NCBI GenBank assembly: GCA_003248125.1
Contig: QJXZ01000177.1
Span: 1 to 56,501 of the forward strand
Direction: 5' to 3'
Length of the DNA stretch: 56,501 nt
From: Gammaproteobacteria bacterium
GTDB lineage: Bacteria; Pseudomonadota; Gammaproteobacteria; Pseudomonadales; Azotimanducaceae
The notes under the pieces are model-generated. The model did not search any database, was not told the origin of the DNA, and saw only the letters and a program-made list of their open reading frames with translations. Positions 1-56,501 of the stretch are shown here, in pieces. Both the position numbers and the translations under genes were made by a program. Positions within the stretch are counted from its first letter, which is position 1. Each line of letters starts with the position of its first letter.

Positions 1-123
1 ATGGCCTGCGAGATACTTTCGCCCGGAGCTTTGTTGAATACGTTGAACAGAGGGTTGCGGGGTTGACGCCCGACCATTCATAGCCCCGGCGGCTCTTGGC
101 TCACAGGGAGACTCCAGCAGCAC

Positions 124-426
124 GTGCGGAAAGTGGCGACCAGGAAACTCGAGGGTGAACCGCTCAACCAGCTCAACTCGATACTAGATCGATGCCAAAG
201 GGCAACGGACACCCGAAACGACCTAGTGCACTCCTTCTGGCAGGCGGTCGCCGACAGCAACCCAAAGGAGTATCGGATCCTTCGGCGCGACGGAGTCACA
301 GTTTCCCAATTGCCCACAGTCGCCGAAGTGCTGGCCGCGTCTCGGGAGCTACTGGATCTCGCTAATGAGTTGAACGAGGCAAGGTTGCGCGGCTTCTTGG
401 CGCAAGCACTTCGAGAAAAGAAATGA
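124..426 (+). CDS. HEPN-like short protein or C-terminal remnant
   Basis: A 100-residue reading frame opening with GTG. I do not recognise a named family, but residues 31-36 read RNDLVH, the Rx4H pattern typical of HEPN domains, in a helical, charged context (LNSILDRCQRATDTRNDLVHS). Some HEPN proteins are RNases of defence or toxin-antitoxin systems; many are not. The same frame runs open upstream of the GTG to a stop at 64-66, and HEPN proteins are usually longer, so this may be the tail of a truncated or frameshifted gene. No convincing ribosome binding site precedes the GTG. It lies alone between the window edge and the tRNA cluster, in sequence that looks less coding than the rest. Function is not assigned. 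Confidence 0.4.
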   Translation: MRKVATRKLEGEPLNQLNSILDRCQRATDTRNDLVHSFWQAVADSNPKEYRILRRDGVTVSQLPTVAEVLAASRELLDLANELNEARLRGFLAQALREKK

Positions 427-608
427 ATCGACTGGAGCTTTCGCCCCGCGGAGCAACTGTCCGACAGTATTGGTTCACATGAGTTGCCTATGCCGCAACG
501 TCCGGGCGCGACACGCTGATGCAATCGCTCATGTCGTCAGGACTGGACGGTGAGGCATCCCCCAATCAACCTCCAACAATTCAGACCTGGCCGTTGATGG
601 TCAGAGTT

Positions 609-631
609 GATTGTGGGTCGATTTGTGGGCC
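609..631. repeat. Tandem 11-12 bp repeat beside tRNA-Asp
   Basis: GATTGTGGGTC (609-619) is followed directly by GATTTGTGGGCC (620-631), about 55 bp beyond the 3' end of the minus-strand tRNA-Asp. Short TGTGGG-type direct repeats next to a tRNA 3' end resemble arm-type binding sites of tyrosine integrases at island ends. That resemblance is an inference; no integrase gene is in the window. Confidence 0.35.
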
Positions 632-684
632 AAACAAAAGCGTCTTTGGATTAGTCTTTAGAATCAGCTAGTTAAGCCATATGA

Positions 685-761
685 TGGCGGAGCGGACGGG
701 ACTCGAACCCGCGACCCCCGGCGTGACAGGCCGGTATTCTAACCAACTGAACTACCGCTCC
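685..761 (-). tRNA. tRNA-Asp(GTC)
   Basis: The reverse complement folds as a standard 77-nt tRNA with the CCA encoded (TGG at 685-687). The acceptor stem is GGAGCGG/CCGCTCC, the T loop has GGTTCGAGTCC, and the anticodon loop is CTGTCAC with anticodon GTC, read for aspartate. It is the last gene of a three-tRNA minus-strand cluster. Its 3' half faces the left edge of the window, the position normally used as attachment site by tRNA-targeting integrases. Confidence 0.97.
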
Positions 762-768
762 GTTGTCC

Positions 769-844
769 TGGTGGGTGTTGCAGGGGTCGAACCTGCGACC
801 TACGGCTTGTAAGGCCGTCGCTCTCCCAACTGAGCTAAACACCC
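769..844 (-). tRNA. tRNA-Val(TAC)
   Basis: A 76-nt cloverleaf on the minus strand with encoded CCA (TGG at 769-771). The acceptor stem is GGGTGTT/AACACCC. The anticodon loop between CGGCC-type stem arms is CTTACAA, giving anticodon TAC for valine. It is separated from tRNA-Asp by only 7 bp, so the two are almost certainly processed from one transcript. A Val-Asp tRNA pair is a common proteobacterial arrangement. Confidence 0.97.
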
Positions 845-925
845 TGGGGCCGCGTATCTTACCCACCACCCTTAGTGAGTCAACGCAAAACCCCAGGGCC
901 TACCAGGACGCGAGACCAGCTCAAC

Positions 926-1002
926 TGGTGGGCGCGACTGGAATCGAACCAGTGACCCCCGCCGTGTGAAAGCGGTACTCTAACCAGCTGAGCTACGCGC
1001 CC
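926..1002 (-). tRNA. tRNA-Val(CAC)
   Basis: A 77-nt cloverleaf on the minus strand with encoded CCA (TGG at 926-928) and acceptor stem GGGCGCG/CGCGCCC. The anticodon arm reads CCGCT-TTCACAC-GGCGG, so the anticodon is CAC (valine, codon GTG). The TTC triplet nearby could suggest tRNA-Glu, but stem pairing and alignment to the known tRNA-Val(GAC) layout place CAC at positions 34-36. It is the promoter-proximal member of the cluster. Confidence 0.9.
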
Positions 1003-1012
1003 GAGGGCGGCC

Positions 1013-1041
1013 ATCCTAGTCGGATGTCCGCGCCGATGCCA
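1013..1041 (-). promoter_or_regulatory. Candidate promoter of the tRNA cluster
   Basis: On the minus strand, TAGGAT (1018-1013) resembles a -10 box and is followed by a G+C-rich discriminator (GGCCGCCC), as at many stringently controlled tRNA promoters. The -35 position, 17 bp upstream (TGGCAT, 1041-1036), matches poorly. This is weak evidence based on position and composition. Confidence 0.25.
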
Positions 1042-1143
1042 GACCCATTGCGCGCGTCGCGATCCCTCACGCGCGATCACCGGTTACATCGCGACGCCGC
1101 ACACGGCGCGCACTTCGGCTCCTTTCGTGGTAAGACAGCCTCC

Positions 1144-3825
1144 ATGTCGGAAGCCGAATCCACCTCACCAGCCTCGCAGGTCCGCTTCGCCGGTGCGCTG
1201 CCGGTTTCCCTCATGGAACTCGGCTGGCTCGCGTTGCTCGGTGCCGCCAGTGCTTTGCTCGGCACGGTGATCGAAGCCGATATTCGATGGCCGTTCGAAG
1301 CCGGCGTCGCCGTGGCCGCGGCGGTGGTCGCCGGAATTTGGGGCTACGCGGTAGTGGTTGCCACCGCGCTCGCGCTTGCTGCGCTGCTGTCCGGTTCACT
1401 CGCGCTGGTGGCCGGCGACGGTTTGCTACTCGTGGCGGCGGGCGGCCTTACATTGATGCTGCGCTCGAAGCTCCAACGTGCCGACGTGTGCAATACGCGG
1501 TTCATGACGTGGATGGCGACGACGATCGCCGTCGCTAGCGTTGCGACCGCACTCGTGACTCATTGGGGCAACCTGTTTGCCGTCGCTGTTACAGCGTTGA
1601 CCGGGTGCGCCGCCGCCGTACCGGTTGCCGCGGTGGTGGTGAGTGTTGCGGCTGGTCCCGCCCGCCAATCCCTCGAGCGAGCAGTCGTCGCCGTCGCATT
1701 CGTGGCCGTACCTAGCGCGATCGTACTGATTGGCCAACCCAGTACGAACGTTGCACTCGGTGCCGTAGTTGTCGTTGGGGCGGCGGCTATGTATTTCGCA
1801 GGCCGCGGCCGCGTGGTGGCCGCGTGGTCGAGTGTCGCGCTGGTGCTGGGCGCTGCCACCCTCACCTACTTGCCGGCGCACCTGCCGCAACTGCTTGTGT
1901 TGGTACTCGCGATCGCGACTACCGTCATACTGGTACACCGCGTCCGACAAGATCGACTAACGGCCAATCAGGCCGCCAATCAGCGTCTATTCGAAACGAT
2001 GATGCGGTTTCTGCCCGTGGGCATATTCCGGATCGATACCGTCGGCTCGCTGCGCTATGCCAACCCGACCTTCAAGACACTGACCGGGCTCGACTCGAGC
2101 GGCGGGTGGCTCGACGCCGTACTAGCAGAGGATCGTGCTCGAATCGAAGCAGCATGGCGAAGCTTCACGGCCGGTCATGCCGCGTTCGAGGAATCGTTTC
2201 GCGTCGCACCGCTCGGCAACGTCCGTTGGATCGAAGTACGGGTAACTCCAGAGTATCAGCGCGGCAACGTGGCGGGTTATATCGGCACGGTGACCGACAT
2301 CACTTCGCAGCACATAGCCGAGGAACGCCGTCTGCGCACGGAAGCACAGTCGCAAGCCGTGCTCGACAACGCGGTCGACGCCATCATCACCATCGACGCG
2401 CAAGGCATGATTCGGTCGTTCAACAAGGCGGCGCAACGCACCTTCGGATACGCCCCGGATGAGATCCTCGGTCGGAGTGTCAATCTGCTGATGCCGCAGC
2501 CCCACCGCGATCATCACGACCAATACATCCAAAATTACCTACGGACGGGCCAGGCCAAGATCATCGGCATCGGCCGCGAGTTGGAAGCGCGACTAAAGGA
2601 CGGCCGTGAGATACCCATCTATCTGGCGGTGAGTGAAGTAATGGTCGGCGAGCAACGACACTTCACCGGCGTCGTCCGCGACATCAGTAAGGAACGCGCG
2701 GCTGCCGAAGAGATTCGTCGTCAGCACGAGCAGCTGTCGGTGACCATCCAGAACGCACCGATGGGCATTGCCACCTATCGCTTCGGTAGCGCCTTCGAAG
2801 CTACCAACCGGGCGTTTCAACTCACCACCGGCTTCGACGAGGCTCAGCTGCGCAACCGCACTATGCTCGACCTCGTGCATCCCGACGACGCGGTCGAGCT
2901 CGAACGGCTCATGCAGCAAAGTGCGGCGGGATTGGTCGCGCAATTCTCGATGCGCGTGCGGTTGGTTCGCGCCGACCACTCCGTCGTGCACGTGGCCACC
3001 CACCACGCGGTCACACACGATGCCGAGGGCAATCCAGACCTCGTCATATTGCAGATGGAGGATCTCACCAACGAGATGCAGGCCATCGAAGCCGAGCGCG
3101 AGCATCGCGAGAAACTCACACACGTCGCTAGACTATCGACCCTTGGCGAAATGACTGCCGGCATTGCGCACGAGATCAACCAGCCGCTCACCGCCATCGC
3201 CATGTATGCACAGTCGGGCGTAAGGATGCTCGACTCGGGTAATCCCAACCCTGCACGCCTGCGCGAAGCGCTGGTCAAGCTGAACGCCCAATCCCTGCGC
3301 GCGGGCGCTGTGATCGATCGCATCCAGCGACTCGTTCGCAATCACGATAGTGTCCGGGAATACGTGGATCTCAATGACCTGGTGTACGAAATTCTGCGAC
3401 TTGCCGAGGGCGACGCGCGCATCAACGACATCGAAATCGAAACCGATCTTGCAGACGCCGTGCCTCCCGTGCGCGCCGATCCGATCCAGATCCAACAGGT
3501 GTTACTCAATCTAGTGCGCAACGGCATCGATGCCATGCGCAGCGTGAACTGCGCCCACGGCAACAAAATCGTCATCACAACGCGGGTTACGCCCGAAGGC
3601 GTGCATGTGGCGGTAGTTGATTCCGGTACCGGTGTCGCGCCGGAGTTCGCTGAGCAATTGTTCACTCCATTCGCGACCACCAAGGAATCGGGCATGGGTA
3701 TGGGCCTTTCCATTTGCCGCTCGATCATCGAGGATCATGGGGGCCGCATGGGGTACAGCAACAACGCAGACCATGGGGCCACGTTCTACTTCGGACTTCC
3801 TCGGGAGAGCCGCGACGATGACTGA
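1144..3825 (+). CDS. fixL: FixL-type haem-PAS oxygen-sensing histidine kinase
   Basis: An 893-residue membrane sensor kinase. The first ~270 residues are strongly hydrophobic with several membrane segments. Three PAS domains follow (about 280-395, 400-520, 530-650), then HisKA with H676 in AHEINQPL and an HATPase with LLNLVRNG, DSGTG and GMGMGLS. The second PAS matches the haem PAS of rhizobial FixL: H458 in HHDQYIQNY aligns with the proximal haem histidine (H200 in Bradyrhizobium), and R478 in IIGIGR lies at the same spacing as R220, the residue that couples ligand state to signalling. Known FixL kinases phosphorylate FixJ when oxygen falls. I chose ATG 1144; an in-frame ATG at 1024 begins 22 bp from tRNA-Val and adds a low-complexity leader. 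It overlaps fixJ by 8 bp. Confidence 0.9.
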   Translation: MSEAESTSPASQVRFAGALPVSLMELGWLALLGAASALLGTVIEADIRWPFEAGVAVAAAVVAGIWGYAVVVATALALAALLSGSLALVAGDGLLLVAAGGLTLMLRSKLQRADVCNTRFMTWMATTIAVASVATALVTHWGNLFAVAVTALTGCAAAVPVAAVVVSVAAGPARQSLERAVVAVAFVAVPSAIVLIGQPSTNVALGAVVVVGAAAMYFAGRGRVVAAWSSVALVLGAATLTYLPAHLPQLLVLVLAIATTVILVHRVRQDRLTANQAANQRLFETMMRFLPVGIFRIDTVGSLRYANPTFKTLTGLDSSGGWLDAVLAEDRARIEAAWRSFTAGHAAFEESFRVAPLGNVRWIEVRVTPEYQRGNVAGYIGTVTDITSQHIAEERRLRTEAQSQAVLDNAVDAIITIDAQGMIRSFNKAAQRTFGYAPDEILGRSVNLLMPQPHRDHHDQYIQNYLRTGQAKIIGIGRELEARLKDGREIPIYLAVSEVMVGEQRHFTGVVRDISKERAAAEEIRRQHEQLSVTIQNAPMGIATYRFGSAFEATNRAFQLTTGFDEAQLRNRTMLDLVHPDDAVELERLMQQSAAGLVAQFSMRVRLVRADHSVVHVATHHAVTHDAEGNPDLVILQMEDLTNEMQAIEAEREHREKLTHVARLSTLGEMTAGIAHEINQPLTAIAMYAQSGVRMLDSGNPNPARLREALVKLNAQSLRAGAVIDRIQRLVRNHDSVREYVDLNDLVYEILRLAEGDARINDIEIETDLADAVPPVRADPIQIQQVLLNLVRNGIDAMRSVNCAHGNKIVITTRVTPEGVHVAVVDSGTGVAPEFAEQLFTPFATTKESGMGMGLSICRSIIEDHGGRMGYSNNADHGATFYFGLPRESRDDD

Positions 3826-4450
3826 TGCCGCCACCGTACACGTGATCGACGACGACGAGGCCGTGCGCGACTCGATCAGCATGTTGCTCGACACCGCCGG
3901 TGTGGAGCACACGCTCTACCCCTCGGCCACCCATTTCTTGAGCGCATACGATGCCGCAGAGTCGTCGCCCATCGCCGGCTGCCTGGTGCTCGACATTCGC
4001 ATGCCGGGCATGACGGGGCTCGAGCTGCAGGACGTACTCAACGAGCGCGGCTCGCGGCTACCGATCATCTTCATCACCGGTCACGGCGACATCCCGATGG
4101 CGGTAGAAGCCATGCGGCGCGGCGCATTCGACTTCATCCGCAAGCCATTCGGTGACGAGGACCTGCTCGAGCGCATTCGCGAGGCACTCGAGCGCAATGC
4201 CTCGGACATCGACTCGATCGAGACTGCCAATCGCGTCCACGCCGCATTCGATACCCTATCACCGCGTGAGCGCGAAGTATTCGATCGGGTCGCCGACGGT
4301 CAAGCCAACAAATTCGTCGCCATCGAGCTCGGCATCAGCGAGCGCACCGTGGAGATTCACCGCGCGCAGGTGATGAAGAAGATGGGCGCCCGCACGTTGG
4401 CTCAACTGGTGCGCATGAAGATCCGCTTAGAAGGACTCGATGACGATTGA
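3818..4450 (+). CDS. fixJ: FixJ-type response regulator
   Basis: A 210-residue two-domain regulator. The receiver has the acidic cluster D11-D13, phospho-acceptor D59 (LVLDIRMPG) and conserved K109 (FIRKPFG). The C-terminal LuxR/FixJ helix-turn-helix spans about 145-205 (LSPREREVFDRVADG ... ISERTVEIHR). In known systems FixJ is phosphorylated by FixL and activates fixK, nif-related or cbb3-related promoters. The start overlaps the end of fixL (ATGACTGA), implying translational coupling. The neighbouring cco cluster is the obvious candidate regulon, but no FixK gene is in the window, so targets are inferred. Confidence 0.92.
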   Translation: MTDAATVHVIDDDEAVRDSISMLLDTAGVEHTLYPSATHFLSAYDAAESSPIAGCLVLDIRMPGMTGLELQDVLNERGSRLPIIFITGHGDIPMAVEAMRRGAFDFIRKPFGDEDLLERIREALERNASDIDSIETANRVHAAFDTLSPREREVFDRVADGQANKFVAIELGISERTVEIHRAQVMKKMGARTLAQLVRMKIRLEGLDDD

Positions 4451-4931
4451 GCACCTGGCGCTCGCGCGCCGGGTCGGTGAGCTCGCACGCAAGCACGGCG
4501 CTCGCATCGCCACCGCGGAGTCGTGCACCGGCGGCCTGATCGCCGCTACCTGTACCGCGATTCCCGAAAGCTCCGACTGGTTCGAGTGCGGGTTCGTCAC
4601 CTACCGGTGGTCGGCCAAAACTCGGTTACTGGGTGTGGCTGGCGAGCTGCTGGCACGGCATGGTGCCGTTAGTGAAGCCACCGTCACAGCCATGTTCGGC
4701 GGTGCGCTCGAGCGCTGCGACGCCTCCCACTGCGTGGCGGTCACCGGTCTCGCGGGCCCGTCCGGAGACGGCACAGCGACTCCGGTCGGTACGGTTTGGC
4801 TCGCGTGCGGCATGCGCGGCGGCGATCCAGTGGTCACCCACCTCGAGTTTGCGGGCGATCGCGACGCCGTGCGCACCGAAGCCGTACGCGCCGCGCTCGA
4901 GGGCTTGCTGAGTCTGCTGCAGAGCCCGTGA
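4440..4931 (+). CDS. pncC: PncC/CinA C-terminal-type nicotinamide-nucleotide amidase
   Basis: A 163-residue protein matching the stand-alone CinA C-terminal domain. It carries TAESCTGG near the N-terminus with S28 as the expected nucleophile, the FVTYRWSAKTRLLGV segment and GLAGPSG. PncC hydrolyses nicotinamide mononucleotide to nicotinate mononucleotide plus ammonia in the pyridine nucleotide cycle, in the cytoplasm. The length fits the single-domain form. Its ATG lies 11 bp inside fixJ, so it is likely co-translated with the two-component pair. Why an NMN amidase should be coupled to an oxygen sensor is not clear. Confidence 0.9.
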   Translation: MTIEHLALARRVGELARKHGARIATAESCTGGLIAATCTAIPESSDWFECGFVTYRWSAKTRLLGVAGELLARHGAVSEATVTAMFGGALERCDASHCVAVTGLAGPSGDGTATPVGTVWLACGMRGGDPVVTHLEFAGDRDAVRTEAVRAALEGLLSLLQSP

Positions 4932-4970
4932 ACGCGATGCGTGGCCAAGGCCGCTCCCACAGCTTGCGGT

Positions 4971-5414
4971 TCAGCCTTTCTCGGCGACCCGAACGGCTAG
5001 CACGTCACATTTCGCGCCATGCAGCACAGCGTTGGCCGTCGACCCGAGCAGCAGTCGCCAGCCATGGCGCCCGTGGCTGCCGAGCACGATCAGATCGACG
5101 CCTCGGTCTTCGGCCAGGCGCAGGATCTGTGTGGCCGCGTGACCCCGCTCGATGAACTGCAGCTTCTTGGCAATGCCGAACGGCTTCGTCTTTTCGCTCA
5201 TCTCCTGCTCGGCTCGCTTCAAGAGATCGGCCTCGAAGTTGTCGGGCAATGCGCCAATCGCCGGCTCCATGCCATAGTAAAAATAGGCGGGCTCCAACAC
5301 GTGCACGGCTGCCAGTTCGGCATCCCTGCCGGCACATGCCTTGGCCCGCTCGAGCACGGCATTGGTCTCGCCGGCCAGATCCAACGCAACCAATACCTTT
5401 CTATATTCAGTCAT
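4971..5414 (-). CDS. Universal stress protein, single UspA domain
   Basis: A 147-residue UspA-fold protein. It begins MTEYRKVLVALDL, the typical first strand, and ends with the ATP-binding signature G-x2-G-x9-G(S) in GSHGRHGWRLLLGS. Such proteins bind ATP and accumulate in the cytoplasm during starvation, hypoxia or oxidative stress. It converges with pncC (39 bp apart) and diverges from hsp20 across a 137-bp region. An earlier start is open in frame, but ATG 5414 gives the family-typical N-terminus and has GGAGG just upstream. One of three usp genes around the cco operon. Confidence 0.92.
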   Translation of the reverse strand: MTEYRKVLVALDLAGETNAVLERAKACAGRDAELAAVHVLEPAYFYYGMEPAIGALPDNFEADLLKRAEQEMSEKTKPFGIAKKLQFIERGHAATQILRLAEDRGVDLIVLGSHGRHGWRLLLGSTANAVLHGAKCDVLAVRVAEKG

Positions 5415-5504
5415 GGGATTCCTCCACGCGGACACTGATTCAAGCAGCACGGCTGCATTCTTGCACTGCGGGAAATCCGTAATGAAAACGGCTCTCGTTT
5501 GCGG

Positions 5505-5518
5505 ACAATCGTAATCAA
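5505..5518 (+). promoter_or_regulatory. Weak FNR/FixK-like half-site
   Basis: ACAATCGTAATCAA in the usp/hsp20 intergenic region has one perfect FNR/FixK half (ATCAA) at the right spacing from a degenerate left half (ACAAT versus TTGAT), 7 of 10 conserved positions. It lies 34-47 bp before the hsp20 start. This region is the largest gap upstream of the cco run. Without the full TTGAT-N4-ATCAA palindrome the call is speculative. Confidence 0.2.
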
Positions 5519-5551
5519 GGAAAGCCGAAGCCGCTGGCGGAGGATAGCGCA

Positions 5552-5986
5552 ATGGCCAACAGCCCACGTCCTTTCGATCTGTTGCAGGACTTCAATCGCG
5601 CCTACGGCAACCTGTTCCGCTCACCCGTGCTGCGCGGCGAACGAGACTTTTTCGGCGCCGGTGATTGGGTTCCGCCAGCAGACATCAAGGAAGAGAGCGC
5701 GTGCTATCTCATCACGATGGACGTACCCGGTGTGGCTGGTGACGACATCGACATCACCGTGCACGACGGCATGCTGACGATCCGCGGCAAACGCGAGACG
5801 GAATCCAAGAAGGAAGAGAACAACATGGTGCGCATCGAGCGATCATCCGGTCAGTTCGTGCGGCAATTCCAGCTCCCCAACGCGATCGACTGCGATGCCG
5901 TCGACGCCAACGTCAAAGCCGGAGTCCTGACGATCAAGCTACCGAAAGCGAGGGAATCACAACCCAAGCGAATCAAGGTACGCTAG
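5552..5986 (+). CDS. Small heat shock protein, Hsp20 family
   Basis: A 144-residue Hsp20/alpha-crystallin protein. The alpha-crystallin domain spans about 45-140, with MDVPGV near its start and the classic AGVLTIKLPK strand (VKAGVLTIKLPK) near the end. Small heat shock proteins form oligomers that hold unfolded proteins in the cytoplasm without ATP. A GGAGGA sequence lies 7 nt before ATG 5552. The gene opens a plus-strand run reaching to 14706, and the next gene, a usp, follows after about 30 bp. Its place at the head of a cbb3 oxidase operon suggests co-expression under respiratory stress. Confidence 0.95.
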   Translation: MANSPRPFDLLQDFNRAYGNLFRSPVLRGERDFFGAGDWVPPADIKEESACYLITMDVPGVAGDDIDITVHDGMLTIRGKRETESKKEENNMVRIERSSGQFVRQFQLPNAIDCDAVDANVKAGVLTIKLPKARESQPKRIKVR

Positions 5987-6017
5987 GCCACACCGAGCGA
6001 ACCAGCGAGAGGTGGGC

Positions 6018-6935
6018 GTGACAACACCTGCAGCGGGTGTACGAAGAGTTTTGGTCGCGAGCGACACGCGTGAGACATTGCTCGATGCGTTGGAGAAAGC
6101 TGCGACTATCGAGCACTACACCGGTGCCGCGATCGAAGCGGCGTTAGTCATCTACGATCCGATTGCCGAAGAGCCGGAAGGCCACTTCACGAGAGCCGAG
6201 ACGCGCCGGATCGTCGACAAGATCAAAAAGACCGAACTCGCCGATCTAGAGGCGCAGCTCGCGCCGTTCAAGAAGCGCATCGCCGATCTGACCGCCAGCA
6301 TTTTGTTCGAGCGCGACGTCGCCAAGGCGATTGCGACTGCGGCCGGCGCATTCAACGCAGATCTGATCTTGAAGCCGCTCACCCGCTCGGCACGAATCAC
6401 CGATCTTCTGCACGCGCCGGCCGACTGGCGGCTGATGCGCGACGCGCCCGCGCCGGTGCTGTTCACCAGGCATATGCCATGGCCGAAGTCGGTACGCGTG
6501 CTCGCCGCGCTCGACGCTTCCGACGCACGTCACGAAGGTCTCAACCGCGAAATCTTGCGACACGCCTACCTGCTCGCCCAAGTGCTGGGCGGCGAGATGC
6601 ACGTGGTCAGTTCGTACCCTTCCCTCGGTCAGCAAATGAGCGAGTATCAGGTCGCCGGCGACTTCGACGCCATCAAGCGCGACATGCGGGCGCGCCGTGA
6701 AGCCGGCATCACGACGCTGCTCGATGACTTGCACGTTACGGCTGCGGGTGTGCACGTGGTCGAGGGCAGGCCGCGACACGTCATTTCGGAGTTGGCAACG
6801 CGCATCGGTGCCGGCCTCACAGTCCTCGGCACGGCGGCGCGTCGCGGTATCAAGAAATTACTCATCGGCAACACTGCCGAAGACATAACAAGGGAACTCG
6901 CTACCGATCTTCTGACGGTGCGCACCCGAACCTAA
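6018..6935 (+). CDS. Tandem-domain universal stress protein (UspE-like)
   Basis: A 305-residue protein with two UspA-type folds. The first half starts [10 protein letters not shown] and has lost the glycine-rich ATP signature. The second half starts [11 protein letters not shown] and keeps a form of it ([20 protein letters not shown]). This layout resembles UspE, where the domains diverge in nucleotide binding. I prefer GTG 6018, with AGAGG 6 nt upstream, over GTG 6012. It sits between hsp20 and ccoN with gaps of about 31 bp on each side, so the three are probably transcribed together. Confidence 0.88.
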
Positions 6936-6966
6936 CGCCAAGAACCACAACGAGGAACTGCCATCG

Positions 6967-8415
6967 ATGTCGTCAGCACTCGATCACCCGGAGTACAACT
7001 ATTCGGTCGTGCGCCAGTTCGCGATCATGACCGTCGTTTGGGGCATCGTCGGTATGACGGTCGGCGTGCTGATCGCAGCCCAACTCGCATGGCCGGCGCT
7101 GAATTTCGACCTCCCATGGCTGTCCTACGGACGTTTGCGGCCGCTGCACACGAACGCCGTGATCTTTGCCTTCGGCGGATGCGCGCTGATGGCATCGGCT
7201 TTCTACGTAGTGCAACGCACGTGCCGGGTGCGGCTCATCTCCGACGGTCTCGCGGCATTCGTGTTCTGGGGATGGCAGCTCGTCATCGTGCTTGCGGCTG
7301 TCACGCTGCCACTTGGAATAACGTCAGCGAAGGAATATGCCGAGCTCGAATGGCCGATCGACATCCTCATCACAGTGGTGTGGGTCGCGTTCGCGGTGGT
7401 GTTCTTTGGCACGATCGCGAAGCGCACGATCAATCACATCTATGTCGCGAACTGGTTCTTCGGCGCACTCATCATCGGCGTCGCAGTGCTGCACATCTTC
7501 AATAGCCTGGCCCTGCCGGTGTCACTGACGAAGTCGTACTCGGTCTACGCAGGATCCATGGATGCCATGATGCAGTGGTGGTACGGCCACAACGCGGTCG
7601 GCTTTTTCTTGACGGCCGGCTTCCTCGGCATCATGTACTACTTCGTGCCCAAGCAGGCCGACCGTCCTGTGTACTCCTACCGGCTATCGATCGTGCACTT
7701 CTGGGCCTTGATTGCCATCTACGTGTGGGCGGGCCCGCACCACCTGCACTACAGCTCGTTGCCGGATTGGGCACAGAGCCTCGGCATGGTGATGTCGTTG
7801 GTGCTGCTCGCGCCGTCATGGGGCGGCATGATCAACGGCATCATGACCCTGTCGGGCGCATGGGACAAACTGCGCACCGACCCGATTCTGAAATTCCTGA
7901 TCGTGTCGCTCTCCTTCTACGGCATGTCGACCTTCGAAGGGCCGATGATGTCGATCAAGACCGTGAACGCGTTGTCGCACAATACGGACTGGACTGTCGG
8001 CCACGTTCACTCCGGTGCGCTCGGCTGGGTTGCGATGGTGAGCATCGGCGCGATGTACCACCTCATCCCGCTGCTGTTCGGCCGCAAGCAGGGTGAAATG
8101 TATTCGGTGCGCCTGATCAATCTGCACTTCTGGCTCGCGACGCTTGGTACCGTGTTGTACATCGCCTCGATGTGGGTGAATGGCTTGATGCAAGGCCTCA
8201 TGTGGCGTGCCACCAATGCCGACGGCACGCTTACCTACTCCTTCATCGAGTCGGTGGAAGCGAGCTATCCCGGCTACTACATCCGTGCACTCGGCGGCTC
8301 CATCTTCCTCGCGGGCATGCTGGTCATGGCCTACAACGTCTGGCGTACGACGACCGGCACGGAAACGCGCACTGAACCCGCTCCCGCCACACCGTTGGCA
8401 GTGGGGAGGGCCTAG
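6967..8415 (+). CDS. ccoN: cbb3-type cytochrome c oxidase subunit I
   Basis: A 482-residue polytopic protein, the catalytic haem-copper subunit of cbb3 oxidase. It reduces oxygen to water with high affinity and pumps protons in the inner membrane. Visible ligand histidines include HTNAVIF (low-spin haem b), YGHNAVGFF (CuB ligand), [11 protein letters not shown] and, near the C-terminus, [16 protein letters not shown] (haem ligands). Length and helix pattern fit CcoN. The GAGGA sequence lies 10 nt before ATG 6967. It heads the structural genes ccoNOQP. There is no full FNR/FixK box in the 31 bp before it, so the promoter may be further upstream. Confidence 0.98.
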
Positions 8416-8417
8416 TC

Positions 8418-9032
8418 GTGCAGAAGATCGAAACCAATCTCGCGTTTTTGATCGTACTGATACTCGTCGCAGTGAGCGTCGGCGGCATGATCGAGATCTT
8501 TCCGCTCGCGTTCGAAGGTGCGCGTACGCCAGCGATAGAAACGCTGAAGCCACTGTCGGCGCTGGAGGTAGAGGGTCGCGACGTTTACATCCGCGAAGGC
8601 TGCCATGTGTGTCATACGCAAATGGTGCGGCCGCTGCGCGCGGAGACCGAGCGCTACGGCCACTACTCGGTGGCCGGCGAAGACGTCTACGAGCACCCGT
8701 TCCTGTGGGGCAGCAAACGCACCGGACCCGATCTCGCGCGCGTCGGCGGTCGCTACAGCGATGACTGGCATCGCGCGCACCTGCGCGACCCGCGCAGCGT
8801 GGTCCCGCAATCGAACATGCCCAGCTACCCCTGGCTGTTCGACGCGGTACTCGATGGCGCCGTTACCGCCCGCAAGCTCGACGTGCTGCGCACGCTCGGC
8901 GTGCCCTACACCGATGCCGACATCGCCGGTGCATCCGACGCGGTCGCCGGTCATACCGAAAGCGAAGCCATCATCGCCTATCTGCAGGGCCTTGGTCTCG
9001 ACATGGCCGACTACGCAGGAGGTGCGCGATGA
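8418..9032 (+). CDS. ccoO: cbb3-type oxidase monohaem cytochrome c subunit II
   Basis: A 204-residue protein with one N-terminal membrane anchor (about residues 5-30) and a periplasmic cytochrome c domain. The single haem c motif CHVCH is followed by [10 protein letters not shown], characteristic of CcoO. It passes electrons from CcoP to the CcoN active site. The likely start is GTG 8418, 2 bp after the ccoN stop. The end overlaps ccoQ by 4 bp. Confidence 0.97.
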
Positions 9033-9172
9033 GTCTGCCGGTCATTGCCGTCGTGCTCGTCGCACTGGCGTTCACAGGCCTCGTCGTTTGGGTCGCGCTG
9101 CCACGCAACAAGGCGCGCCTCGAGGCACACGGTGCGATTCCGCTTCATGACGACGAGGAGGTACGACGATGA
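9029..9172 (+). CDS. ccoQ: cbb3 oxidase small subunit CcoQ/FixQ
   Basis: A 47-residue protein with one membrane helix (about 4-24, [20 protein letters not shown]) and a charged cytoplasmic tail ending HDDEEVRR. Size, topology and position between ccoO and ccoP identify it as CcoQ, which stabilises the CcoP association with the core. ATG overlaps the ccoO stop (ATGA) and its own TGA overlaps the ccoP ATG, so translation is coupled on both sides. Confidence 0.93.
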
Positions 9173-10047
9173 GCACGGGCTGGACCATATTCATCGTCGT
9201 CGGGGCGCTTGGTTCACTCGCAGCGATGTTGTGGCTGCTGTACGCCAATCGCACGAAGGCAGTCGAAGGCGAAACCATGGGGCACGACTTCGACGGCATC
9301 GAGGAATACGACAATCCGCTACCGATGTGGTGGGTGGGCTTGTTCATCGCCACCATCACCTTCGCGGTCGCTTATCTCGTCTACTACCCCGGCCTCGGCA
9401 GCTTCGCCGGCATCGGCGGCTGGACCTCCACCGAGGAGTGGCAGGCCGACGTGGAAGCCAAGGAACGTCAATTCGCGCCGCTGTACGCTCAGCTCGGCGC
9501 ACTGAGCGAAGCGCAGCTGCACGACAACCGCCAAGCACGACAAATGGGGCGGCGCCTCTACATCAACCACTGCAGCACCTGTCACGGCGTGGCCGCCCGC
9601 GGCGCATTCGGCTTCCCTGACCTGACCGACGACGAATGGCAGTGGGGGGCCGATTTCGAAACGGTAAAGATGACGATTCGCCAGGGCCGCAACGCGATGA
9701 TGACACCATGGGAGGCGGCGCTCGGCGGTAGCAGCGGCGTCTCGAACATGGCGCAGTACGTGTCGAGTCTTTCCGGTGCGCCGCACGACGCTGCCGCTGC
9801 GGCCAAGGCCGCGCCGCAGTTCCAGATGTTCTGTATTGCGTGCCATGGCCCCGAAGGTAAGGGCACCGCGCTGCTCGGTGCGCCGAATCTGACCAACGAC
9901 GTCTGGCTGTACGGTGGCAGTATCGAGCAGATCGAGTTCACGATCCGCCATGGCCGCAGCGGACAAATGCCCGCGTTTGGTGACCTGCTCGGTGAGGACA
10001 AGATTCACCTGATCGCGGGCTACGTGACGAGCCTGTCCAATCGATGA
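9169..10047 (+). CDS. ccoP: cbb3 oxidase dihaem cytochrome c subunit III
   Basis: A 292-residue protein with two N-terminal membrane segments (about 3-25 and 50-72) and two periplasmic cytochrome c domains. The haem c motifs are CSTCH (near 138) and CIACH (near 223), each followed by the usual G-rich loop and a distal methionine (MMTPWE, QMPAFG). CcoP accepts electrons from the bc1 complex or soluble cytochromes and hands them to CcoO. It overlaps ccoQ and ccoG by 4 bp each. Confidence 0.97.
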   Translation: MSTGWTIFIVVGALGSLAAMLWLLYANRTKAVEGETMGHDFDGIEEYDNPLPMWWVGLFIATITFAVAYLVYYPGLGSFAGIGGWTSTEEWQADVEAKERQFAPLYAQLGALSEAQLHDNRQARQMGRRLYINHCSTCHGVAARGAFGFPDLTDDEWQWGADFETVKMTIRQGRNAMMTPWEAALGGSSGVSNMAQYVSSLSGAPHDAAAAAKAAPQFQMFCIACHGPEGKGTALLGAPNLTNDVWLYGGSIEQIEFTIRHGRSGQMPAFGDLLGEDKIHLIAGYVTSLSNR

Positions 10048-11456
10048 ACGCCGATGCGTCGCAGATCATCGCGAGAGACGCCGCAACGCCGAACGAGGCG
10101 GCGGAAGTCGCGGGTTTCGCGCCCGTCGATTTGTACCAGCGTCGCGAGAAGATCTTCACGCGCCAAATCGAAGGCCGCTTTCAGCGTCTTCGGTTGTACT
10201 CGGGTTGGCCGCTCCTGCTCGGCTATTTCCTGGTGCCGTGGTTAGAGTGGGGTGACCGTCAAGCCGTACTGTTCGATCTACCGGCACGGCAATTTCACGT
10301 GCTCTTCGTCACGTTCTGGCCACAGGACTTCGTGTTGCTCGGAGCACTGCTCATCATCGCTGCGTTTGCACTGTTCACCGTGACCTCGGTCGTTGGCCGA
10401 ATCTGGTGCGGATACACCTGTCCGCAGACCGTGTGGACCGCCATCTACATGTGGATCGAACAAGTCGCGGAAGGCCCACGACATGCCCGCGTTCGGCTCG
10501 ATCGTGCACCGTGGGGATGGGAGAAGATCAGGAAGCGCGGACTCAAGCACGGCATGTGGCTCGGGTGGGCATTCTTCACCGGCTTCACGTTCGTTGGCTA
10601 TTTCACGCCTATTCGTGAATTGGTGACGTCATTGGTCACCTTCGAAGTAGGTACTTGGAGCGCGTTCTGGATCGCCTTTTTCACCGCCGCTACCTACTTC
10701 AATGCCGGTTGGCTGCGCGAGCAGGTATGCATCTACATGTGCCCGTACGCGCGTTTTCAATCCGCGATGTTCGACAAAGACACGCTCATCGTGTCTTACG
10801 ATACGGCCCGCGGCGAACCGCGCGGCCGCGGTCAATCCCGTGATGGCCTCGGCGATTGCATCGACTGCATGCTGTGCGTGCAGGTCTGCCCCACGGGCAT
10901 CGATATCCGCGACGGCCTGCAATACCAGTGCATCGGCTGTGCCCACTGTATCGACGCGTGTGCCGACATCATGACCAAGGTGGGCAAGCCGACTGGCCTC
11001 ATTCGCTACACGACGGAACACGAACTCGAAGGCGGTCGATCGCAGCTGCTGCGCGGGCGCGTGGTCGGCTACGGCATCGCGTTGCTGGTGATGTGCGGGG
11101 TGTTCGTCAACGTACTGCTGAACCGTGATCTGGTCGGTATCGACGTGCTACGCGAACGCGGTGAGCTCTATCGCGTCGAGGCCGCCACCGTGCGCAACGA
11201 CTACGCCCTCAAGCTGATCAACAAGGCGCAGTCGGCTACACGCCTCGCAATCGACGTGCAGGCGAGCGTGCCGGTCGAAGTGATAGGCGCCACCGATATC
11301 GAGATCGAAGGTGGCGAGGTGCTGAACGTGCCGATTAGTCTCGTGCTGCCTCGCGATGCGCTGACGGTGCCGTCGGTAGACGTTCGCTTCCGGATTTGCG
11401 ATGTCGCCGGTCACTGCAACGAAGAGATCAGCCGATTCTTGGGGCCCGTGCGATGA
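10044..11456 (+). CDS. ccoG: CcoG/RdxA ferredoxin-type copper-handling protein
   Basis: A 470-residue membrane protein with several helices and two 4Fe-4S motifs (CIDCMLCVQVCP and CIGCAHCIDACAD). A C-terminal Ig-like FixG accessory domain follows, ending DVRFRICDVAGHCNEE. CcoG is reported to reduce Cu(II) to Cu(I) for delivery to cbb3 oxidase. An N-terminal CGYTCPQTVW motif and CIYMCPYARFQ are also present, typical of the family. It overlaps ccoP (ATGA) and the next small gene. Confidence 0.96.
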   Translation: MNADASQIIARDAATPNEAAEVAGFAPVDLYQRREKIFTRQIEGRFQRLRLYSGWPLLLGYFLVPWLEWGDRQAVLFDLPARQFHVLFVTFWPQDFVLLGALLIIAAFALFTVTSVVGRIWCGYTCPQTVWTAIYMWIEQVAEGPRHARVRLDRAPWGWEKIRKRGLKHGMWLGWAFFTGFTFVGYFTPIRELVTSLVTFEVGTWSAFWIAFFTAATYFNAGWLREQVCIYMCPYARFQSAMFDKDTLIVSYDTARGEPRGRGQSRDGLGDCIDCMLCVQVCPTGIDIRDGLQYQCIGCAHCIDACADIMTKVGKPTGLIRYTTEHELEGGRSQLLRGRVVGYGIALLVMCGVFVNVLLNRDLVGIDVLRERGELYRVEAATVRNDYALKLINKAQSATRLAIDVQASVPVEVIGATDIEIEGGEVLNVPISLVLPRDALTVPSVDVRFRICDVAGHCNEEISRFLGPVR

Positions 11457-11647
11457 GCGGCAGACCCCACACCCATGCGCGCCCATGGTATCGGCAGCTC
11501 TGGCCGTGGATTCTCATTGCCATTCCACTGATTGGCGTGGTGCTTTCCACGATCACCGTGATGGTTGCGTTGCGGAGTGCCGACCAGGACGTACGCGACG
11601 ATATGCATGCACCGCTCGACAAGGCGAGTTGGCGGGCCACGCCATGA
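11453..11647 (+). CDS. ccoH: Short FixH/CcoH-like protein
   Basis: A 64-residue protein with a basic N-terminus, PWYRQLWPW, one membrane helix (about 17-40) and a short tail ending near DDMHAPLDKASWRATP. The start resembles FixH (PWYRQ...W, then helix, then ALRSADQDVRDD in place of the usual V.DDYY segment). Typical FixH proteins have a further periplasmic domain of about 100 residues that is absent here. Position between ccoG and ccoI, with 4-bp overlaps on both sides, supports the call. FixH/CcoH is needed for stable cbb3 assembly. Confidence 0.75.
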   Translation: MSGRPHTHARPWYRQLWPWILIAIPLIGVVLSTITVMVALRSADQDVRDDMHAPLDKASWRATP

Positions 11648-13920
11648 ATACGGTCGTCTCCGGGGTGAAGCCTGCACCTGTCGGCACGCGCCTTGGTCTG
11701 GAAGACGAGCGTTCGCTGGTGGATCTCGTTACACGCGAGGCATCCGATGGCCACCGCGAACTGACACTCGACGTGCCCGACATGCGTTGTGCGAGCTGCG
11801 CGGCCCGCATCGAACAGCACCTCTCGGCGCTGCGCGGGGTCGGTCGCGTGCGCATCAACCCCGCTCGCCAACAGGTGCTGCTCACGTACGATCCGGTGCG
11901 ACTTACGCTCAGCGCCATTACTGACGCGGTCACCGATGCCGGCTACACGCCGGTACCGACCACACGCACCAATGACGACCCCGAGCTCGCGGCCGAGCGC
12001 CGCACCCATCTGAAACGCCTAGGTGTAGCCGGCATCGGGATGATGCAAGTCATGATGTTCTCGATCGCCTTGTATGCCGGCGCCGGCCAGGACATGACAC
12101 CGTTCTACGAGTCGTTGATGCGCTGGGTTGCGCTCGCATTCACGACGCCGGTGCTGCTCTATTCGGCGGCGCCGTTCTTTCGCAATGCCCTGTCGTCAGC
12201 GGCCGGTTTGTTTCGGCCCCGCGGCGTTCGTCTAGTTGGGTTGACCATGGACGTGCCGGTGGCGCTCGCCTTAGCGATTGCCTACGGTGCAAGCGTGGTT
12301 GCAACCGTCTCGGGTGGTGACCACGTGTATTTCGACTCCGTCACGATGTTCACGTTTCTGCTGCTCACAGCCCGACTGCTGGAGCAAAGCACGCGGCTCA
12401 AGCTGGCGCGATACGACAATTGGCTTGCCATGCTGCCCGCGCACGTCGACCTCGAGCGCAATGACCACCCCGAGCGGTTGCCGGTGACCGCCATTCGACC
12501 CGGCGATCGTGTTCGTGTCGCAGCTGGCGCCCGTGTACCCATCGATGGTTGGATCATTGAAGGTGCATCGGACGTCGACGAGTCGCCACTGACGGGCGAG
12601 ACACGGCCGCTGCCACGCGGTGTCGGCGACCGCGTCTTTGCAGGTACGGTCAATACCAATCAAGCACTCGTGGTGGAAGCGAACACCAACATCGTCGATA
12701 CGCGCATGGCCGCGATACATCGGCTCGCGCAGCGCGCGACGTTCGATAAGCCGCCCACCGTGCAACTCGCAGACTCGATCGCGCGCTACTTCGTCCTCGG
12801 GGTCATCACACTCTCCCTCGTAACCTATCTCGCTTGGCAGTGGTTCGATCCCGGTAGTGCGCTCGCTGCGACCATCGCCGTTCTGGTCGTGTCGTGCCCC
12901 TGCGCGCTGTCGTTGGCGACGCCTGCCGCAATCACCGCAGCAGCGACCGCCCTTCGGCGCGCCGGATTCGTAGCAACGCGCGCGCACGTCATCGAGCGTC
13001 TCGCCAAGGTAACTCATGTGGTATTCGACAAGACCGGTACGCTGACGGGCGGCAAGCCGGAGTTGGTTGCCGTTGAACCCGTGGGCGCGCTGTCGGCGAA
13101 AGCGTGTGAGCGGATCGCCGTCGCGCTGGAGCAGCACACCGATCATCCCCTTTCGCAAGCATTCGCGGCCGCCGACGCACCGCTTGTAGCAAGCACCGTT
13201 CGCATTCACGACGGCCGAGGCATCACAGGTGTCATCGACGGGGTCGCCTACCGACTGGGTAGCGCCGAGTTTTGCCGAATCGCTCGTCCGGCCCGGCACC
13301 GTGATCACACCACGATCTACCTAGCCGAAGATTCGGGCGATCGCTGCATTCCACTGGCGGAATTCTCGATTCGACTGTGGTTGCGCGACGATGCCAATGC
13401 GACCCTCGCGGCGATACGCCGGCTCGGCATCAGCGCAGAGATCTTGTCCGGTGACAGCATGGCACCGACAGCAGAGATCAGCGTCGCGCTCGACGACCTG
13501 CCCTATGGTGCGGGCTGTTCGCCCGAGGCCAAGCTGGCTCACATTCAGGCACTCACCCGCAAAGGCGAAGCAGTCGCCATGGTCGGCGATGGCATCAACG
13601 ACGTACCCGGTCTCGCCGCAGCCACCGTGTCGATTGCGCCGGCCGACTCCACCGATCTCGCCAAGACGACGAGCGACGCCATCTTACTCGGCCGCGGCTT
13701 GGGCGCCATCGCGCGCGCCATCGAGGTCGCTCGCCGCACGCGTGCCATCGTCAAACAGAACGTGATGTGGGCCCTGATATACAACGTCGCGGCAATACCC
13801 CTCGCAGCAGCGGGACTCGTTCCACCGTGGCTCGCCGCAATCGGTATGTCGGCGAGCTCGCTCGGCGTCACACTGAATGCGATGCGGTTGACCCGGAACG
13901 AGGCGACGACATGGAAGTGA
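11644..13920 (+). CDS. ccoI: CcoI/FixI-type copper P1B-ATPase
   Basis: A 758-residue P-type ATPase. An HMA domain (MRCASC, about 45-110) is followed by membrane helices, the TGE actuator loop (SPLTGETRPLP), the metal-translocating CPC in SCPCALSLATP, phosphorylation motif DKTGT, HP in TDHPLS and GDGIND. CcoI exports copper for insertion into cbb3 oxidase. ATG 11644 overlaps the previous stop. Many CcoI proteins begin with a cysteine-rich CxHCGLP domain; here the N-terminus goes almost straight to the HMA domain, so that part is missing. The frame stays open upstream but runs through the ccoG and ccoH genes. Confidence 0.95.
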   Translation: MNTVVSGVKPAPVGTRLGLEDERSLVDLVTREASDGHRELTLDVPDMRCASCAARIEQHLSALRGVGRVRINPARQQVLLTYDPVRLTLSAITDAVTDAGYTPVPTTRTNDDPELAAERRTHLKRLGVAGIGMMQVMMFSIALYAGAGQDMTPFYESLMRWVALAFTTPVLLYSAAPFFRNALSSAAGLFRPRGVRLVGLTMDVPVALALAIAYGASVVATVSGGDHVYFDSVTMFTFLLLTARLLEQSTRLKLARYDNWLAMLPAHVDLERNDHPERLPVTAIRPGDRVRVAAGARVPIDGWIIEGASDVDESPLTGETRPLPRGVGDRVFAGTVNTNQALVVEANTNIVDTRMAAIHRLAQRATFDKPPTVQLADSIARYFVLGVITLSLVTYLAWQWFDPGSALAATIAVLVVSCPCALSLATPAAITAAATALRRAGFVATRAHVIERLAKVTHVVFDKTGTLTGGKPELVAVEPVGALSAKACERIAVALEQHTDHPLSQAFAAADAPLVASTVRIHDGRGITGVIDGVAYRLGSAEFCRIARPARHRDHTTIYLAEDSGDRCIPLAEFSIRLWLRDDANATLAAIRRLGISAEILSGDSMAPTAEISVALDDLPYGAGCSPEAKLAHIQALTRKGEAVAMVGDGINDVPGLAAATVSIAPADSTDLAKTTSDAILLGRGLGAIARAIEVARRTRAIVKQNVMWALIYNVAAIPLAAAGLVPPWLAAIGMSASSLGVTLNAMRLTRNEATTWK

Positions 13921-14096
13921 TCTTGCTGCTACTGCCCGTGTCGGTCGTCATCATCGCCATTGCAATAGCCGTGTTCGTGTGGGCAGTCGACAACGGGCAG
14001 TACGAAGACACCGATCGGCAAGGCGATGCGGCGCTGTTCGACGACCTCGGTCAGCCGCCATCACGCAGCAACGAAACCCAGCAACCTCGAGCCTAA
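13911..14096 (+). CDS. ccoS: cbb3 oxidase maturation protein CcoS
   Basis: A 61-residue protein with one membrane helix (about 4-24) followed by WAVDNGQYEDTDRQGDAALFDD, the pattern of CcoS (WAV..GQ.DD......L.DD). CcoS is required for cofactor insertion into cbb3 oxidase. It starts inside the end of ccoI (10-bp overlap) and completes a ccoNOQP-GHIS order. The tail is rich in Gln and Asn and poorly conserved. Confidence 0.92.
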   Translation: MEVILLLLPVSVVIIAIAIAVFVWAVDNGQYEDTDRQGDAALFDDLGQPPSRSNETQQPRA

Positions 14097-14109
14097 ACGG
14101 AGCACTCCC

Positions 14110-14706
14110 GTGAACTCACTCGACATCCTGTTTCGCCCTATCCACGCCTGGCGCAACATTGCGGAGACCAGCGGTTCGCTGGTCGGCCGCTTACTCACGC
14201 ACACCGTGCCCTGGGCGCTCGTGCCCGCGCTGTGCTGGTACTACGGCATCACGACGGTCGGCTGGCAAATTGGCGAGGAGCCGGTGCAGAAGATGACGGC
14301 CGACAGCGCGATCGTCATCTGCGCACTGTTCTATCTCGCGATGCTGGCGGGCGTGGTGTTCCTCGGTTACATGATTCACTGGATGGCCGAAACCTATGCG
14401 GCGGCGAATTCCACCGTCGAGCGCGGCGTCACGATCGTCACCTACACAGCCACTCCGTTCTTCGTTGTCGGTCTGCTCGGACTCTATCCTGCACTTTGGC
14501 TGGACATCAGCATCGGCGTCGTCGTTGCCTGCTATTGCATCTACCTGCTCTACATCGGCGTGCCAGTGGTGATGGACGTGCAGCCGGAACGCGGCTTCTT
14601 GTTCGCGAGCGCCGTGGTGGCCGTGGCACTGGTATCGATCGTCGGCCTGATGACCGCGACTGCGATTCTCTGGGGCCTCGGCGCGGAGCCGGTTTACACC
14701 TATTAA
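14110..14706 (+). CDS. Yip1-family inner membrane protein
   Basis: A 198-residue protein with about five hydrophobic segments. The N-terminal FRPIHAWRNIAE motif and spacing of helices match bacterial Yip1/DUF1282 membrane proteins, whose function is unknown. I chose GTG 14110 because GGAG (14099-14102) lies 7 nt upstream; earlier in-frame codons fall inside ccoS. It is the last gene of the plus-strand run and converges with a usp gene 14 bp away. Co-transcription with cco genes is likely but its role in respiration is not established. Confidence 0.8.
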   Translation: MNSLDILFRPIHAWRNIAETSGSLVGRLLTHTVPWALVPALCWYYGITTVGWQIGEEPVQKMTADSAIVICALFYLAMLAGVVFLGYMIHWMAETYAAANSTVERGVTIVTYTATPFFVVGLLGLYPALWLDISIGVVVACYCIYLLYIGVPVVMDVQPERGFLFASAVVAVALVSIVGLMTATAILWGLGAEPVYTY

Positions 14707-14720
14707 GTCAAGCCGACTCT

Positions 14721-15161
14721 TTAGGACACCCTCACCGTCAGAACGTCGCACGGAGCACCGTGCAGCACGCCGTTGGCGGTCGAACCGAGCAACAAGCCCA
14801 GACCGTGCCGACCATGCGTGCCAATGACGATGAGGTCAGCCTTCATGTCCGCGGCAGTCTGCCGAATCTCGTAGGCGGGGCTGCCACGGCCGACCTGGCA
14901 TCGAGCGGCGGGGATGCCGTACTTCTTGCCGTAGGCAACGAGCTTCTCGTTGGCTTGCCGCACCGCATCCTGTTCGATCATCGCGGCGTCGGCAGACAGC
15001 GCGGCAACGTCGAATCCGGCGTACACCTGATTGATTGGTTTCACCACCGTCAGAAGCGACAGTTCGGCTCCGTTTTGAGTGCCAGTCTCTTGCGCCTGCT
15101 TCAACACCTCGTCGGCTTCGTCGGTCAAGTCGATCGCCACCAGAATCTTCTTGTACGCCAT
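14721..15161 (-). CDS. Universal stress protein, single UspA domain
   Basis: A 146-residue UspA-type protein starting MAYKKILVAIDLTDEADEV and carrying GTHGRHGLGLLLGSTANGV, the complete G-x2-G-x9-G(S/T) ATP-binding motif. It resembles the usp at 4971-5414 closely in motif and length, so the two may be paralogues that bracket the cco operon on its outside, both on the minus strand. UspA proteins respond to starvation and low oxygen in many proteobacteria. Confidence 0.93.
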   Translation of the reverse strand: MAYKKILVAIDLTDEADEVLKQAQETGTQNGAELSLLTVVKPINQVYAGFDVAALSADAAMIEQDAVRQANEKLVAYGKKYGIPAARCQVGRGSPAYEIRQTAADMKADLIVIGTHGRHGLGLLLGSTANGVLHGAPCDVLTVRVS

Positions 15162-15259
15162 GTTCCAGATCTCCCGCGCAATGGATTAGACGATGGGGAC
15201 TCATCGAAGCATACAACATGCGGGGTTCCCCCTACCCCGTTTGCTGTCGTCGGGTCACT

Positions 15260-15282
15260 GGGCCGTGACGCGTCAACGGCCC
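15260..15282. terminator. Hairpin at the end of the AGCS gene
   Basis: GGGCCGT (15260-15266) and ACGGCCC (15276-15282) are inverted repeats flanking a near-palindromic GACGCGTCA, giving a strong stem that covers the stop codon of the AGCS symporter. No run of T follows on either strand, so a classical intrinsic terminator is not proven. It may slow transcription toward the usp gene or protect the mRNA 3' end. Confidence 0.35.
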
Positions 15283-16670
15283 CGAGGTGGATCGGTTGGG
15301 TTCAGCGAGGCGGAATCACGGTCACGCTCGAAATAAGCGCGCGTCTCCTTGACCACGACCCCCGACAGCAACAACAGACCGATCAGATTGGGCAGCGCCA
15401 TCAGACCATTCATGACGTCCGAAAACACCCAAACGAAATCGAGCGTTCGCACGGCACCGAAGTAGGCGGCACCCACGAACAGCAATCGGTACGGAACGAT
15501 GGCCCACTCCCCCAGTAGATATTCGATGCTCCGCTCACCGTAGTACGACCAGCCGAGCATGGTCGAAAACGCGAACATGGCGAGCGAGATTGCCACCAGC
15601 GCCGGCCCGATGCCGAACGGCACGCTCGACTCGAAGGCGAATTGCGTGAGGCCGGCGCCATTGGCGTCCGACAGCCAAGCGCCACTGGCGATGAGCGCGA
15701 TGCCGGTGAACGTGCAGACTACCAACGTGTCGATGAACGTTTGGGTCATCGACACCAAGGCTTGTCGAACCGGTTCGCGGGTCTGGGCCGCGGCGGCGGC
15801 GATGCCCGCCGAGCCCAATCCGGATTCGTTGCTGAAGATGCCCCGCGCCACACCGTAGCGGATTGCCTGAGCAATACCCGCACCCAGGAACCCGCCCGCC
15901 GCAGACGAGCCGGTAAAGGCGTCGTTGAACACGCGGGCGAAAGCCATTGGCACCGCGTCGATGTGCACCACCCACACCACGGTGCAGGTCGCCACGTAGA
16001 CGACGATCATGGTTGGTACGAACACACCCGTCACACGGCCGATGGAACGGATGCCGCCGATGATCACGAGCGCGACGACTCCGGCAACCACCATACCGGT
16101 CAATCCCGGGTCGATGCCGAACGCGCCGTTCATGGCATCGGCGACCGCATTCGACTGCACCATGTTGCCGATCCCGAACGCGGCCAGCGCCGTGAACAAC
16201 GCAAACAGCGCGCCGAGCGGCTTCCCCAGCCACGACCTTCGCAATCCGAACGCGAGGTAATACATCGGCCCACCGGCTTGCTCGCCGCGGCTGTCGGTGG
16301 TGCGGTACTTCACCGACAACAGGGCCTCGCTGTATTTGGTGGCCATGCCAAGCAACCCAGTGACCCACATCCAGAACAATGCGCCGGGCCCACCGAGCGC
16401 GATCGCGGTCGCCACACCCACGATGTTGCCGGTGCCGACGGTCGCCGCAAGCGCCGTCATCAGCGCCTGATAGTGCGAGATGTCGCCCGTCGAACCCGGT
16501 TCCCTACGCACGATCAACGCCGTGTACAGGGCGCCTGCAAGGCGCCTGAACTGCAAACCGCGCAGTCGCACCGTCAAGAACAGCCCGGTAAACAACAGCA
16601 GCGGAATCAGGAAGCGCGGGCCCCAAATGAAATCCGAAGCCGCGTTCAAGTACTCCTCGATCAGCTGCAA
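15273..16670 (-). CDS. AGCS-family sodium:alanine/glycine symporter
   Basis: A 465-residue polytopic transporter. It shows the AGCS signature near residues 85-100 ([28 protein letters not shown]), GGPMYYL and [14 protein letters not shown] carriers import alanine or glycine with sodium across the inner membrane. The likely start is TTG 16670, with a G-rich stretch just upstream. It is one of two AGCS carriers in the window; the other is at 35754-37196. A hybrid kinase gene lies 61 bp upstream on the same strand, with no riboswitch-like structure in between. Confidence 0.93.
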
Positions 16671-16731
16671 GCCTACCCCCTACGTCGAAGCGGTCGTCAG
16701 CATGCCCGACTCACGCCGGCAGCGGAAGCGC

Positions 16732-19086
16732 TCAATTTCCGCGAAGCCTTTGCGACACGCGCTCCGCCAAGTCGGCGAGACCGAATGGTTTCTTCAGTAC
16801 CTCGACATGCAACGCGCTACCGACACGACGGCGGATCTCGTCGCTAGGGTAACCCGACATGAACAGCACCTCGACGGCTGGAAATTGGCGTCGAATCGTG
16901 GCAACCACCTCGATGCCAGCCTGCGCGCCTGGCAAGACGATGTCGCACAGCACGAGATCGAGGCGTACGAGTTGCCGTGCGCGTTCGATCGCATCTTCGC
17001 CGTTGGACGCCACCAGCACGACGTAGCCGACGCTGGCCAGCGCTTCGGAAATGACCGCCGCGACACCGACGTCGTCCTCGATGACGAGGATCGTTCTACC
17101 AGCTCCATCGTCGTCTGGCGGCTCACCGCGATCGGCCCGGGAATCGGCCGAATCCGGCCAAGCGCGCGGCAGCAGCAATGTGACGCGGGTGCCATGGCCC
17201 AGTTCGCTGCGAATGCTTACGTCGCCCCCCGATTGCTTGACGAAACCGTACACCATGCTCAGACCCAACCCAGAGCCTTCGCCCGGTGCCTTGGTGGTGA
17301 AGAATGGTTCGAATACATGAGGAATCACATCGGCGGCGATCCCCTTGCCCGAATCCGTGACACTTACTTGCACGAACTCACCCGCGGAAGTCGCAGCGCC
17401 GTCACCGTCGACCGTGGTGTTCGACAACTCGAAGCGCAGCGTACCGCCCGTCGGCATCGCATCACGGGCGTTTAGGGCCAGATTCAATATCGCGTTCTCG
17501 AGTTGATGCCGGTCGGCCTGGCATGGCCATAGCGGCGAGGTGCATTTTTCGACTGCGAGCGATATGTCCGCGCCGAGCGTTCGCCGCAACAACTCGGCAA
17601 CGCCATCGAGCAAACCGACGAGATCTACGCTTTCCGGTGACAATGCCTGCCGTCGCGAGAACGCAAGCAAACGCTGCGTCAGCGCACCACCGTGTTTGGC
17701 GGCCTCCGTCGCACCATCGACATAGGCGCGCAGCGCATCGTCAGCTTCGGTCGCCTCCTGCAGCAATTCGAGGTTGCCGAGGATCACCGTCAACAAATTG
17801 TTGAAATCGTGCGCGACACCGCCCGTTAGCTGCCCCACCACTTCCATCTTCTGCGCTTGCGCCAGCTCCGCCTCTCGCACCCGCAATGTTTGCTGCGCCT
17901 CCACGTATGGCGTGATGTTGGTACCGGAGCCTCGGTAGCCCTTGAATCGGCCGTGCTCATCGAAGTGCGGGATCGCGCTCACGTCGAGGTGCAACACGCG
18001 GCCATCGGTGCGACGTCCGGTGAGGCGGTAGTTCCGGTATGGCTTGCGCCGTTCGAGATCGAGCTGATGCTCGCCGTAGTTCTGAAGGTCGAATTTCTCT
18101 CTCATCTCGCGCGTGGTCAGCCCGAGTGCATCGCTCGCCGGTATACCCGTGATCGGTTCGAATCGCTCGGAAAGAAAGCTGATCCGCAGTTTGTCGTCGA
18201 TCTCATAGAAAAAGTCACCGGCGGCTTCCGCGAACATGCGAAATCGCGCTTCGCTGTCGCGCAAACGACCCTGTGTGTCGGTGAGCCCGGTGAGTAGCTC
18301 GCGGAGCCTTGCGGCCGTGGCACCGAGCTCGTCGAGTGAGTTTGGCACCACGTTCGGTTCGTCCAGCACCGTCTCGCCATACGAGCGGCCTATCAGAGCG
18401 GCCAGCGGTCTCACCCCCTGCACGTGGCCAACGTAGATCAACGCGCCAAGCAGCACCGCATAGCCGACCAGCATGACCGCGATCGATACCACCGCGACAT
18501 CGAGCGCGCTCGTGCGCGCAGCTTCGAAGAGCAGCAATGCCGATGAGGCCACGACCGCGATGCCAACCACCACGATGGACATGGTCACGGCGCCGGGTAT
18601 CAGGGGCCTACCTCCCATACGTGGTCCCCAGAACCGACCGATCAGTGTCTGCAACGCGACGAATAGTGGAATGCCCGCGAACGCTACGAACGTCAGCAGA
18701 GAGCCACCCACCACAGCGGCCTCACCGACACCCCAACTCGCCACCGCGGCGCGACTACTCCACAGCCCCACCATCAGCGATCCGAGCGCGTATGCGGTCA
18801 GGCCCAATGGAACGTCGACGAACAGGGTGCGAACGGCTGTGGCGCCGCGTGCAGCGGAGCCATCGTCGCGCGACATGCGTCGTCGCAACCAGTATGCGAT
18901 CGGCAACGGCGCGAGAACCGTATATCCAAACCATTCGGGCGTGATCTGGGCAAACGCCTGGTATGGCGGCGGCGGCTCGAGCAGCAACATGAGCAGCACG
19001 TAGGCGGCAGTCGCAGACCACAGATCGAGCAGAACGATCGATGTGCAGCGCTCGAGGAATTGGCGTTCGTTCAAGATTGAAGCCAC
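16732..19086 (-). CDS. Hybrid sensor histidine kinase with receiver domain
   Basis: A 784-residue hybrid kinase. About six membrane helices occupy residues 10-250. A PAS domain follows (about 290-410), then HisKA with GGVAHDFNNLL, an HATPase ending GEGSGLGLSMVYG, and a C-terminal receiver (about 660-780) with the phospho-acceptor Asp in LVLCDIVLPG and a conserved Lys in VLKKPFG. The HDFNNLL H-box is typical of the HisKA_4 group that feeds a phosphorelay. GTG 19086 is chosen because GGAGG lies 7 nt upstream; earlier in-frame codons overlap the PhyH gene. The ligand is unknown. Confidence 0.9.
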   Translation of the reverse strand: MASILNERQFLERCTSIVLLDLWSATAAYVLLMLLLEPPPPYQAFAQITPEWFGYTVLAPLPIAYWLRRRMSRDDGSAARGATAVRTLFVDVPLGLTAYALGSLMVGLWSSRAAVASWGVGEAAVVGGSLLTFVAFAGIPLFVALQTLIGRFWGPRMGGRPLIPGAVTMSIVVVGIAVVASSALLLFEAARTSALDVAVVSIAVMLVGYAVLLGALIYVGHVQGVRPLAALIGRSYGETVLDEPNVVPNSLDELGATAARLRELLTGLTDTQGRLRDSEARFRMFAEAAGDFFYEIDDKLRISFLSERFEPITGIPASDALGLTTREMREKFDLQNYGEHQLDLERRKPYRNYRLTGRRTDGRVLHLDVSAIPHFDEHGRFKGYRGSGTNITPYVEAQQTLRVREAELAQAQKMEVVGQLTGGVAHDFNNLLTVILGNLELLQEATEADDALRAYVDGATEAAKHGGALTQRLLAFSRRQALSPESVDLVGLLDGVAELLRRTLGADISLAVEKCTSPLWPCQADRHQLENAILNLALNARDAMPTGGTLRFELSNTTVDGDGAATSAGEFVQVSVTDSGKGIAADVIPHVFEPFFTTKAPGEGSGLGLSMVYGFVKQSGGDVSIRSELGHGTRVTLLLPRAWPDSADSRADRGEPPDDDGAGRTILVIEDDVGVAAVISEALASVGYVVLVASNGEDAIERARQLVRLDLVLCDIVLPGAQAGIEVVATIRRQFPAVEVLFMSGYPSDEIRRRVGSALHVEVLKKPFGLADLAERVSQRLRGN

Positions 19087-19129
19087 GCCGGCTCCTCCAC
19101 GAAGATGAGGCCACGCATGGGACGAGCGG

Positions 19130-19963
19130 TCAGCCGGTGCGGGCGGGCTCGATTCTGTCCCACACTGAGCGAAAGCCATCGTCGCGACCGAGCAACGCCT
19201 GGGCTGGACTCTGCTTGTCGATATGGCCCATCAGGTGTTTGTAGGTACCAAAACCGCACAACTCCGCCAACCGCGGTGAAAACCGCCGCACCATGTCGAG
19301 CGGAATGCCGAGTTGCTGGTTTTCCTGCTGGCGAATGAAGCCGGCACAGTAGTTCATGGCAATACCCACGCGACGCGCGCGCGATCGATTCGCGCCGCCG
19401 CCGTGCCAAAGGCTGCCATTCCAGATCAGTACGCTACCCTTGCGCATCTCCACGGCGACCGGGTCGTTCGACGACGAATCGACGCCGTAGACCGGTTTAT
19501 CGGCAAACCGATGACTTCCGGGCACCACCCGCGTCCCGCCGTTATCGGCAGTGAAATCGGTGACCGCCCACATCGAATTGCAGACCAGGGGCCCGTGTGG
19601 CCTTGGCAGACCGATCAACGTGTCGTCCGTGTGCAGCGGTTGCGCGGTTTCGCCGGGATCGATGGCGATCGACGACAGCGACGACACCAGGCAACCCGGA
19701 TCCAGCACCGACTCCACGATCGGTAGCACCGCTGCGTGTACGGGCACACGCTCGAATACGGGGTCACGGGCGAGCAGGTTGTAGATGCGCACCGTGCGAT
19801 GACCCTCGAAGGCGTTGTATCCAGGCAGGATGCGAAGGTCGGTTTCTAGGCGCTCGAGCGCATCACCGATAGCGTCGATCAGATCGGCTTCGATCGCGTC
19901 CTCGACGATGGTGTAGCCGTCGCGCTCGATTCGCGCCGTGTGCGCCGCGACGTCGAAGCGCAT
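19130..19963 (-). CDS. PhyH-family Fe(II)/2-oxoglutarate dioxygenase
   Basis: A 277-residue protein of the phytanoyl-CoA dioxygenase family. The iron ligands are visible as HTDD in PLHTDDTLIG (H and D) and the distal H in SLWHGGGANRSRARR, whose arginines would bind 2-oxoglutarate. The family hydroxylates very different substrates, so the substrate cannot be assigned. An alternative ATG lies about 12 codons upstream. The gene is divergent from the serine hydrolase at 20067 and runs into the hybrid kinase gene, 43 bp away. Confidence 0.85.
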   Translation of the reverse strand: MRFDVAAHTARIERDGYTIVEDAIEADLIDAIGDALERLETDLRILPGYNAFEGHRTVRIYNLLARDPVFERVPVHAAVLPIVESVLDPGCLVSSLSSIAIDPGETAQPLHTDDTLIGLPRPHGPLVCNSMWAVTDFTADNGGTRVVPGSHRFADKPVYGVDSSSNDPVAVEMRKGSVLIWNGSLWHGGGANRSRARRVGIAMNYCAGFIRQQENQQLGIPLDMVRRFSPRLAELCGFGTYKHLMGHIDKQSPAQALLGRDDGFRSVWDRIEPARTG

Positions 19964-20066
19964 CTTCTCGACCCCACAGACGACAGATTCCACCATTACC
20001 GCATGCCATTCACCTATGGACAAGCATCGCAGTACACTTCGACATCCATCCGATGAGCTGAGCATT

Positions 20067-21233
20067 ATGAGCGAGCGAGAACTGTTTGCAGTGCAGCCCG
20101 AAGATGTCGGCCTCCACTCCGGACGCGTGCACGACCTATTCCGGCGGGTACAGCAGGAAATCGACGAAGGGTTGTTGCCAGCGTGCCAATTCGCGATTGC
20201 CCGCAACGGCCGTATCGGTCAGTTCGGTTGGTCCGGATCGGCAGAACGACACTCGCTGTTCAACGTTTTTTCCTGCACCAAAGCGATTACCTCGGCGGCA
20301 GGCTGGCTGCTTCTACAGGACGGCAAGCTCGATCTGGCGGAGAAGGTCGCGGCCATCGTTCCGGAGTTCGGCACTCACGGCAAGGAAGCAATCACCGTCG
20401 AACAGCTGTTCACGCACACCTCCGGTTTTCCGCATGCACCGTTTCGAACCGACGATTGGAACGATCGGCACCGGCGGCTCGAGCGCTTCGGCGAGTGGCA
20501 GCTGAATTGGACACCCGGTTCGCGCTTTGAATATCACCCGACCTCCAGCATGTACGTGATCGCCGAGATCATCGAGCGCCGCGCGCATGTGCCATTCGAG
20601 GACTTCGTGCGGGAGCGCATCATCGCACCTCTCGGCATCGAAGATTTGTACCTCGGCTGCCCCGACGCAGAGCATCACCGTATCGTCGACGTTTGCCACG
20701 TCGGCGAAGCACTCACCGAGGACGACTACGCGAAACTCGGGCTACCAGTTCCACCGCAAACCGAGGTGACCGAAGAAGCGTTGAGCAACTTCAATCGCGC
20801 CGAGGTACGGCGCACGCCCGTCCCCGGCGGTGGTGCAGTGGCAACCGCGGCTGCGATGGCGCTCTTCTATCAAGGACTGCTCGATGGCGGTACCGCACTT
20901 GCCGGCCGACGCATTTGGCGTGAAGCGACGCTCGCCAATGCCCTCACGGTACGCAACGAGTTCTCAGATTATTTCGGTACGCCCGTGCATCGCGCCCTCG
21001 GCGTTGTGGTAGCGGGCGACGAGCGCCGCAATGCGCGCGGCTTCGGCCACACCAACTCGCAGTTTGCTTTCGGTCATGGCGGTGCGGGCGGACAAATTGC
21101 GTGGGCCGATCCTGCCACCGGTATTTCATTCGCCTATGTCACGAACGGCCATGACCGCAATGCCATCCGCCAGGGTCGGCGCGGTGTTTCGCTTTCGAAC
21201 CGCGCGGCGATTTGCGCCTTGGCCGACGATTGA
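20067..21233 (+). CDS. Beta-lactamase-fold serine hydrolase
   Basis: A 388-residue class C beta-lactamase/esterase-like protein. The SxxK motif is SCTK (in FNVFSCTKAI), the second motif is YHPTS in place of the YxN of true beta-lactamases, and HTSGF is present. GHGGAGGQ near the C-terminus resembles the KTG-equivalent loop. No signal peptide is seen, so it is probably cytoplasmic, which fits an esterase or transesterase rather than an antibiotic resistance enzyme. ATG 20067 lies about 100 bp from the divergent PhyH gene. Confidence 0.85.
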   Translation: MSERELFAVQPEDVGLHSGRVHDLFRRVQQEIDEGLLPACQFAIARNGRIGQFGWSGSAERHSLFNVFSCTKAITSAAGWLLLQDGKLDLAEKVAAIVPEFGTHGKEAITVEQLFTHTSGFPHAPFRTDDWNDRHRRLERFGEWQLNWTPGSRFEYHPTSSMYVIAEIIERRAHVPFEDFVRERIIAPLGIEDLYLGCPDAEHHRIVDVCHVGEALTEDDYAKLGLPVPPQTEVTEEALSNFNRAEVRRTPVPGGGAVATAAAMALFYQGLLDGGTALAGRRIWREATLANALTVRNEFSDYFGTPVHRALGVVVAGDERRNARGFGHTNSQFAFGHGGAGGQIAWADPATGISFAYVTNGHDRNAIRQGRRGVSLSNRAAICALADD

Positions 21234-21235
21234 CG

Positions 21236-21475
21236 ATGAGTCATCGCATCGGCGGCTTCGCGCTCGCGTTGTTGGTCGTGGCCGGGTGCCAAGCGCCCGC
21301 GGCCACTCAGTCACGCTGGCAGCAAGGCTACGAGGATGGCTGCCTACACGCTCGCGGCGCCACGCCAGAGACCTGTGAAGCGCGCGCCGCAGCGGTCGAG
21401 TCGATGGACACCGACTACCGGGCTGGCTGGGCCGAGGGTTACGAAGCGTGCAAGTCCGGGCCCGATGGTTGCTGA
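21236..21475 (+). CDS. Small cysteine-containing lipoprotein
   Basis: A 79-residue predicted lipoprotein. The signal peptide ends in VVAGC, a good lipobox with the lipidated Cys near residue 18. The mature part is short and carries further cysteines (GCLHARG, ETCEAR, EACKSG and a C-terminal C) with two repeated GYEDG/GYEAC units, perhaps disulphide-bonded. I do not recognise the family. It begins 2 bp after the hydrolase stop and its 3' end overlaps the convergent monooxygenase gene by 37 bp. Confidence 0.7.
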   Translation: MSHRIGGFALALLVVAGCQAPAATQSRWQQGYEDGCLHARGATPETCEARAAAVESMDTDYRAGWAEGYEACKSGPDGC

Positions 21476-22689
21476 GCAAATCGAGCATCCAGATGCGGCC
21501 GGGCAATGCCGAATGCCACGAGCCGTCCCGGCAGTCGCCGCAAACCTGGCACGGCGAGGATCATCCGCAACGGTGCCGGGAACGTAAACGGCTTCCCGCT
21601 CAGCGCTTGCGCGATGATGTGCTCCTGTACCAGGCCTTGCAGGCGTTGCATGACGCGCGTCGGCCGCTCGCGTCCGCGCTGCACGCGCGCGAGATGCCGT
21701 ACATCGACCGCACCGCGCCGCAGAGGATCCGTCAAAAGATTGGCAGCCACCACCGCGTCGGCGATCGCATAGTTGATACCCACACCAAACACCGGCGACA
21801 TGGCATGGGCGGCATCGCCGATGCAGAGCAGTCCCGGTTTGAACCACTGCTTCAAGCAATCGGACTTGACGGTCAGCAGATGGACATCGTCCCAATCGTC
21901 GAGTGCCGTCGTCCGCTCGCCGAGCAGCGGCACGATCTCGCCGATCGACGCCCGAAACGCTTCGATACCCTGCGCCTGTACGGCCGTGAAATCACCCTTG
22001 GGGAACACATAACCGAGCTGCCATTCGTTCACTCGCGACAGCATTACGAGGATACGTCCGAGTCCGATGTGAATCGCACCGCTGCCGACCGGATCGTCGA
22101 CCAGGCGCGGGAGACGAAACCAAGCGACGTCCATCGGCGCGGAGTCGCGCTCGACGACGAGACCCGCATAGCCGCGTACGCGCGAGAACCGGCCGTCGCA
22201 GCCGACGGTCAGCTGCGCGTGCAGCACGCGCTCGGCACCATCGCGCCGATAGCGCACGCCGATGATGCGACCCGCATTTTCGACCAGGCCGACGACGGTG
22301 GCACCCATTAGGCGCGTGAAGTTGGGGGCTCGGTCCGCTTCTTCGGCAATGTAAGTCAGGAACTCGGCCTGCGGCATGATCATCACATAGCGAAAACGCG
22401 ACGGCAGCGTCGCGAGATCGGCGATGCGCAGCGTGTGGTCCTTGGTCCGCATTTCCATCACGCGCAGTTCGTCGTGCGGCAACCCAAGCAGCGCATCGGC
22501 CAAACCGAGCTGGTCGAGCAACTCGAGTGTCGCGGGGTGAACAGTATCACCGCGAAAGTCTCGATCGAAATCACGGTGCATCTCGAGCAATGTGACCCGC
22601 ACGCCGTTGCGCGCGAGCACCAAGGCGAGCAACAAGCCCGCGGGTCCGCCACCGACGATACAGCAATCCGTTTGCGATGCTTCCGACAT
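21439..22689 (-). CDS. FAD-dependent monooxygenase, PHBH/UbiH fold
   Basis: A 416-residue flavoprotein. The N-terminal GGGPAGLLLAL is the Rossmann FAD motif and GDAAHAMSPVFGVGINYAI is the second FAD motif of aromatic-ring hydroxylases. These enzymes use NAD(P)H and oxygen to hydroxylate aromatic or polyketide substrates. The C-terminal part has a short tail ending LDARFAQQPSG. Substrate is not identifiable. It is divergent from the methyltransferase at 22766. Confidence 0.87.
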   Translation of the reverse strand: MSEASQTDCCIVGGGPAGLLLALVLARNGVRVTLLEMHRDFDRDFRGDTVHPATLELLDQLGLADALLGLPHDELRVMEMRTKDHTLRIADLATLPSRFRYVMIMPQAEFLTYIAEEADRAPNFTRLMGATVVGLVENAGRIIGVRYRRDGAERVLHAQLTVGCDGRFSRVRGYAGLVVERDSAPMDVAWFRLPRLVDDPVGSGAIHIGLGRILVMLSRVNEWQLGYVFPKGDFTAVQAQGIEAFRASIGEIVPLLGERTTALDDWDDVHLLTVKSDCLKQWFKPGLLCIGDAAHAMSPVFGVGINYAIADAVVAANLLTDPLRRGAVDVRHLARVQRGRERPTRVMQRLQGLVQEHIIAQALSGKPFTFPAPLRMILAVPGLRRLPGRLVAFGIARPHLDARFAQQPSGPDLHAS

Positions 22690-22765
22690 GCGCTTTCCTC
22701 CACGCTATGGGTCGCGCCGAGGTCGCAAAGAAGACATACTTCGCGCACTCGACAAGGAGGTGACG

Positions 22766-23380
22766 ATGGGTCTGTATGCCCGCCTGGTACTGCCACGGAT
22801 CATAGAGACCGCCTGTGCACAAGAGCCGCTCAAATCGTTGCGCGCTCGATACGTGCCCCACGCAACCGGCCGCGTGCTCGAAATAGGGATCGGTTCCGGA
22901 CACAACCTCGAGCACTACACCGAGTCCGTCACTTCCGTCACAGGCATCGACCCTGCTCCCGAGCTGACCGTGCGTGCCCGTGAACGCGCGGCAAAGCTGC
23001 ACTGCCCGGTATACGTGATCGAACAATCCGGCGAATCCATTCCAGCCGAGGATGCCTTCTTCGACACGATCGTGTGCACATGGACGCTATGCTCGATCCC
23101 CAATGTCTACCGTGCGCTCGACGAAATGCGCCGGGTACTCACACCACGTGGTCGTCTCATCTTCATCGAGCACGGCAAGGCCCCAGATCCAAGCGTCGCG
23201 CGCTGGCAAGCGCGAATCGAGCCACTGTGGAAGAAGATCGGCGGCGGCTGTCATCTGTCGAGACCAATGGGGCGGCTCATCGAGGACGCGGGCTTTCGTA
23301 TCACTGAGCTGGACACCGGCCACGTGCCAGGACCGAAGATCGCGAGCTACATGTACCACGGCACTGCGGTTCGTCGCTGA
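22766..23380 (+). CDS. Class I SAM-dependent methyltransferase
   Basis: A 204-residue protein with motif I as VLEIGIGSGHNLEHY (glycine-rich SAM loop), followed by TGIDPAPEL and the post-motif TWTLCSIPNVYRALDEMRRVL. It belongs to the Methyltransf_11 group and is soluble. AAGGAGG (22754-22760) lies 5 nt before ATG 22766, a strong ribosome binding site that fixes the start. The gene precedes the saccharopine-dehydrogenase-like gene by 95 bp on the same strand. The methyl acceptor is unknown. Confidence 0.87.
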   Translation: MGLYARLVLPRIIETACAQEPLKSLRARYVPHATGRVLEIGIGSGHNLEHYTESVTSVTGIDPAPELTVRARERAAKLHCPVYVIEQSGESIPAEDAFFDTIVCTWTLCSIPNVYRALDEMRRVLTPRGRLIFIEHGKAPDPSVARWQARIEPLWKKIGGGCHLSRPMGRLIEDAGFRITELDTGHVPGPKIASYMYHGTAVRR

Positions 23381-23475
23381 GCGCACGCCATGGGGTCACG
23401 GCAATCCCTCCTCGGTCGGCAGTGTCGCGGATCGCTTAGCGCCCGGCAAGCGAGCCATACCGACAAGGAGTATCG

Positions 23476-24684
23476 ATGAGCGGTCACGATGTCGTGCTGT
23501 ATGGTGCCACCGGATTTACGGGGCACCAGACCGCCTACTATTTCGACGCACACGTCGGCGATAAATTGAATTGGGCAATCGCCGGCCGCGATCGCGGTCG
23601 CTTGGAAGCGATACAGGCGTCGCTTCGCCATCCAGTGCCGGTCATCGTTGCCGACGCCCATGACGATGCTGCGATCGACGCACTCGTCGAATCGACGAAG
23701 GTCGTGCTGTCCACCGTCGGGCCGTACGCCCGCTATGGCGAATGCCTCCTGCGCAGCTGCGTTACGCGTGGTACCGACTACGTGGACATCTGCGGTGAGA
23801 CCGTCTGGATCAAACGCATGATCGAGCGCTATCACGATCGCGCGGTGCAGAGCGGTGCACGCATCGTCCCGTGTTGTGGATTCGACTCGGTACCTTCAGA
23901 CATCGGTACTTGGCTGCTGGTCGATCACTTCAGAGCATTGGGGAAGCGAACGCGCTCCGTAAAGGCGTTTTTCCGTGCGCGCGGCGGCTTGAACGGCGGC
24001 ACCGTGGCATCGCTCGCCGCCGCAATGAGCTCACCCGACCACAATCAAATCGACGATCCGCTGCTGCTCAATCCACCCGACGAACGCACCGCTCGCGAAG
24101 CGATTCGAAGCCGCGACCCGATCCTCCCCGTGCTCGATGCCGACCTTGGCCATTGGGTAGCGCCATTCTTCATGGGCCCGATAAACACACGCGTGGTGCG
24201 ACGCAGTGCAGCGCTCGCGAAGCTGGCGCAACAAACCTACGGCGACGAATTTCACTACCAGGAGTACATGAACCTCGGCCCGAATCTGTCCTTGCTGTCG
24301 AGCACCATAGCGGCCACGGGCACCGTATTGTTCGGCGCAGTCGCACGTGTGCCCGCCATCACCAAGTTCATCGAATCGCTGGCGCCGGCACCCGGTGAGG
24401 GACCATCCGAGCAAACCATGGACGAAGGATTCTTCGAGTGCGTGCTAGTCGGTCAGAGCGAGGACGGCGCCACGGCATGGGCACGACTTGCCGACGACGG
24501 CGATCCCGGCAATCGGGCTACCGTGAAGATGGTGTGCGAAGCGGCATTGGCGCTGGCGATCGACCGTGAGCGCTTGCCGCGACAAGCGGGCATCTTGACG
24601 CCAGCCACGGCCTTCGACGGTGTGCTCGCGGTGCGTCTGGCAGATGCCGGCATGCAAATCGAATGTCCGATGGCCGAACGATGA
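23476..24684 (+). CDS. Saccharopine-dehydrogenase-like / trans-acting enoyl reductase-like protein
   Basis: A 402-residue protein opening with VVLYGATGFTGHQTAYYF, the NAD(P)-binding GxxGxxG of the saccharopine dehydrogenase-like family. CGFDSVPSDIG further in is characteristic of the subgroup that includes mycobacterial trans-acting enoyl reductases and eukaryotic SCCPDH. A role in lysine metabolism is unlikely; a lipid or polyketide reductase is more plausible. A GGAG lies upstream of ATG 23476. The stop overlaps the next gene's start (ATGA). Confidence 0.8.
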   Translation: MSGHDVVLYGATGFTGHQTAYYFDAHVGDKLNWAIAGRDRGRLEAIQASLRHPVPVIVADAHDDAAIDALVESTKVVLSTVGPYARYGECLLRSCVTRGTDYVDICGETVWIKRMIERYHDRAVQSGARIVPCCGFDSVPSDIGTWLLVDHFRALGKRTRSVKAFFRARGGLNGGTVASLAAAMSSPDHNQIDDPLLLNPPDERTAREAIRSRDPILPVLDADLGHWVAPFFMGPINTRVVRRSAALAKLAQQTYGDEFHYQEYMNLGPNLSLLSSTIAATGTVLFGAVARVPAITKFIESLAPAPGEGPSEQTMDEGFFECVLVGQSEDGATAWARLADDGDPGNRATVKMVCEAALALAIDRERLPRQAGILTPATAFDGVLAVRLADAGMQIECPMAER

Positions 24685-25154
24685 GGCGCCCACCCGTCAT
24701 CGCGGCCATGCTCGCGGTGCTGTGCGTGACTGCCGGATGCGCCACCTATCAACCCCTCGACGTTGCGCTGGTCGGAATCGAACCGTTGCCGAGTTCCACC
24801 TTCGAGCAACGCATGCGCATCGAGCTGCGCGTCCTCAACCCGAACGACCGCGCCTTCGAAGCAACGGGCTTGAGCCTGCGGCTCGATGTCAATGGCCAGC
24901 CGCTCGCGCGGGCGGTCAGCAACGCACCGTTCGCCGTACCTCGCCTCGGCGAGACTCGCCTCGAGCTCACCGCCAGCACGAGCCTGTTCGATCTCGCGCG
25001 CCAGATCCTGGCACTCCCCGATCGCCACGAGCCCATGGCGTATCGTATCGAAGGCCGGCTTCATCGCCGCGGCCTTGCCCCTGACCTGTCGTTCGGCCGT
25101 GGTGGCGAGATCGGATGGAACCCCTCGTCAACCAAACCGTCAGAGTTGCGTTGA
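24681..25154 (+). CDS. LEA14-like lipoprotein
   Basis: A 157-residue predicted lipoprotein. A signal peptide ends in VTAGC with the lipidated cysteine near residue 20. The mature part reads like the late-embryogenesis-abundant type 2 (WHy) fold, for instance LRVLNPNDRAFEATGLSLRLDVNGQPLARA, with alternating beta strands. Such proteins are thought to sit in the periplasm; function is unknown. ATG overlaps the previous stop by 4 bp. Confidence 0.8.
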   Translation: MRRPPVIAAMLAVLCVTAGCATYQPLDVALVGIEPLPSSTFEQRMRIELRVLNPNDRAFEATGLSLRLDVNGQPLARAVSNAPFAVPRLGETRLELTASTSLFDLARQILALPDRHEPMAYRIEGRLHRRGLAPDLSFGRGGEIGWNPSSTKPSELR

Positions 25155-25228
25155 TAGTGGGATCGATGCTCGACCGCGATCTTGGGCAAGCCCGCGCCCA
25201 CGATCGGCCACCGCGCGGAGGAAACGTC

Positions 25229-25594
25229 ATGGGGCGATTGCTGTTTATTCTCGTCTTGGTCGCTGCCGTAGGCTGCGCCAGTCGCGAACGAGCGCCGGGC
25301 GGCGTGATCGTCGACATGAAGGGCGTCGACCGCACTCAATATCAGGTTGATCTGGCCGACTGCTCGCAGTACGCCGATCAAGTGGATGTCGCCGGTAAGA
25401 CCGCGACGGGTGCGGTCGGCGGTGCCGTAGTCGGCGGCGCGGTTGGCGCCGTGCTCGACGATCGCAGCGTCGGCGAAGGTGCCGGTGTTGGTGCCATTCT
25501 CGGCGGCAGCAAAGGTGTTGCGCGCGGTGTTGCCGAACGGCAACGCGTGGTCAAGAACTGCCTTCGCGGCCGTGGCTACCGCGTGTTGAACTGA
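25229..25594 (+). CDS. Glycine-zipper lipoprotein
   Basis: A 121-residue predicted lipoprotein. The signal peptide ends in VAAVGC (lipidated Cys near residue 16). The centre (about 60-95) is a glycine zipper, GAVGGAVVGGAVGAVLDD followed by GAGVGAILGGSKG, seen in outer-membrane proteins such as the SlyB group. GGAGGA lies 6 nt before ATG 25229. A conserved C-terminal CLRGRGYRVLN follows, as in related proteobacterial lipoproteins. Function is unknown; it probably spans or stabilises the envelope. Confidence 0.85.
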   Translation: MGRLLFILVLVAAVGCASRERAPGGVIVDMKGVDRTQYQVDLADCSQYADQVDVAGKTATGAVGGAVVGGAVGAVLDDRSVGEGAGVGAILGGSKGVARGVAERQRVVKNCLRGRGYRVLN

Positions 25595-25672
25595 CGTCCC
25601 CTGCCACCGCGCTTGCGATGACAAGGCTGCGCCGGCCCCTCTAGAATCCTCGACGGGTGCATGGGGAGCAGC

Positions 25673-27229
25673 ATGAGTCACGAGGCCCAGGGGTCTGCCA
25701 CCGATACCGCGCGACTGACGCGCTGGCAACTCGGCTCGTACGCCGCCCCGGCGACACCGCTCGCATTGGTTGGACTGCCGCTGGCGGTATATCTGCCCGC
25801 AATCTACGCAGACGCCGATGGATTCGGTCTGACGCTCGGCTTGGTCGGCTTGATGATCACGTTGTCACGCATAACCGACGTGTTCACAGATCCAATCATC
25901 GGCTTCGTGTCTGATCGGATTCGCACGCGATGGGGGCGCCGCAAGCCGTTCGTGCTCCTCGGCACACCGATATACATCGCCGGCGTTTGGTTGTTGTTCG
26001 TGCCGCCGTTCGAGTTCTTCGAAGTCACATGGCTCGGGTTCACGTTCAACATCGGCTATCTCTACCTGTTCGGCATGGTCGCGCTCGTTTATCTCGGCTC
26101 GACCATCAAAGATCTACCGTACAGCGCCTGGGGCGCCGAGCTGTCGCGCAACTACAACGAGCGAACCCGCATCACCAGCTGGCGCGAGGGATTCACCGTC
26201 ACCGGGTCGCTCATTAGCGCGTTCACGCCGGCATTCATTTTGTTTCTCGGCTACACGAAACCGACCGATGCCGTGTACTTCTTATCGGTGGCAGTGTGCT
26301 TGGTCATGCCCGTGTTGGTACTGAACGCCGTGTTCGTCGTGCCGGAGTATCCGGTTCGAGAACGAAGCATCGAGCGATTGCCACTGAAAGAGAGCCTGAA
26401 GCACGTCATGGCGAACCGCCCATACATGATGCTCATCGTAATCTTCGGGTTTTCGACCATCGGCTCGGCCATGACGAACAGCTTGTCGTTCTTCTTCGTC
26501 AAGCATGTATTGCTGGCTGGTGACCTGTACGGACTCTACTTGTTGCCCTACTTTGTCTCCCAGGTGGCGGCCATTCCGCTGTGGTTCATGCTGTCGCGCC
26601 GGATCGGCAAACACCGCGCAACCATGGCGGCCATCGGCTGGTATGCATTCTGGTCCTGCTTCATACCGCTCATCGCCATCGCACCGATGGCTTGGTTCGA
26701 AGCCTTTGCCTTCCACCACTTGCTGTCGTTCTTGCCGGCCGGCGCCTACGAGAGCGCGATGCAACATTTCGAAGGCATCGAAACCGGCAAGTTCGTGTTC
26801 TTCGTGCTGGTCATGTGCCTGAAGGGCTCCGCCATCGGGGCCCTGTCGGCTCTGCCATTGGCCATGGCCGCAGACGTGGTCGACGTCGACCAGGCACGCA
26901 CCGGCAAAATGCAGGCAGGCGCGTACTTCTCGATCTGGTCGATGGTGCGCAAAGGTGCCTATGCGCTCGGCATCACCGTCGGCACCGGCGCTGCTGTCTG
27001 GTTCGGCTTCGATTCTCTCGCCGATCCGAAGAACACCACCAACACCGAATTTTCGCTTCTGATGCTCGCGTGCCTGTACTCGGTGGTCCCGGCGCTCTTC
27101 AAATTCGTGGCGATGCCTTTGCTTTGGAATTACCCGTTGACCGAAGCGCGGGTCGCGGAAATCCAGGCCGAGATAGACGCCGCAGATTCCGCCTTGCGCG
27201 GGCAAGGCGCCGAAGGCGCCGCGGCGTGA
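25673..27229 (+). CDS. MFS transporter, GPH (glycoside-cation symporter) type
   Basis: A 518-residue carrier with about twelve hydrophobic segments. It has the GPH loop DPIIGFVSDRIRTRWGRRKPF and LPYSAWGAEL, both characteristic of the Na+/melibiose symporter family. GPH carriers import glycosides or related solutes with cations; related marine carriers transport other compounds. I prefer ATG 25673, with GGGGAG just upstream, over ATG 25661. It opens a four-gene run ending at 32072, with the PhyH gene overlapping its stop (GTGA), so its cargo may be the substrate of that pathway. Confidence 0.85.
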   Translation: MSHEAQGSATDTARLTRWQLGSYAAPATPLALVGLPLAVYLPAIYADADGFGLTLGLVGLMITLSRITDVFTDPIIGFVSDRIRTRWGRRKPFVLLGTPIYIAGVWLLFVPPFEFFEVTWLGFTFNIGYLYLFGMVALVYLGSTIKDLPYSAWGAELSRNYNERTRITSWREGFTVTGSLISAFTPAFILFLGYTKPTDAVYFLSVAVCLVMPVLVLNAVFVVPEYPVRERSIERLPLKESLKHVMANRPYMMLIVIFGFSTIGSAMTNSLSFFFVKHVLLAGDLYGLYLLPYFVSQVAAIPLWFMLSRRIGKHRATMAAIGWYAFWSCFIPLIAIAPMAWFEAFAFHHLLSFLPAGAYESAMQHFEGIETGKFVFFVLVMCLKGSAIGALSALPLAMAADVVDVDQARTGKMQAGAYFSIWSMVRKGAYALGITVGTGAAVWFGFDSLADPKNTTNTEFSLLMLACLYSVVPALFKFVAMPLLWNYPLTEARVAEIQAEIDAADSALRGQGAEGAAA

Positions 27230-27894
27230 TCGACCGCGCCAAGTTCGAACGTGACGGCTATGTTCTCGTTCCCGGCCTGGTCGATGCGGCCTCGGTCGCT
27301 TCACTTCGCAACGAGGCACTGCGATTCGACGCGGGGACAGGACTCGGCGTCACGACGCAACTGGTTCATCGTTCCGCGCTAGTCCGCGAATTCGTGACCC
27401 GCGGCCCACAGATCCGCTATGCCATCGAACTGCTTGGGCCCGATGTGTGCTTCACGCACCAGCAGTTCGTGATCAAGCACAGCGCGGAACGCCAGCGAAC
27501 CGACGTTCCTTGGCATCAGGACAACGGCTACGGCCGCTTGGAGCCACCCACCGACTTGACGGTCTGGATCGCGCTCGACGATTGCACCACCGACAATGGC
27601 TGTCTGTGGGTACTGCCCGGTTCGCAGCAACTCGGACTCGTGCACCATGGCGCGCGCGGCGCGCTGCGCGCGGCTGCGGTGGAAGAAACTGGCGTTGCCT
27701 TGCCAATGCGTGCCGGCGATGCTGCACTGTTCCGCAGTCTGTTGCTGCACCGGTCGCTGCCCAACGTCACGGCTCGAGACCGCGTTGCGTTGTACCTGCG
27801 GTATTGCGACCCTCACGTCATGATGATTACGGAAGGCAACAAGCCCGTTCTGGAGGATCAATACTCCTGGATGGTTGCCGGCGAAGCAAACTAG
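27226..27894 (+). CDS. PhyH-family Fe(II)/2-oxoglutarate dioxygenase
   Basis: A 222-residue PhyH-type dioxygenase, shorter than the one at 19130-19963. Iron ligands appear as HQD in WHQDNGYGRL and a distal H in SLLLHRSLPN. The start is GTG 27226, which overlaps the MFS stop (GTGA). Members hydroxylate acyl-CoAs, amino acids or other small molecules using 2-oxoglutarate. Its coupling with a permease and an acyl-CoA carboxylase hints at a catabolic or activation step on an acyl compound; this is inference. Confidence 0.85.
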   Translation: MIDRAKFERDGYVLVPGLVDAASVASLRNEALRFDAGTGLGVTTQLVHRSALVREFVTRGPQIRYAIELLGPDVCFTHQQFVIKHSAERQRTDVPWHQDNGYGRLEPPTDLTVWIALDDCTTDNGCLWVLPGSQQLGLVHHGARGALRAAAVEETGVALPMRAGDAALFRSLLLHRSLPNVTARDRVALYLRYCDPHVMMITEGNKPVLEDQYSWMVAGEAN

Positions 27895-27907
27895 GAGCAC
27901 TCGATCA

Positions 27908-30900
27908 ATGACGATTCACCGCGTGCTGATCGCCAATCGCGGCGAGATAGCGATTCGTATCGCGCGGGCTGCGCGTGATCTCGGCATCGAAACGATCGCG
28001 GTGCATGCCGAGGACGATGCACGCTCGCTGCACGTCGCAAGAGCCGATCGCGCCATTGCAATGGTAGGCCGCGGTGTACGGCCATACCTCGACATCGAGC
28101 AGTTGGTGGCATTGGCCGCGCAACACGCGTGCGATGCCATACACCCCGGCTATGGTTTTCTCGCCGAGAGCGCCGCCTTCGCACATCGCGTGCAAGAAGC
28201 CGGTATCAACTTCATCGGACCCTCTCCAGCGACGCTCGCTCGACTCGGCGACAAGGTAGCGGCACGCACGCTTGCCGCGGGGTGCGATGTACCGGTGCTC
28301 GCAGGCACCACGACGGCCATCGATCTCGCCGCAGCCAAATCCTTCTTCACCGAACTCGGCGGTGGCGCCTTGGTCATCAAGGCGCTCGCGGGGGGTGGTG
28401 GGCGCGGCATGCGCATCGTGCGCTCGGAAGATGATATCGACGCCGTGTTCGAGCGTTGCGAGAGCGAGGCGCGAACCGCCTTCGGCGACGGCCGCGTGTA
28501 CGCCGAGGCGTTCATGCCCGATGCGCGGCACATCGAAGTGCAGATCGCAGGCGATCGCGCCGGCGGGGTCGCCCACCTTTGGGAGCGCGAATGCAGTCTG
28601 CAACGGCGCCATCAGAAGCTGATAGAGATCGCGCCGGCACCGAATCTGTCACCGGCAGTGCGAGATGCGATTCTGCGCGCCGCGGTGGCGATCGCGCGGG
28701 CCGCGCACTACGAGGGTCTCGGTACGCTCGAGTTCCTGGTGAGCGGCGATCGCTTCGCTTTCATCGAGGCGAATGCACGTCTCCAGGTCGAGCACACTGT
28801 CACCGAGATGATCACGGGCATCGATCTGGTACAGATGCAATTTCGGCTCGCCGGCGGCACATCGCTCGGGGAGCTTGGATTGGACACGGCGCCGACGCCG
28901 CACGGCGCTGCCATGCAAGCACGCGTAAACATGGAAACCATAGCCGCCGACGGCACGGTCAAGCCCACTGGCGGTACCCTCGCGGTGTTCGAGCCGCCGA
29001 GTGGCCCCGGTGTACGCGTCGATAGCTATGGCTACGCCGGCTACACGACCAATCCGGCGTTCGATTCATTACTGGCCAAAGTCGTCGTTCACGAACCGAG
29101 CGGTGCATTCGATGCACTCACTCGACGTGCAGCCCGCGCGCTCGACGATTTCCGAATCGAAGGCATTGCGACCAACGTACCGTTTCTGCAGAACCTGCTG
29201 GCGGACAGCGCGGTCGTTCGTGGGCAATTCACGACCGAATTCATCGAAGCCAACCTGGCGTCGTTGACTCGCCCACGTGCGACACCCAATTTCTTTGCCG
29301 CGGCGCCGGCCCGGCGTGCGGCCGGCGTGAAAGTCGACGCCGCCGATCCCCTCGGCGTGCTGGCTCACGGCAAGTCGGCGACGGCGGGCTCGGCATCGAC
29401 GACCGGAGAAAGTGCATCCGTCGAAGGCGCTGTTCTGGCGCCATTGCAGGGCACCATCTTGGTCGTCAGTGTGCAACCAGGCGATCTCGTGACCAAGGGC
29501 AAGGAACTCTTGGTCATGGAGGCGATGAAGATGGAGCACGTGATCGAAGCTCCGGTCAGCGGCCGCGTGCTCGACATCGGGGTCGACATTGGCGATACCG
29601 TTTTCGAAGGCCATACGCTGCTCGCCATCGAGCCGAGCGAGGTGACCACGGCACAAAGCAACGCGGCGGCTGCACTCGATCTCGATGCACGGCGCGCGGA
29701 TCTCGACGAGGTGATCGAGCGTCACGCCATCGGCACCGACGAACGCAGGCCGCAGGCAGTGGAACGCCGACGCCACAAGCACATGCGAACCGCACGCGAG
29801 AATATCGCCGACCTCGTCGATGAGGGTACGTTCGTCGAATACGGCGCGCTGATGATCGCCGCACAGCGGCGGCGGCGATCGGTCGAGGACTTGATCAAGA
29901 ACACGCCAGCCGACGGCATGGTTGCCGGCATCGGTCGAGTCAACGGCGCATTGTTCGACGACCATGCGGCGCAATGCATCGTGATGTCCTATGACTACAC
30001 CGTGCTCGCGGGTACGCAAGGACACATGAACCACCTGAAGAAAGACCGCATGTTCGAGTTGGCAGAGAACAATCGTCTACCGATCGTGCTGTTCGCCGAA
30101 GGCGGCGGCGGCCGGCCTGGTGATACCGATGGCACCGGTGTTGCGGGTCTCGACTGCTACGCGTTCAACTATTTCGCACGACTGTCGGGATTGGTGCCAT
30201 TGGTCGGAATCACCGCCGGCTATTGCTTTGCGGGCAATGCCGCGTTGCTCGGTTGCTGTGACGTGGTCATCGCCGCCAAGGGTTCCAATATCGGCATGGG
30301 CGGGCCGGCGATGGTCGAAGGCGGCGGTCTCGGCGTGTTCCGACCCGACGAGATCGGGCCACTCGACGTGCAAGTCGCCAATGGCGTGGTCGATCTCGTC
30401 GCCGATGACGAAGCGGACGCGGTCGGCTTGGCGCGCCGCTACCTCTCCTACTTTCAGGGGTCGGTGAAGAACTGGTCGGCACCGGATCAGCGTCGGTTGC
30501 GTCATCTGATTCCGGAGAATCGGGTGCGCGTGTACGACATTCGCCGCGTGATCGATGCGCTCGCCGACACCGATTCGGTGCTCGAACTGCGGCGTGGCTT
30601 TGGCGCCGGCATGGTGACGAGCCTCGTGCGCATCGAGGGGCGGCCCATCGGCATAGTCGCCAACAATCCCACGCATTTGGGCGGTGCCATCGATGCCGAT
30701 GGCGCCGACAAGGCGACGCGTTTCATGCAGCTGTGCGACGCGTTCGACATACCGCTATTGTTCTTGTGCGATACGCCGGGTTTCATGGTTGGCCCCGAAG
30801 CGGAAAAGACCGCGCAGGTCCGCCGGTTTGCACGCATGTTCGTCAACGGCGCGAATCTCACGGTGCCGTTCTTCACCATCGTGCTGCGCAAGGGCTACGG

Positions 30901-31246
30901 ACTCGGCGCCCAGGCGATGGCTGGCGGTGGGTTCAAGATACCGATGTTCACGATCGCCTGGCCGACTGGCGAATTTGGCGGCATGGGCCTCGAGGGCGCA
31001 GTCAAGCTCGGCTACCGCAATGAGCTCGCGGCCATCGAGGATTTGGAGGAGCGTCGCAAGGCCTACGAGGAAATGGTCGCCCGCAGCTACGAGCGCGGCA
31101 AAGGCGTCAACGTGGCATCGACCTTCGAGATCGACGACGTCATCGATCCCGCGGACTCGCGCCTGTGGATCGTCTCCGCGCTACGCTCGGCGCCGCCGGT
31201 CCCACGCCGTGCCGGCAAGAAGCGACCTTGCGTCGATACCTGGTGA
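27908..31246 (+). CDS. Single-chain acyl-CoA carboxylase (BC-BCCP-CT fusion)
   Basis: A 1112-residue fusion. The N-terminal biotin carboxylase (about 1-450) starts RVLIANRGEIAIRIARAA and has GGGGRGMRIV and NARLQVEHTVTEM. A BCCP domain (about 510-585) carries the biotin site EAMKMEH with K541. The C-terminal carboxyltransferase (about 610-1100) includes MSYDYTVLAGTQGHMNHLKKDR and GGGGRPGDTDG. Together these carboxylate an acyl-CoA with ATP and bicarbonate. Usually the functions lie on two chains; single-chain forms are known (for example long-chain acyl-CoA carboxylases), but those carry a BT domain between BC and BCCP that I cannot see here. ATG 27908 lies 14 bp after the PhyH gene. Confidence 0.93.
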   Translation: MTIHRVLIANRGEIAIRIARAARDLGIETIAVHAEDDARSLHVARADRAIAMVGRGVRPYLDIEQLVALAAQHACDAIHPGYGFLAESAAFAHRVQEAGINFIGPSPATLARLGDKVAARTLAAGCDVPVLAGTTTAIDLAAAKSFFTELGGGALVIKALAGGGGRGMRIVRSEDDIDAVFERCESEARTAFGDGRVYAEAFMPDARHIEVQIAGDRAGGVAHLWERECSLQRRHQKLIEIAPAPNLSPAVRDAILRAAVAIARAAHYEGLGTLEFLVSGDRFAFIEANARLQVEHTVTEMITGIDLVQMQFRLAGGTSLGELGLDTAPTPHGAAMQARVNMETIAADGTVKPTGGTLAVFEPPSGPGVRVDSYGYAGYTTNPAFDSLLAKVVVHEPSGAFDALTRRAARALDDFRIEGIATNVPFLQNLLADSAVVRGQFTTEFIEANLASLTRPRATPNFFAAAPARRAAGVKVDAADPLGVLAHGKSATAGSASTTGESASVEGAVLAPLQGTILVVSVQPGDLVTKGKELLVMEAMKMEHVIEAPVSGRVLDIGVDIGDTVFEGHTLLAIEPSEVTTAQSNAAAALDLDARRADLDEVIERHAIGTDERRPQAVERRRHKHMRTARENIADLVDEGTFVEYGALMIAAQRRRRSVEDLIKNTPADGMVAGIGRVNGALFDDHAAQCIVMSYDYTVLAGTQGHMNHLKKDRMFELAENNRLPIVLFAEGGGGRPGDTDGTGVAGLDCYAFNYFARLSGLVPLVGITAGYCFAGNAALLGCCDVVIAAKGSNIGMGGPAMVEGGGLGVFRPDEIGPLDVQVANGVVDLVADDEADAVGLARRYLSYFQGSVKNWSAPDQRRLRHLIPENRVRVYDIRRVIDALADTDSVLELRRGFGAGMVTSLVRIEGRPIGIVANNPTHLGGAIDADGADKATRFMQLCDAFDIPLLFLCDTPGFMVGPEAEKTAQVRRFARMFVNGANLTVPFFTIVLRKGYGLGAQAMAGGGFKIPMFTIAWPTGEFGGMGLEGAVKLGYRNELAAIEDLEERRKAYEEMVARSYERGKGVNVASTFEIDDVIDPADSRLWIVSALRSAPPVPRRAGKKRPCVDTW

Positions 31247-31250
31247 TCCA

Positions 31251-32072
31251 ATGAAGCGCGACGACATCGATGGCGGCCGCGAGTTCGACTGGGGCCGCAC
31301 GTCGAAGCAGTACTCGGCCTATCGCCCTGGGTATCCCCAGGCGTTCTATGCAACCCTGGCCGGGCTCGGCATCGGCACCGCAGGACAGCGCGTGCTCGAT
31401 CTCGGCACCGGTACCGGCGTCCTCGCCCGCGCATTTGCCGCCAATGGCGCCGACGTCGTGGGTGTGGACATCGCCGCCAACCAGATCGAAGAGGCGCGCT
31501 CACTCGCGAAGTCGCAAGGGCTGACCGTCGAGTTCACTACGTGCCGCGCGGAGGACATCGACTTCGCGGAAGACCACTTCGATGTGATCGCGGCGGGACA
31601 GAGCTTCTTCTACTTCGATACGGAAATACTCATACCCAAGCTATTGAAGGCCCTGAAGCACGGGGGTCAATTGATACTCACGCACTTGTCATGGCTACCG
31701 CGCAAGGATGCTACGGCGCGAGCGAGCGAGGATTTGGTGCTCCGGTACAACCCCGCTTGGAGCGGTGCCGACTACAGCGGCTATCTGCCAGCCATCTTTC
31801 CGTGGGCGAAGGGAAACTTCGACCTCAAGACCTTTCACTTGATCGAGTACGCGATTCCGTTCACCCGCGAGTCGTGGCGCGGCCGCTTCATCGCGTGCCG
31901 TGGCATCGGTGCGGCCTTGAGCGATGCCGATGTCGCCCGTTTCGATGCCGAGCATGCCGCATTGCTCGCGCGCATCTGCCCGGACGAATTCACCGTTCTG
32001 CATCAGGCGAGCATTCACGCGTACGTCCGCCAGGGATTGCTGGTCTCTCGCCGGGACACCTCACAGCGATAG
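31251..32072 (+). CDS. Class I SAM-dependent methyltransferase
   Basis: A 273-residue methyltransferase with motif I VLDLGTGTGVLARAFA, an acidic residue at the end of the next strand (VVGVDIAANQI) and a typical Methyltransf_11 core. ATG 31251 follows the carboxylase stop by 4 bp, so it belongs to the same transcript. The C-terminal half (LRYNPAWSGADYSGYLP to the end) is aromatic-rich and may form the acceptor pocket. It converges with the antiporter gene, overlapping by 12 bp. Substrate unknown. Confidence 0.86.
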   Translation: MKRDDIDGGREFDWGRTSKQYSAYRPGYPQAFYATLAGLGIGTAGQRVLDLGTGTGVLARAFAANGADVVGVDIAANQIEEARSLAKSQGLTVEFTTCRAEDIDFAEDHFDVIAAGQSFFYFDTEILIPKLLKALKHGGQLILTHLSWLPRKDATARASEDLVLRYNPAWSGADYSGYLPAIFPWAKGNFDLKTFHLIEYAIPFTRESWRGRFIACRGIGAALSDADVARFDAEHAALLARICPDEFTVLHQASIHAYVRQGLLVSRRDTSQR

Positions 32073-33326
32073 TCCGCTCAGCTCCCGGGGCTGTTCGAGC
32101 ACGCCGAGTTTCGCTGCCAGCCAACGCGTGCTCGGCGCTTGCACGAGTATGGTCGTGAGAATCGCGACGAACGTGATCGCCGCGATCAAGTCAGCGCCGG
32201 GTGCACCGAGTGCGCCGAGCAGGCCGGCGAGCGCCGCCGGAATTACGCCTGTTTCACGCGTCCAGCATAGGAATAGCCGCTCCTTCATCGTCCACGCCGC
32301 TGGTCGGTCGAGCATCGTCGCGAGAAACACCGCCGCAGGTCGTGCGACGAACATCAGCGCCGCGGCCGTAGCCATGCCCTCGAGCCAATACTCGGTCACC
32401 AGCTCGAAGCTTACCTGCGACCCCAACAGCACGAAGATGAGCAGCCGCATGATGAGCGCGATCTCGGTCACGAAGCTCGACATCTTCAGGGCTGCGTACT
32501 CGGTCATTCTGAGTCCAAAGGCGTCTCGATTGCCGATCATCGCACCGAACACGAACGCGGCCATGAAACCCGACGCGTGATAGCGGTCCGCTGAGAGATA
32601 GGCCCCGGCAACCGCCATCAACGTGACGATCGGCGCGAATTCGCGGAGCAATCCGTACCGCCGGCCCGACATCGCGACCGCGGCGAGGCCGCCGAATACG
32701 ACACCGATCACCACGCCGAGCGCGCTCTGCTTCACCAACTCCTCGGCAGCACTCCACAGCGAGCTGTCCCCAGCGCCGACCGCAAATGCGAGCACGGTAA
32801 ACGTCAAGATCGCACCCGTGGCGTCGTTGAACGCGCTCTCCGCCATGACCGCCTGTGACAACCGCGCGCGTACAGCGACCTGCTTGAATATCGGCACCAG
32901 CGTGGCCGGATCCGTCGAAGCCACGACGGCCGCTACCAACATCGCAAGTATCCAAGGCACACCGACGAGAAAGTGCATCACGCCGGCCACGAGCACTGCG
33001 GTGACGACGACACCCAAGGTGCTGAGCAGCACAATCGTCCGCCAAATGGACCTGACCACGCCGAAGCGCAACGACGCGCCACCATCGAAGAGGATGTACG
33101 AGGCACCGAAAATGAGGATTGCCTGATTGAAGCTGCTGCTCGCCTCGACTCGCACCAAGCCGAGCATGTCCGGACCCAAGACGATGCCCATGAGCAAGTA
33201 CACCACGACGTCAGGCGCACGTACCGCTTTCGCCAGCACTGCCGCAACGCTGCCGCCGGCGAGTACGACGCCCAGCGTGAACAGTACTTCTTTGGCAGCC
33301 GTCAACGTGCTCGGCTCTTCGATCAT
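32061..33326 (-). CDS. Monovalent cation:proton antiporter, NhaP-type
   Basis: A 421-residue membrane protein with about twelve helices. Characteristic segments are STDPATLVPIF and ESAFNDATGAIL, the latter containing the ND pair that binds the cation in CPA1/CPA2 antiporters. It exchanges Na+ or K+ for protons at the inner membrane and helps control cytoplasmic pH. There is no long cytoplasmic regulatory domain at the C-terminus. It is transcribed alone, convergent with the methyltransferase. Confidence 0.9.
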   Translation of the reverse strand: MIEEPSTLTAAKEVLFTLGVVLAGGSVAAVLAKAVRAPDVVVYLLMGIVLGPDMLGLVRVEASSSFNQAILIFGASYILFDGGASLRFGVVRSIWRTIVLLSTLGVVVTAVLVAGVMHFLVGVPWILAMLVAAVVASTDPATLVPIFKQVAVRARLSQAVMAESAFNDATGAILTFTVLAFAVGAGDSSLWSAAEELVKQSALGVVIGVVFGGLAAVAMSGRRYGLLREFAPIVTLMAVAGAYLSADRYHASGFMAAFVFGAMIGNRDAFGLRMTEYAALKMSSFVTEIALIMRLLIFVLLGSQVSFELVTEYWLEGMATAAALMFVARPAAVFLATMLDRPAAWTMKERLFLCWTRETGVIPAALAGLLGALGAPGADLIAAITFVAILTTILVQAPSTRWLAAKLGVLEQPRELSGLSL

Positions 33327-33449
33327 GGTGAGTCGTTCCGCTAAACATCGCGGCTGAGGGACGATGAACCTGGCTCGACGCGCGCAGCGCGCTACCTCTT
33401 CAGGCTCGACCTAAACGCCGGCGGAGTCTGGCACGAGCACATCGTCATG

Positions 33450-34403
33450 TCATCGGTTGTCATCGCGCGCGAATGGTGCGTCCGTCAAAGAGCCGAGGAA
33501 TGCGATCAACGCGGCGTGCTCTTCGGCACTCAAGTCGAGTGGCTGCCCTCTTCCACCGCGATCGTAGAATTCGATCACGGCTTCGAGCGTGGCGATCGAT
33601 CCATCATGCATGTACGGCGCGGTGACGGCGACGTTGCGTAGCGTCGGCGTACGAATGCCATCGTGAAATTCTGGCTCGGCATCCGGCACCAATTGGTGTC
33701 GCACCGGACCCGACAGTGTGAAGCCACGATGACACGCGCTGCAGCCCGTGCGCGGCGATAGAAACAGCTCGAGCCCCTCTCTGGCAAGCATCGACATTGC
33801 AGCCTGGTCGCCGTAGTAGACATAGCGGTCGAACGGCGAGTCGGCTCGGATCAACGTCCGTACGTAGCTCGCGAGCGATTCCACGACCTCGTCTTCGGCA
33901 AGGCCATCGATTCCGGGATAGCCGAGCTCGAGCGGATTGGTGTTGTGAAGCGGCACGCGGTGCTGGTCCTCGAGTGTGCGCGGCGCGTCCGCAAGCCAAC
34001 CAAAGCTGACGTTGTACGCCGCATTGATCAGTGTCGGCGTGTTGCGCGCATGCCGTTCCCCGGTCACGCCAATGGCAACGGCGAGACCATCCGTGAATGC
34101 GCGACCAGGATCATGGCAGCTCGCACAGCTATAACTGCCATCGATCGACAAGCGCTTGTCGAAGAACAGCCGCTCGCCGACTGCGACTTTGGCCGGTGTC
34201 ATCCGATTGTCGGCCGGTACTAGCGGCGGCGGAAACCCAGCCGGCAGTTGCCACTGCCAAGACTCTGCATTCGCGCCCTGCGCAATCGGCACCAGGGCAG
34301 CGCCAACGAGGAGAGCCGCCCCGGCGGCAGCTACCAATCGCGTCGTGGAATCTCCATCACCGCTTGCGTCAGGGATGCGAGCTGCTTGCGCTCGGCAACC
34401 CAC
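33450..34403 (-). CDS. Compact di-haem cytochrome c peroxidase / MauG-family protein
   Basis: A 317-residue (or 295-residue) periplasmic di-haem protein. A hydrophobic signal peptide (LVAAAGAALLVGAALVPIAQGANA) precedes two haem c motifs, CASCH and CSACH, and the conserved TPTLRNVAVTAPYMHDGS. Family members reduce peroxide or modify partner proteins. The stretch between PLELGYPG and LASYVRTL is shorter than in typical members, which carry an extra helix pair there. Start is uncertain: ATG 34403 overlaps the TPR gene by 73 bp, whereas TTG 34337 overlaps it by only 7 bp but leaves a neutral signal N-terminus. Confidence 0.88.
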   Translation of the reverse strand: MGCRAQAARIPDASGDGDSTTRLVAAAGAALLVGAALVPIAQGANAESWQWQLPAGFPPPLVPADNRMTPAKVAVGERLFFDKRLSIDGSYSCASCHDPGRAFTDGLAVAIGVTGERHARNTPTLINAAYNVSFGWLADAPRTLEDQHRVPLHNTNPLELGYPGIDGLAEDEVVESLASYVRTLIRADSPFDRYVYYGDQAAMSMLAREGLELFLSPRTGCSACHRGFTLSGPVRHQLVPDAEPEFHDGIRTPTLRNVAVTAPYMHDGSIATLEAVIEFYDRGGRGQPLDLSAEEHAALIAFLGSLTDAPFARDDNR

Positions 34404-34972
34404 GCCGAGAACTCCGAGTCTTCGTTGGTTGCAAGCCAGGCATCGAAGGCCTGCATCAATACACCGGCTTGCGCCTGATCGATTCGGTACAGTTCCATAT
34501 AAGCCGCCTTGGCATGGTTCAACTGGCCCAGCTCTAGGTACGCCTCGGCGCGGTACTCGATGGCAGGCGCAAACGCTGGTTCGATCTGCAGCGCGGTGTT
34601 GTAGGCGCGAATCGAATTCTCATGGTCACCGAGCTTGCGGTATGCAAAGCCGAGCTCGTTCATGGCCTGGTACATGCGATTGTCGTAGCCGATTGCCTTG
34701 CGGTAGTCCTCGGTGGCGCGCTCGAATTGATCGCGTGCGCGCTTGGCGTATTTGGCGCGATCCTTCGCCTTGTCCGACGACGCGGCCCTCTGTTCGTAGG
34801 AGAGTGCCCGCTTCTTGTGCTTGAGGCCATCGTTGTAGCTCGATGCCGCGAGCTGCTCCGGCGTTCGCTGCGTCACCTCGAAGCCGTCACTCCCGCTGCT
34901 CATCCCACTGCCGGCACCCCAGACATTGCCTGCCAGAAGCGTCGTCAGCACGAAAACCAATGTGCGATACAT
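34331..34972 (-). CDS. Periplasmic TPR-repeat protein
   Basis: A 213-residue secreted protein with a signal peptide (MYRTLVFVLTTLLAGNVWGAG). The mature part has a charged helical segment (about 50-95, many Lys, Arg and Glu) and TPR-like repeats (about 95-170), for example AMNELGFAYRKLGDHENSIRAYNTALQIEP. TPRs mediate protein-protein contact. ATG 34972 has an excellent GGAGGAGGAG just upstream. It lies between the NUDIX gene and the di-haem peroxidase, both close by, so a scaffold role for the peroxidase is possible. Confidence 0.85.
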   Translation of the reverse strand: MYRTLVFVLTTLLAGNVWGAGSGMSSGSDGFEVTQRTPEQLAASSYNDGLKHKKRALSYEQRAASSDKAKDRAKYAKRARDQFERATEDYRKAIGYDNRMYQAMNELGFAYRKLGDHENSIRAYNTALQIEPAFAPAIEYRAEAYLELGQLNHAKAAYMELYRIDQAQAGVLMQAFDAWLATNEDSEFSAWVAERKQLASLTQAVMEIPRRDW

Positions 34973-34985
34973 CACTCCTCCTCCA

Positions 34986-35744
34986 TCAATCGTTGCCGGC
35001 AACCGGCAACAGCGGCCGATAGGTATCGTACTCCCTTGGTGCCAAGATCATGGCCTCGAGTTCCGCAACGCTGTTGAAACCCGCCAGCGATTCGAGCTGG
35101 CGCTTGGTGACTGCCATCAGACCGAACTCGCCTCGCTCGTGCTTGTCGAGCGCATCGGCAGGACGAATCCACACGCTGTCGACGGTCTCCTTGGCATCGT
35201 GCCGCCCCTTCTGCCCCGGTGGTGCCACCGCGACGAAGAACCGCGTGTCGAAACGCCGCGGTCGTCCTTCCGGCGTGATCCAACGATTGAAGAAGTGCAC
35301 ACGATCGGTGGCAAGCGTCAATCGTTCGCGCGCGCAGATCTCGTCGAGGCCGATTTCGCCCGCGTGCAATGCGTGCCGATAGCGCTCCAGGCGGGCATGC
35401 GTCTCGGCATCGTCATGGTCGATCAATCGGCCGGCCTCATCGTAGGCGAGGAACACATCGGCCTCCTCGAAGCTCTCACGGATCCCGGCGATCCAAAAGC
35501 CCCGCCACTCGTCGCCGACGGCACGCAGCTGATCGGTCTGCGCCGCACTCGGCTCACGTCGGTAGCGGTCGTATCGATGCAGGTGATCGTCGGCGTCGAC
35601 ACGACCACCCGGGAACACGTACATGCCGCCGGCAAACGCCGCATCGTGCGTCCGTCGCAGCATCAAGATTTCGTAATCGCCATCGCAATCACGCACGAGG
35701 ATGACCGTGGCGGCGGGTCGAATCGGTTGCACCGGCAGATACAT
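34986..35744 (-). CDS. NUDIX hydrolase
   Basis: A 252-residue NUDIX protein. The box is split: GGMYVFPGGRVD is separated by a long insertion from RESFEEADV, which supplies the REx(2)EE metal-binding core (the usual G before V is D). This layout resembles the long NUDT7/NUDT19-type enzymes that act on CoA derivatives, rather than short MutT proteins, but the substrate is not certain. It starts 9 bp after the AGCS stop and precedes the TPR gene by 13 bp, so all are probably in one operon. Confidence 0.88.
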   Translation of the reverse strand: MYLPVQPIRPAATVILVRDCDGDYEILMLRRTHDAAFAGGMYVFPGGRVDADDHLHRYDRYRREPSAAQTDQLRAVGDEWRGFWIAGIRESFEEADVFLAYDEAGRLIDHDDAETHARLERYRHALHAGEIGLDEICARERLTLATDRVHFFNRWITPEGRPRRFDTRFFVAVAPPGQKGRHDAKETVDSVWIRPADALDKHERGEFGLMAVTKRQLESLAGFNSVAELEAMILAPREYDTYRPLLPVAGND

Positions 35745-35753
35745 TTCTAGAGT

Positions 35754-37196
35754 CTACTTCGTGACGACGAAGGCGCGAAAGCGTGTCAGCTCCTCGCGAA
35801 CCACAGGCGCGAGCAGGTACAAGCCAGCCAGGTTCGGCACCGCGATCAACAGCACCAGCGCATCGGCAAGGTCCACCACTGCGTGCAGTTCGATGCTGCT
35901 ACCGATCACCACGGACGCGACCACGGCGAGTTTGAACACGAGATCGGCGAGCTTGCTCTCGCCGACTACGAATGTGAACGCTTTGAGCCCGTAGTACGCC
36001 CACGCGACGATCGTCGAATAGGCGAACAGAAATGCGGCGACGGAAAGCGGCACCGGCGCCCAGTCGAACGCACTCGCAAAGGCGCGTGCAGTCAACTCGA
36101 TACCATCCACGGTGACGCCACCAGGCGTGTAGACCGTTGTGACGATTACGAGCGACGTCATCGTGCAGATGACAACGGTATCGAGGAATGGCTCCAGCAG
36201 CGCGACGTGGCCTTCGCTTGCGGGATACGGCGTGCGTGCCGCCGAATGGGCGATGGCCGCAGTTCCCAGACCCGCCTCGTTGGAGAATGCGGCGCGACGA
36301 AAGCCCATCACCAACGCGCCGATCGCACCGCCGGTGGCGCCGTCGTTGGTGAACGCACCCGTCCAGATTGCTTCGACGGCAGTCGGCACGTTGACGTAGT
36401 TGAGGACGAGCACCATGAGCGCGGTGCCGATGTACAGCACCGACATGAACGGCACGAGCCGCGACGTCACCTGCGCGATGCTCTGGATGCCGCCGATGAT
36501 GACCAACCCAACGGTAACCCCGAGTGCCACGCCAACGAGCCACGACGTGCCTTCGCTGCCCGAATTGCCGAATACGTCGAGCAGGATCGCGGTCGACTGG
36601 TTCGACTGCAGTAAGTTGCCGCCCAGTCCACCCAACACCAGCGCGATCGCATAGAACACGGCGAGACCCCGTCCGAGTCGCGGCCAACCGCGGTCACGCA
36701 GCCCACGCGACAGGTAGTACATCGGGCCGCCAGACACCGTGCCGTCGTCGTGCACCTCCCGGTAGCGCACACCGAGTGTGCACTCGGCGAACTTCGTGGC
36801 CATGCCCAGCAGGCCCGCGACGATCAACCAAAACGCGGCCCCAGGGCCGCCGATCGAGATCGCAATTGCGACCCCGGCAATGTTGCTGATGCCAACGGTG
36901 CCGGATACCGCGGTCGTGAGCGCCTGGAACTGGCTGATCTCGCCAGGGTCGTGCGGATCGGCATAACGGCCCCGTACGACACGCAGTGCCTCGCCGAAGC
37001 CGCGCAGGTTGATGCCGCGCAAGTAGATCGTAAAGAACGCGCCACCCATGACCAGCCAGACGACGATCAGCGGTATCTCGACGCCGAGCATGGGTGTTGA
37101 GAAGAAGACGATGCCGCCAATCGCATTGGCGAGTGGCTGCATTGCGGCGTCGACGAAGTCGGAAAGTCCGAGGTTCGATAGCGGCGAGTCGTTCAT
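35754..37196 (-). CDS. AGCS-family sodium:alanine/glycine symporter
   Basis: A 480-residue polytopic transporter with AGCS hallmarks: SGTVGISNIAGVAIAISIGGPGAAFWL, GGPMYYLS and SNEAGLGTAAIAH. It imports alanine or glycine with sodium. ATG 37196 (MNDSPLSNLG) gives a normal N-terminus; an earlier in-frame start adds a long unlikely leader that reaches into the divergent E1 alpha gene. It heads a minus-strand operon of symporter, NUDIX, TPR and di-haem peroxidase. It is distinct from the AGCS gene at 15273-16670. Confidence 0.92.
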   Translation of the reverse strand: MNDSPLSNLGLSDFVDAAMQPLANAIGGIVFFSTPMLGVEIPLIVVWLVMGGAFFTIYLRGINLRGFGEALRVVRGRYADPHDPGEISQFQALTTAVSGTVGISNIAGVAIAISIGGPGAAFWLIVAGLLGMATKFAECTLGVRYREVHDDGTVSGGPMYYLSRGLRDRGWPRLGRGLAVFYAIALVLGGLGGNLLQSNQSTAILLDVFGNSGSEGTSWLVGVALGVTVGLVIIGGIQSIAQVTSRLVPFMSVLYIGTALMVLVLNYVNVPTAVEAIWTGAFTNDGATGGAIGALVMGFRRAAFSNEAGLGTAAIAHSAARTPYPASEGHVALLEPFLDTVVICTMTSLVIVTTVYTPGGVTVDGIELTARAFASAFDWAPVPLSVAAFLFAYSTIVAWAYYGLKAFTFVVGESKLADLVFKLAVVASVVIGSSIELHAVVDLADALVLLIAVPNLAGLYLLAPVVREELTRFRAFVVTK

Positions 37197-37293
37197 CCGA
37201 GCGCAGCCTAACATCGGCGTCGCATTCTGGCGTCCGGCCCGCGTTCCCCATAAGATGGCGCGAATCCACAAAACAGTCACGGGGGACGGTTTC

Positions 37294-38274
37294 TTGGCCA
37301 AGCAACCGACGAACAAGACTTTGCTCGACATTCACCGCCGCATGGTGCGCATCCGTCACTTCGAAGAACGTGCGGGCAAGCTGATGGAAGACGGTAAGAT
37401 TCCGGGCGCCCTGCACTTGTATGTCGGCCAGGAGGCCGTCGCCGCAGGCGTCATGGTGCATCTCACTGCCGAAGATCAAATCACTTCGACACACCGTGGC
37501 CACGGTCATCTGATTGCCAAAGGCGGCGATTTCGATCGCATGTATGCCGAGCTGTTCGGCCGCTCTACCGGGTACTGCAAAGGCAAAGGTGGCAGCATGC
37601 ACATCAGCAACATGGACCTCGGAATGCTGGGTGCCAACGGCATCGTCGGTGGCGGACCGCCGATCGCCATGGGTGCCGCGTTTGCCAACAAGTTCAGGAA
37701 ATCTAAGCACGTCGCCGTCGCGTTCTTCGGCGATGGCGCTTCGAACGAAGGCTCTTTCCACGAGGCCGCAAACATGGCCTCGCTGTACAAACTGCCGGCC
37801 ATCTTCGTGTGCGAGAACAACGGCTACGGGGAGTACACGGCCCAGGCGAACCATCAAGCCGTGGTCGATGTCGCGGACCGAGCTGCGGGATATGGCATGC
37901 CCGGTGTGATCGTCGACGGAATGGACGCAGTAGCGGTCTATGAAGCGGCAGGTGAAGCGATCGCCCGCGCACGCAAGGGTCAAGGTCCCACCCTGCTCGA
38001 GTGCAAGACCTATCGCTTCTACGACCACGTCGGCGTGCGCGGTATGGGACTCAACTACCGCACCGACGACGAAGTCAAGAAGTGGATGAAGCGCGACCCG
38101 ATCAAGCTGTTCGAGGCACGGCTCGCCGAGCAGAAAGTGCTGAGCAAGAAGCAAGCCGAAGCGGTGCATGCCGAAGTGCTGGCCGAGATAGAAGCGGCAG
38201 TCGCGTTCGCGGAGCAGAGTCCCATGCCGGATGTAGCGTCGTTGCTGGACGACGTCTACAGCACGGCCGGTTGA
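37294..38274 (+). CDS. acoA: Acetoin/2-oxoacid dehydrogenase E1 component, alpha subunit
   Basis: A 326-residue thiamine-diphosphate enzyme subunit. The ThDP-Mg motif is GDGASNEGSFHEAANMASLYKLP...NN (GDG to ENN), with HRGHGHLIAKG and KGKGGSMHI upstream. Together with the beta subunit it decarboxylates a 2-oxo acid or cleaves acetoin, transferring the acyl group to lipoyl-E2. I chose TTG 37294: GGGGGA lies 7 nt upstream and the resulting length equals that of AcoA proteins. ATG 37255 (MARIHKTV) is an alternative lacking a Shine-Dalgarno. The AcoX-like gene two places downstream favours acetoin over pyruvate. Confidence 0.85.
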   Translation: MAKQPTNKTLLDIHRRMVRIRHFEERAGKLMEDGKIPGALHLYVGQEAVAAGVMVHLTAEDQITSTHRGHGHLIAKGGDFDRMYAELFGRSTGYCKGKGGSMHISNMDLGMLGANGIVGGGPPIAMGAAFANKFRKSKHVAVAFFGDGASNEGSFHEAANMASLYKLPAIFVCENNGYGEYTAQANHQAVVDVADRAAGYGMPGVIVDGMDAVAVYEAAGEAIARARKGQGPTLLECKTYRFYDHVGVRGMGLNYRTDDEVKKWMKRDPIKLFEARLAEQKVLSKKQAEAVHAEVLAEIEAAVAFAEQSPMPDVASLLDDVYSTAG

Positions 38275-38286
38275 AGGAGGTCGACC

Positions 38287-39291
38287 ATGAGCGCAGTAGC
38301 GAGCGAAACGAAGACTCGACAGCTTCCATACGTCGTCGCCATCACCGAAGGTGTGCGCGAGGTGTTGAAGGAGCAAGCCAATGCATTCGTCGCTGGCGAG
38401 GACGTCGCCGGCGCGGGTAGCGTGTACGGCTACTACCGCGGCTTGCTCGACGAGTTCGGGGCCGACCGCATCTACGACACACCCATTTCGGAAAAGGGCA
38501 TCATCGGTCTCGGCGTCGGCGCCGCAGCCGCCGGCTTGCGCCCGGTGCTCGACATCATGTTCATGGACTTCATCGGTGAGTGCATGGACGAGATCGCCAA
38601 TCAGATGGCAAAGATGCGTTTCATGTTCGGCGGCAGCGCGACCTTGCCGATCACCGTGCTGACAATGGCTGGCGCCGGCGCGAACCTGGCAGCGCAACAC
38701 AGCCAAAGCTTGGAAGCGTGGCTCGCCCACCTGCCCGGACTGAAGGTGGTGATGCCTGCCACCCCTTACGATGCGAAGGGCCTGATCATTGCCGCGGCGC
38801 GAGACGACAACCCCGTGTTCGTGGTGCTGAACAAGATGTCACTGGCGATGATGGGTGACGTGCCCGAAGGTCCTTACGAGGTACCCATCGGCAAGGCCAA
38901 CGTCGTGCGTACCGGCAAGAACTACACCATCGTCACGCTCGGTCGAATGCTCGGCCAGGCGCTCGACGCGGCCAAGCAGCTCGCCGAGCTCGGCATCGAT
39001 GCCGAGGTCATCGACGCCCGTAGCGTGCAGCCGTTCGACACAGAAGCAGTCATCAAATCGGTCGAGAAGACGCATCGCGCAATGGTCGTACACGAAGCCG
39101 TTCGATTCGGCGGATTCGGCGCCGAGATCGCTGCGCAGATTCAGGAACATGCATTCGACTATCTGGATGCCCCGGTGGCAAGAGTCGGGGCACCTTTCTC
39201 ACCTGTGCCGTTCTCACCGGCGCTCGAGAAGGTATATGTACCGAATGCCGAGCGCATCGTTGTAGTCGCGCGCGAGCAGCTGGGGATCTAA
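38287..39291 (+). CDS. acoB: Acetoin/2-oxoacid dehydrogenase E1 component, beta subunit
   Basis: A 334-residue transketolase-type beta subunit. It has EDVAGAGSVYGYYRGL near the N-terminus, SEKGIIGLGVGAAAAGL and the AQHSQSLEAWLAHLPGLKVVMPA segment typical of E1 beta, then the C-terminal transketolase domain (VIDARSVQPFDTEAVI). It pairs with the alpha subunit to complete the ThDP site. AAGGAGG lies 8 nt before ATG 38287. The gap to the alpha gene is 12 bp. Confidence 0.93.
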   Translation: MSAVASETKTRQLPYVVAITEGVREVLKEQANAFVAGEDVAGAGSVYGYYRGLLDEFGADRIYDTPISEKGIIGLGVGAAAAGLRPVLDIMFMDFIGECMDEIANQMAKMRFMFGGSATLPITVLTMAGAGANLAAQHSQSLEAWLAHLPGLKVVMPATPYDAKGLIIAAARDDNPVFVVLNKMSLAMMGDVPEGPYEVPIGKANVVRTGKNYTIVTLGRMLGQALDAAKQLAELGIDAEVIDARSVQPFDTEAVIKSVEKTHRAMVVHEAVRFGGFGAEIAAQIQEHAFDYLDAPVARVGAPFSPVPFSPALEKVYVPNAERIVVVAREQLGI

Positions 39292-39301
39292 CGGAACCGT
39301 C

Positions 39302-40294
39302 GTGGTGCAGGCCATCGGCATTGTCGCCAACCCGGCATCGGGCAAAGACGTACGTCGCTTGGTGGCACGGGCGTCCGTGTTCGACAATCAAGAGAAGTGT
39401 GCAATCGTCAGACGCGTCATCGTCGGCGCATCGGGCGCCGGTGCCACCCGCTTCGTATACGCGCCCGATACTCACCATATCGTCGCCAATGCTTTCGCGG
39501 AGTTCGATACCACCGCGGAAGAAGTCGATGCACCACGCACCGGCAGCGCGCTCGACACTACCGAAGCGGCCATCGCATTGCGGCGAACCGGCTGTGCCGT
39601 GGTGATCACCCTCGGTGGCGACGGCACCAATCGCGCATTTGTGAAGGGCTGGGGCGACGCACCACTGTTGCCGATCTCGACCGGCACCAACAACGTCTTT
39701 CCCCGCTTGGTCGAGGCAACCGTCGCCGGCGCCGCGGCGGGGGTGATTGCGCTCGGTACGGTCGGTCTCGGCGAATGTGCTACGCGCGCCAAGATCATTC
39801 GCGTCGCTATCGATGGCGAAGCAGACGACTTGGCACTGATCGACGCCGTGCTGACGCGCGAACGCTTCGTCGGTGCGAAGGCACTGTTGGAAGCAGATGC
39901 GCTGGTCCTCGCTCTACTCACGCGCGCTGATCCGGCGGCTGTGGGCATGACGTCGATCGGCGGTCTGATCAAACCAACTGCTGCATCCTCGCGCGAGGGA
40001 TTGCTGGTCGAGCTGGGTACTGGCGGACGCGCGTTGCGCGCACCCATTGCACCCGGGCTGTACCGCACCGTTGCGGTGACCGGTGCCCGGCGTATCGCGC
40101 CCGGGCAACCCGTCGAAGTACGTGGTCCTGGCGTGCTTGCGTTCGACGGTGAGCGCGAACGGGTGTTGAAGAACGGCCAACGCGCGTGGCTCACCTTGGC
40201 TACCGACGGTCCCTGGGTGGTGGACGTGCCGACAACCATGCAGCTCGCCGCATGTCGCGGCGCGTTTCTCGAGGGAGCGACGGATGCCGACTGA
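39302..40294 (+). CDS. acoX: AcoX-like ATP-NAD kinase-fold protein
   Basis: A 330-residue protein of the NAD kinase/AcoX family. The kinase fold is visible in TLGGDGTNRAFVKGW (the GGDGT nucleotide-binding motif) and ISTGTNNVFPR. AcoX accompanies acetoin dehydrogenase operons in several bacteria, but its reaction is not known. It starts at GTG 39302, 10 bp after the E1 beta stop, and overlaps E2 by 11 bp. In the known aco operons acoX usually precedes the E1 genes; here it lies between E1 beta and E2. Confidence 0.82.
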   Translation: MVQAIGIVANPASGKDVRRLVARASVFDNQEKCAIVRRVIVGASGAGATRFVYAPDTHHIVANAFAEFDTTAEEVDAPRTGSALDTTEAAIALRRTGCAVVITLGGDGTNRAFVKGWGDAPLLPISTGTNNVFPRLVEATVAGAAAGVIALGTVGLGECATRAKIIRVAIDGEADDLALIDAVLTRERFVGAKALLEADALVLALLTRADPAAVGMTSIGGLIKPTAASSREGLLVELGTGGRALRAPIAPGLYRTVAVTGARRIAPGQPVEVRGPGVLAFDGERERVLKNGQRAWLTLATDGPWVVDVPTTMQLAACRGAFLEGATDAD

Positions 40295-41627
40295 GATCTA
40301 TCTCGTCAAGGTAGGAATGACCATGACCGAGGGCATGGTCGAAGAGTGGTACGTCGCGGACGGCGGCTCCGTTGCCAAAGGCGATTTGCTGTATCGACTC
40401 GAAACCGAAAAGGTGAATCTCGATGTAGATGCCGAGACGAGCGGCGTGGTTCGCCACAAGGTGCCGACCGGCGTCATGCTGAAACCGGGTGACGTCGTGG
40501 GCTACATCTATGCGCCAGGCGAAGCCATTCCAGAGGATGTCGGTAGCGCCGCGAGCACGCCCGTTGCCAGCGGTGCGAGTACGCCCTTGGCAGCCATTGA
40601 CCCGCGTCCTCCGGCAGCGCCGATCAATCGTACCGGCGACAGAGCATTGTCTTCGCCCGCCGCCCGCCGACGCGCGCGCGAACTCGGTGTCGACTACACA
40701 ACGCTCACCGGCACCGGACCTGGCGGCCGAATCGTCGAGGCCGATGTCGAGCGGGCGGGGTCGACCAGTGCACCGATCGGCGCCGCGCCGGTCAAGGCGT
40801 CACCGCTCGCCAAGCGAATCGCGGCCGAGCGCGGCATAGACATCACGCAAGTGAAGGGCACCGGTCCCGGTGGCCGCATCACGCGCGACGACGTCGAGCA
40901 CGTGCCGATCGCAGTCACCCGACCTGCCGCCGCGGCACGGTCGGCATCGACCATACCGCTCAAAGGGATGCGCAAGACGATCGCGACGCGCATGCACGAA
41001 AGCCTGCAGAGCAGTGCGCAACTCACGATGGACATGGACGTCGTGATGGAAGACGCCGTCAAGCTCCGCGAGCAGTTGATCACCGAGTGGGAAGGAGAAG
41101 GCATCCGCCCCACCTACACCGACATCGTGATTCGAGCGGTGGCCAAAGCGCTGCGGTCGCACGCACTCATGAACTCGAGCTTCGGTGCAAACGAGATCAC
41201 ACTGCACGGCGACATTCATGTCGGCTTGGCCGTTGCCGTCGAGGAAGGTTTGGTCGTACCCGTCATCAGAAACGCCGATCGCGCGAGCTTGAAGGAGATC
41301 GCCGTTGCCGCCGCATCGTTCGCGCGGGCGGCCCGCGACGGCACGCTCGGGCTCGACGACATGAGCGGCGGAACGTTCACGGTTTCGGCACTCGGCATGT
41401 TCGGCGTCGATTCGTTCACGCCAATTCTCAATTCGCCGCAAGCGGGTATTCTGGGTGTCAATCGAATCCGCGACGACGTCGCCTGGCAAGGTGAACGTCC
41501 TGTGAAGCAAAAGCGCATGCGGCTGTCTTTGACCTGGGATCATCGCGTACTCGACGGTGCGCCCGCGGCGCAATTCTTGGGCACTGTGCGCGACTTGCTC
41601 GAAGCGCCCTATCGACTGCTGGTGTAG
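40284..41627 (+). CDS. acoC: Dihydrolipoamide acyltransferase (E2) with one lipoyl domain
   Basis: A 447-residue E2. A lipoyl domain (about 1-80) carries the lipoylated K43 in LETEKVNLD. Two peripheral-subunit-binding domains follow (about 118-155, SSPAARRRARELGVDY...GTGPGGRI, and 171-208, ASPLAKRIAAERGID...GTGPGGRI), then the catalytic domain ending in DHRVLDGA with H420 and D424. It transfers the acyl group from E1 to CoA. Most E2 chains have one binding domain; two in tandem is less usual. It overlaps the AcoX-like gene by 11 bp. Confidence 0.94.
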   Translation: MPTEIYLVKVGMTMTEGMVEEWYVADGGSVAKGDLLYRLETEKVNLDVDAETSGVVRHKVPTGVMLKPGDVVGYIYAPGEAIPEDVGSAASTPVASGASTPLAAIDPRPPAAPINRTGDRALSSPAARRRARELGVDYTTLTGTGPGGRIVEADVERAGSTSAPIGAAPVKASPLAKRIAAERGIDITQVKGTGPGGRITRDDVEHVPIAVTRPAAAARSASTIPLKGMRKTIATRMHESLQSSAQLTMDMDVVMEDAVKLREQLITEWEGEGIRPTYTDIVIRAVAKALRSHALMNSSFGANEITLHGDIHVGLAVAVEEGLVVPVIRNADRASLKEIAVAAASFARAARDGTLGLDDMSGGTFTVSALGMFGVDSFTPILNSPQAGILGVNRIRDDVAWQGERPVKQKRMRLSLTWDHRVLDGAPAAQFLGTVRDLLEAPYRLLV

Positions 41628-41636
41628 GTACGGCCA

Positions 41637-43019
41637 ATGTCGCACAGCGCTCATGACGTGGTGATCGTCGGTGGCGGGCCCGGTGGCTACGTGGCTGCAA
41701 TTCGGGCTGCACAGCTCGGTTTGTCGGTCGCACTCGTCGAGCGCGATGCACTCGGCGGCGTTTGTCTCAACTGGGGTTGTATTCCGACCAAGGCGCTGTT
41801 GCACGCGGCCGATGTGTTGCGAGACATCCGCCATGCCGCCGAGTTGGGCGTCATCATCGACGAACCACGGATCGATCTCGATCGCCTGGTGGGTCGTTCG
41901 CGTGCCGTGGCCGAGCAGTTGTCACAGGGTGTCGGTCATCTGATGCGCAAGCACCGCATACCGGTACATCGCGGCCACGCGCGGCTGGAAGGCCCGGATC
42001 GCGTTCGTGTTGTGCTCGCCAACGGCGACGAGGTCCTCGATGCGGAAGCGATCGTGCTCGCTACCGGCGCGCATCCGAAGTCGTTGCCGGGCATCGTCGC
42101 GGACGGCGAGTTCGTTTGGACCGCACAGCAAGCCATGACACCAAAGTCGTTGCCAGCACATCTGCTCGTGATCGGCGCCGGTGCGATCGGCATCGAATTC
42201 GCAAGCTTCTACGCCGACTGTGGCAGTGCCGTTACCGTGGTCGAAGTGCTGCCACGGATTCTGCCGACCGAGGACGAGGACGTCTCGGCGTTTGCGCGAT
42301 CTCAACTCGAAGCACGCGGCATCACGGTTCATACCGACGCCAAGGTGACCGCGCTCGAACCCGGGCGAGCGCGAGTCGAGACGCCGGCCGGCGAGCTCGA
42401 CCTCGTCGTCGATCGCGTGGTGCTCGCGGTCGGAGTGGCCGGCAACATCGACGACATCGGCTTAGAAGGGACCGAGGTGAAGATCCACGGTGGCTTCGTC
42501 GCATGCAACGCGTTCGGACAGACGAACGAGCCATCGATCTACGCCATTGGCGATGTGGCGGGTCCCCCGTGTCTCGCGCACAAGGCGAGTCACGAAGGCA
42601 TGATCGCAATGGAGCACGTGGCCGGCAATCTGGTACATCCCCTCGCCAGGTCGCGCATACCTGCTTGCACCTACGCGCATCCACAGGTGGCTAGCGTCGG
42701 TCTCACCGAGCGCGCCGCGATCGAGGCCGGCAGGCAGGTGCGCATCGGCCGGTTTCCGTTGATTGGCAACGGCAAGGCGGTGGCACTCGGCGATACCGCC
42801 GGTCTGATCAAGACCGTTTTCGACCGGGGTACGGGTGAACTGCTCGGCGCACACCTCGTCGGTCCGGGTGTCACCGAGCTCGTGCAGGGCTATGCAATCG
42901 CCATGGGTTGCGAGGCCACCGAGGCAGAGCTGATGCACACCGTGTTTCCACATCCGACGCTGTCGGAGGCAATGCAGGAAGCGGTGTTGTCTGCGTACGA
43001 TCGGGCACTGCACGTCTGA
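41637..43019 (+). CDS. lpd: Dihydrolipoyl dehydrogenase (E3)
   Basis: A 460-residue flavoprotein of the class I disulphide oxidoreductases. It has GGGPGGYVAA for FAD, the redox-active pair C43/C48 in GVCLNWGCIPTK, GAGAIGIEFASFY for NAD and the C-terminal HPTLSE motif with the catalytic His near HTVFPHP. It reoxidises the lipoyl group of E2 with NAD+. It begins 9 bp after E2 and completes the operon. It is a dedicated E3 for this complex and may also serve the glycine cleavage system or other 2-oxoacid dehydrogenases. Confidence 0.95.
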   Translation: MSHSAHDVVIVGGGPGGYVAAIRAAQLGLSVALVERDALGGVCLNWGCIPTKALLHAADVLRDIRHAAELGVIIDEPRIDLDRLVGRSRAVAEQLSQGVGHLMRKHRIPVHRGHARLEGPDRVRVVLANGDEVLDAEAIVLATGAHPKSLPGIVADGEFVWTAQQAMTPKSLPAHLLVIGAGAIGIEFASFYADCGSAVTVVEVLPRILPTEDEDVSAFARSQLEARGITVHTDAKVTALEPGRARVETPAGELDLVVDRVVLAVGVAGNIDDIGLEGTEVKIHGGFVACNAFGQTNEPSIYAIGDVAGPPCLAHKASHEGMIAMEHVAGNLVHPLARSRIPACTYAHPQVASVGLTERAAIEAGRQVRIGRFPLIGNGKAVALGDTAGLIKTVFDRGTGELLGAHLVGPGVTELVQGYAIAMGCEATEAELMHTVFPHPTLSEAMQEAVLSAYDRALHV

Positions 43020-43024
43020 TCGCC

Positions 43025-43036
43025 CGACCGCGGTCG
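43025..43036. terminator. Palindrome between convergent lpd and SDR genes
   Basis: CGACCGCGGTCG is a perfect 12-bp palindrome in the 29-bp gap between the convergent lpd and SDR genes. It could act as a bidirectional stop or simply reflect G+C-rich sequence, because there is no T tract on either side. Confidence is low. Confidence 0.25.
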
Positions 43037-43048
43037 TCACGCAGCGAT

Positions 43049-43888
43049 TCAGTCGAAGCGCAAGCCACCGTCGACGTTCAGCGTTTGGCCGGTTATGTAG
43101 GATGCATCGGGGCTCGCGAGAAATGCGACTGCCGCCGCTTGCTCCTCCGCCTCGCCTTGACGCCCCATCGGAATCTGCGCCTTGATGCGGCTGCGTACGC
43201 TGTCCGTCTGCGTGTTGAACACCCGGGCGGTTCGACCGATGGTGCCGTCCATCATGTCGGTGTCGGTCGACCCCGGACAGATACAGTTGACGCGAATGCC
43301 ATGTGGCGCAAGCTCGAGCGCAAGTTGCTGGGTGAGTCCGATGACGGCAAATTTGGTTGCGCAGTAGGCGCCATAGGCGAGCATGCCGACACGGCCGGCC
43401 GTCGACGAGATGTTGATGATCGCGCCACCGTAACCAAGCTCGCGCATCGGCCGCCCACAAGCCCGCGTCACTCGATAGACACCCGTCAAATTGACGTCGA
43501 CCGTCCGTACCCAAACGTCGTCTTCCATATCGAGAATGGGGGCAGCACCGGCGTCGCTCGGCAATGCGGCATTGTTCACCAGAATATCGAGCCGACCGAA
43601 CGCATCGAGTGTCGCCTTCGCCAAACGATCCGCATCCGCCTGTACAGCAACGTCGCCGTGCACCGCTACCGCACGTTGCCCCACGGCTTCGATCTCCGCC
43701 ACCACGCTGTCGATGCCGCGCCAACCGGCCGTGCGCTCACTCGCCGGAAAACTCGCCAGTGCTGCCGGGCGGCCAGCCACCACTACGTTGGCGCCCTCTT
43801 CCGCCAACCGCAGCGCGATGGCGCGGCCAATGCCGCGCATGCGTGCCGCACCGGTCACCACCGCCACCTTGCCCGCTAGTCTGCTCAC
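43049..43888 (-). CDS. SDR-family NAD(P)-dependent oxidoreductase
   Basis: A 279-residue short-chain dehydrogenase. It has VVTGAARMRGIGRAIAL (cofactor glycine motif), DILVNNAALP, the catalytic Ser in INISSTAG and YGAYCATKFAV for Tyr and Lys. The C-terminal TGQTLNVDGGLR is typical. The start is GTG 43888, with GAGGC 5 nt upstream; a TTG at 43903 is also possible. It is convergent with lpd and divergent from the GTP cyclohydrolase gene. Butanediol/acetoin-type SDRs often accompany aco operons, but this is not proven here. Confidence 0.88.
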   Translation of the reverse strand: MSRLAGKVAVVTGAARMRGIGRAIALRLAEEGANVVVAGRPAALASFPASERTAGWRGIDSVVAEIEAVGQRAVAVHGDVAVQADADRLAKATLDAFGRLDILVNNAALPSDAGAAPILDMEDDVWVRTVDVNLTGVYRVTRACGRPMRELGYGGAIINISSTAGRVGMLAYGAYCATKFAVIGLTQQLALELAPHGIRVNCICPGSTDTDMMDGTIGRTARVFNTQTDSVRSRIKAQIPMGRQGEAEEQAAAVAFLASPDASYITGQTLNVDGGLRFD

Positions 43889-43953
43889 GTGCAGCCTCGC
43901 CAATCGAACGCCGTCGCGCTACGGTACACGATCCAACGCACTAGCCTGAAGCG

Positions 43954-44769
43954 ATGTTCACATACTTGGACCCTAGCGTTCGCAAACGTCTAATCGAGCA
44001 AGGGCGGCTGAAGCGTATCGACCTCGATGGTCGAGAGCTGGATGCCGACGCGCCGCCGCCGGTCGGCGGGCACGCCATCAACATCCTCGGCCCCATTCCC
44101 CTGCCGATCCGGCTCGGTGAACTCGAGACCACCCTAACGTGGTATGCGTGCGTGCGATCCACAGAACTTTCCAAGGTCGAAGAACTTGCCCAGGAGCTGC
44201 GCGAGCATGGCGGCCAGCGGCTGTTCTCCATGCTGGTTTCGTCGATGGCCGTGAACAGTGTCCTCATCTGTGGCCAACCCGAGTCTGCGCAATCGCCCCT
44301 GATCCGGGTTCATTCCTCGTGCCTCACTGGCGACGTATTCGGCTCTCAGCGTTGCGAGTGCGGGCCGCAGCTGGCATCCGCGCTCGCGCGCATCAATGCC
44401 GAACCGGGCGGCGGGATGCTGGTATACATGGCCGGCCACGAAGGACGCGGCATCGGTCTGTGGGCAAAGGCGGCCACGTACTTGCTACAGGACGCCGGCG
44501 AGGACACCTATGAGGCGAACCGGAGCCTCGGACTGCCGGCCGATTCGCGTGACTTCACCGACGCCGGCGCGCTGATCCGTCATTTCATCGGCAGCAGGCC
44601 CATACGCCTGCTGACCAACAATCCCAAGAAGGTCGTCGATCTCACCAGCATGGGTATCGCCGACATCACACCCGTGAAGCATGTCAGTGGCGTCGGCGCG
44701 TTCAATCGACGCTATCTCGAGGCGAAACGCGACTGGGGCCATCAGCTCACTGATCGCGATCTGGACTGA
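43954..44769 (+). CDS. ribA: GTP cyclohydrolase II-type protein
   Basis: A 271-residue protein of the GTP cyclohydrolase II family, the first step of riboflavin synthesis. The zinc ligands are C123, C134 and C136 in SSCLTGDVFGSQRCECG. The residues matching E. coli catalytic Y105, D126 and R128 are Y176, D197 and R199, all conserved. The GTP loop reads GHEGRGIGL instead of the usual RQEGRGIGL, and a 60-residue N-terminal extension is present, so it may be a separate subfamily. No 3,4-dihydroxybutanone phosphate synthase domain is fused. It overlaps the convergent peptidase by 23 bp. Confidence 0.85.
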   Translation: MFTYLDPSVRKRLIEQGRLKRIDLDGRELDADAPPPVGGHAINILGPIPLPIRLGELETTLTWYACVRSTELSKVEELAQELREHGGQRLFSMLVSSMAVNSVLICGQPESAQSPLIRVHSSCLTGDVFGSQRCECGPQLASALARINAEPGGGMLVYMAGHEGRGIGLWAKAATYLLQDAGEDTYEANRSLGLPADSRDFTDAGALIRHFIGSRPIRLLTNNPKKVVDLTSMGIADITPVKHVSGVGAFNRRYLEAKRDWGHQLTDRDLD

Positions 44770-46009
44770 CGTCACAGCGCAGCGCGGCGCGCAGCACGTT
44801 CGATGGCGTGCCTTCGATCTTCGCGACGATGCGAGCGAATCGTTCCGGCGACAGCGGATCGCGACGCACCGATACCGCGCGCATCACGTCGTCCAGGCTC
44901 TGCTCGCCGTTGGTGGCCGCGCGAATCTCGCTATCGAGGTCGATCAGCACGAGCACGGCGTGGGCCGTGTTGGGGCCCTGCGAACGATCCGTCCGCAGGC
45001 ACTTCGGCGCCGATTCGCTCCAGCCGCGCAGCTGCTCGACGGCGAGCTGCCGGCGCCGTTCGCTGATGGTGCCCGTACGGCGTGGAATTTCGAGCGCGTA
45101 ATACTCGGCAAGCCCTTCGACGATCCAATCGCCACCGTCCTTGGCCGACAGCCGGCTGCCAACGTGAGTGAGCTCGTGAACGATCGTGCTGGTGCCATTC
45201 TGGGAGATGAAGGGTCGGTCACCGTGCACGAACAAGGAGCCCGCGCCCGATAAACCACCACGCCACATCTCGCCCGCCGCGGCAACGATGAGCAATCGAT
45301 CGGGGAATTCGGGCAGGACGTCGACCAAGGCGGGCAGATTCCAGTTCAAGAAAGCAAGCAGGTCGTTGTGCCTGACCCCTTGGCCCGACGGGCCCGCAAC
45401 CATGACGTAGCGGCCGGCGATGTTCTCGCGGCGCGATGCCAGGCGCCCGGCAATCATCCAGCCGGTAGGCCGATCGAACGAGCGCTCACCATCGAATGCA
45501 ATCGGCTCATGGTGGCGACCGTAGCGCGACTGAAACAACCAACCGTTCGGTCCGGAGAATTCGAGGGTGGCACGCGATTGCGCGCCGCGTAGCGCGCGCG
45601 TGGAGACGGGTGGTATGAGCTTCTCGCCTTTGAATATCGCCCAGTCCTCGGTAATGCGCGCATCGAAGCCGCCGCCGGCGCGACGGTGATCGATGCGATG
45701 CACGTAGCGCAGCTCACCACCCCGTGCCGGCACCTGCCAGGTCACACGCCCAGCATCGACCGTTAGCTCCCCGTCGGCCCGGAAATCCTGGTATCGATCC
45801 GGATCGATCGTGAAGGTCAGGCGCTTGAGTAAACTTCGCTGCTGGTCGATGGCGATCGTGACGTGCGCCGCGCCATCGTCTGGGTCGAGCTCGATTCGAT
45901 AGGCAACATCGTAGTGCCGTATCGCGGCCACGGCGGTCGCGACGAAGCTCGTGGCGGCGAACGTCAAGAGGATCCTCGCGGCGACCCGTACTTGGCGCAG
46001 TTCAGTCAT
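44747..46009 (-). CDS. Periplasmic gluzincin metallopeptidase, M1/M61-like
   Basis: A 420-residue secreted protein with a signal peptide or membrane anchor (about 12-30, LLTFAATSFVATAVAA). The catalytic motif is HELTH with H278, E279 and H282. The third zinc ligand is probably E298 in WIVEGLAEYY, 15 residues after the second histidine; the M1 family has 18. The N-terminal half is beta-rich. It may cleave peptides in the periplasm, but the inactive possibility cannot be excluded. It lies downstream of a coiled-coil protein gene by 37 bp on the same strand. Confidence 0.8.
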   Translation of the reverse strand: MTELRQVRVAARILLTFAATSFVATAVAAIRHYDVAYRIELDPDDGAAHVTIAIDQQRSLLKRLTFTIDPDRYQDFRADGELTVDAGRVTWQVPARGGELRYVHRIDHRRAGGGFDARITEDWAIFKGEKLIPPVSTRALRGAQSRATLEFSGPNGWLFQSRYGRHHEPIAFDGERSFDRPTGWMIAGRLASRRENIAGRYVMVAGPSGQGVRHNDLLAFLNWNLPALVDVLPEFPDRLLIVAAAGEMWRGGLSGAGSLFVHGDRPFISQNGTSTIVHELTHVGSRLSAKDGGDWIVEGLAEYYALEIPRRTGTISERRRQLAVEQLRGWSESAPKCLRTDRSQGPNTAHAVLVLIDLDSEIRAATNGEQSLDDVMRAVSVRRDPLSPERFARIVAKIEGTPSNVLRAALRCDVSPDRDQ

Positions 46010-46046
46010 ACGCTCGTCCAGTGTTCGAGCGCTACAGTTTAGCTGT

Positions 46047-47018
46047 TCAGTGCGTGATCACGCCGCTACGACGCTCGATCTCGGCCCGTAGATGGGCCAC
46101 CGTGGTGCGTGCATTGGCGCATTCGAATCTCGACGCCACAAGCCTCCGGTCGCGGTCCGCCAGCTCCTCTTTGAGGCGCACGAGCTCTCGTTCGAGCTCG
46201 GAAATTCTGGTGCGTGCCACTCCAATGTCACCGCTCGACGCGGCCAACTTCTCGTTGGTCTCGCGCGCCCGCGACAGTTGGTCGTTCAAGATATCGAGCC
46301 AGCGGTCCTGGCGATCGCGTTCGCGTTCCATGAGCGCGACCCTGCGCTTTGCGTCCTCGAGCGCCGACTCGAGCTCCGCAATCCTGGTGCGCGCGACCTC
46401 GTCGGTCACGGTCTGTTCAGCTAGCGCACGGCTATGCTCTTCCAGCACCACCAACCGATGGTCCGCACCATCGGCGCTTTCACTATTGCGCGTGAGCGAG
46501 CGCAGCATGGCGACCTCGGCGCCGAGGCGAGTGATACTGCGATCACGATCGCGCAGCTGCTGATCGCGTTCCGCGAGCTGGCGCGTCAGGCCGTCCAGTT
46601 TCTGCTGCCACTCGTCCAGCTCCATCTTCAGCCGCGTGACCGCGAGCTCACGATTGCGCAAGCTGGTCTCGAGCTGTGGCACGCGCGATTTTGCCTCGTA
46701 GATCTGGCGTTTGAAGTCTTCTTCGTCACGCCGGGCACGGGCGGCCTTCAACATCGATGCCGACGCGTAGCCGATGCCTGCTGCCGCGATCAAGCCGCCG
46801 ATGCGCAGCAGAGTTTCCGTGTACGCGAACGCCGGCCGGTCGGTTTCGAAGCCATCCCCGTTCCAGTCGCCGAACCACTCGAACAGTGTGCCCGCGATCC
46901 ATTCCGACAGAAATGCATCGATTGCAGCCGCAAATAGCGGCGGCTCGGAAGGTATCGAATACCAACCGAGCACACAAAGAAGCAACAGCGCAAAGACTAT
47001 TGTCGGCATGCGCGCCAT
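46047..47018 (-). CDS. Membrane-anchored coiled-coil protein
   Basis: A 323-residue protein with an N-terminal membrane helix (about 6-25), an aromatic-rich linker with WNGDGF, a second helix (about 70-95) and a long coiled coil (about 100-315) rich in Leu, Glu and Arg, for example ELDEWQQKLDGLTRQLAERDQQ. I do not recognise a family. ATG 47018 (MARMPTIV) gives a compact start. Such proteins may act as envelope spacers or scaffolds. It sits between a hybrid kinase and the gluzincin peptidase. Confidence 0.7.
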   Translation of the reverse strand: MARMPTIVFALLLLCVLGWYSIPSEPPLFAAAIDAFLSEWIAGTLFEWFGDWNGDGFETDRPAFAYTETLLRIGGLIAAAGIGYASASMLKAARARRDEEDFKRQIYEAKSRVPQLETSLRNRELAVTRLKMELDEWQQKLDGLTRQLAERDQQLRDRDRSITRLGAEVAMLRSLTRNSESADGADHRLVVLEEHSRALAEQTVTDEVARTRIAELESALEDAKRRVALMERERDRQDRWLDILNDQLSRARETNEKLAASSGDIGVARTRISELERELVRLKEELADRDRRLVASRFECANARTTVAHLRAEIERRSGVITH

Positions 47019-47143
47019 GGATGAGTCCGTTCCCAGTCGAGCGCATTCCACTCGGATGTCGATTCTGACAAAGCGTCGACGCCAACTCCGGTACGTTGCT
47101 CTCAATTCCGGTGGCGGTTGAACCCGGATTCGTCAGACGTAGT

Positions 47144-50038
47144 TCACACCCGTCTTGCGACCGACATCACCGACCCGGGCCTACGGTGGCGGGTGTCGAT
47201 GATCGACTGGGCACGCCGCACCACCTCTTGCGTGGCGAAGGGTTTGGTCATCAACTCGGTGTCCGGCGGCAGGCGCTCACCGAGTACCTCACGTGAATAC
47301 CCCGATATGAACAGCACCGATAGATCTTGGTTGTGCGCGCGCAAAGCGATCGCCAACGTGCCGCCGTTCATGTTGGGCATGATCACGTCGGTAATCAGCA
47401 GGTCGAACGGTTCGAATGCCTTGGCGGCTCGCAGCGCTTCTTCGCCGTCGCGCGCGACCCGCACATCGAAGCCCGCACCTTTCAGGCCGCGTTCCAAGAG
47501 ATCACGGATCTGCGTTTCGTCTTCGACCAACAGAACACGGCCTCTGCCACGCACTGCGCGCGCGCCGTCCACGGCTCGCCGGGCGTCGGCCGATTGCCCG
47601 GCGCATGGCAATACGATCGAGAACGTGGCACCAACGCCGGGTGTGCTCTCGGCTTCGATCACGCCGCCCGCTTGCTCGACGATGGCATAACACGTAGCGA
47701 GTCCGAGTCCAGAACCTTGACTGACTTCCTTGGTACTGAAGAAAGGCTCGAACACCCGCGCCAACACATCCGGGCTCATGCCGATGCCCGTGTCACGCAC
47801 CACTACTCGCACGCGCTCGGCACCGTCGCGGTCGTCGTCGACGTCACCTAAGCGGTCGACCTCGATCGCGAGTCCGCCGCCATCGGGCATGGCATCGCGG
47901 CTATTGATCACCATGTTGACCAGTACTTGTTGCAGCTGCACGGGATCCATGAACACAGGATGCTCACCGTCGGCGACCCGAGTTTCGAACACGATCTGCG
48001 ATCCCACCAATCGCTTCAATAGTTGCTCGTTGTCGCGCACCACTTCTCCTGCGTCGATCACACGTGGCGCGGCAACGTCCTTGCGCGCGTAGGTCAACAG
48101 CTGTCGCGTAAGTGCTGCTGCACTCTCCGCGGCGCGCTCGATCTCGGCCAAATCCCGCTGCGCAGCGTGTTGGGCATCGAGTGATTGCGCAACCAACGAG
48201 GCGTAACCCGTGATGACCGTCAACAGGTTGTTGAAGTCATGCGCAATGCCGCCGGCCAAGCGGCCGACCGCCTCGAGCTTCTGCGACTGCCGCACGCGAA
48301 CTTCGAGTGCCTTGTGCTCGCTGACGTCTCGGATCACCGCGACGGCGTAAAGCGGCCGACCCTGCTCGTCACGGTGCAGACCGATGACGACGTGGCCCCA
48401 GAGCACCGAGCCGTCGCGACGGATGTAGCGCTTCTCCCATTGCATGGCCTGTTCGCGACCCTCGAAGATCCTGCGCATGCGCTCGAGATCACGTTCGCGA
48501 TCGTCGGGATGCGTGTGATCCATCACTGGCGAGCCGATCAGGTCGTCGCGAGTTCGGCCCAACATCGTGGCGATACGCTGGTTGGCGAAGGTAACGATTC
48601 CGTCGGGGCCGGCGTGCATGATGCCGAGACCTGCCAACTCGAACGTCAGGCGAAACCGCTCTTCGCTTTCCTCCAGCTCCGCGCGCGTCTGGTCGCGATT
48701 GGCGATGTGATCGGCGAGCGCGCGCTGCATGGCGTTCAGACCGTCGCGGAGCTCCTCCACTTCGATGAGCGCCGATGCATCGGCCGGCTCGGGCTCGAGT
48801 TGCAACCGACCGATGCGCCGACCCTGCTCGATGATCTCGCCGATCGGCCGCGAGACGCTGCGCGCAATGACACTCGCGAGCGGAATAGCGAAAACCAACG
48901 CGATCAGCGCCACCCACAAAATGAACATCGGCTCGAAGCCCGCAAGCGCGCGCAGGTCGCGGTCTGCCACGACCACGCCAACCCACAAGCGCGTATCGGC
49001 ATCGAGACCGTACGGTGCCGAGCTGCCCCACCAACGCTCGCCGTCTGCGACGAATGCAACGGGTTCGGCCGCCGGCGCGTCGCGACGGCCGCGCCACTGG
49101 CTCGCGAATGCGGCCAGCGCTGAATCGCCGATCGCCTCGAGCGGCCGCATGAGGGCCGAACGCCGAACCGCTTCGGAGTCGAATTGGGGCTCATCGGGCA
49201 AGCCGAGCACCTCCCCGGTATCGGTGGTGATGAACACCTTGGCCGACCGGGTCGGATGTCGCGCGCGAGTGAAGGCGGTCAGATCGTCGAGTAGAACATC
49301 GAATGCCGTGATCACGACTTCCCCGCCTGGCGTGCGCGCTGCGCCGCAAGCGGAGATACCAAGGCTCTTGGTGGTGAAAAGGGTGTAGACATCCGTCCAT
49401 GCGACCTGGCTTTCGGGCACCACACCATTGCCGGCGGCATCCACTCGTTCGAGCTGCTTGAGCGCCTCGCGATGCCACGCATGTTCACTCGGCTCGTAGC
49501 CCGGCAAATCGACATCGAAGCGGCGCAGCGCTTGGCTGCCGTCGGCGCTCCAGATCTGCCAGTGACTGGTATCGCCCCAACGCCGACGGTCGAACTCGCG
49601 AGTCACGAATAGCGATCCGGATCGCGGGATTGCGGGCAGGTCGTGTTGTCGCGACAACAGAGGAGATTGCATCACACCCGTGCTGTAGCGCGCGAGCAGC
49701 CACTGATAGCCTGCCGGGTTGCCGAACATGAGCGATCCGACCAATGGCACTTCGCGCAGCCATGGCCACAAGATCGTCTTTTGCCGCTGCGGCGCAGCTA
49801 AATCCACATCGCCCGCACGAATCCTCGCGAGTGTGATCGAGACCGCGCGTGTCACCGGCTGGAACACAATCTTCAGCTCGTTTTCCACACGCTGTTGCTG
49901 CGCGTGGATGACCTCGCGCGACAAGCCTTCGGCGAGTTGCGTCGACTCGCGGTACGAGAGCCATGCGAGCGTGCCTGCGAGCACGGCGATCAGGCCAGTG
50001 AAGGCGAGCAATAGCGCACGCTGGATGGAGATTCGCAT
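47144..50038 (-). CDS. Hybrid sensor histidine kinase with periplasmic sensor, HAMP, PAS and receiver
   Basis: A 964-residue hybrid kinase. An N-terminal membrane helix (about 10-28), a large periplasmic sensor (about 30-385, probably dCache-like), a second helix, HAMP (about 400-450), PAS (about 460-590), HisKA with GGIAHDFNNLLT, an HATPase ending GSGLGLATCYA and a C-terminal receiver (about 835-950) with the phospho-Asp in LLITDVIMPNMNG and the conserved Lys in ELMTKPF. GGAGG lies 6 nt before ATG 50038. The receiver shows that signal leaves through a phosphorelay; the ligand and partner are unknown. Confidence 0.9.
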   Translation of the reverse strand: MRISIQRALLLAFTGLIAVLAGTLAWLSYRESTQLAEGLSREVIHAQQQRVENELKIVFQPVTRAVSITLARIRAGDVDLAAPQRQKTILWPWLREVPLVGSLMFGNPAGYQWLLARYSTGVMQSPLLSRQHDLPAIPRSGSLFVTREFDRRRWGDTSHWQIWSADGSQALRRFDVDLPGYEPSEHAWHREALKQLERVDAAGNGVVPESQVAWTDVYTLFTTKSLGISACGAARTPGGEVVITAFDVLLDDLTAFTRARHPTRSAKVFITTDTGEVLGLPDEPQFDSEAVRRSALMRPLEAIGDSALAAFASQWRGRRDAPAAEPVAFVADGERWWGSSAPYGLDADTRLWVGVVVADRDLRALAGFEPMFILWVALIALVFAIPLASVIARSVSRPIGEIIEQGRRIGRLQLEPEPADASALIEVEELRDGLNAMQRALADHIANRDQTRAELEESEERFRLTFELAGLGIMHAGPDGIVTFANQRIATMLGRTRDDLIGSPVMDHTHPDDRERDLERMRRIFEGREQAMQWEKRYIRRDGSVLWGHVVIGLHRDEQGRPLYAVAVIRDVSEHKALEVRVRQSQKLEAVGRLAGGIAHDFNNLLTVITGYASLVAQSLDAQHAAQRDLAEIERAAESAAALTRQLLTYARKDVAAPRVIDAGEVVRDNEQLLKRLVGSQIVFETRVADGEHPVFMDPVQLQQVLVNMVINSRDAMPDGGGLAIEVDRLGDVDDDRDGAERVRVVVRDTGIGMSPDVLARVFEPFFSTKEVSQGSGLGLATCYAIVEQAGGVIEAESTPGVGATFSIVLPCAGQSADARRAVDGARAVRGRGRVLLVEDETQIRDLLERGLKGAGFDVRVARDGEEALRAAKAFEPFDLLITDVIMPNMNGGTLAIALRAHNQDLSVLFISGYSREVLGERLPPDTELMTKPFATQEVVRRAQSIIDTRHRRPGSVMSVARRV

Positions 50039-50090
50039 CAGCAACCTCCGTGCCTGCGCAGCCGCCACGAACCCGACAGGCGGCGTCCGT

Positions 50091-51197
50091 TCACGACAGC
50101 GAAAACACGTGCGCGGCATTGTCGCCGAGCACCGCACGCTGCTGTGATTCGCTCAGCCTGGCAACCGATGCTCGAATCAAACGTGGCGCATCCAAAGTGG
50201 AATCGATGTGTGGGAAGTCGCTGCCCCATAGGATGCGGTCTTCACCGACCAATTGGAGCATTGCGGCGATCGTGCGCTCTTCCGGCTCGGCAACGAAGTA
50301 GCAATTGCGACGAACATAATCGCTGGGCTTTCTCGCGAGATTCGAAAATGCGGAGAAGTGTCGATGTTTCTCGTCGAGTCGATCCATGAGATACGCGGCG
50401 AAGCCGCATCCCGCCTCGACCGCGACCATTTTGAGCCGCGGAAATCGGTCGAATACACCGTCGAGCACGATGCTCGATAATGCTGGGATGAGCTGGCCAG
50501 TGGCGCCGAGGCCAAAGCCGAACGTCGGGCCGGGGGTAGTCGCCTGCCAGGACGGGAACGGCACGGCAGCACCGCCGAAGCGTACGATGACGTGTAGGCA
50601 AGCTGGCACGTCGGCTGCCTCGCAACGCCGCCATAGGCCGTCGAAGCGCGCACTACCCGGCCGTGCGCCGGCCACCGTCTCGGGTGGCACGAACAAGCCC
50701 TTGAATCCCGCAGCGAGGCACCGGTCGAGTTCCGCCTCGGCGGCTTGCGGATCGTGCCAATTGACCACCGCGATCGGCGCGACGCGAGCGCAAATCGGGG
50801 CCGCGAAGTCCATCTGCCAGCTGTTGTACGCGCGGCAGTACGCATTGGCGAGCGCCGTGTCCTCGACGGGGAAAGGCAGGATGCCGATGGTCGGAAACAG
50901 CACCGCTACGTCCACTCCCCACTCGTCCATCATCGCGACCCTTGCTTGCGGGTCATAGCTCGCTGGCGGACATCCATCGAGGTAGGTGAACTTACCCGCG
51001 AATACGTCGGCGCGGTCGAGGTGCACGCCGCCCAAGCCGGCCAACCGTTCGGAGAGCACGACTTGCTCGCCGATCACCAGTTGTTCCACGCCATCAGTGG
51101 TCTCTATGCGGATGGCGTGATCGCGAAATTGTGGTTCGAGGTAGCGCTGCCACAAGTCGGGCGGCTCCATCACGTGCGCATCACAGTCGACGATCAT
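50091..51197 (-). CDS. Amidohydrolase-2 family metal-dependent hydrolase
   Basis: A 368-residue protein of the amidohydrolase-2 (ACMSD-like) family. It opens with IVDCDAHVMEPPDLW, the metal-binding D-x-H end, has a conserved HDP and SDFPHIDSTLDA near the C-terminus, all consistent with a TIM-barrel hydrolase or decarboxylase. The substrate is likely an aromatic or acidic compound, but cannot be named. It is 53 bp upstream of the hybrid kinase on the same strand. The gene at 21439-22689, a flavin monooxygenase, could feed the same type of pathway, though they are far apart. Confidence 0.87.
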   Translation of the reverse strand: MIVDCDAHVMEPPDLWQRYLEPQFRDHAIRIETTDGVEQLVIGEQVVLSERLAGLGGVHLDRADVFAGKFTYLDGCPPASYDPQARVAMMDEWGVDVAVLFPTIGILPFPVEDTALANAYCRAYNSWQMDFAAPICARVAPIAVVNWHDPQAAEAELDRCLAAGFKGLFVPPETVAGARPGSARFDGLWRRCEAADVPACLHVIVRFGGAAVPFPSWQATTPGPTFGFGLGATGQLIPALSSIVLDGVFDRFPRLKMVAVEAGCGFAAYLMDRLDEKHRHFSAFSNLARKPSDYVRRNCYFVAEPEERTIAAMLQLVGEDRILWGSDFPHIDSTLDAPRLIRASVARLSESQQRAVLGDNAAHVFSLS

Positions 51198-51287
51198 CAG
51201 TTCGTCCCGTCACGACCGCATAGATTCTAACCCGCAGTCGAGCGTGACAGGCGCACCACGCCTAGCTATCCGCGGTCTCGCGCGGGA

Positions 51288-52133
51288 TCAGCTTATCAGG
51301 GCGCCACGGCGGATCTTCTCAACCGAGTTGTCGTTGTAGACAAGCCACAGGCAGAGTCGGTTGAACCACTGCACGTAGAACGGCATCGGGCGACGCATGT
51401 CGAGCCACAGTACGACGCGCACGTCATCGGATTCGTTGGCCGCTTCGTGCAGGTAGTTGTCGTCAAAAATGATGCCTTCACCGTTCTTCCAATAGTAGGT
51501 CTCGCCGTTGGCAACCAACGCCTTGTCTTGGCGTGCGTTTTCCTCGGCATTGCCGTTGACGCGAATCCAGCACTTCTTGTTGACGTTGTTCTCCGGAATA
51601 ATCACGCCCAGGTGGTAGCGCAGGAACCCCTTGTAGTAGCCCCAATGCGGCGTGATTTCCTGGTGCGGATCGAGAACCGAGAAGAAGGCCGTATAGAGTC
51701 CAGGGATACGCTTCAACAGCGCGGTGGTTTTGGGTGCTCGCGCGCAGTTTTCCTCGATGAAGTCGCCGGACTTGAACATAAACGCCTTCCACTTCGCGAG
51801 GTGGATGCCACCCTCGGTGTAGCCGGCGCCCAACGCACGCACGTCGGTGAGACGGTCCTTCATATCGAGCAGCTTCAAGCACTCCTCGCGGACGTCCGCA
51901 TACCCCCGCTCGAGGATGCGCAATGCCGGGTAGTCGCTGTGATAGTCGTGATTGAAGGCCGGCGTGCGACGCATTAGGCCTTTGTCCTCGAACCAAGAGA
52001 ACACGTCGTTCACGGTTTTGGTGAACAGTTTTTTCTTCTTCTTGCTCGGCAGTGATTCGAAGCGACGTTTTGCGTACGCGCCGAAGCCGACGAGAGCGAC
52101 GACGACTAAAAGCGTTATGGTCAGAGCGTCCAT
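51288..52133 (-). CDS. lpxO: LpxO-like aspartyl/asparaginyl beta-hydroxylase family protein
   Basis: A 281-residue Fe(II)/2-oxoglutarate enzyme with one N-terminal membrane helix (about 3-20). The iron ligands are probably H in TPHWGYYKGFLRYHLG and H in DDNYLHEAAN, followed by RVVLWLDMRRP for oxoglutarate. Size, anchor and motif fit LpxO, which adds a 2-hydroxyl to a lipid A acyl chain at the inner membrane. Other family members hydroxylate peptides, so lipid A remains an inference. It lies 90 bp downstream of an acyltransferase of the lipid A type on the same strand, which supports it. Confidence 0.85.
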   Translation of the reverse strand: MDALTITLLVVVALVGFGAYAKRRFESLPSKKKKKLFTKTVNDVFSWFEDKGLMRRTPAFNHDYHSDYPALRILERGYADVREECLKLLDMKDRLTDVRALGAGYTEGGIHLAKWKAFMFKSGDFIEENCARAPKTTALLKRIPGLYTAFFSVLDPHQEITPHWGYYKGFLRYHLGVIIPENNVNKKCWIRVNGNAEENARQDKALVANGETYYWKNGEGIIFDDNYLHEAANESDDVRVVLWLDMRRPMPFYVQWFNRLCLWLVYNDNSVEKIRRGALIS

Positions 52134-52223
52134 GGCATCCTCGAGGGGTTGCGCGCGCGCAATTCTAGCGGAAGCCACGGGTAAGCGAAGCCGGTCGTGT
52201 CGTTCACCGTTACGTAGATATCC

Positions 52224-53168
52224 CTACGTCGATACGTAGTGCGTCTTGGACCAGCGTTTGTTGGTCGCCAGCCACTCTTCTGGGTGGGCCGTGATGAAGG
52301 ATTCGATCGCCCCCATCATCGCCCGGGTGCGCCAGAAAATACTCGCTTCTTCGTCTAGTTCACCGGGCGGCGATGGCAGCGGCGGCAGCACTGTGAAGTG
52401 GTAGCGCGCATCGCCCGTGCGTGTCGTGACGATCGGGACAAGATCGCATTGGTAGCGTGCTGCCAGGCGCGCCGGCGTCGGACTTGCCAGCATAGGCACA
52501 CCGAAGAACGGCACCTCGATGCCGTCATCGACTTTGAGATCGACCAACAGCCCCATGCTGCCATTGTCCTGCAGGTGCTTGAACAGCCGCCGCATGGAGC
52601 CGTCGCGCGGCAACATCTCGCAGCCAAGTTGCAGGCGGGCACGATTCATGAGGCGATCGAGATGGCCGTTCTGCAGTGGCGCATACAGCGCCATCACGGG
52701 TACGCCCTCGCGCGCGAGCGCGATGCCCATGATCTCCCAATTCGAAACATGCGCCCCGAAAAAGATCGCCCGCCGCTCTCGCCGGCGGTAAGTATCGAGC
52801 CCACACTGGTCCGTGATCTCGACGCGGCCGCTCGAACGCGAACCAATCACTGCCAAATGCGGGTACTCACCGAACACCGCACCGACGTTTCCCCAAACGG
52901 CGTCAGCCACGCGCTCGATCTCGTCTACCGGCCGCTGGGGCAATGCAATCGCCAGGTTGGTCTTGAGAATAGCTGCCTTCGGCGATCGCCTTCCCAACAC
53001 CGACACGATGCGACGTCCGAGTCGCGACGCCCGCTCCGGCGAGAGTGCCTTGAAGGCATACCAACACAGATAGACGAACGCCGCCTCGAAGGCGAACAGC
53101 AGGGTACGCAGCCAGCGGAATCGTTGTGCCGCGTCATCGAGTGCGCTCGCGAGTATGAGCCGTGCCAT
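52224..53168 (-). CDS. lpxL: LpxL/LpxM-type lysophospholipid acyltransferase
   Basis: A 314-residue membrane-bound acyltransferase of the HtrB/LpxL family. A hydrophobic N-terminal region (about 20-45) is followed by the HX4E catalytic motif in HVSNWE and the segment DLKVDDGIEVPFFG. These enzymes add a secondary acyl chain to lipid A (Kdo2-lipid IVA) at the inner membrane. The C-terminal NKRWSKTHYVST matches the family pattern. The start is ATG 53168. Which LpxL, LpxM or LpxP type it represents is not clear. Confidence 0.9.
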   Translation of the reverse strand: MARLILASALDDAAQRFRWLRTLLFAFEAAFVYLCWYAFKALSPERASRLGRRIVSVLGRRSPKAAILKTNLAIALPQRPVDEIERVADAVWGNVGAVFGEYPHLAVIGSRSSGRVEITDQCGLDTYRRRERRAIFFGAHVSNWEIMGIALAREGVPVMALYAPLQNGHLDRLMNRARLQLGCEMLPRDGSMRRLFKHLQDNGSMGLLVDLKVDDGIEVPFFGVPMLASPTPARLAARYQCDLVPIVTTRTGDARYHFTVLPPLPSPPGELDEEASIFWRTRAMMGAIESFITAHPEEWLATNKRWSKTHYVST

Positions 53169-53286
53169 CGAGATCTCGCTACGAGAGCCGGCGATACTCT
53201 TAACTCGGGGATACGATTGCAAGGCCGGCTTCTGTGCAGCACGCCGATTGCATCACGGTGGCCAAGGACACCATCGCAGTGACCGA

Positions 53287-54555
53287 TCAAATCGATGGAG
53301 GCGTGGGGCGCGGTATGTGCAGAATCAACACCGCCGACAGCAGGTTGGCAGTCGCGACCGTGAGTAAGGCGCCGACGTAATCACCGATAACGTCATGGTA
53401 GACGGAGACAGCGAGCGGCGCACCGGCCGCGAACAGCAGCGAAAACGGCATGGCCGCACTGCGCACGGCGCCCAGATACCGACGCCCGAAGAAGCGCGCC
53501 CAAATCACCTCCGACAGCGGGATCATGCCGCCCCAGCCGCAACCCAACAGAAAGTAGCCAGCGAACACGCCGGCCAAGGATTCGAGCGCCACACTCGCAA
53601 CGATGACGAATACCGACGCACCGGTGAGCAGGGCGCCGCCCGCCGCCAGCGGTCGCGGCTCTACGCGATCGATGAAATGACCCCAAATCGGCTTCGACAC
53701 CAGCGCGGGTACCGAAGCGACGGAGATCATCAGTGCACCCGTAGTCGGTCCGAATCCGGCGTCGCTCAAGTACGGAATGGTCTGTAGCAGCATCACCCCG
53801 ATGTTGATCGTGAACAGCCCAAAGGCTAGCACCAACAAATAAAAGGCCTGAGTCCGCAGCGCATCGCGGCGTGTCAACGAAGTCGCGAACTCGGCCGCGG
53901 CGATTGCCCCACGTCCACTGGCGACCTGCTGAACCGTCCAACCATCCGGATGCCAACCATGGTCTTCTGGCGCGCGTCGCATCACGCCGGCGACCGGTAG
54001 CACGAGCACGAGGGTAACGAGCGCGAGCAGCTGCCAAGTGGCGCGCCAGCCAAATGCTTCGATCAACGCCGCCGTCACAGGCGGCAGCACCACGCCCGCC
54101 ATCGACACACCCATGGCTGACCAGGCGATTGCACGACCACGTAGCTCGACGAACCATTTCGCGAGCGTGACGTTGACCACCAGGTTGCCAATCAATGCCG
54201 CCCCCGCTGACAGCACGAGGCCGTTCAACACGATCCAGCCGGTCAGCGACTCGACCTCCGCAAGCTGGTACAGCGCAACTGCGAGCACCGTCGCCCCGCC
54301 GATCATGAACGGCCGTGCGCCGAAGCGGTCGATGCGCACGCCGATCAGAAAACCAACCAACGCGAGCACGAACTGTCCGAGCGTGCGAGGCAGCGTAAAC
54401 TCCGCTCGCGTCCAGCCGAGCGCGTCACACATCGGTAGCATGAATGCGCCGATCACGTAGTTCTGCATGCCGGCCGAGACGAATTGCGCGACAAACGCAG
54501 CGCCGATCAACCAATAGCCGTAATAGAGGGAGTGGGCGATCGGTGGGTGCGACAA
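53287..54555 (-). CDS. MFS transporter, 12-helix oxalate/formate- or monocarboxylate-type
   Basis: A 422-residue carrier with about twelve hydrophobic segments and an MFS loop near residues 70-75 (GVRIDRFGARPF). The family resembles OFA or monocarboxylate transporters. The start is placed at TTG 54555 because the only upstream ATG lies inside the divergent dehydrogenase gene. The gap to that gene is 31 bp, so they share one short regulatory region. The transported compound could be a carboxylate oxidised by the neighbouring dehydrogenase; this is inference from context. Confidence 0.84.
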   Translation of the reverse strand: MSHPPIAHSLYYGYWLIGAAFVAQFVSAGMQNYVIGAFMLPMCDALGWTRAEFTLPRTLGQFVLALVGFLIGVRIDRFGARPFMIGGATVLAVALYQLAEVESLTGWIVLNGLVLSAGAALIGNLVVNVTLAKWFVELRGRAIAWSAMGVSMAGVVLPPVTAALIEAFGWRATWQLLALVTLVLVLPVAGVMRRAPEDHGWHPDGWTVQQVASGRGAIAAAEFATSLTRRDALRTQAFYLLVLAFGLFTINIGVMLLQTIPYLSDAGFGPTTGALMISVASVPALVSKPIWGHFIDRVEPRPLAAGGALLTGASVFVIVASVALESLAGVFAGYFLLGCGWGGMIPLSEVIWARFFGRRYLGAVRSAAMPFSLLFAAGAPLAVSVYHDVIGDYVGALLTVATANLLSAVLILHIPRPTPPSI

Positions 54556-54586
54556 TCGAACGACTCTGGAAGGAACCCAACAATCT

Positions 54587-55663
54587 ATGCAGGAGCCCGA
54601 AGGCAAAGCAACCTACGCCGCGCACGCACTGGCGCAATTTGTCACCGAATTGCTGGCCGCCGCCGGACTCCCCAAAGACCGCGCCGCCATTGCGGCCGGC
54701 GCGTTCTTGGAGGCCGACTTGCTCGGGTACACGACACACGGGCTCAATCGCGTGCCCGCGAATCTCGAGTGGCTGACCAGTGGCGACACGCGCACCGACG
54801 GCGAGCCCGAAGTGCTGGTCGACCGACCGGCCCTCTTCCATTGGGACGCACATCGACTGCCGGGACCCTGGGTGGTCACGTGCGCGATCCATGAAGCCAT
54901 GCAACGTGTACGCAGCCACGGTGTCGTCACTGCGCTGCTACGCGATTGTCAGCACATCGCGTGTCTCGCCGCCTACTTGATCGAACCGGTGCAGGCAGGC
55001 TTGGTTATTCAGATCGTCGCGAGCTCGCCCGACGACCGCTGTGTAGCGCCCTTCGGCGGCCGCGACGCCGTGTTCTCGCCGAATCCGCTTGCAATCGGCG
55101 CCCCGACGGGCGGTGATCCGATCCTCATCGACGTCACATTGTCGGTGGTGGCCGAGGGTCGCGTGGCCCGTGCCGCCGAACTCGGCGAACCGCTGCCCAG
55201 TCCATGTCTACTGACACCGGCAGGCGAGACCAGCGCAGACGCGCTCGCCTATTGGCGCACACCGAAGGGCACGATCTTGCCCATCGGTGGGCTCGACCAT
55301 GGCCACAAAGGGTCCGCCCTCACACTGTGGAGCGAACTCACTACGCTTGCCATGAGCAACCGTGGTCGCGCCGACTCCAAGGCGTACAGCGAGGCGAACA
55401 CGGTCTGGATCCAAGTGATCGACCCCGATGCATTTGGTTCCCGCGCCGGATTCGAACGCGAAGCTTCGGCCATCGCAGCGCAGTGCCGTGCGAGCCGACC
55501 GAGACCCGGAGTTGACGCCGTGCGGATACCGGGCACACGCGCCTGGCACCTGCGACGCCAACAACTGCAAGAAGGGGTGAGCTTGCATCCGCTCATCATG
55601 CCCAAGCTCGAGCCATGGGCGGCTCGGCTGGGCGTGTCCATGCCTAGACGGCTGTCGGACTAG
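54587..55663 (+). CDS. Malate/L-lactate/sulfolactate dehydrogenase family (Ldh_2)
   Basis: A 358-residue protein of the Ldh_2 family, unrelated to the ordinary malate dehydrogenase. It shows LLGYTTHGLNRVP near the N-terminus, RDCQHIACLAAY, the NPLAIGAPT segment and DHGHKGSALTL with a Lys and Gly pattern typical of the group. The enzyme uses NAD(P) to oxidise a 2-hydroxy acid such as malate, lactate, sulfolactate or ureidoglycolate. Which one cannot be read from sequence. It is divergent from an MFS carrier. Confidence 0.87.
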   Translation: MQEPEGKATYAAHALAQFVTELLAAAGLPKDRAAIAAGAFLEADLLGYTTHGLNRVPANLEWLTSGDTRTDGEPEVLVDRPALFHWDAHRLPGPWVVTCAIHEAMQRVRSHGVVTALLRDCQHIACLAAYLIEPVQAGLVIQIVASSPDDRCVAPFGGRDAVFSPNPLAIGAPTGGDPILIDVTLSVVAEGRVARAAELGEPLPSPCLLTPAGETSADALAYWRTPKGTILPIGGLDHGHKGSALTLWSELTTLAMSNRGRADSKAYSEANTVWIQVIDPDAFGSRAGFEREASAIAAQCRASRPRPGVDAVRIPGTRAWHLRRQQLQEGVSLHPLIMPKLEPWAARLGVSMPRRLSD

Positions 55664-55668
55664 GCACC

Positions 55669-56501
55669 TTGGCGCGTCAGCGACCGCGACGTCGGCGAAC
55701 AAAGGTTGCGTGGTTACCGAGTCCGCGTACACGCAAACGCGCCTGGAAGAGTTTTCGCAAAGCGCCGTATTGGCAGCAGGGCCTGGCCGCGCTGATGGCC
55801 GCCGCCGTGATGCTGGTGGCGCTAAATGGCATCTACCAAGTCGTGCGCAAGCCGTCCGAGCTGTTCTTTCCCGTCAGCGGCGTCCTGCACAAAACTCCCG
55901 CGGAAACCTGGCGTCAATACGGCTTACTGTTCCGAGCGCACGCCACGCCCATCATGACCGCCGAGTTGCTGGCGGCGCTCGCCCAGATCGAAGGGGCCGG
56001 CAATCCGGTGGCGCGCACCTATTGGCGTTGGCGCTTGAGCCCCGATCCGTTCGACGTCTACCGACCGGCCTCGAGTGCCGTCGGCATGTACCAGATCACG
56101 GACGGCACCTTCGTGCAGGCGCGCAAGCTCTGCATCCACGACCACCGCGTCGCCGACGACGGCGCTTGGTACGAATGGCGCAGTTGTTGGTTCAACGGGC
56201 TCTACAGTCGCGTGATTCCTAGCCATGCCATCGAACTCGTCGCTGCCTATCTACACCGCCAGGTGACCAACATCCTGCAACGACGGGGATTGAAGGGCAT
56301 CGGCCTCGCGCGCCAGCAGCAGCTCGCCTCGTTCATTCATCTGTGCGGTGCGGGGGCAGGCGAACGTTTTGCGGCGGCGGGCTTCAACGTCGCGGCGGTT
56401 GCGCGGTGCGGCGATCACGACGTGGCTCGATATCTCGCCAAGGTCGATGCCGTGCGGCGTCAATTCGAGCGCTTCAATTCGCGTGCAAGCCGCGACCGAT
56501 G
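55669..56501 (+). CDS. SLT-fold lytic transglycosylase-like protein (reaches right edge)
   Basis: An open frame of at least 277 codons that runs to the right edge, where the last two bases (TG) probably begin a stop. The start is likely TTG 55669, 5 bp after the dehydrogenase stop; ATG 55795 is an alternative that removes the basic N-terminus RPRRRRTKV. A single membrane helix follows (about residues 37-55, GLAALMAAAVMLVALNGIY). The lysozyme-like domain shows ALAQIEGAGNPVA, with the presumed catalytic Glu in IEGAGNP, then SSAVGMYQITDGTF, typical of SLT folds. It probably cleaves peptidoglycan from the inner membrane. No clear Shine-Dalgarno is visible before TTG. Confidence 0.8.
   Translation, partial: MARQRPRRRRTKVAWLPSPRTRKRAWKSFRKAPYWQQGLAALMAAAVMLVALNGIYQVVRKPSELFFPVSGVLHKTPAETWRQYGLLFRAHATPIMTAELLAALAQIEGAGNPVARTYWRWRLSPDPFDVYRPASSAVGMYQITDGTFVQARKLCIHDHRVADDGAWYEWRSCWFNGLYSRVIPSHAIELVAAYLHRQVTNILQRRGLKGIGLARQQQLASFIHLCGAGAGERFAAAGFNVAAVARCGDHDVARYLAKVDAVRRQFERFNSRASRDR

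Follow-up and report, generated by a model that had tools for sequence, protein, structure and literature searches.

A FixLJ oxygen sensor beside a cbb3 oxidase cluster is known from a rhizobial plasmid. In Sinorhizobium numidicum (NZ_CP120372; L215) the order fixL-fixJ-fixT-fixK-fixNOQP-fixGHIS puts FixLJ a short way upstream of ccoNOQP-GHIS, on one strand with it and with a FixK-like gene in between; that gene is preceded by a FixJ site, and ccoN by a perfect FixK box. FixLJ outside the rhizobia is already known from Burkholderia dolosa, where it is reported to activate a fixK reporter when oxygen is low (PMC5234846). The lxa locus of the Burkholderia cepacia complex encodes a heat-shock protein along with six Usp proteins, and these proteins rise in the course of chronic infection (PMC6127331, PMC5234846). 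The available portions of these reports list the FixLJ homologues, fixK and lxa under separate locus numbers, have FixLJ acting on fixK and describe no link to cbb3 oxidase. In Rhodobacter sphaeroides uspA and the cbb3 operon ccoNOQP share one oxygen-controlled regulatory region, which is described as carrying FNR-type boxes bound by FnrL, not FixJ (PMC2908626). In Rhodopseudomonas palustris, a metabolic operon is reported to be a direct target of FixJ, and not fixK alone; unphosphorylated FixJ there represses nitrogenase rather than activating an oxidase (PMC13327599).

The locus described here lies in a window of 56.5 kb, the whole stretch of DNA that was analysed. Compared with plasmid records, the 16S gene comes closest to that of a gammaproteobacterium, Methylomagnum (88.4%), which gives no more than a hint of the taxonomy; a 23S probe had no match in the stretch covered, at which the contig ends. 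Like the FixLJ-FixK system of the Burkholderia cepacia complex, it has FixLJ outside the rhizobia, and it shares with S. numidicum both the FixJ-site sequence type and the placement of fixLJ upstream of the oxidase genes on one strand. It differs from the latter in that our searches found neither fixK nor a FixK box, that a FixJ-type box stands before the oxidase operon, and that usp and hsp20 genes are built in. The parts of the module are known; what is new is the probable wiring, with FixJ acting directly on cbb3.

The FixL and FixJ proteins

The fixL gene (1144-3825, + strand; reading frame open from 1024) encodes a membrane-type oxygen sensor kinase of 893 residues, in which a profile search finds three PAS regions, HisKA and HATPase_c. 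Its closest relative, G163:C275, is 51% identical across query residues 159-891. The second PAS, of the haem type (segment searched, 2326-2718, + strand), matches solved FixL haem domains with an E-value of 3e-30. The preliminary description had placed H458 and R478 at the spacing of the FixL haem-ligand and signalling residues, and the alignment bears this out: counted from the start at 1144, both residues (codons at 2515 and 2575) fall on the His and the Arg of FixL, 20 residues apart. The same pair is kept in 20 of 20 aligned family loci (21 were tested; G148 gave no alignment). On the NCBIfam model of rhizobial FixL the kinase scores 339 bits, below the cut-off of 850; since this model describes the rhizobial protein, the miss rules out that subtype but not an oxygen-sensing FixL-like kinase. 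Judged by its haem-PAS residues, the predicted kinase at 1144-3825 is FixL-like.

The fixJ gene (3818-4450, + strand) overlaps the end of fixL and encodes a response regulator that can be aligned from end to end with FixJ of solved structure (2e-48). Its identity to the FixJ proteins of relatives with linked fixLJ and ccoN (see below) is 55-68%, the G224 copy being in two pieces. On the NCBIfam FixJ model it reaches 244.2 bits over residues 1-203 of 210, 11 bits short of the cut-off of 255, and we therefore term it FixJ-like. It has the features of the FixJ family: a FixL partner gene, a receiver with a LuxR-type HTH, and a predicted FixJ-type site nearby.

The cbb3 oxidase cluster

The cco operon had been described as lying next to fixL. 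A ccoNOQP-GHIS cluster is indeed nearby, but the two are not directly adjacent: cinA, usp1, hsp20 and usp2 intervene. The cinA-like gene (4440-4931, + strand; PF02464) and usp1 (4971-5417, − strand), which encodes a universal stress protein and is divergent from hsp20, occupy the same places in the nearest relative, G163. The small heat-shock gene hsp20 (5552-5986, + strand), the first of the predicted operon, is separated by 25 bp from usp2 (6012-6935, + strand), which encodes a double Usp-domain protein, and ccoN begins 31 bp downstream of usp2; G163 likewise has usp2 immediately before ccoN.

All eight oxidase genes are present in order on the + strand: ccoN (6967-8415; TIGR00780, 759 bits, cut-off 583), ccoO (8418-9032; TIGR00781, 262 bits, cut-off 201), ccoQ (9029-9172; 47 residues; FixQ, 27.7 bits, 1.3 bits under the Pfam cut-off of 29), ccoP (9169-10047; TIGR00782, 247 bits, cut-off 180), ccoG (10044-11456; TIGR02745, 507 bits, cut-off 317), a short ccoH (11453-11647; 64 residues; FixH, 23.9 bits, cut-off 23), ccoI (11644-13920; a Cu-type P-ATPase by profile search) and ccoS (13911-14096, the start taken from the reading frame and the segment scanned being 13917-14093; TIGR00847, 34.9 bits, cut-off 28.4). 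The cluster ends with a gene for a Yip1-domain membrane protein (14026-14706, + strand; PF04893), and a Yip1-type gene also follows cco in the linked relatives G157, G183, G149 and G188. Beyond it, a profile search identifies a third universal stress protein (14721-15161, − strand). The run hsp20-usp2-cco reads as one operon with a putative promoter region at 5418-5551; a sigma-70-like promoter, looked for in 4300-7050, was not found.

Linkage of fixLJ and ccoN among relatives

In 10 of the 21 other genomes of the same GTDB family that have a FixL match (E <= 1e-50), the distance between FixL and CcoN is no more than about 5 kb. Four named relatives found through FixL are distant and were of no use for this comparison. 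The linkage spans six genera besides the window's own; G133, counted as linked, has fixJ apparently split across two contig ends, one of which adjoins ccoN. This recurrence rules out that fixLJ and cco are chance neighbours. Outside the family, CcoN was found in none of 19 fetched flanks of order-level FixL-like loci, some of which are short. CcoN matches occur in 56 of 120 family genomes, and 30 CcoN loci were listed: that of the window, 10 linked, 17 unlinked, and two (G186, G180) dropped for having less than 150 bp upstream. "Unlinked" here means that the CcoN contig has no FixL match, so broken assemblies could conceal a link. In G217, CcoN is about 440 kb from FixL on the same contig.

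A predicted FixJ box upstream of the operon

The best motif match of the window, CTGCGGGAAATCCGTA (5466-5481, + strand), is a predicted FixJ box in the usp1/hsp20 intergenic region, about 70 bp before hsp20. The training set of the matrix consisted of 27 upstream regions, all of them from usp genes of relatives, with a second-order background; the motif had first been seen by eye upstream of ccoN, and the usp set was picked after matches appeared there. At least five training matches are repeats within usp coding sequence, which contaminate the motif. An earlier matrix, built from usp, fixL, ccoN and Crp-type promoters and later abandoned, ranked the window site first at width 18 and fifth at width 15. 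Another training, with much coding sequence, settled on compositional patterns and missed the site, and was replaced by the usp-only set.

With the final matrix, the window site scores 16.2 bits (the best sites of relatives are higher, at about 20) and ranks first of about 113,000 positions in the 56.5 kb at widths 15-18, and second at width 14. When the training was repeated 25 times as a control, on segments drawn at random from the same loci, window rank 3 was never reached, nor was p 1e-3. Linked ccoN promoters score above unlinked ones (10 vs 15 genomes, the unlinked G165 and G198 being omitted; p 4e-5 to 5e-4 at five widths), also by genus means (6 vs 9, p 0.0008) and when each promoter is corrected for composition against its own dinucleotide shuffles (10 vs 17 genomes, p 1.4e-4). 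Matches of at least 14 bits number 36 across the family FixL loci (302 kb), which hold the training regions and whose matches include coding repeats; the order-level loci (676 kb) have 20. The exact box pattern is not enriched genome-wide: it has two matches, as has its reversed control, and the second match is inside a 458-residue reading frame.

In five linked genomes (G157, G224, G188, G168, G183) a box stands immediately upstream of ccoN, 75 to 240 bp away, and outscores all 40 of its own shuffles. In the other five (G163, G154, G133, G149, G205) the 250 bp ahead of ccoN yield no more than 6-10 bits. Two of them do have a strong site elsewhere, G163 farther upstream, before usp2 (17.0 bits), and G133 just after fixJ (14.9 bits); no site of at least 14 bits was found between fixJ and ccoN in G154, G205 or G149. 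In the window, the 250 bp ahead of ccoN belong to the coding sequence of usp2 and hold no motif site; here, as in G163, ccoN is close behind usp2 and the FixJ box is ahead of the whole gene run.

In the 30.6-kb fix region of S. numidicum, the two TAAGTAATTTCCCTTA sites come first and second with the matrix, at 20.0 bits, the third-best match having 11.6. They precede two FixK-like genes, for which the FixK model gives 188 and 182 bits. TAAGTAATTTCCCTTA is the sequence reported for the FixJ site before S. meliloti fixK (PMC4999443). S. numidicum ccoN has no FixJ box (5.2 bits); its perfect FixK box is at −107. The proposals that FixJ may act directly and that FixLJ and cbb3 form a compact oxygen module had named the region 5415-5551 for reporter fusions; the predicted FixJ-type box within it and the recurrent linkage support both.

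FixK and FNR genes and boxes

The window had been said to contain no FixK/FNR gene and no full TTGAT-N4-ATCAA box before ccoN, and both statements held. No Crp/Fnr HTH or cNMP domain was found on the contig (G000:C270), and no TTGAT-N4-ATCAA match upstream of ccoN in the window even with two mismatches allowed; the first two matches of this type, at 7708 and 7945, are both within ccoN. Full palindromes number five in the genome and zero in the window.

Among family genomes, scanned over 400 bp upstream of ccoN with up to two mismatches, FNR/FixK-type boxes precede 0 of 11 linked ccoN genes, where shuffles lead one to expect 1.4, but 13 of 17 unlinked ones, where they lead one to expect 2.9. 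The contrast is significant by genome (Fisher p 7e-5) and by genus (0/7 vs 7/9, p 0.003); the depletion in linked genomes alone is not, and the boxes of unlinked genomes are mostly degenerate (11 of 13 carry two mismatches).

A search of the genome for fixK returned three Crp/Fnr HTH proteins above the Pfam cut-off. One is CRP (347 bits, cut-off 266) and another matches no NCBIfam model. The C93 and C289 proteins were considered as a hidden FixK and set aside as unlike FixK by model, although a Sinorhizobium FixK-like protein misses the cut-off too. For C93 (239 residues) the FixK model gives 47 bits, where the Sinorhizobium FixK-like protein reaches 188; as both are under the FixK cut-off of 300, this cut-off by itself decides nothing. 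The Fnr model (cut-off 228) gives C93 47 bits, and the FnrL model (cut-off 300) gives it 64. C93 has an ETVSR recognition helix, which we take to resemble that of FNR/FixK, and is without the four-Cys pattern. Given this helix and an assembly in 383 contigs, the absence of FixK from the genome is provisional.

Proposed regulation

In the mechanism that we propose, FixL would bind oxygen through the predicted haem of its second PAS. A drop in oxygen would cause FixL to phosphorylate FixJ; phosphorylated FixJ would bind at 5466-5481 and, acting as an activator rather than a repressor, would turn on hsp20-usp2-ccoNOQP-GHIS without a FixK step, presumably as a single transcript from hsp20 to ccoS. 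The divergent usp1 would probably be activated as well, and the high-affinity oxidase and the stress proteins would rise together. We consider such direct activation of usp, hsp20 and the cbb3 operon the probable reading.

The linkage could instead be without direct control, cco being constitutive or otherwise regulated, FixJ acting only on usp/hsp20 and the gene order being inherited. The weak motif before ccoN in half of the linked genomes agrees with this, as do the CRP and two other Crp/Fnr-type proteins encoded by the genome. It is nevertheless unlikely, given the boxes immediately before ccoN in the other half, the box ahead of the entire usp2-ccoN run in the window and G163, and the FNR-type boxes, which are frequent in unlinked genomes and missing from linked ones. 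It is similarly improbable that FixJ activates a distant middleman, the unlinked Crp/Fnr-type gene of C93, whose product would in turn activate cco. The ETVSR helix of C93 and the action of FixLJ on fixK in B. dolosa, as given in the accessible text (PMC5234846), speak for such a relay. Its low scores on the FixK, Fnr and FnrL models speak against it, as do the absence of an FNR/FixK box before hsp20 and ccoN and the lack of a strong FixJ box before C93 (the best, 11.7 bits, is within the divergent neighbouring reading frame).

About 70 bp upstream is a common distance for activators, and the position of the box before hsp20 argues against FixJ being mainly a repressor that, unphosphorylated, blocks the site at high oxygen. 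Unphosphorylated R. palustris FixJ does bind and repress nif promoters, according to the available sections of that report (PMC13327599), but FixLJ stimulates rather than represses fixK in the accessible parts of the reports that we consulted (PMC5234846; PMC13327599). We regard repression as very improbable.

There is an even chance that FixLJ has been rewired in this family, with FixJ boxes replacing FNR/FixK boxes at cbb3 and usp, the FixK layer lost, and respiration and dormancy-type stress controlled in one step. Apparent FixJ control of the oxidase itself would show a two-layer oxygen circuit gaining or losing its middle layer, and points to a low-oxygen switch as simple as one kinase, one regulator and one promoter. 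The family promoters also form a natural set for defining the FixJ site, for which conflicting consensus sequences have been published; with our matrix the short FixJ-SELEX core scores only 6-10 bits, unlike the full fixK site.

Gene organisation and predicted functions

The locus comprises fixL (1144-3825), fixJ (3818-4450, overlapping fixL), cinA (4440-4931), a minus-strand usp1 (4971-5417) and a plus-strand series of hsp20, usp2 and ccoN-O-Q-P-G-H-I-S (5552-14096), followed by a Yip1-domain gene and another usp. fixLJ and a complete cco cluster are both present, as proposed in the preliminary description. Only 25 bp separate hsp20 from usp2, and 31 bp usp2 from ccoN. From this spacing, the promoter of the oxidase genes is likely to lie in the usp1-hsp20 intergenic region (5418-5551), which coincides with the region singled out earlier. 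The genome (4.24 Mb, 383 contigs) has a stated completeness of 100 and contamination of 4.55.

FixL contains three PAS regions, HisKA and HATPase_c. An ungapped alignment of the second PAS with solved haem domains of FixL (3e-30) bears out the earlier assignment of a ligand His and a signalling Arg spaced by 20 residues. Both residues are kept in 20 of 20 aligned family loci (21 other loci tested; G159 entered twice). The FixL locus of G148 gave no match to the haem PAS, and in G150 the region is poorly conserved apart from the two residues. The FixL-like protein of G053, a genome from outside the family, has Tyr in place of the ligand His. FixJ matches a solved FixJ over its full length (2e-48), yet falls 11 bits under the NCBIfam FixJ cut-off, hence the label FixJ-like. 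FixL-like and FixJ-like are labels by sequence, and haem binding is a predicted function. FixLJ outside rhizobia is already known: B. dolosa FixLJ is reported to induce fixK under low oxygen (PMC5234846).

Linkage of fixLJ and ccoN in the family

In the window's GTDB family (120 genomes), FixL matches at E <= 1e-50 occur in 22 genomes, one of them the window genome, and CcoN matches at E <= 1e-80 in 56. Apart from the window genome, 21 genomes carry FixL, and in 10 of these, from six genera, fixLJ and ccoN are linked. In G183, G157, G224, G163, G154, G205, G149 and G188, fixL-fixJ is upstream of ccoN on the same strand; in G168 the two are divergent, about 4.5 kb apart; in G133 fixJ is apparently divided between two contig ends, one adjoining ccoN. 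The genes are unlinked, or ccoN was not found, in G148, G150, G158, G159, G176, G213, G217, G242, G246, G254 and G186, the last with both genes at contig ends. Outside the family, 19 FixL-like loci at the order level showed no CcoN in the extracted flanking sequence, which was short in some cases.

Eight of the 10 linked relatives have usp genes within the extracted stretch. The nearest relative, G163, has the order fixL-fixJ-receiver-cinA-usp1(minus)-usp2-ccoNOP up to its contig end, which is the window order minus hsp20 and plus a stand-alone receiver gene. Six of the 10 linked relatives (G163, G154, G157, G224, G205, G188; receiver domain confirmed by Pfam in G157) have such a gene in the interval from fixJ to ccoN. 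An example is L168:10230-10640, with the same position in loci L165, L166, L170, L173 and L181; the gene is absent from the window. The receiver may serve as a phosphate sink or modulate FixLJ.

A predicted FixJ box before the oxidase genes

A GGAA-and-TACGGA-like element was first spotted by eye in ccoN upstream regions. It was recovered by an initial training with ccoN promoters in the set (width 15, LLR 134 vs 52-63 in five shuffles), the window site ranking first at width 18 and fifth at width 15; a second, on poorly trimmed regions, was unsuccessful. The deciding test was a training on 27 usp upstream regions of relatives, excluding ccoN promoters and the window. The top window match of this matrix is 5466-5481, ranking first of about 113,000 at widths 15-18 and second at width 14. 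Linked ccoN promoters (n=10) scored higher than those of ccoN genomes with no FixL match on the same contig (n=15; p between 4e-5 and 5e-4 at the five widths), also by genus means (6 vs 9, p 0.0008). The difference persists against each promoter's own dinucleotide shuffles (10 vs 17, p 1.4e-4), with six of 10 linked and none of 17 unlinked promoters above all 40 shuffles. As a control, 25 trainings used segments drawn at random from the same loci; none of them brought the window site to rank 3 or gave p 1e-3, and they had likelihoods of 45-61, compared with 111 for the usp training. At least five matches in the usp training (CCACGGCAAGCACGG type) are repeats within usp coding sequence and contaminate the motif.

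TAAGTAATTTCCCTTA is described as the FixJ site upstream of S. meliloti fixK (PMC4999443). Exact copies are the first- and second-ranked matrix matches in a 30.6-kb stretch of a fix plasmid from Sinorhizobium numidicum (20.0 bits vs 11.6 for the third), one upstream of each of two FixK-like genes (188 and 182 bits with the FixK model; annotated merely as helix-turn-helix proteins). In the family, the fixL upstream region of the unlinked G254 holds a site nearly identical to the rhizobial one, L178:1560-1575 (TAAGGGAAATCACCTA), which suggests autoregulation or regulation of the divergent usp.

Direct or FixK-mediated control

On the S. numidicum plasmid, ccoN is preceded by a perfect FixK box (at -107) but lacks a FixJ box (5.2 bits). 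The pattern is reversed for the window operon and for ccoN of G157, G224, G188, G168 and G183, where a FixJ-type box is present and an FNR/FixK box is absent. Allowing up to two mismatches, no FNR/FixK-type box precedes the window ccoN, which extends the earlier failure to see a full one. Such boxes precede none of 11 linked family ccoN genes (1.4 expected), but 13 of 17 unlinked ones (2.9 expected; 11 of the 13 carry two mismatches). Three Crp/Fnr-type HTH proteins exceed the Pfam cut-off in the genome, none encoded on the window contig, in line with the earlier remark that no FixK gene accompanies fixLJ. One is CRP (347 bits, cut-off 266), and the protein on C289 matched no model. The third, on C93 (L028:7089-7808), is a possible middleman between FixJ and cco: it is an unusual protein that retains the ETVSR recognition helix, lacks the four-Cys cluster and reaches no curated model at cut-off (FixK 47 of 300, Fnr 47 of 228, FnrL 64 of 300). 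The FixK cut-off is not decisive by itself, since the Sinorhizobium FixK-like protein reaches just 188 of 300, but the C93 protein scores far below even that.

Direct control of the oxidase operon by FixJ is the most economical account of the window. Against it, the window site has a middling score, the box pattern is no more frequent genome-wide than the control, and in five linked genomes the sites within 250 bp upstream of ccoN are weak, although strong sites occur elsewhere in two of these five, ahead of usp2 in G163 and following fixJ in G133. On balance, we consider it probable from these sequence patterns that FixJ activates the operon directly. The titles and abstract openings covered, which mostly exclude subscription papers, name no direct action of FixJ on a cbb3 operon.

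Related loci and further features

A low-oxygen-activated locus of B. cenocepacia is reported to be rich in Usp proteins (PMC6127331), and in Rhodobacter a usp gene and cco are reported to share an FnrL-bound region (PMC2908626). On the Sphingobium yanoikuyae plasmid pSES220 (L216), fixJ and a PAS-domain partner lie near usp, truncated haemoglobin and alternative oxidase genes; the annotation of this stretch lists no cco.

In the window, three minus-strand tRNA genes (688-1002) lie immediately upstream of fixL. Past a Na/alanine symporter gene, the minus strand encodes another sensor (16732-19179), a PAS histidine kinase of the hybrid type that includes a receiver. CcoH (11453-11647) is only 64 residues long. 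The CcoG-CcoI gap is also short in family relatives (about 160-220 bp in L168, L170, L171, L180 and L181) compared with about 700-1000 bp for the majority of order-level relatives, so a short CcoH may be characteristic of the family.
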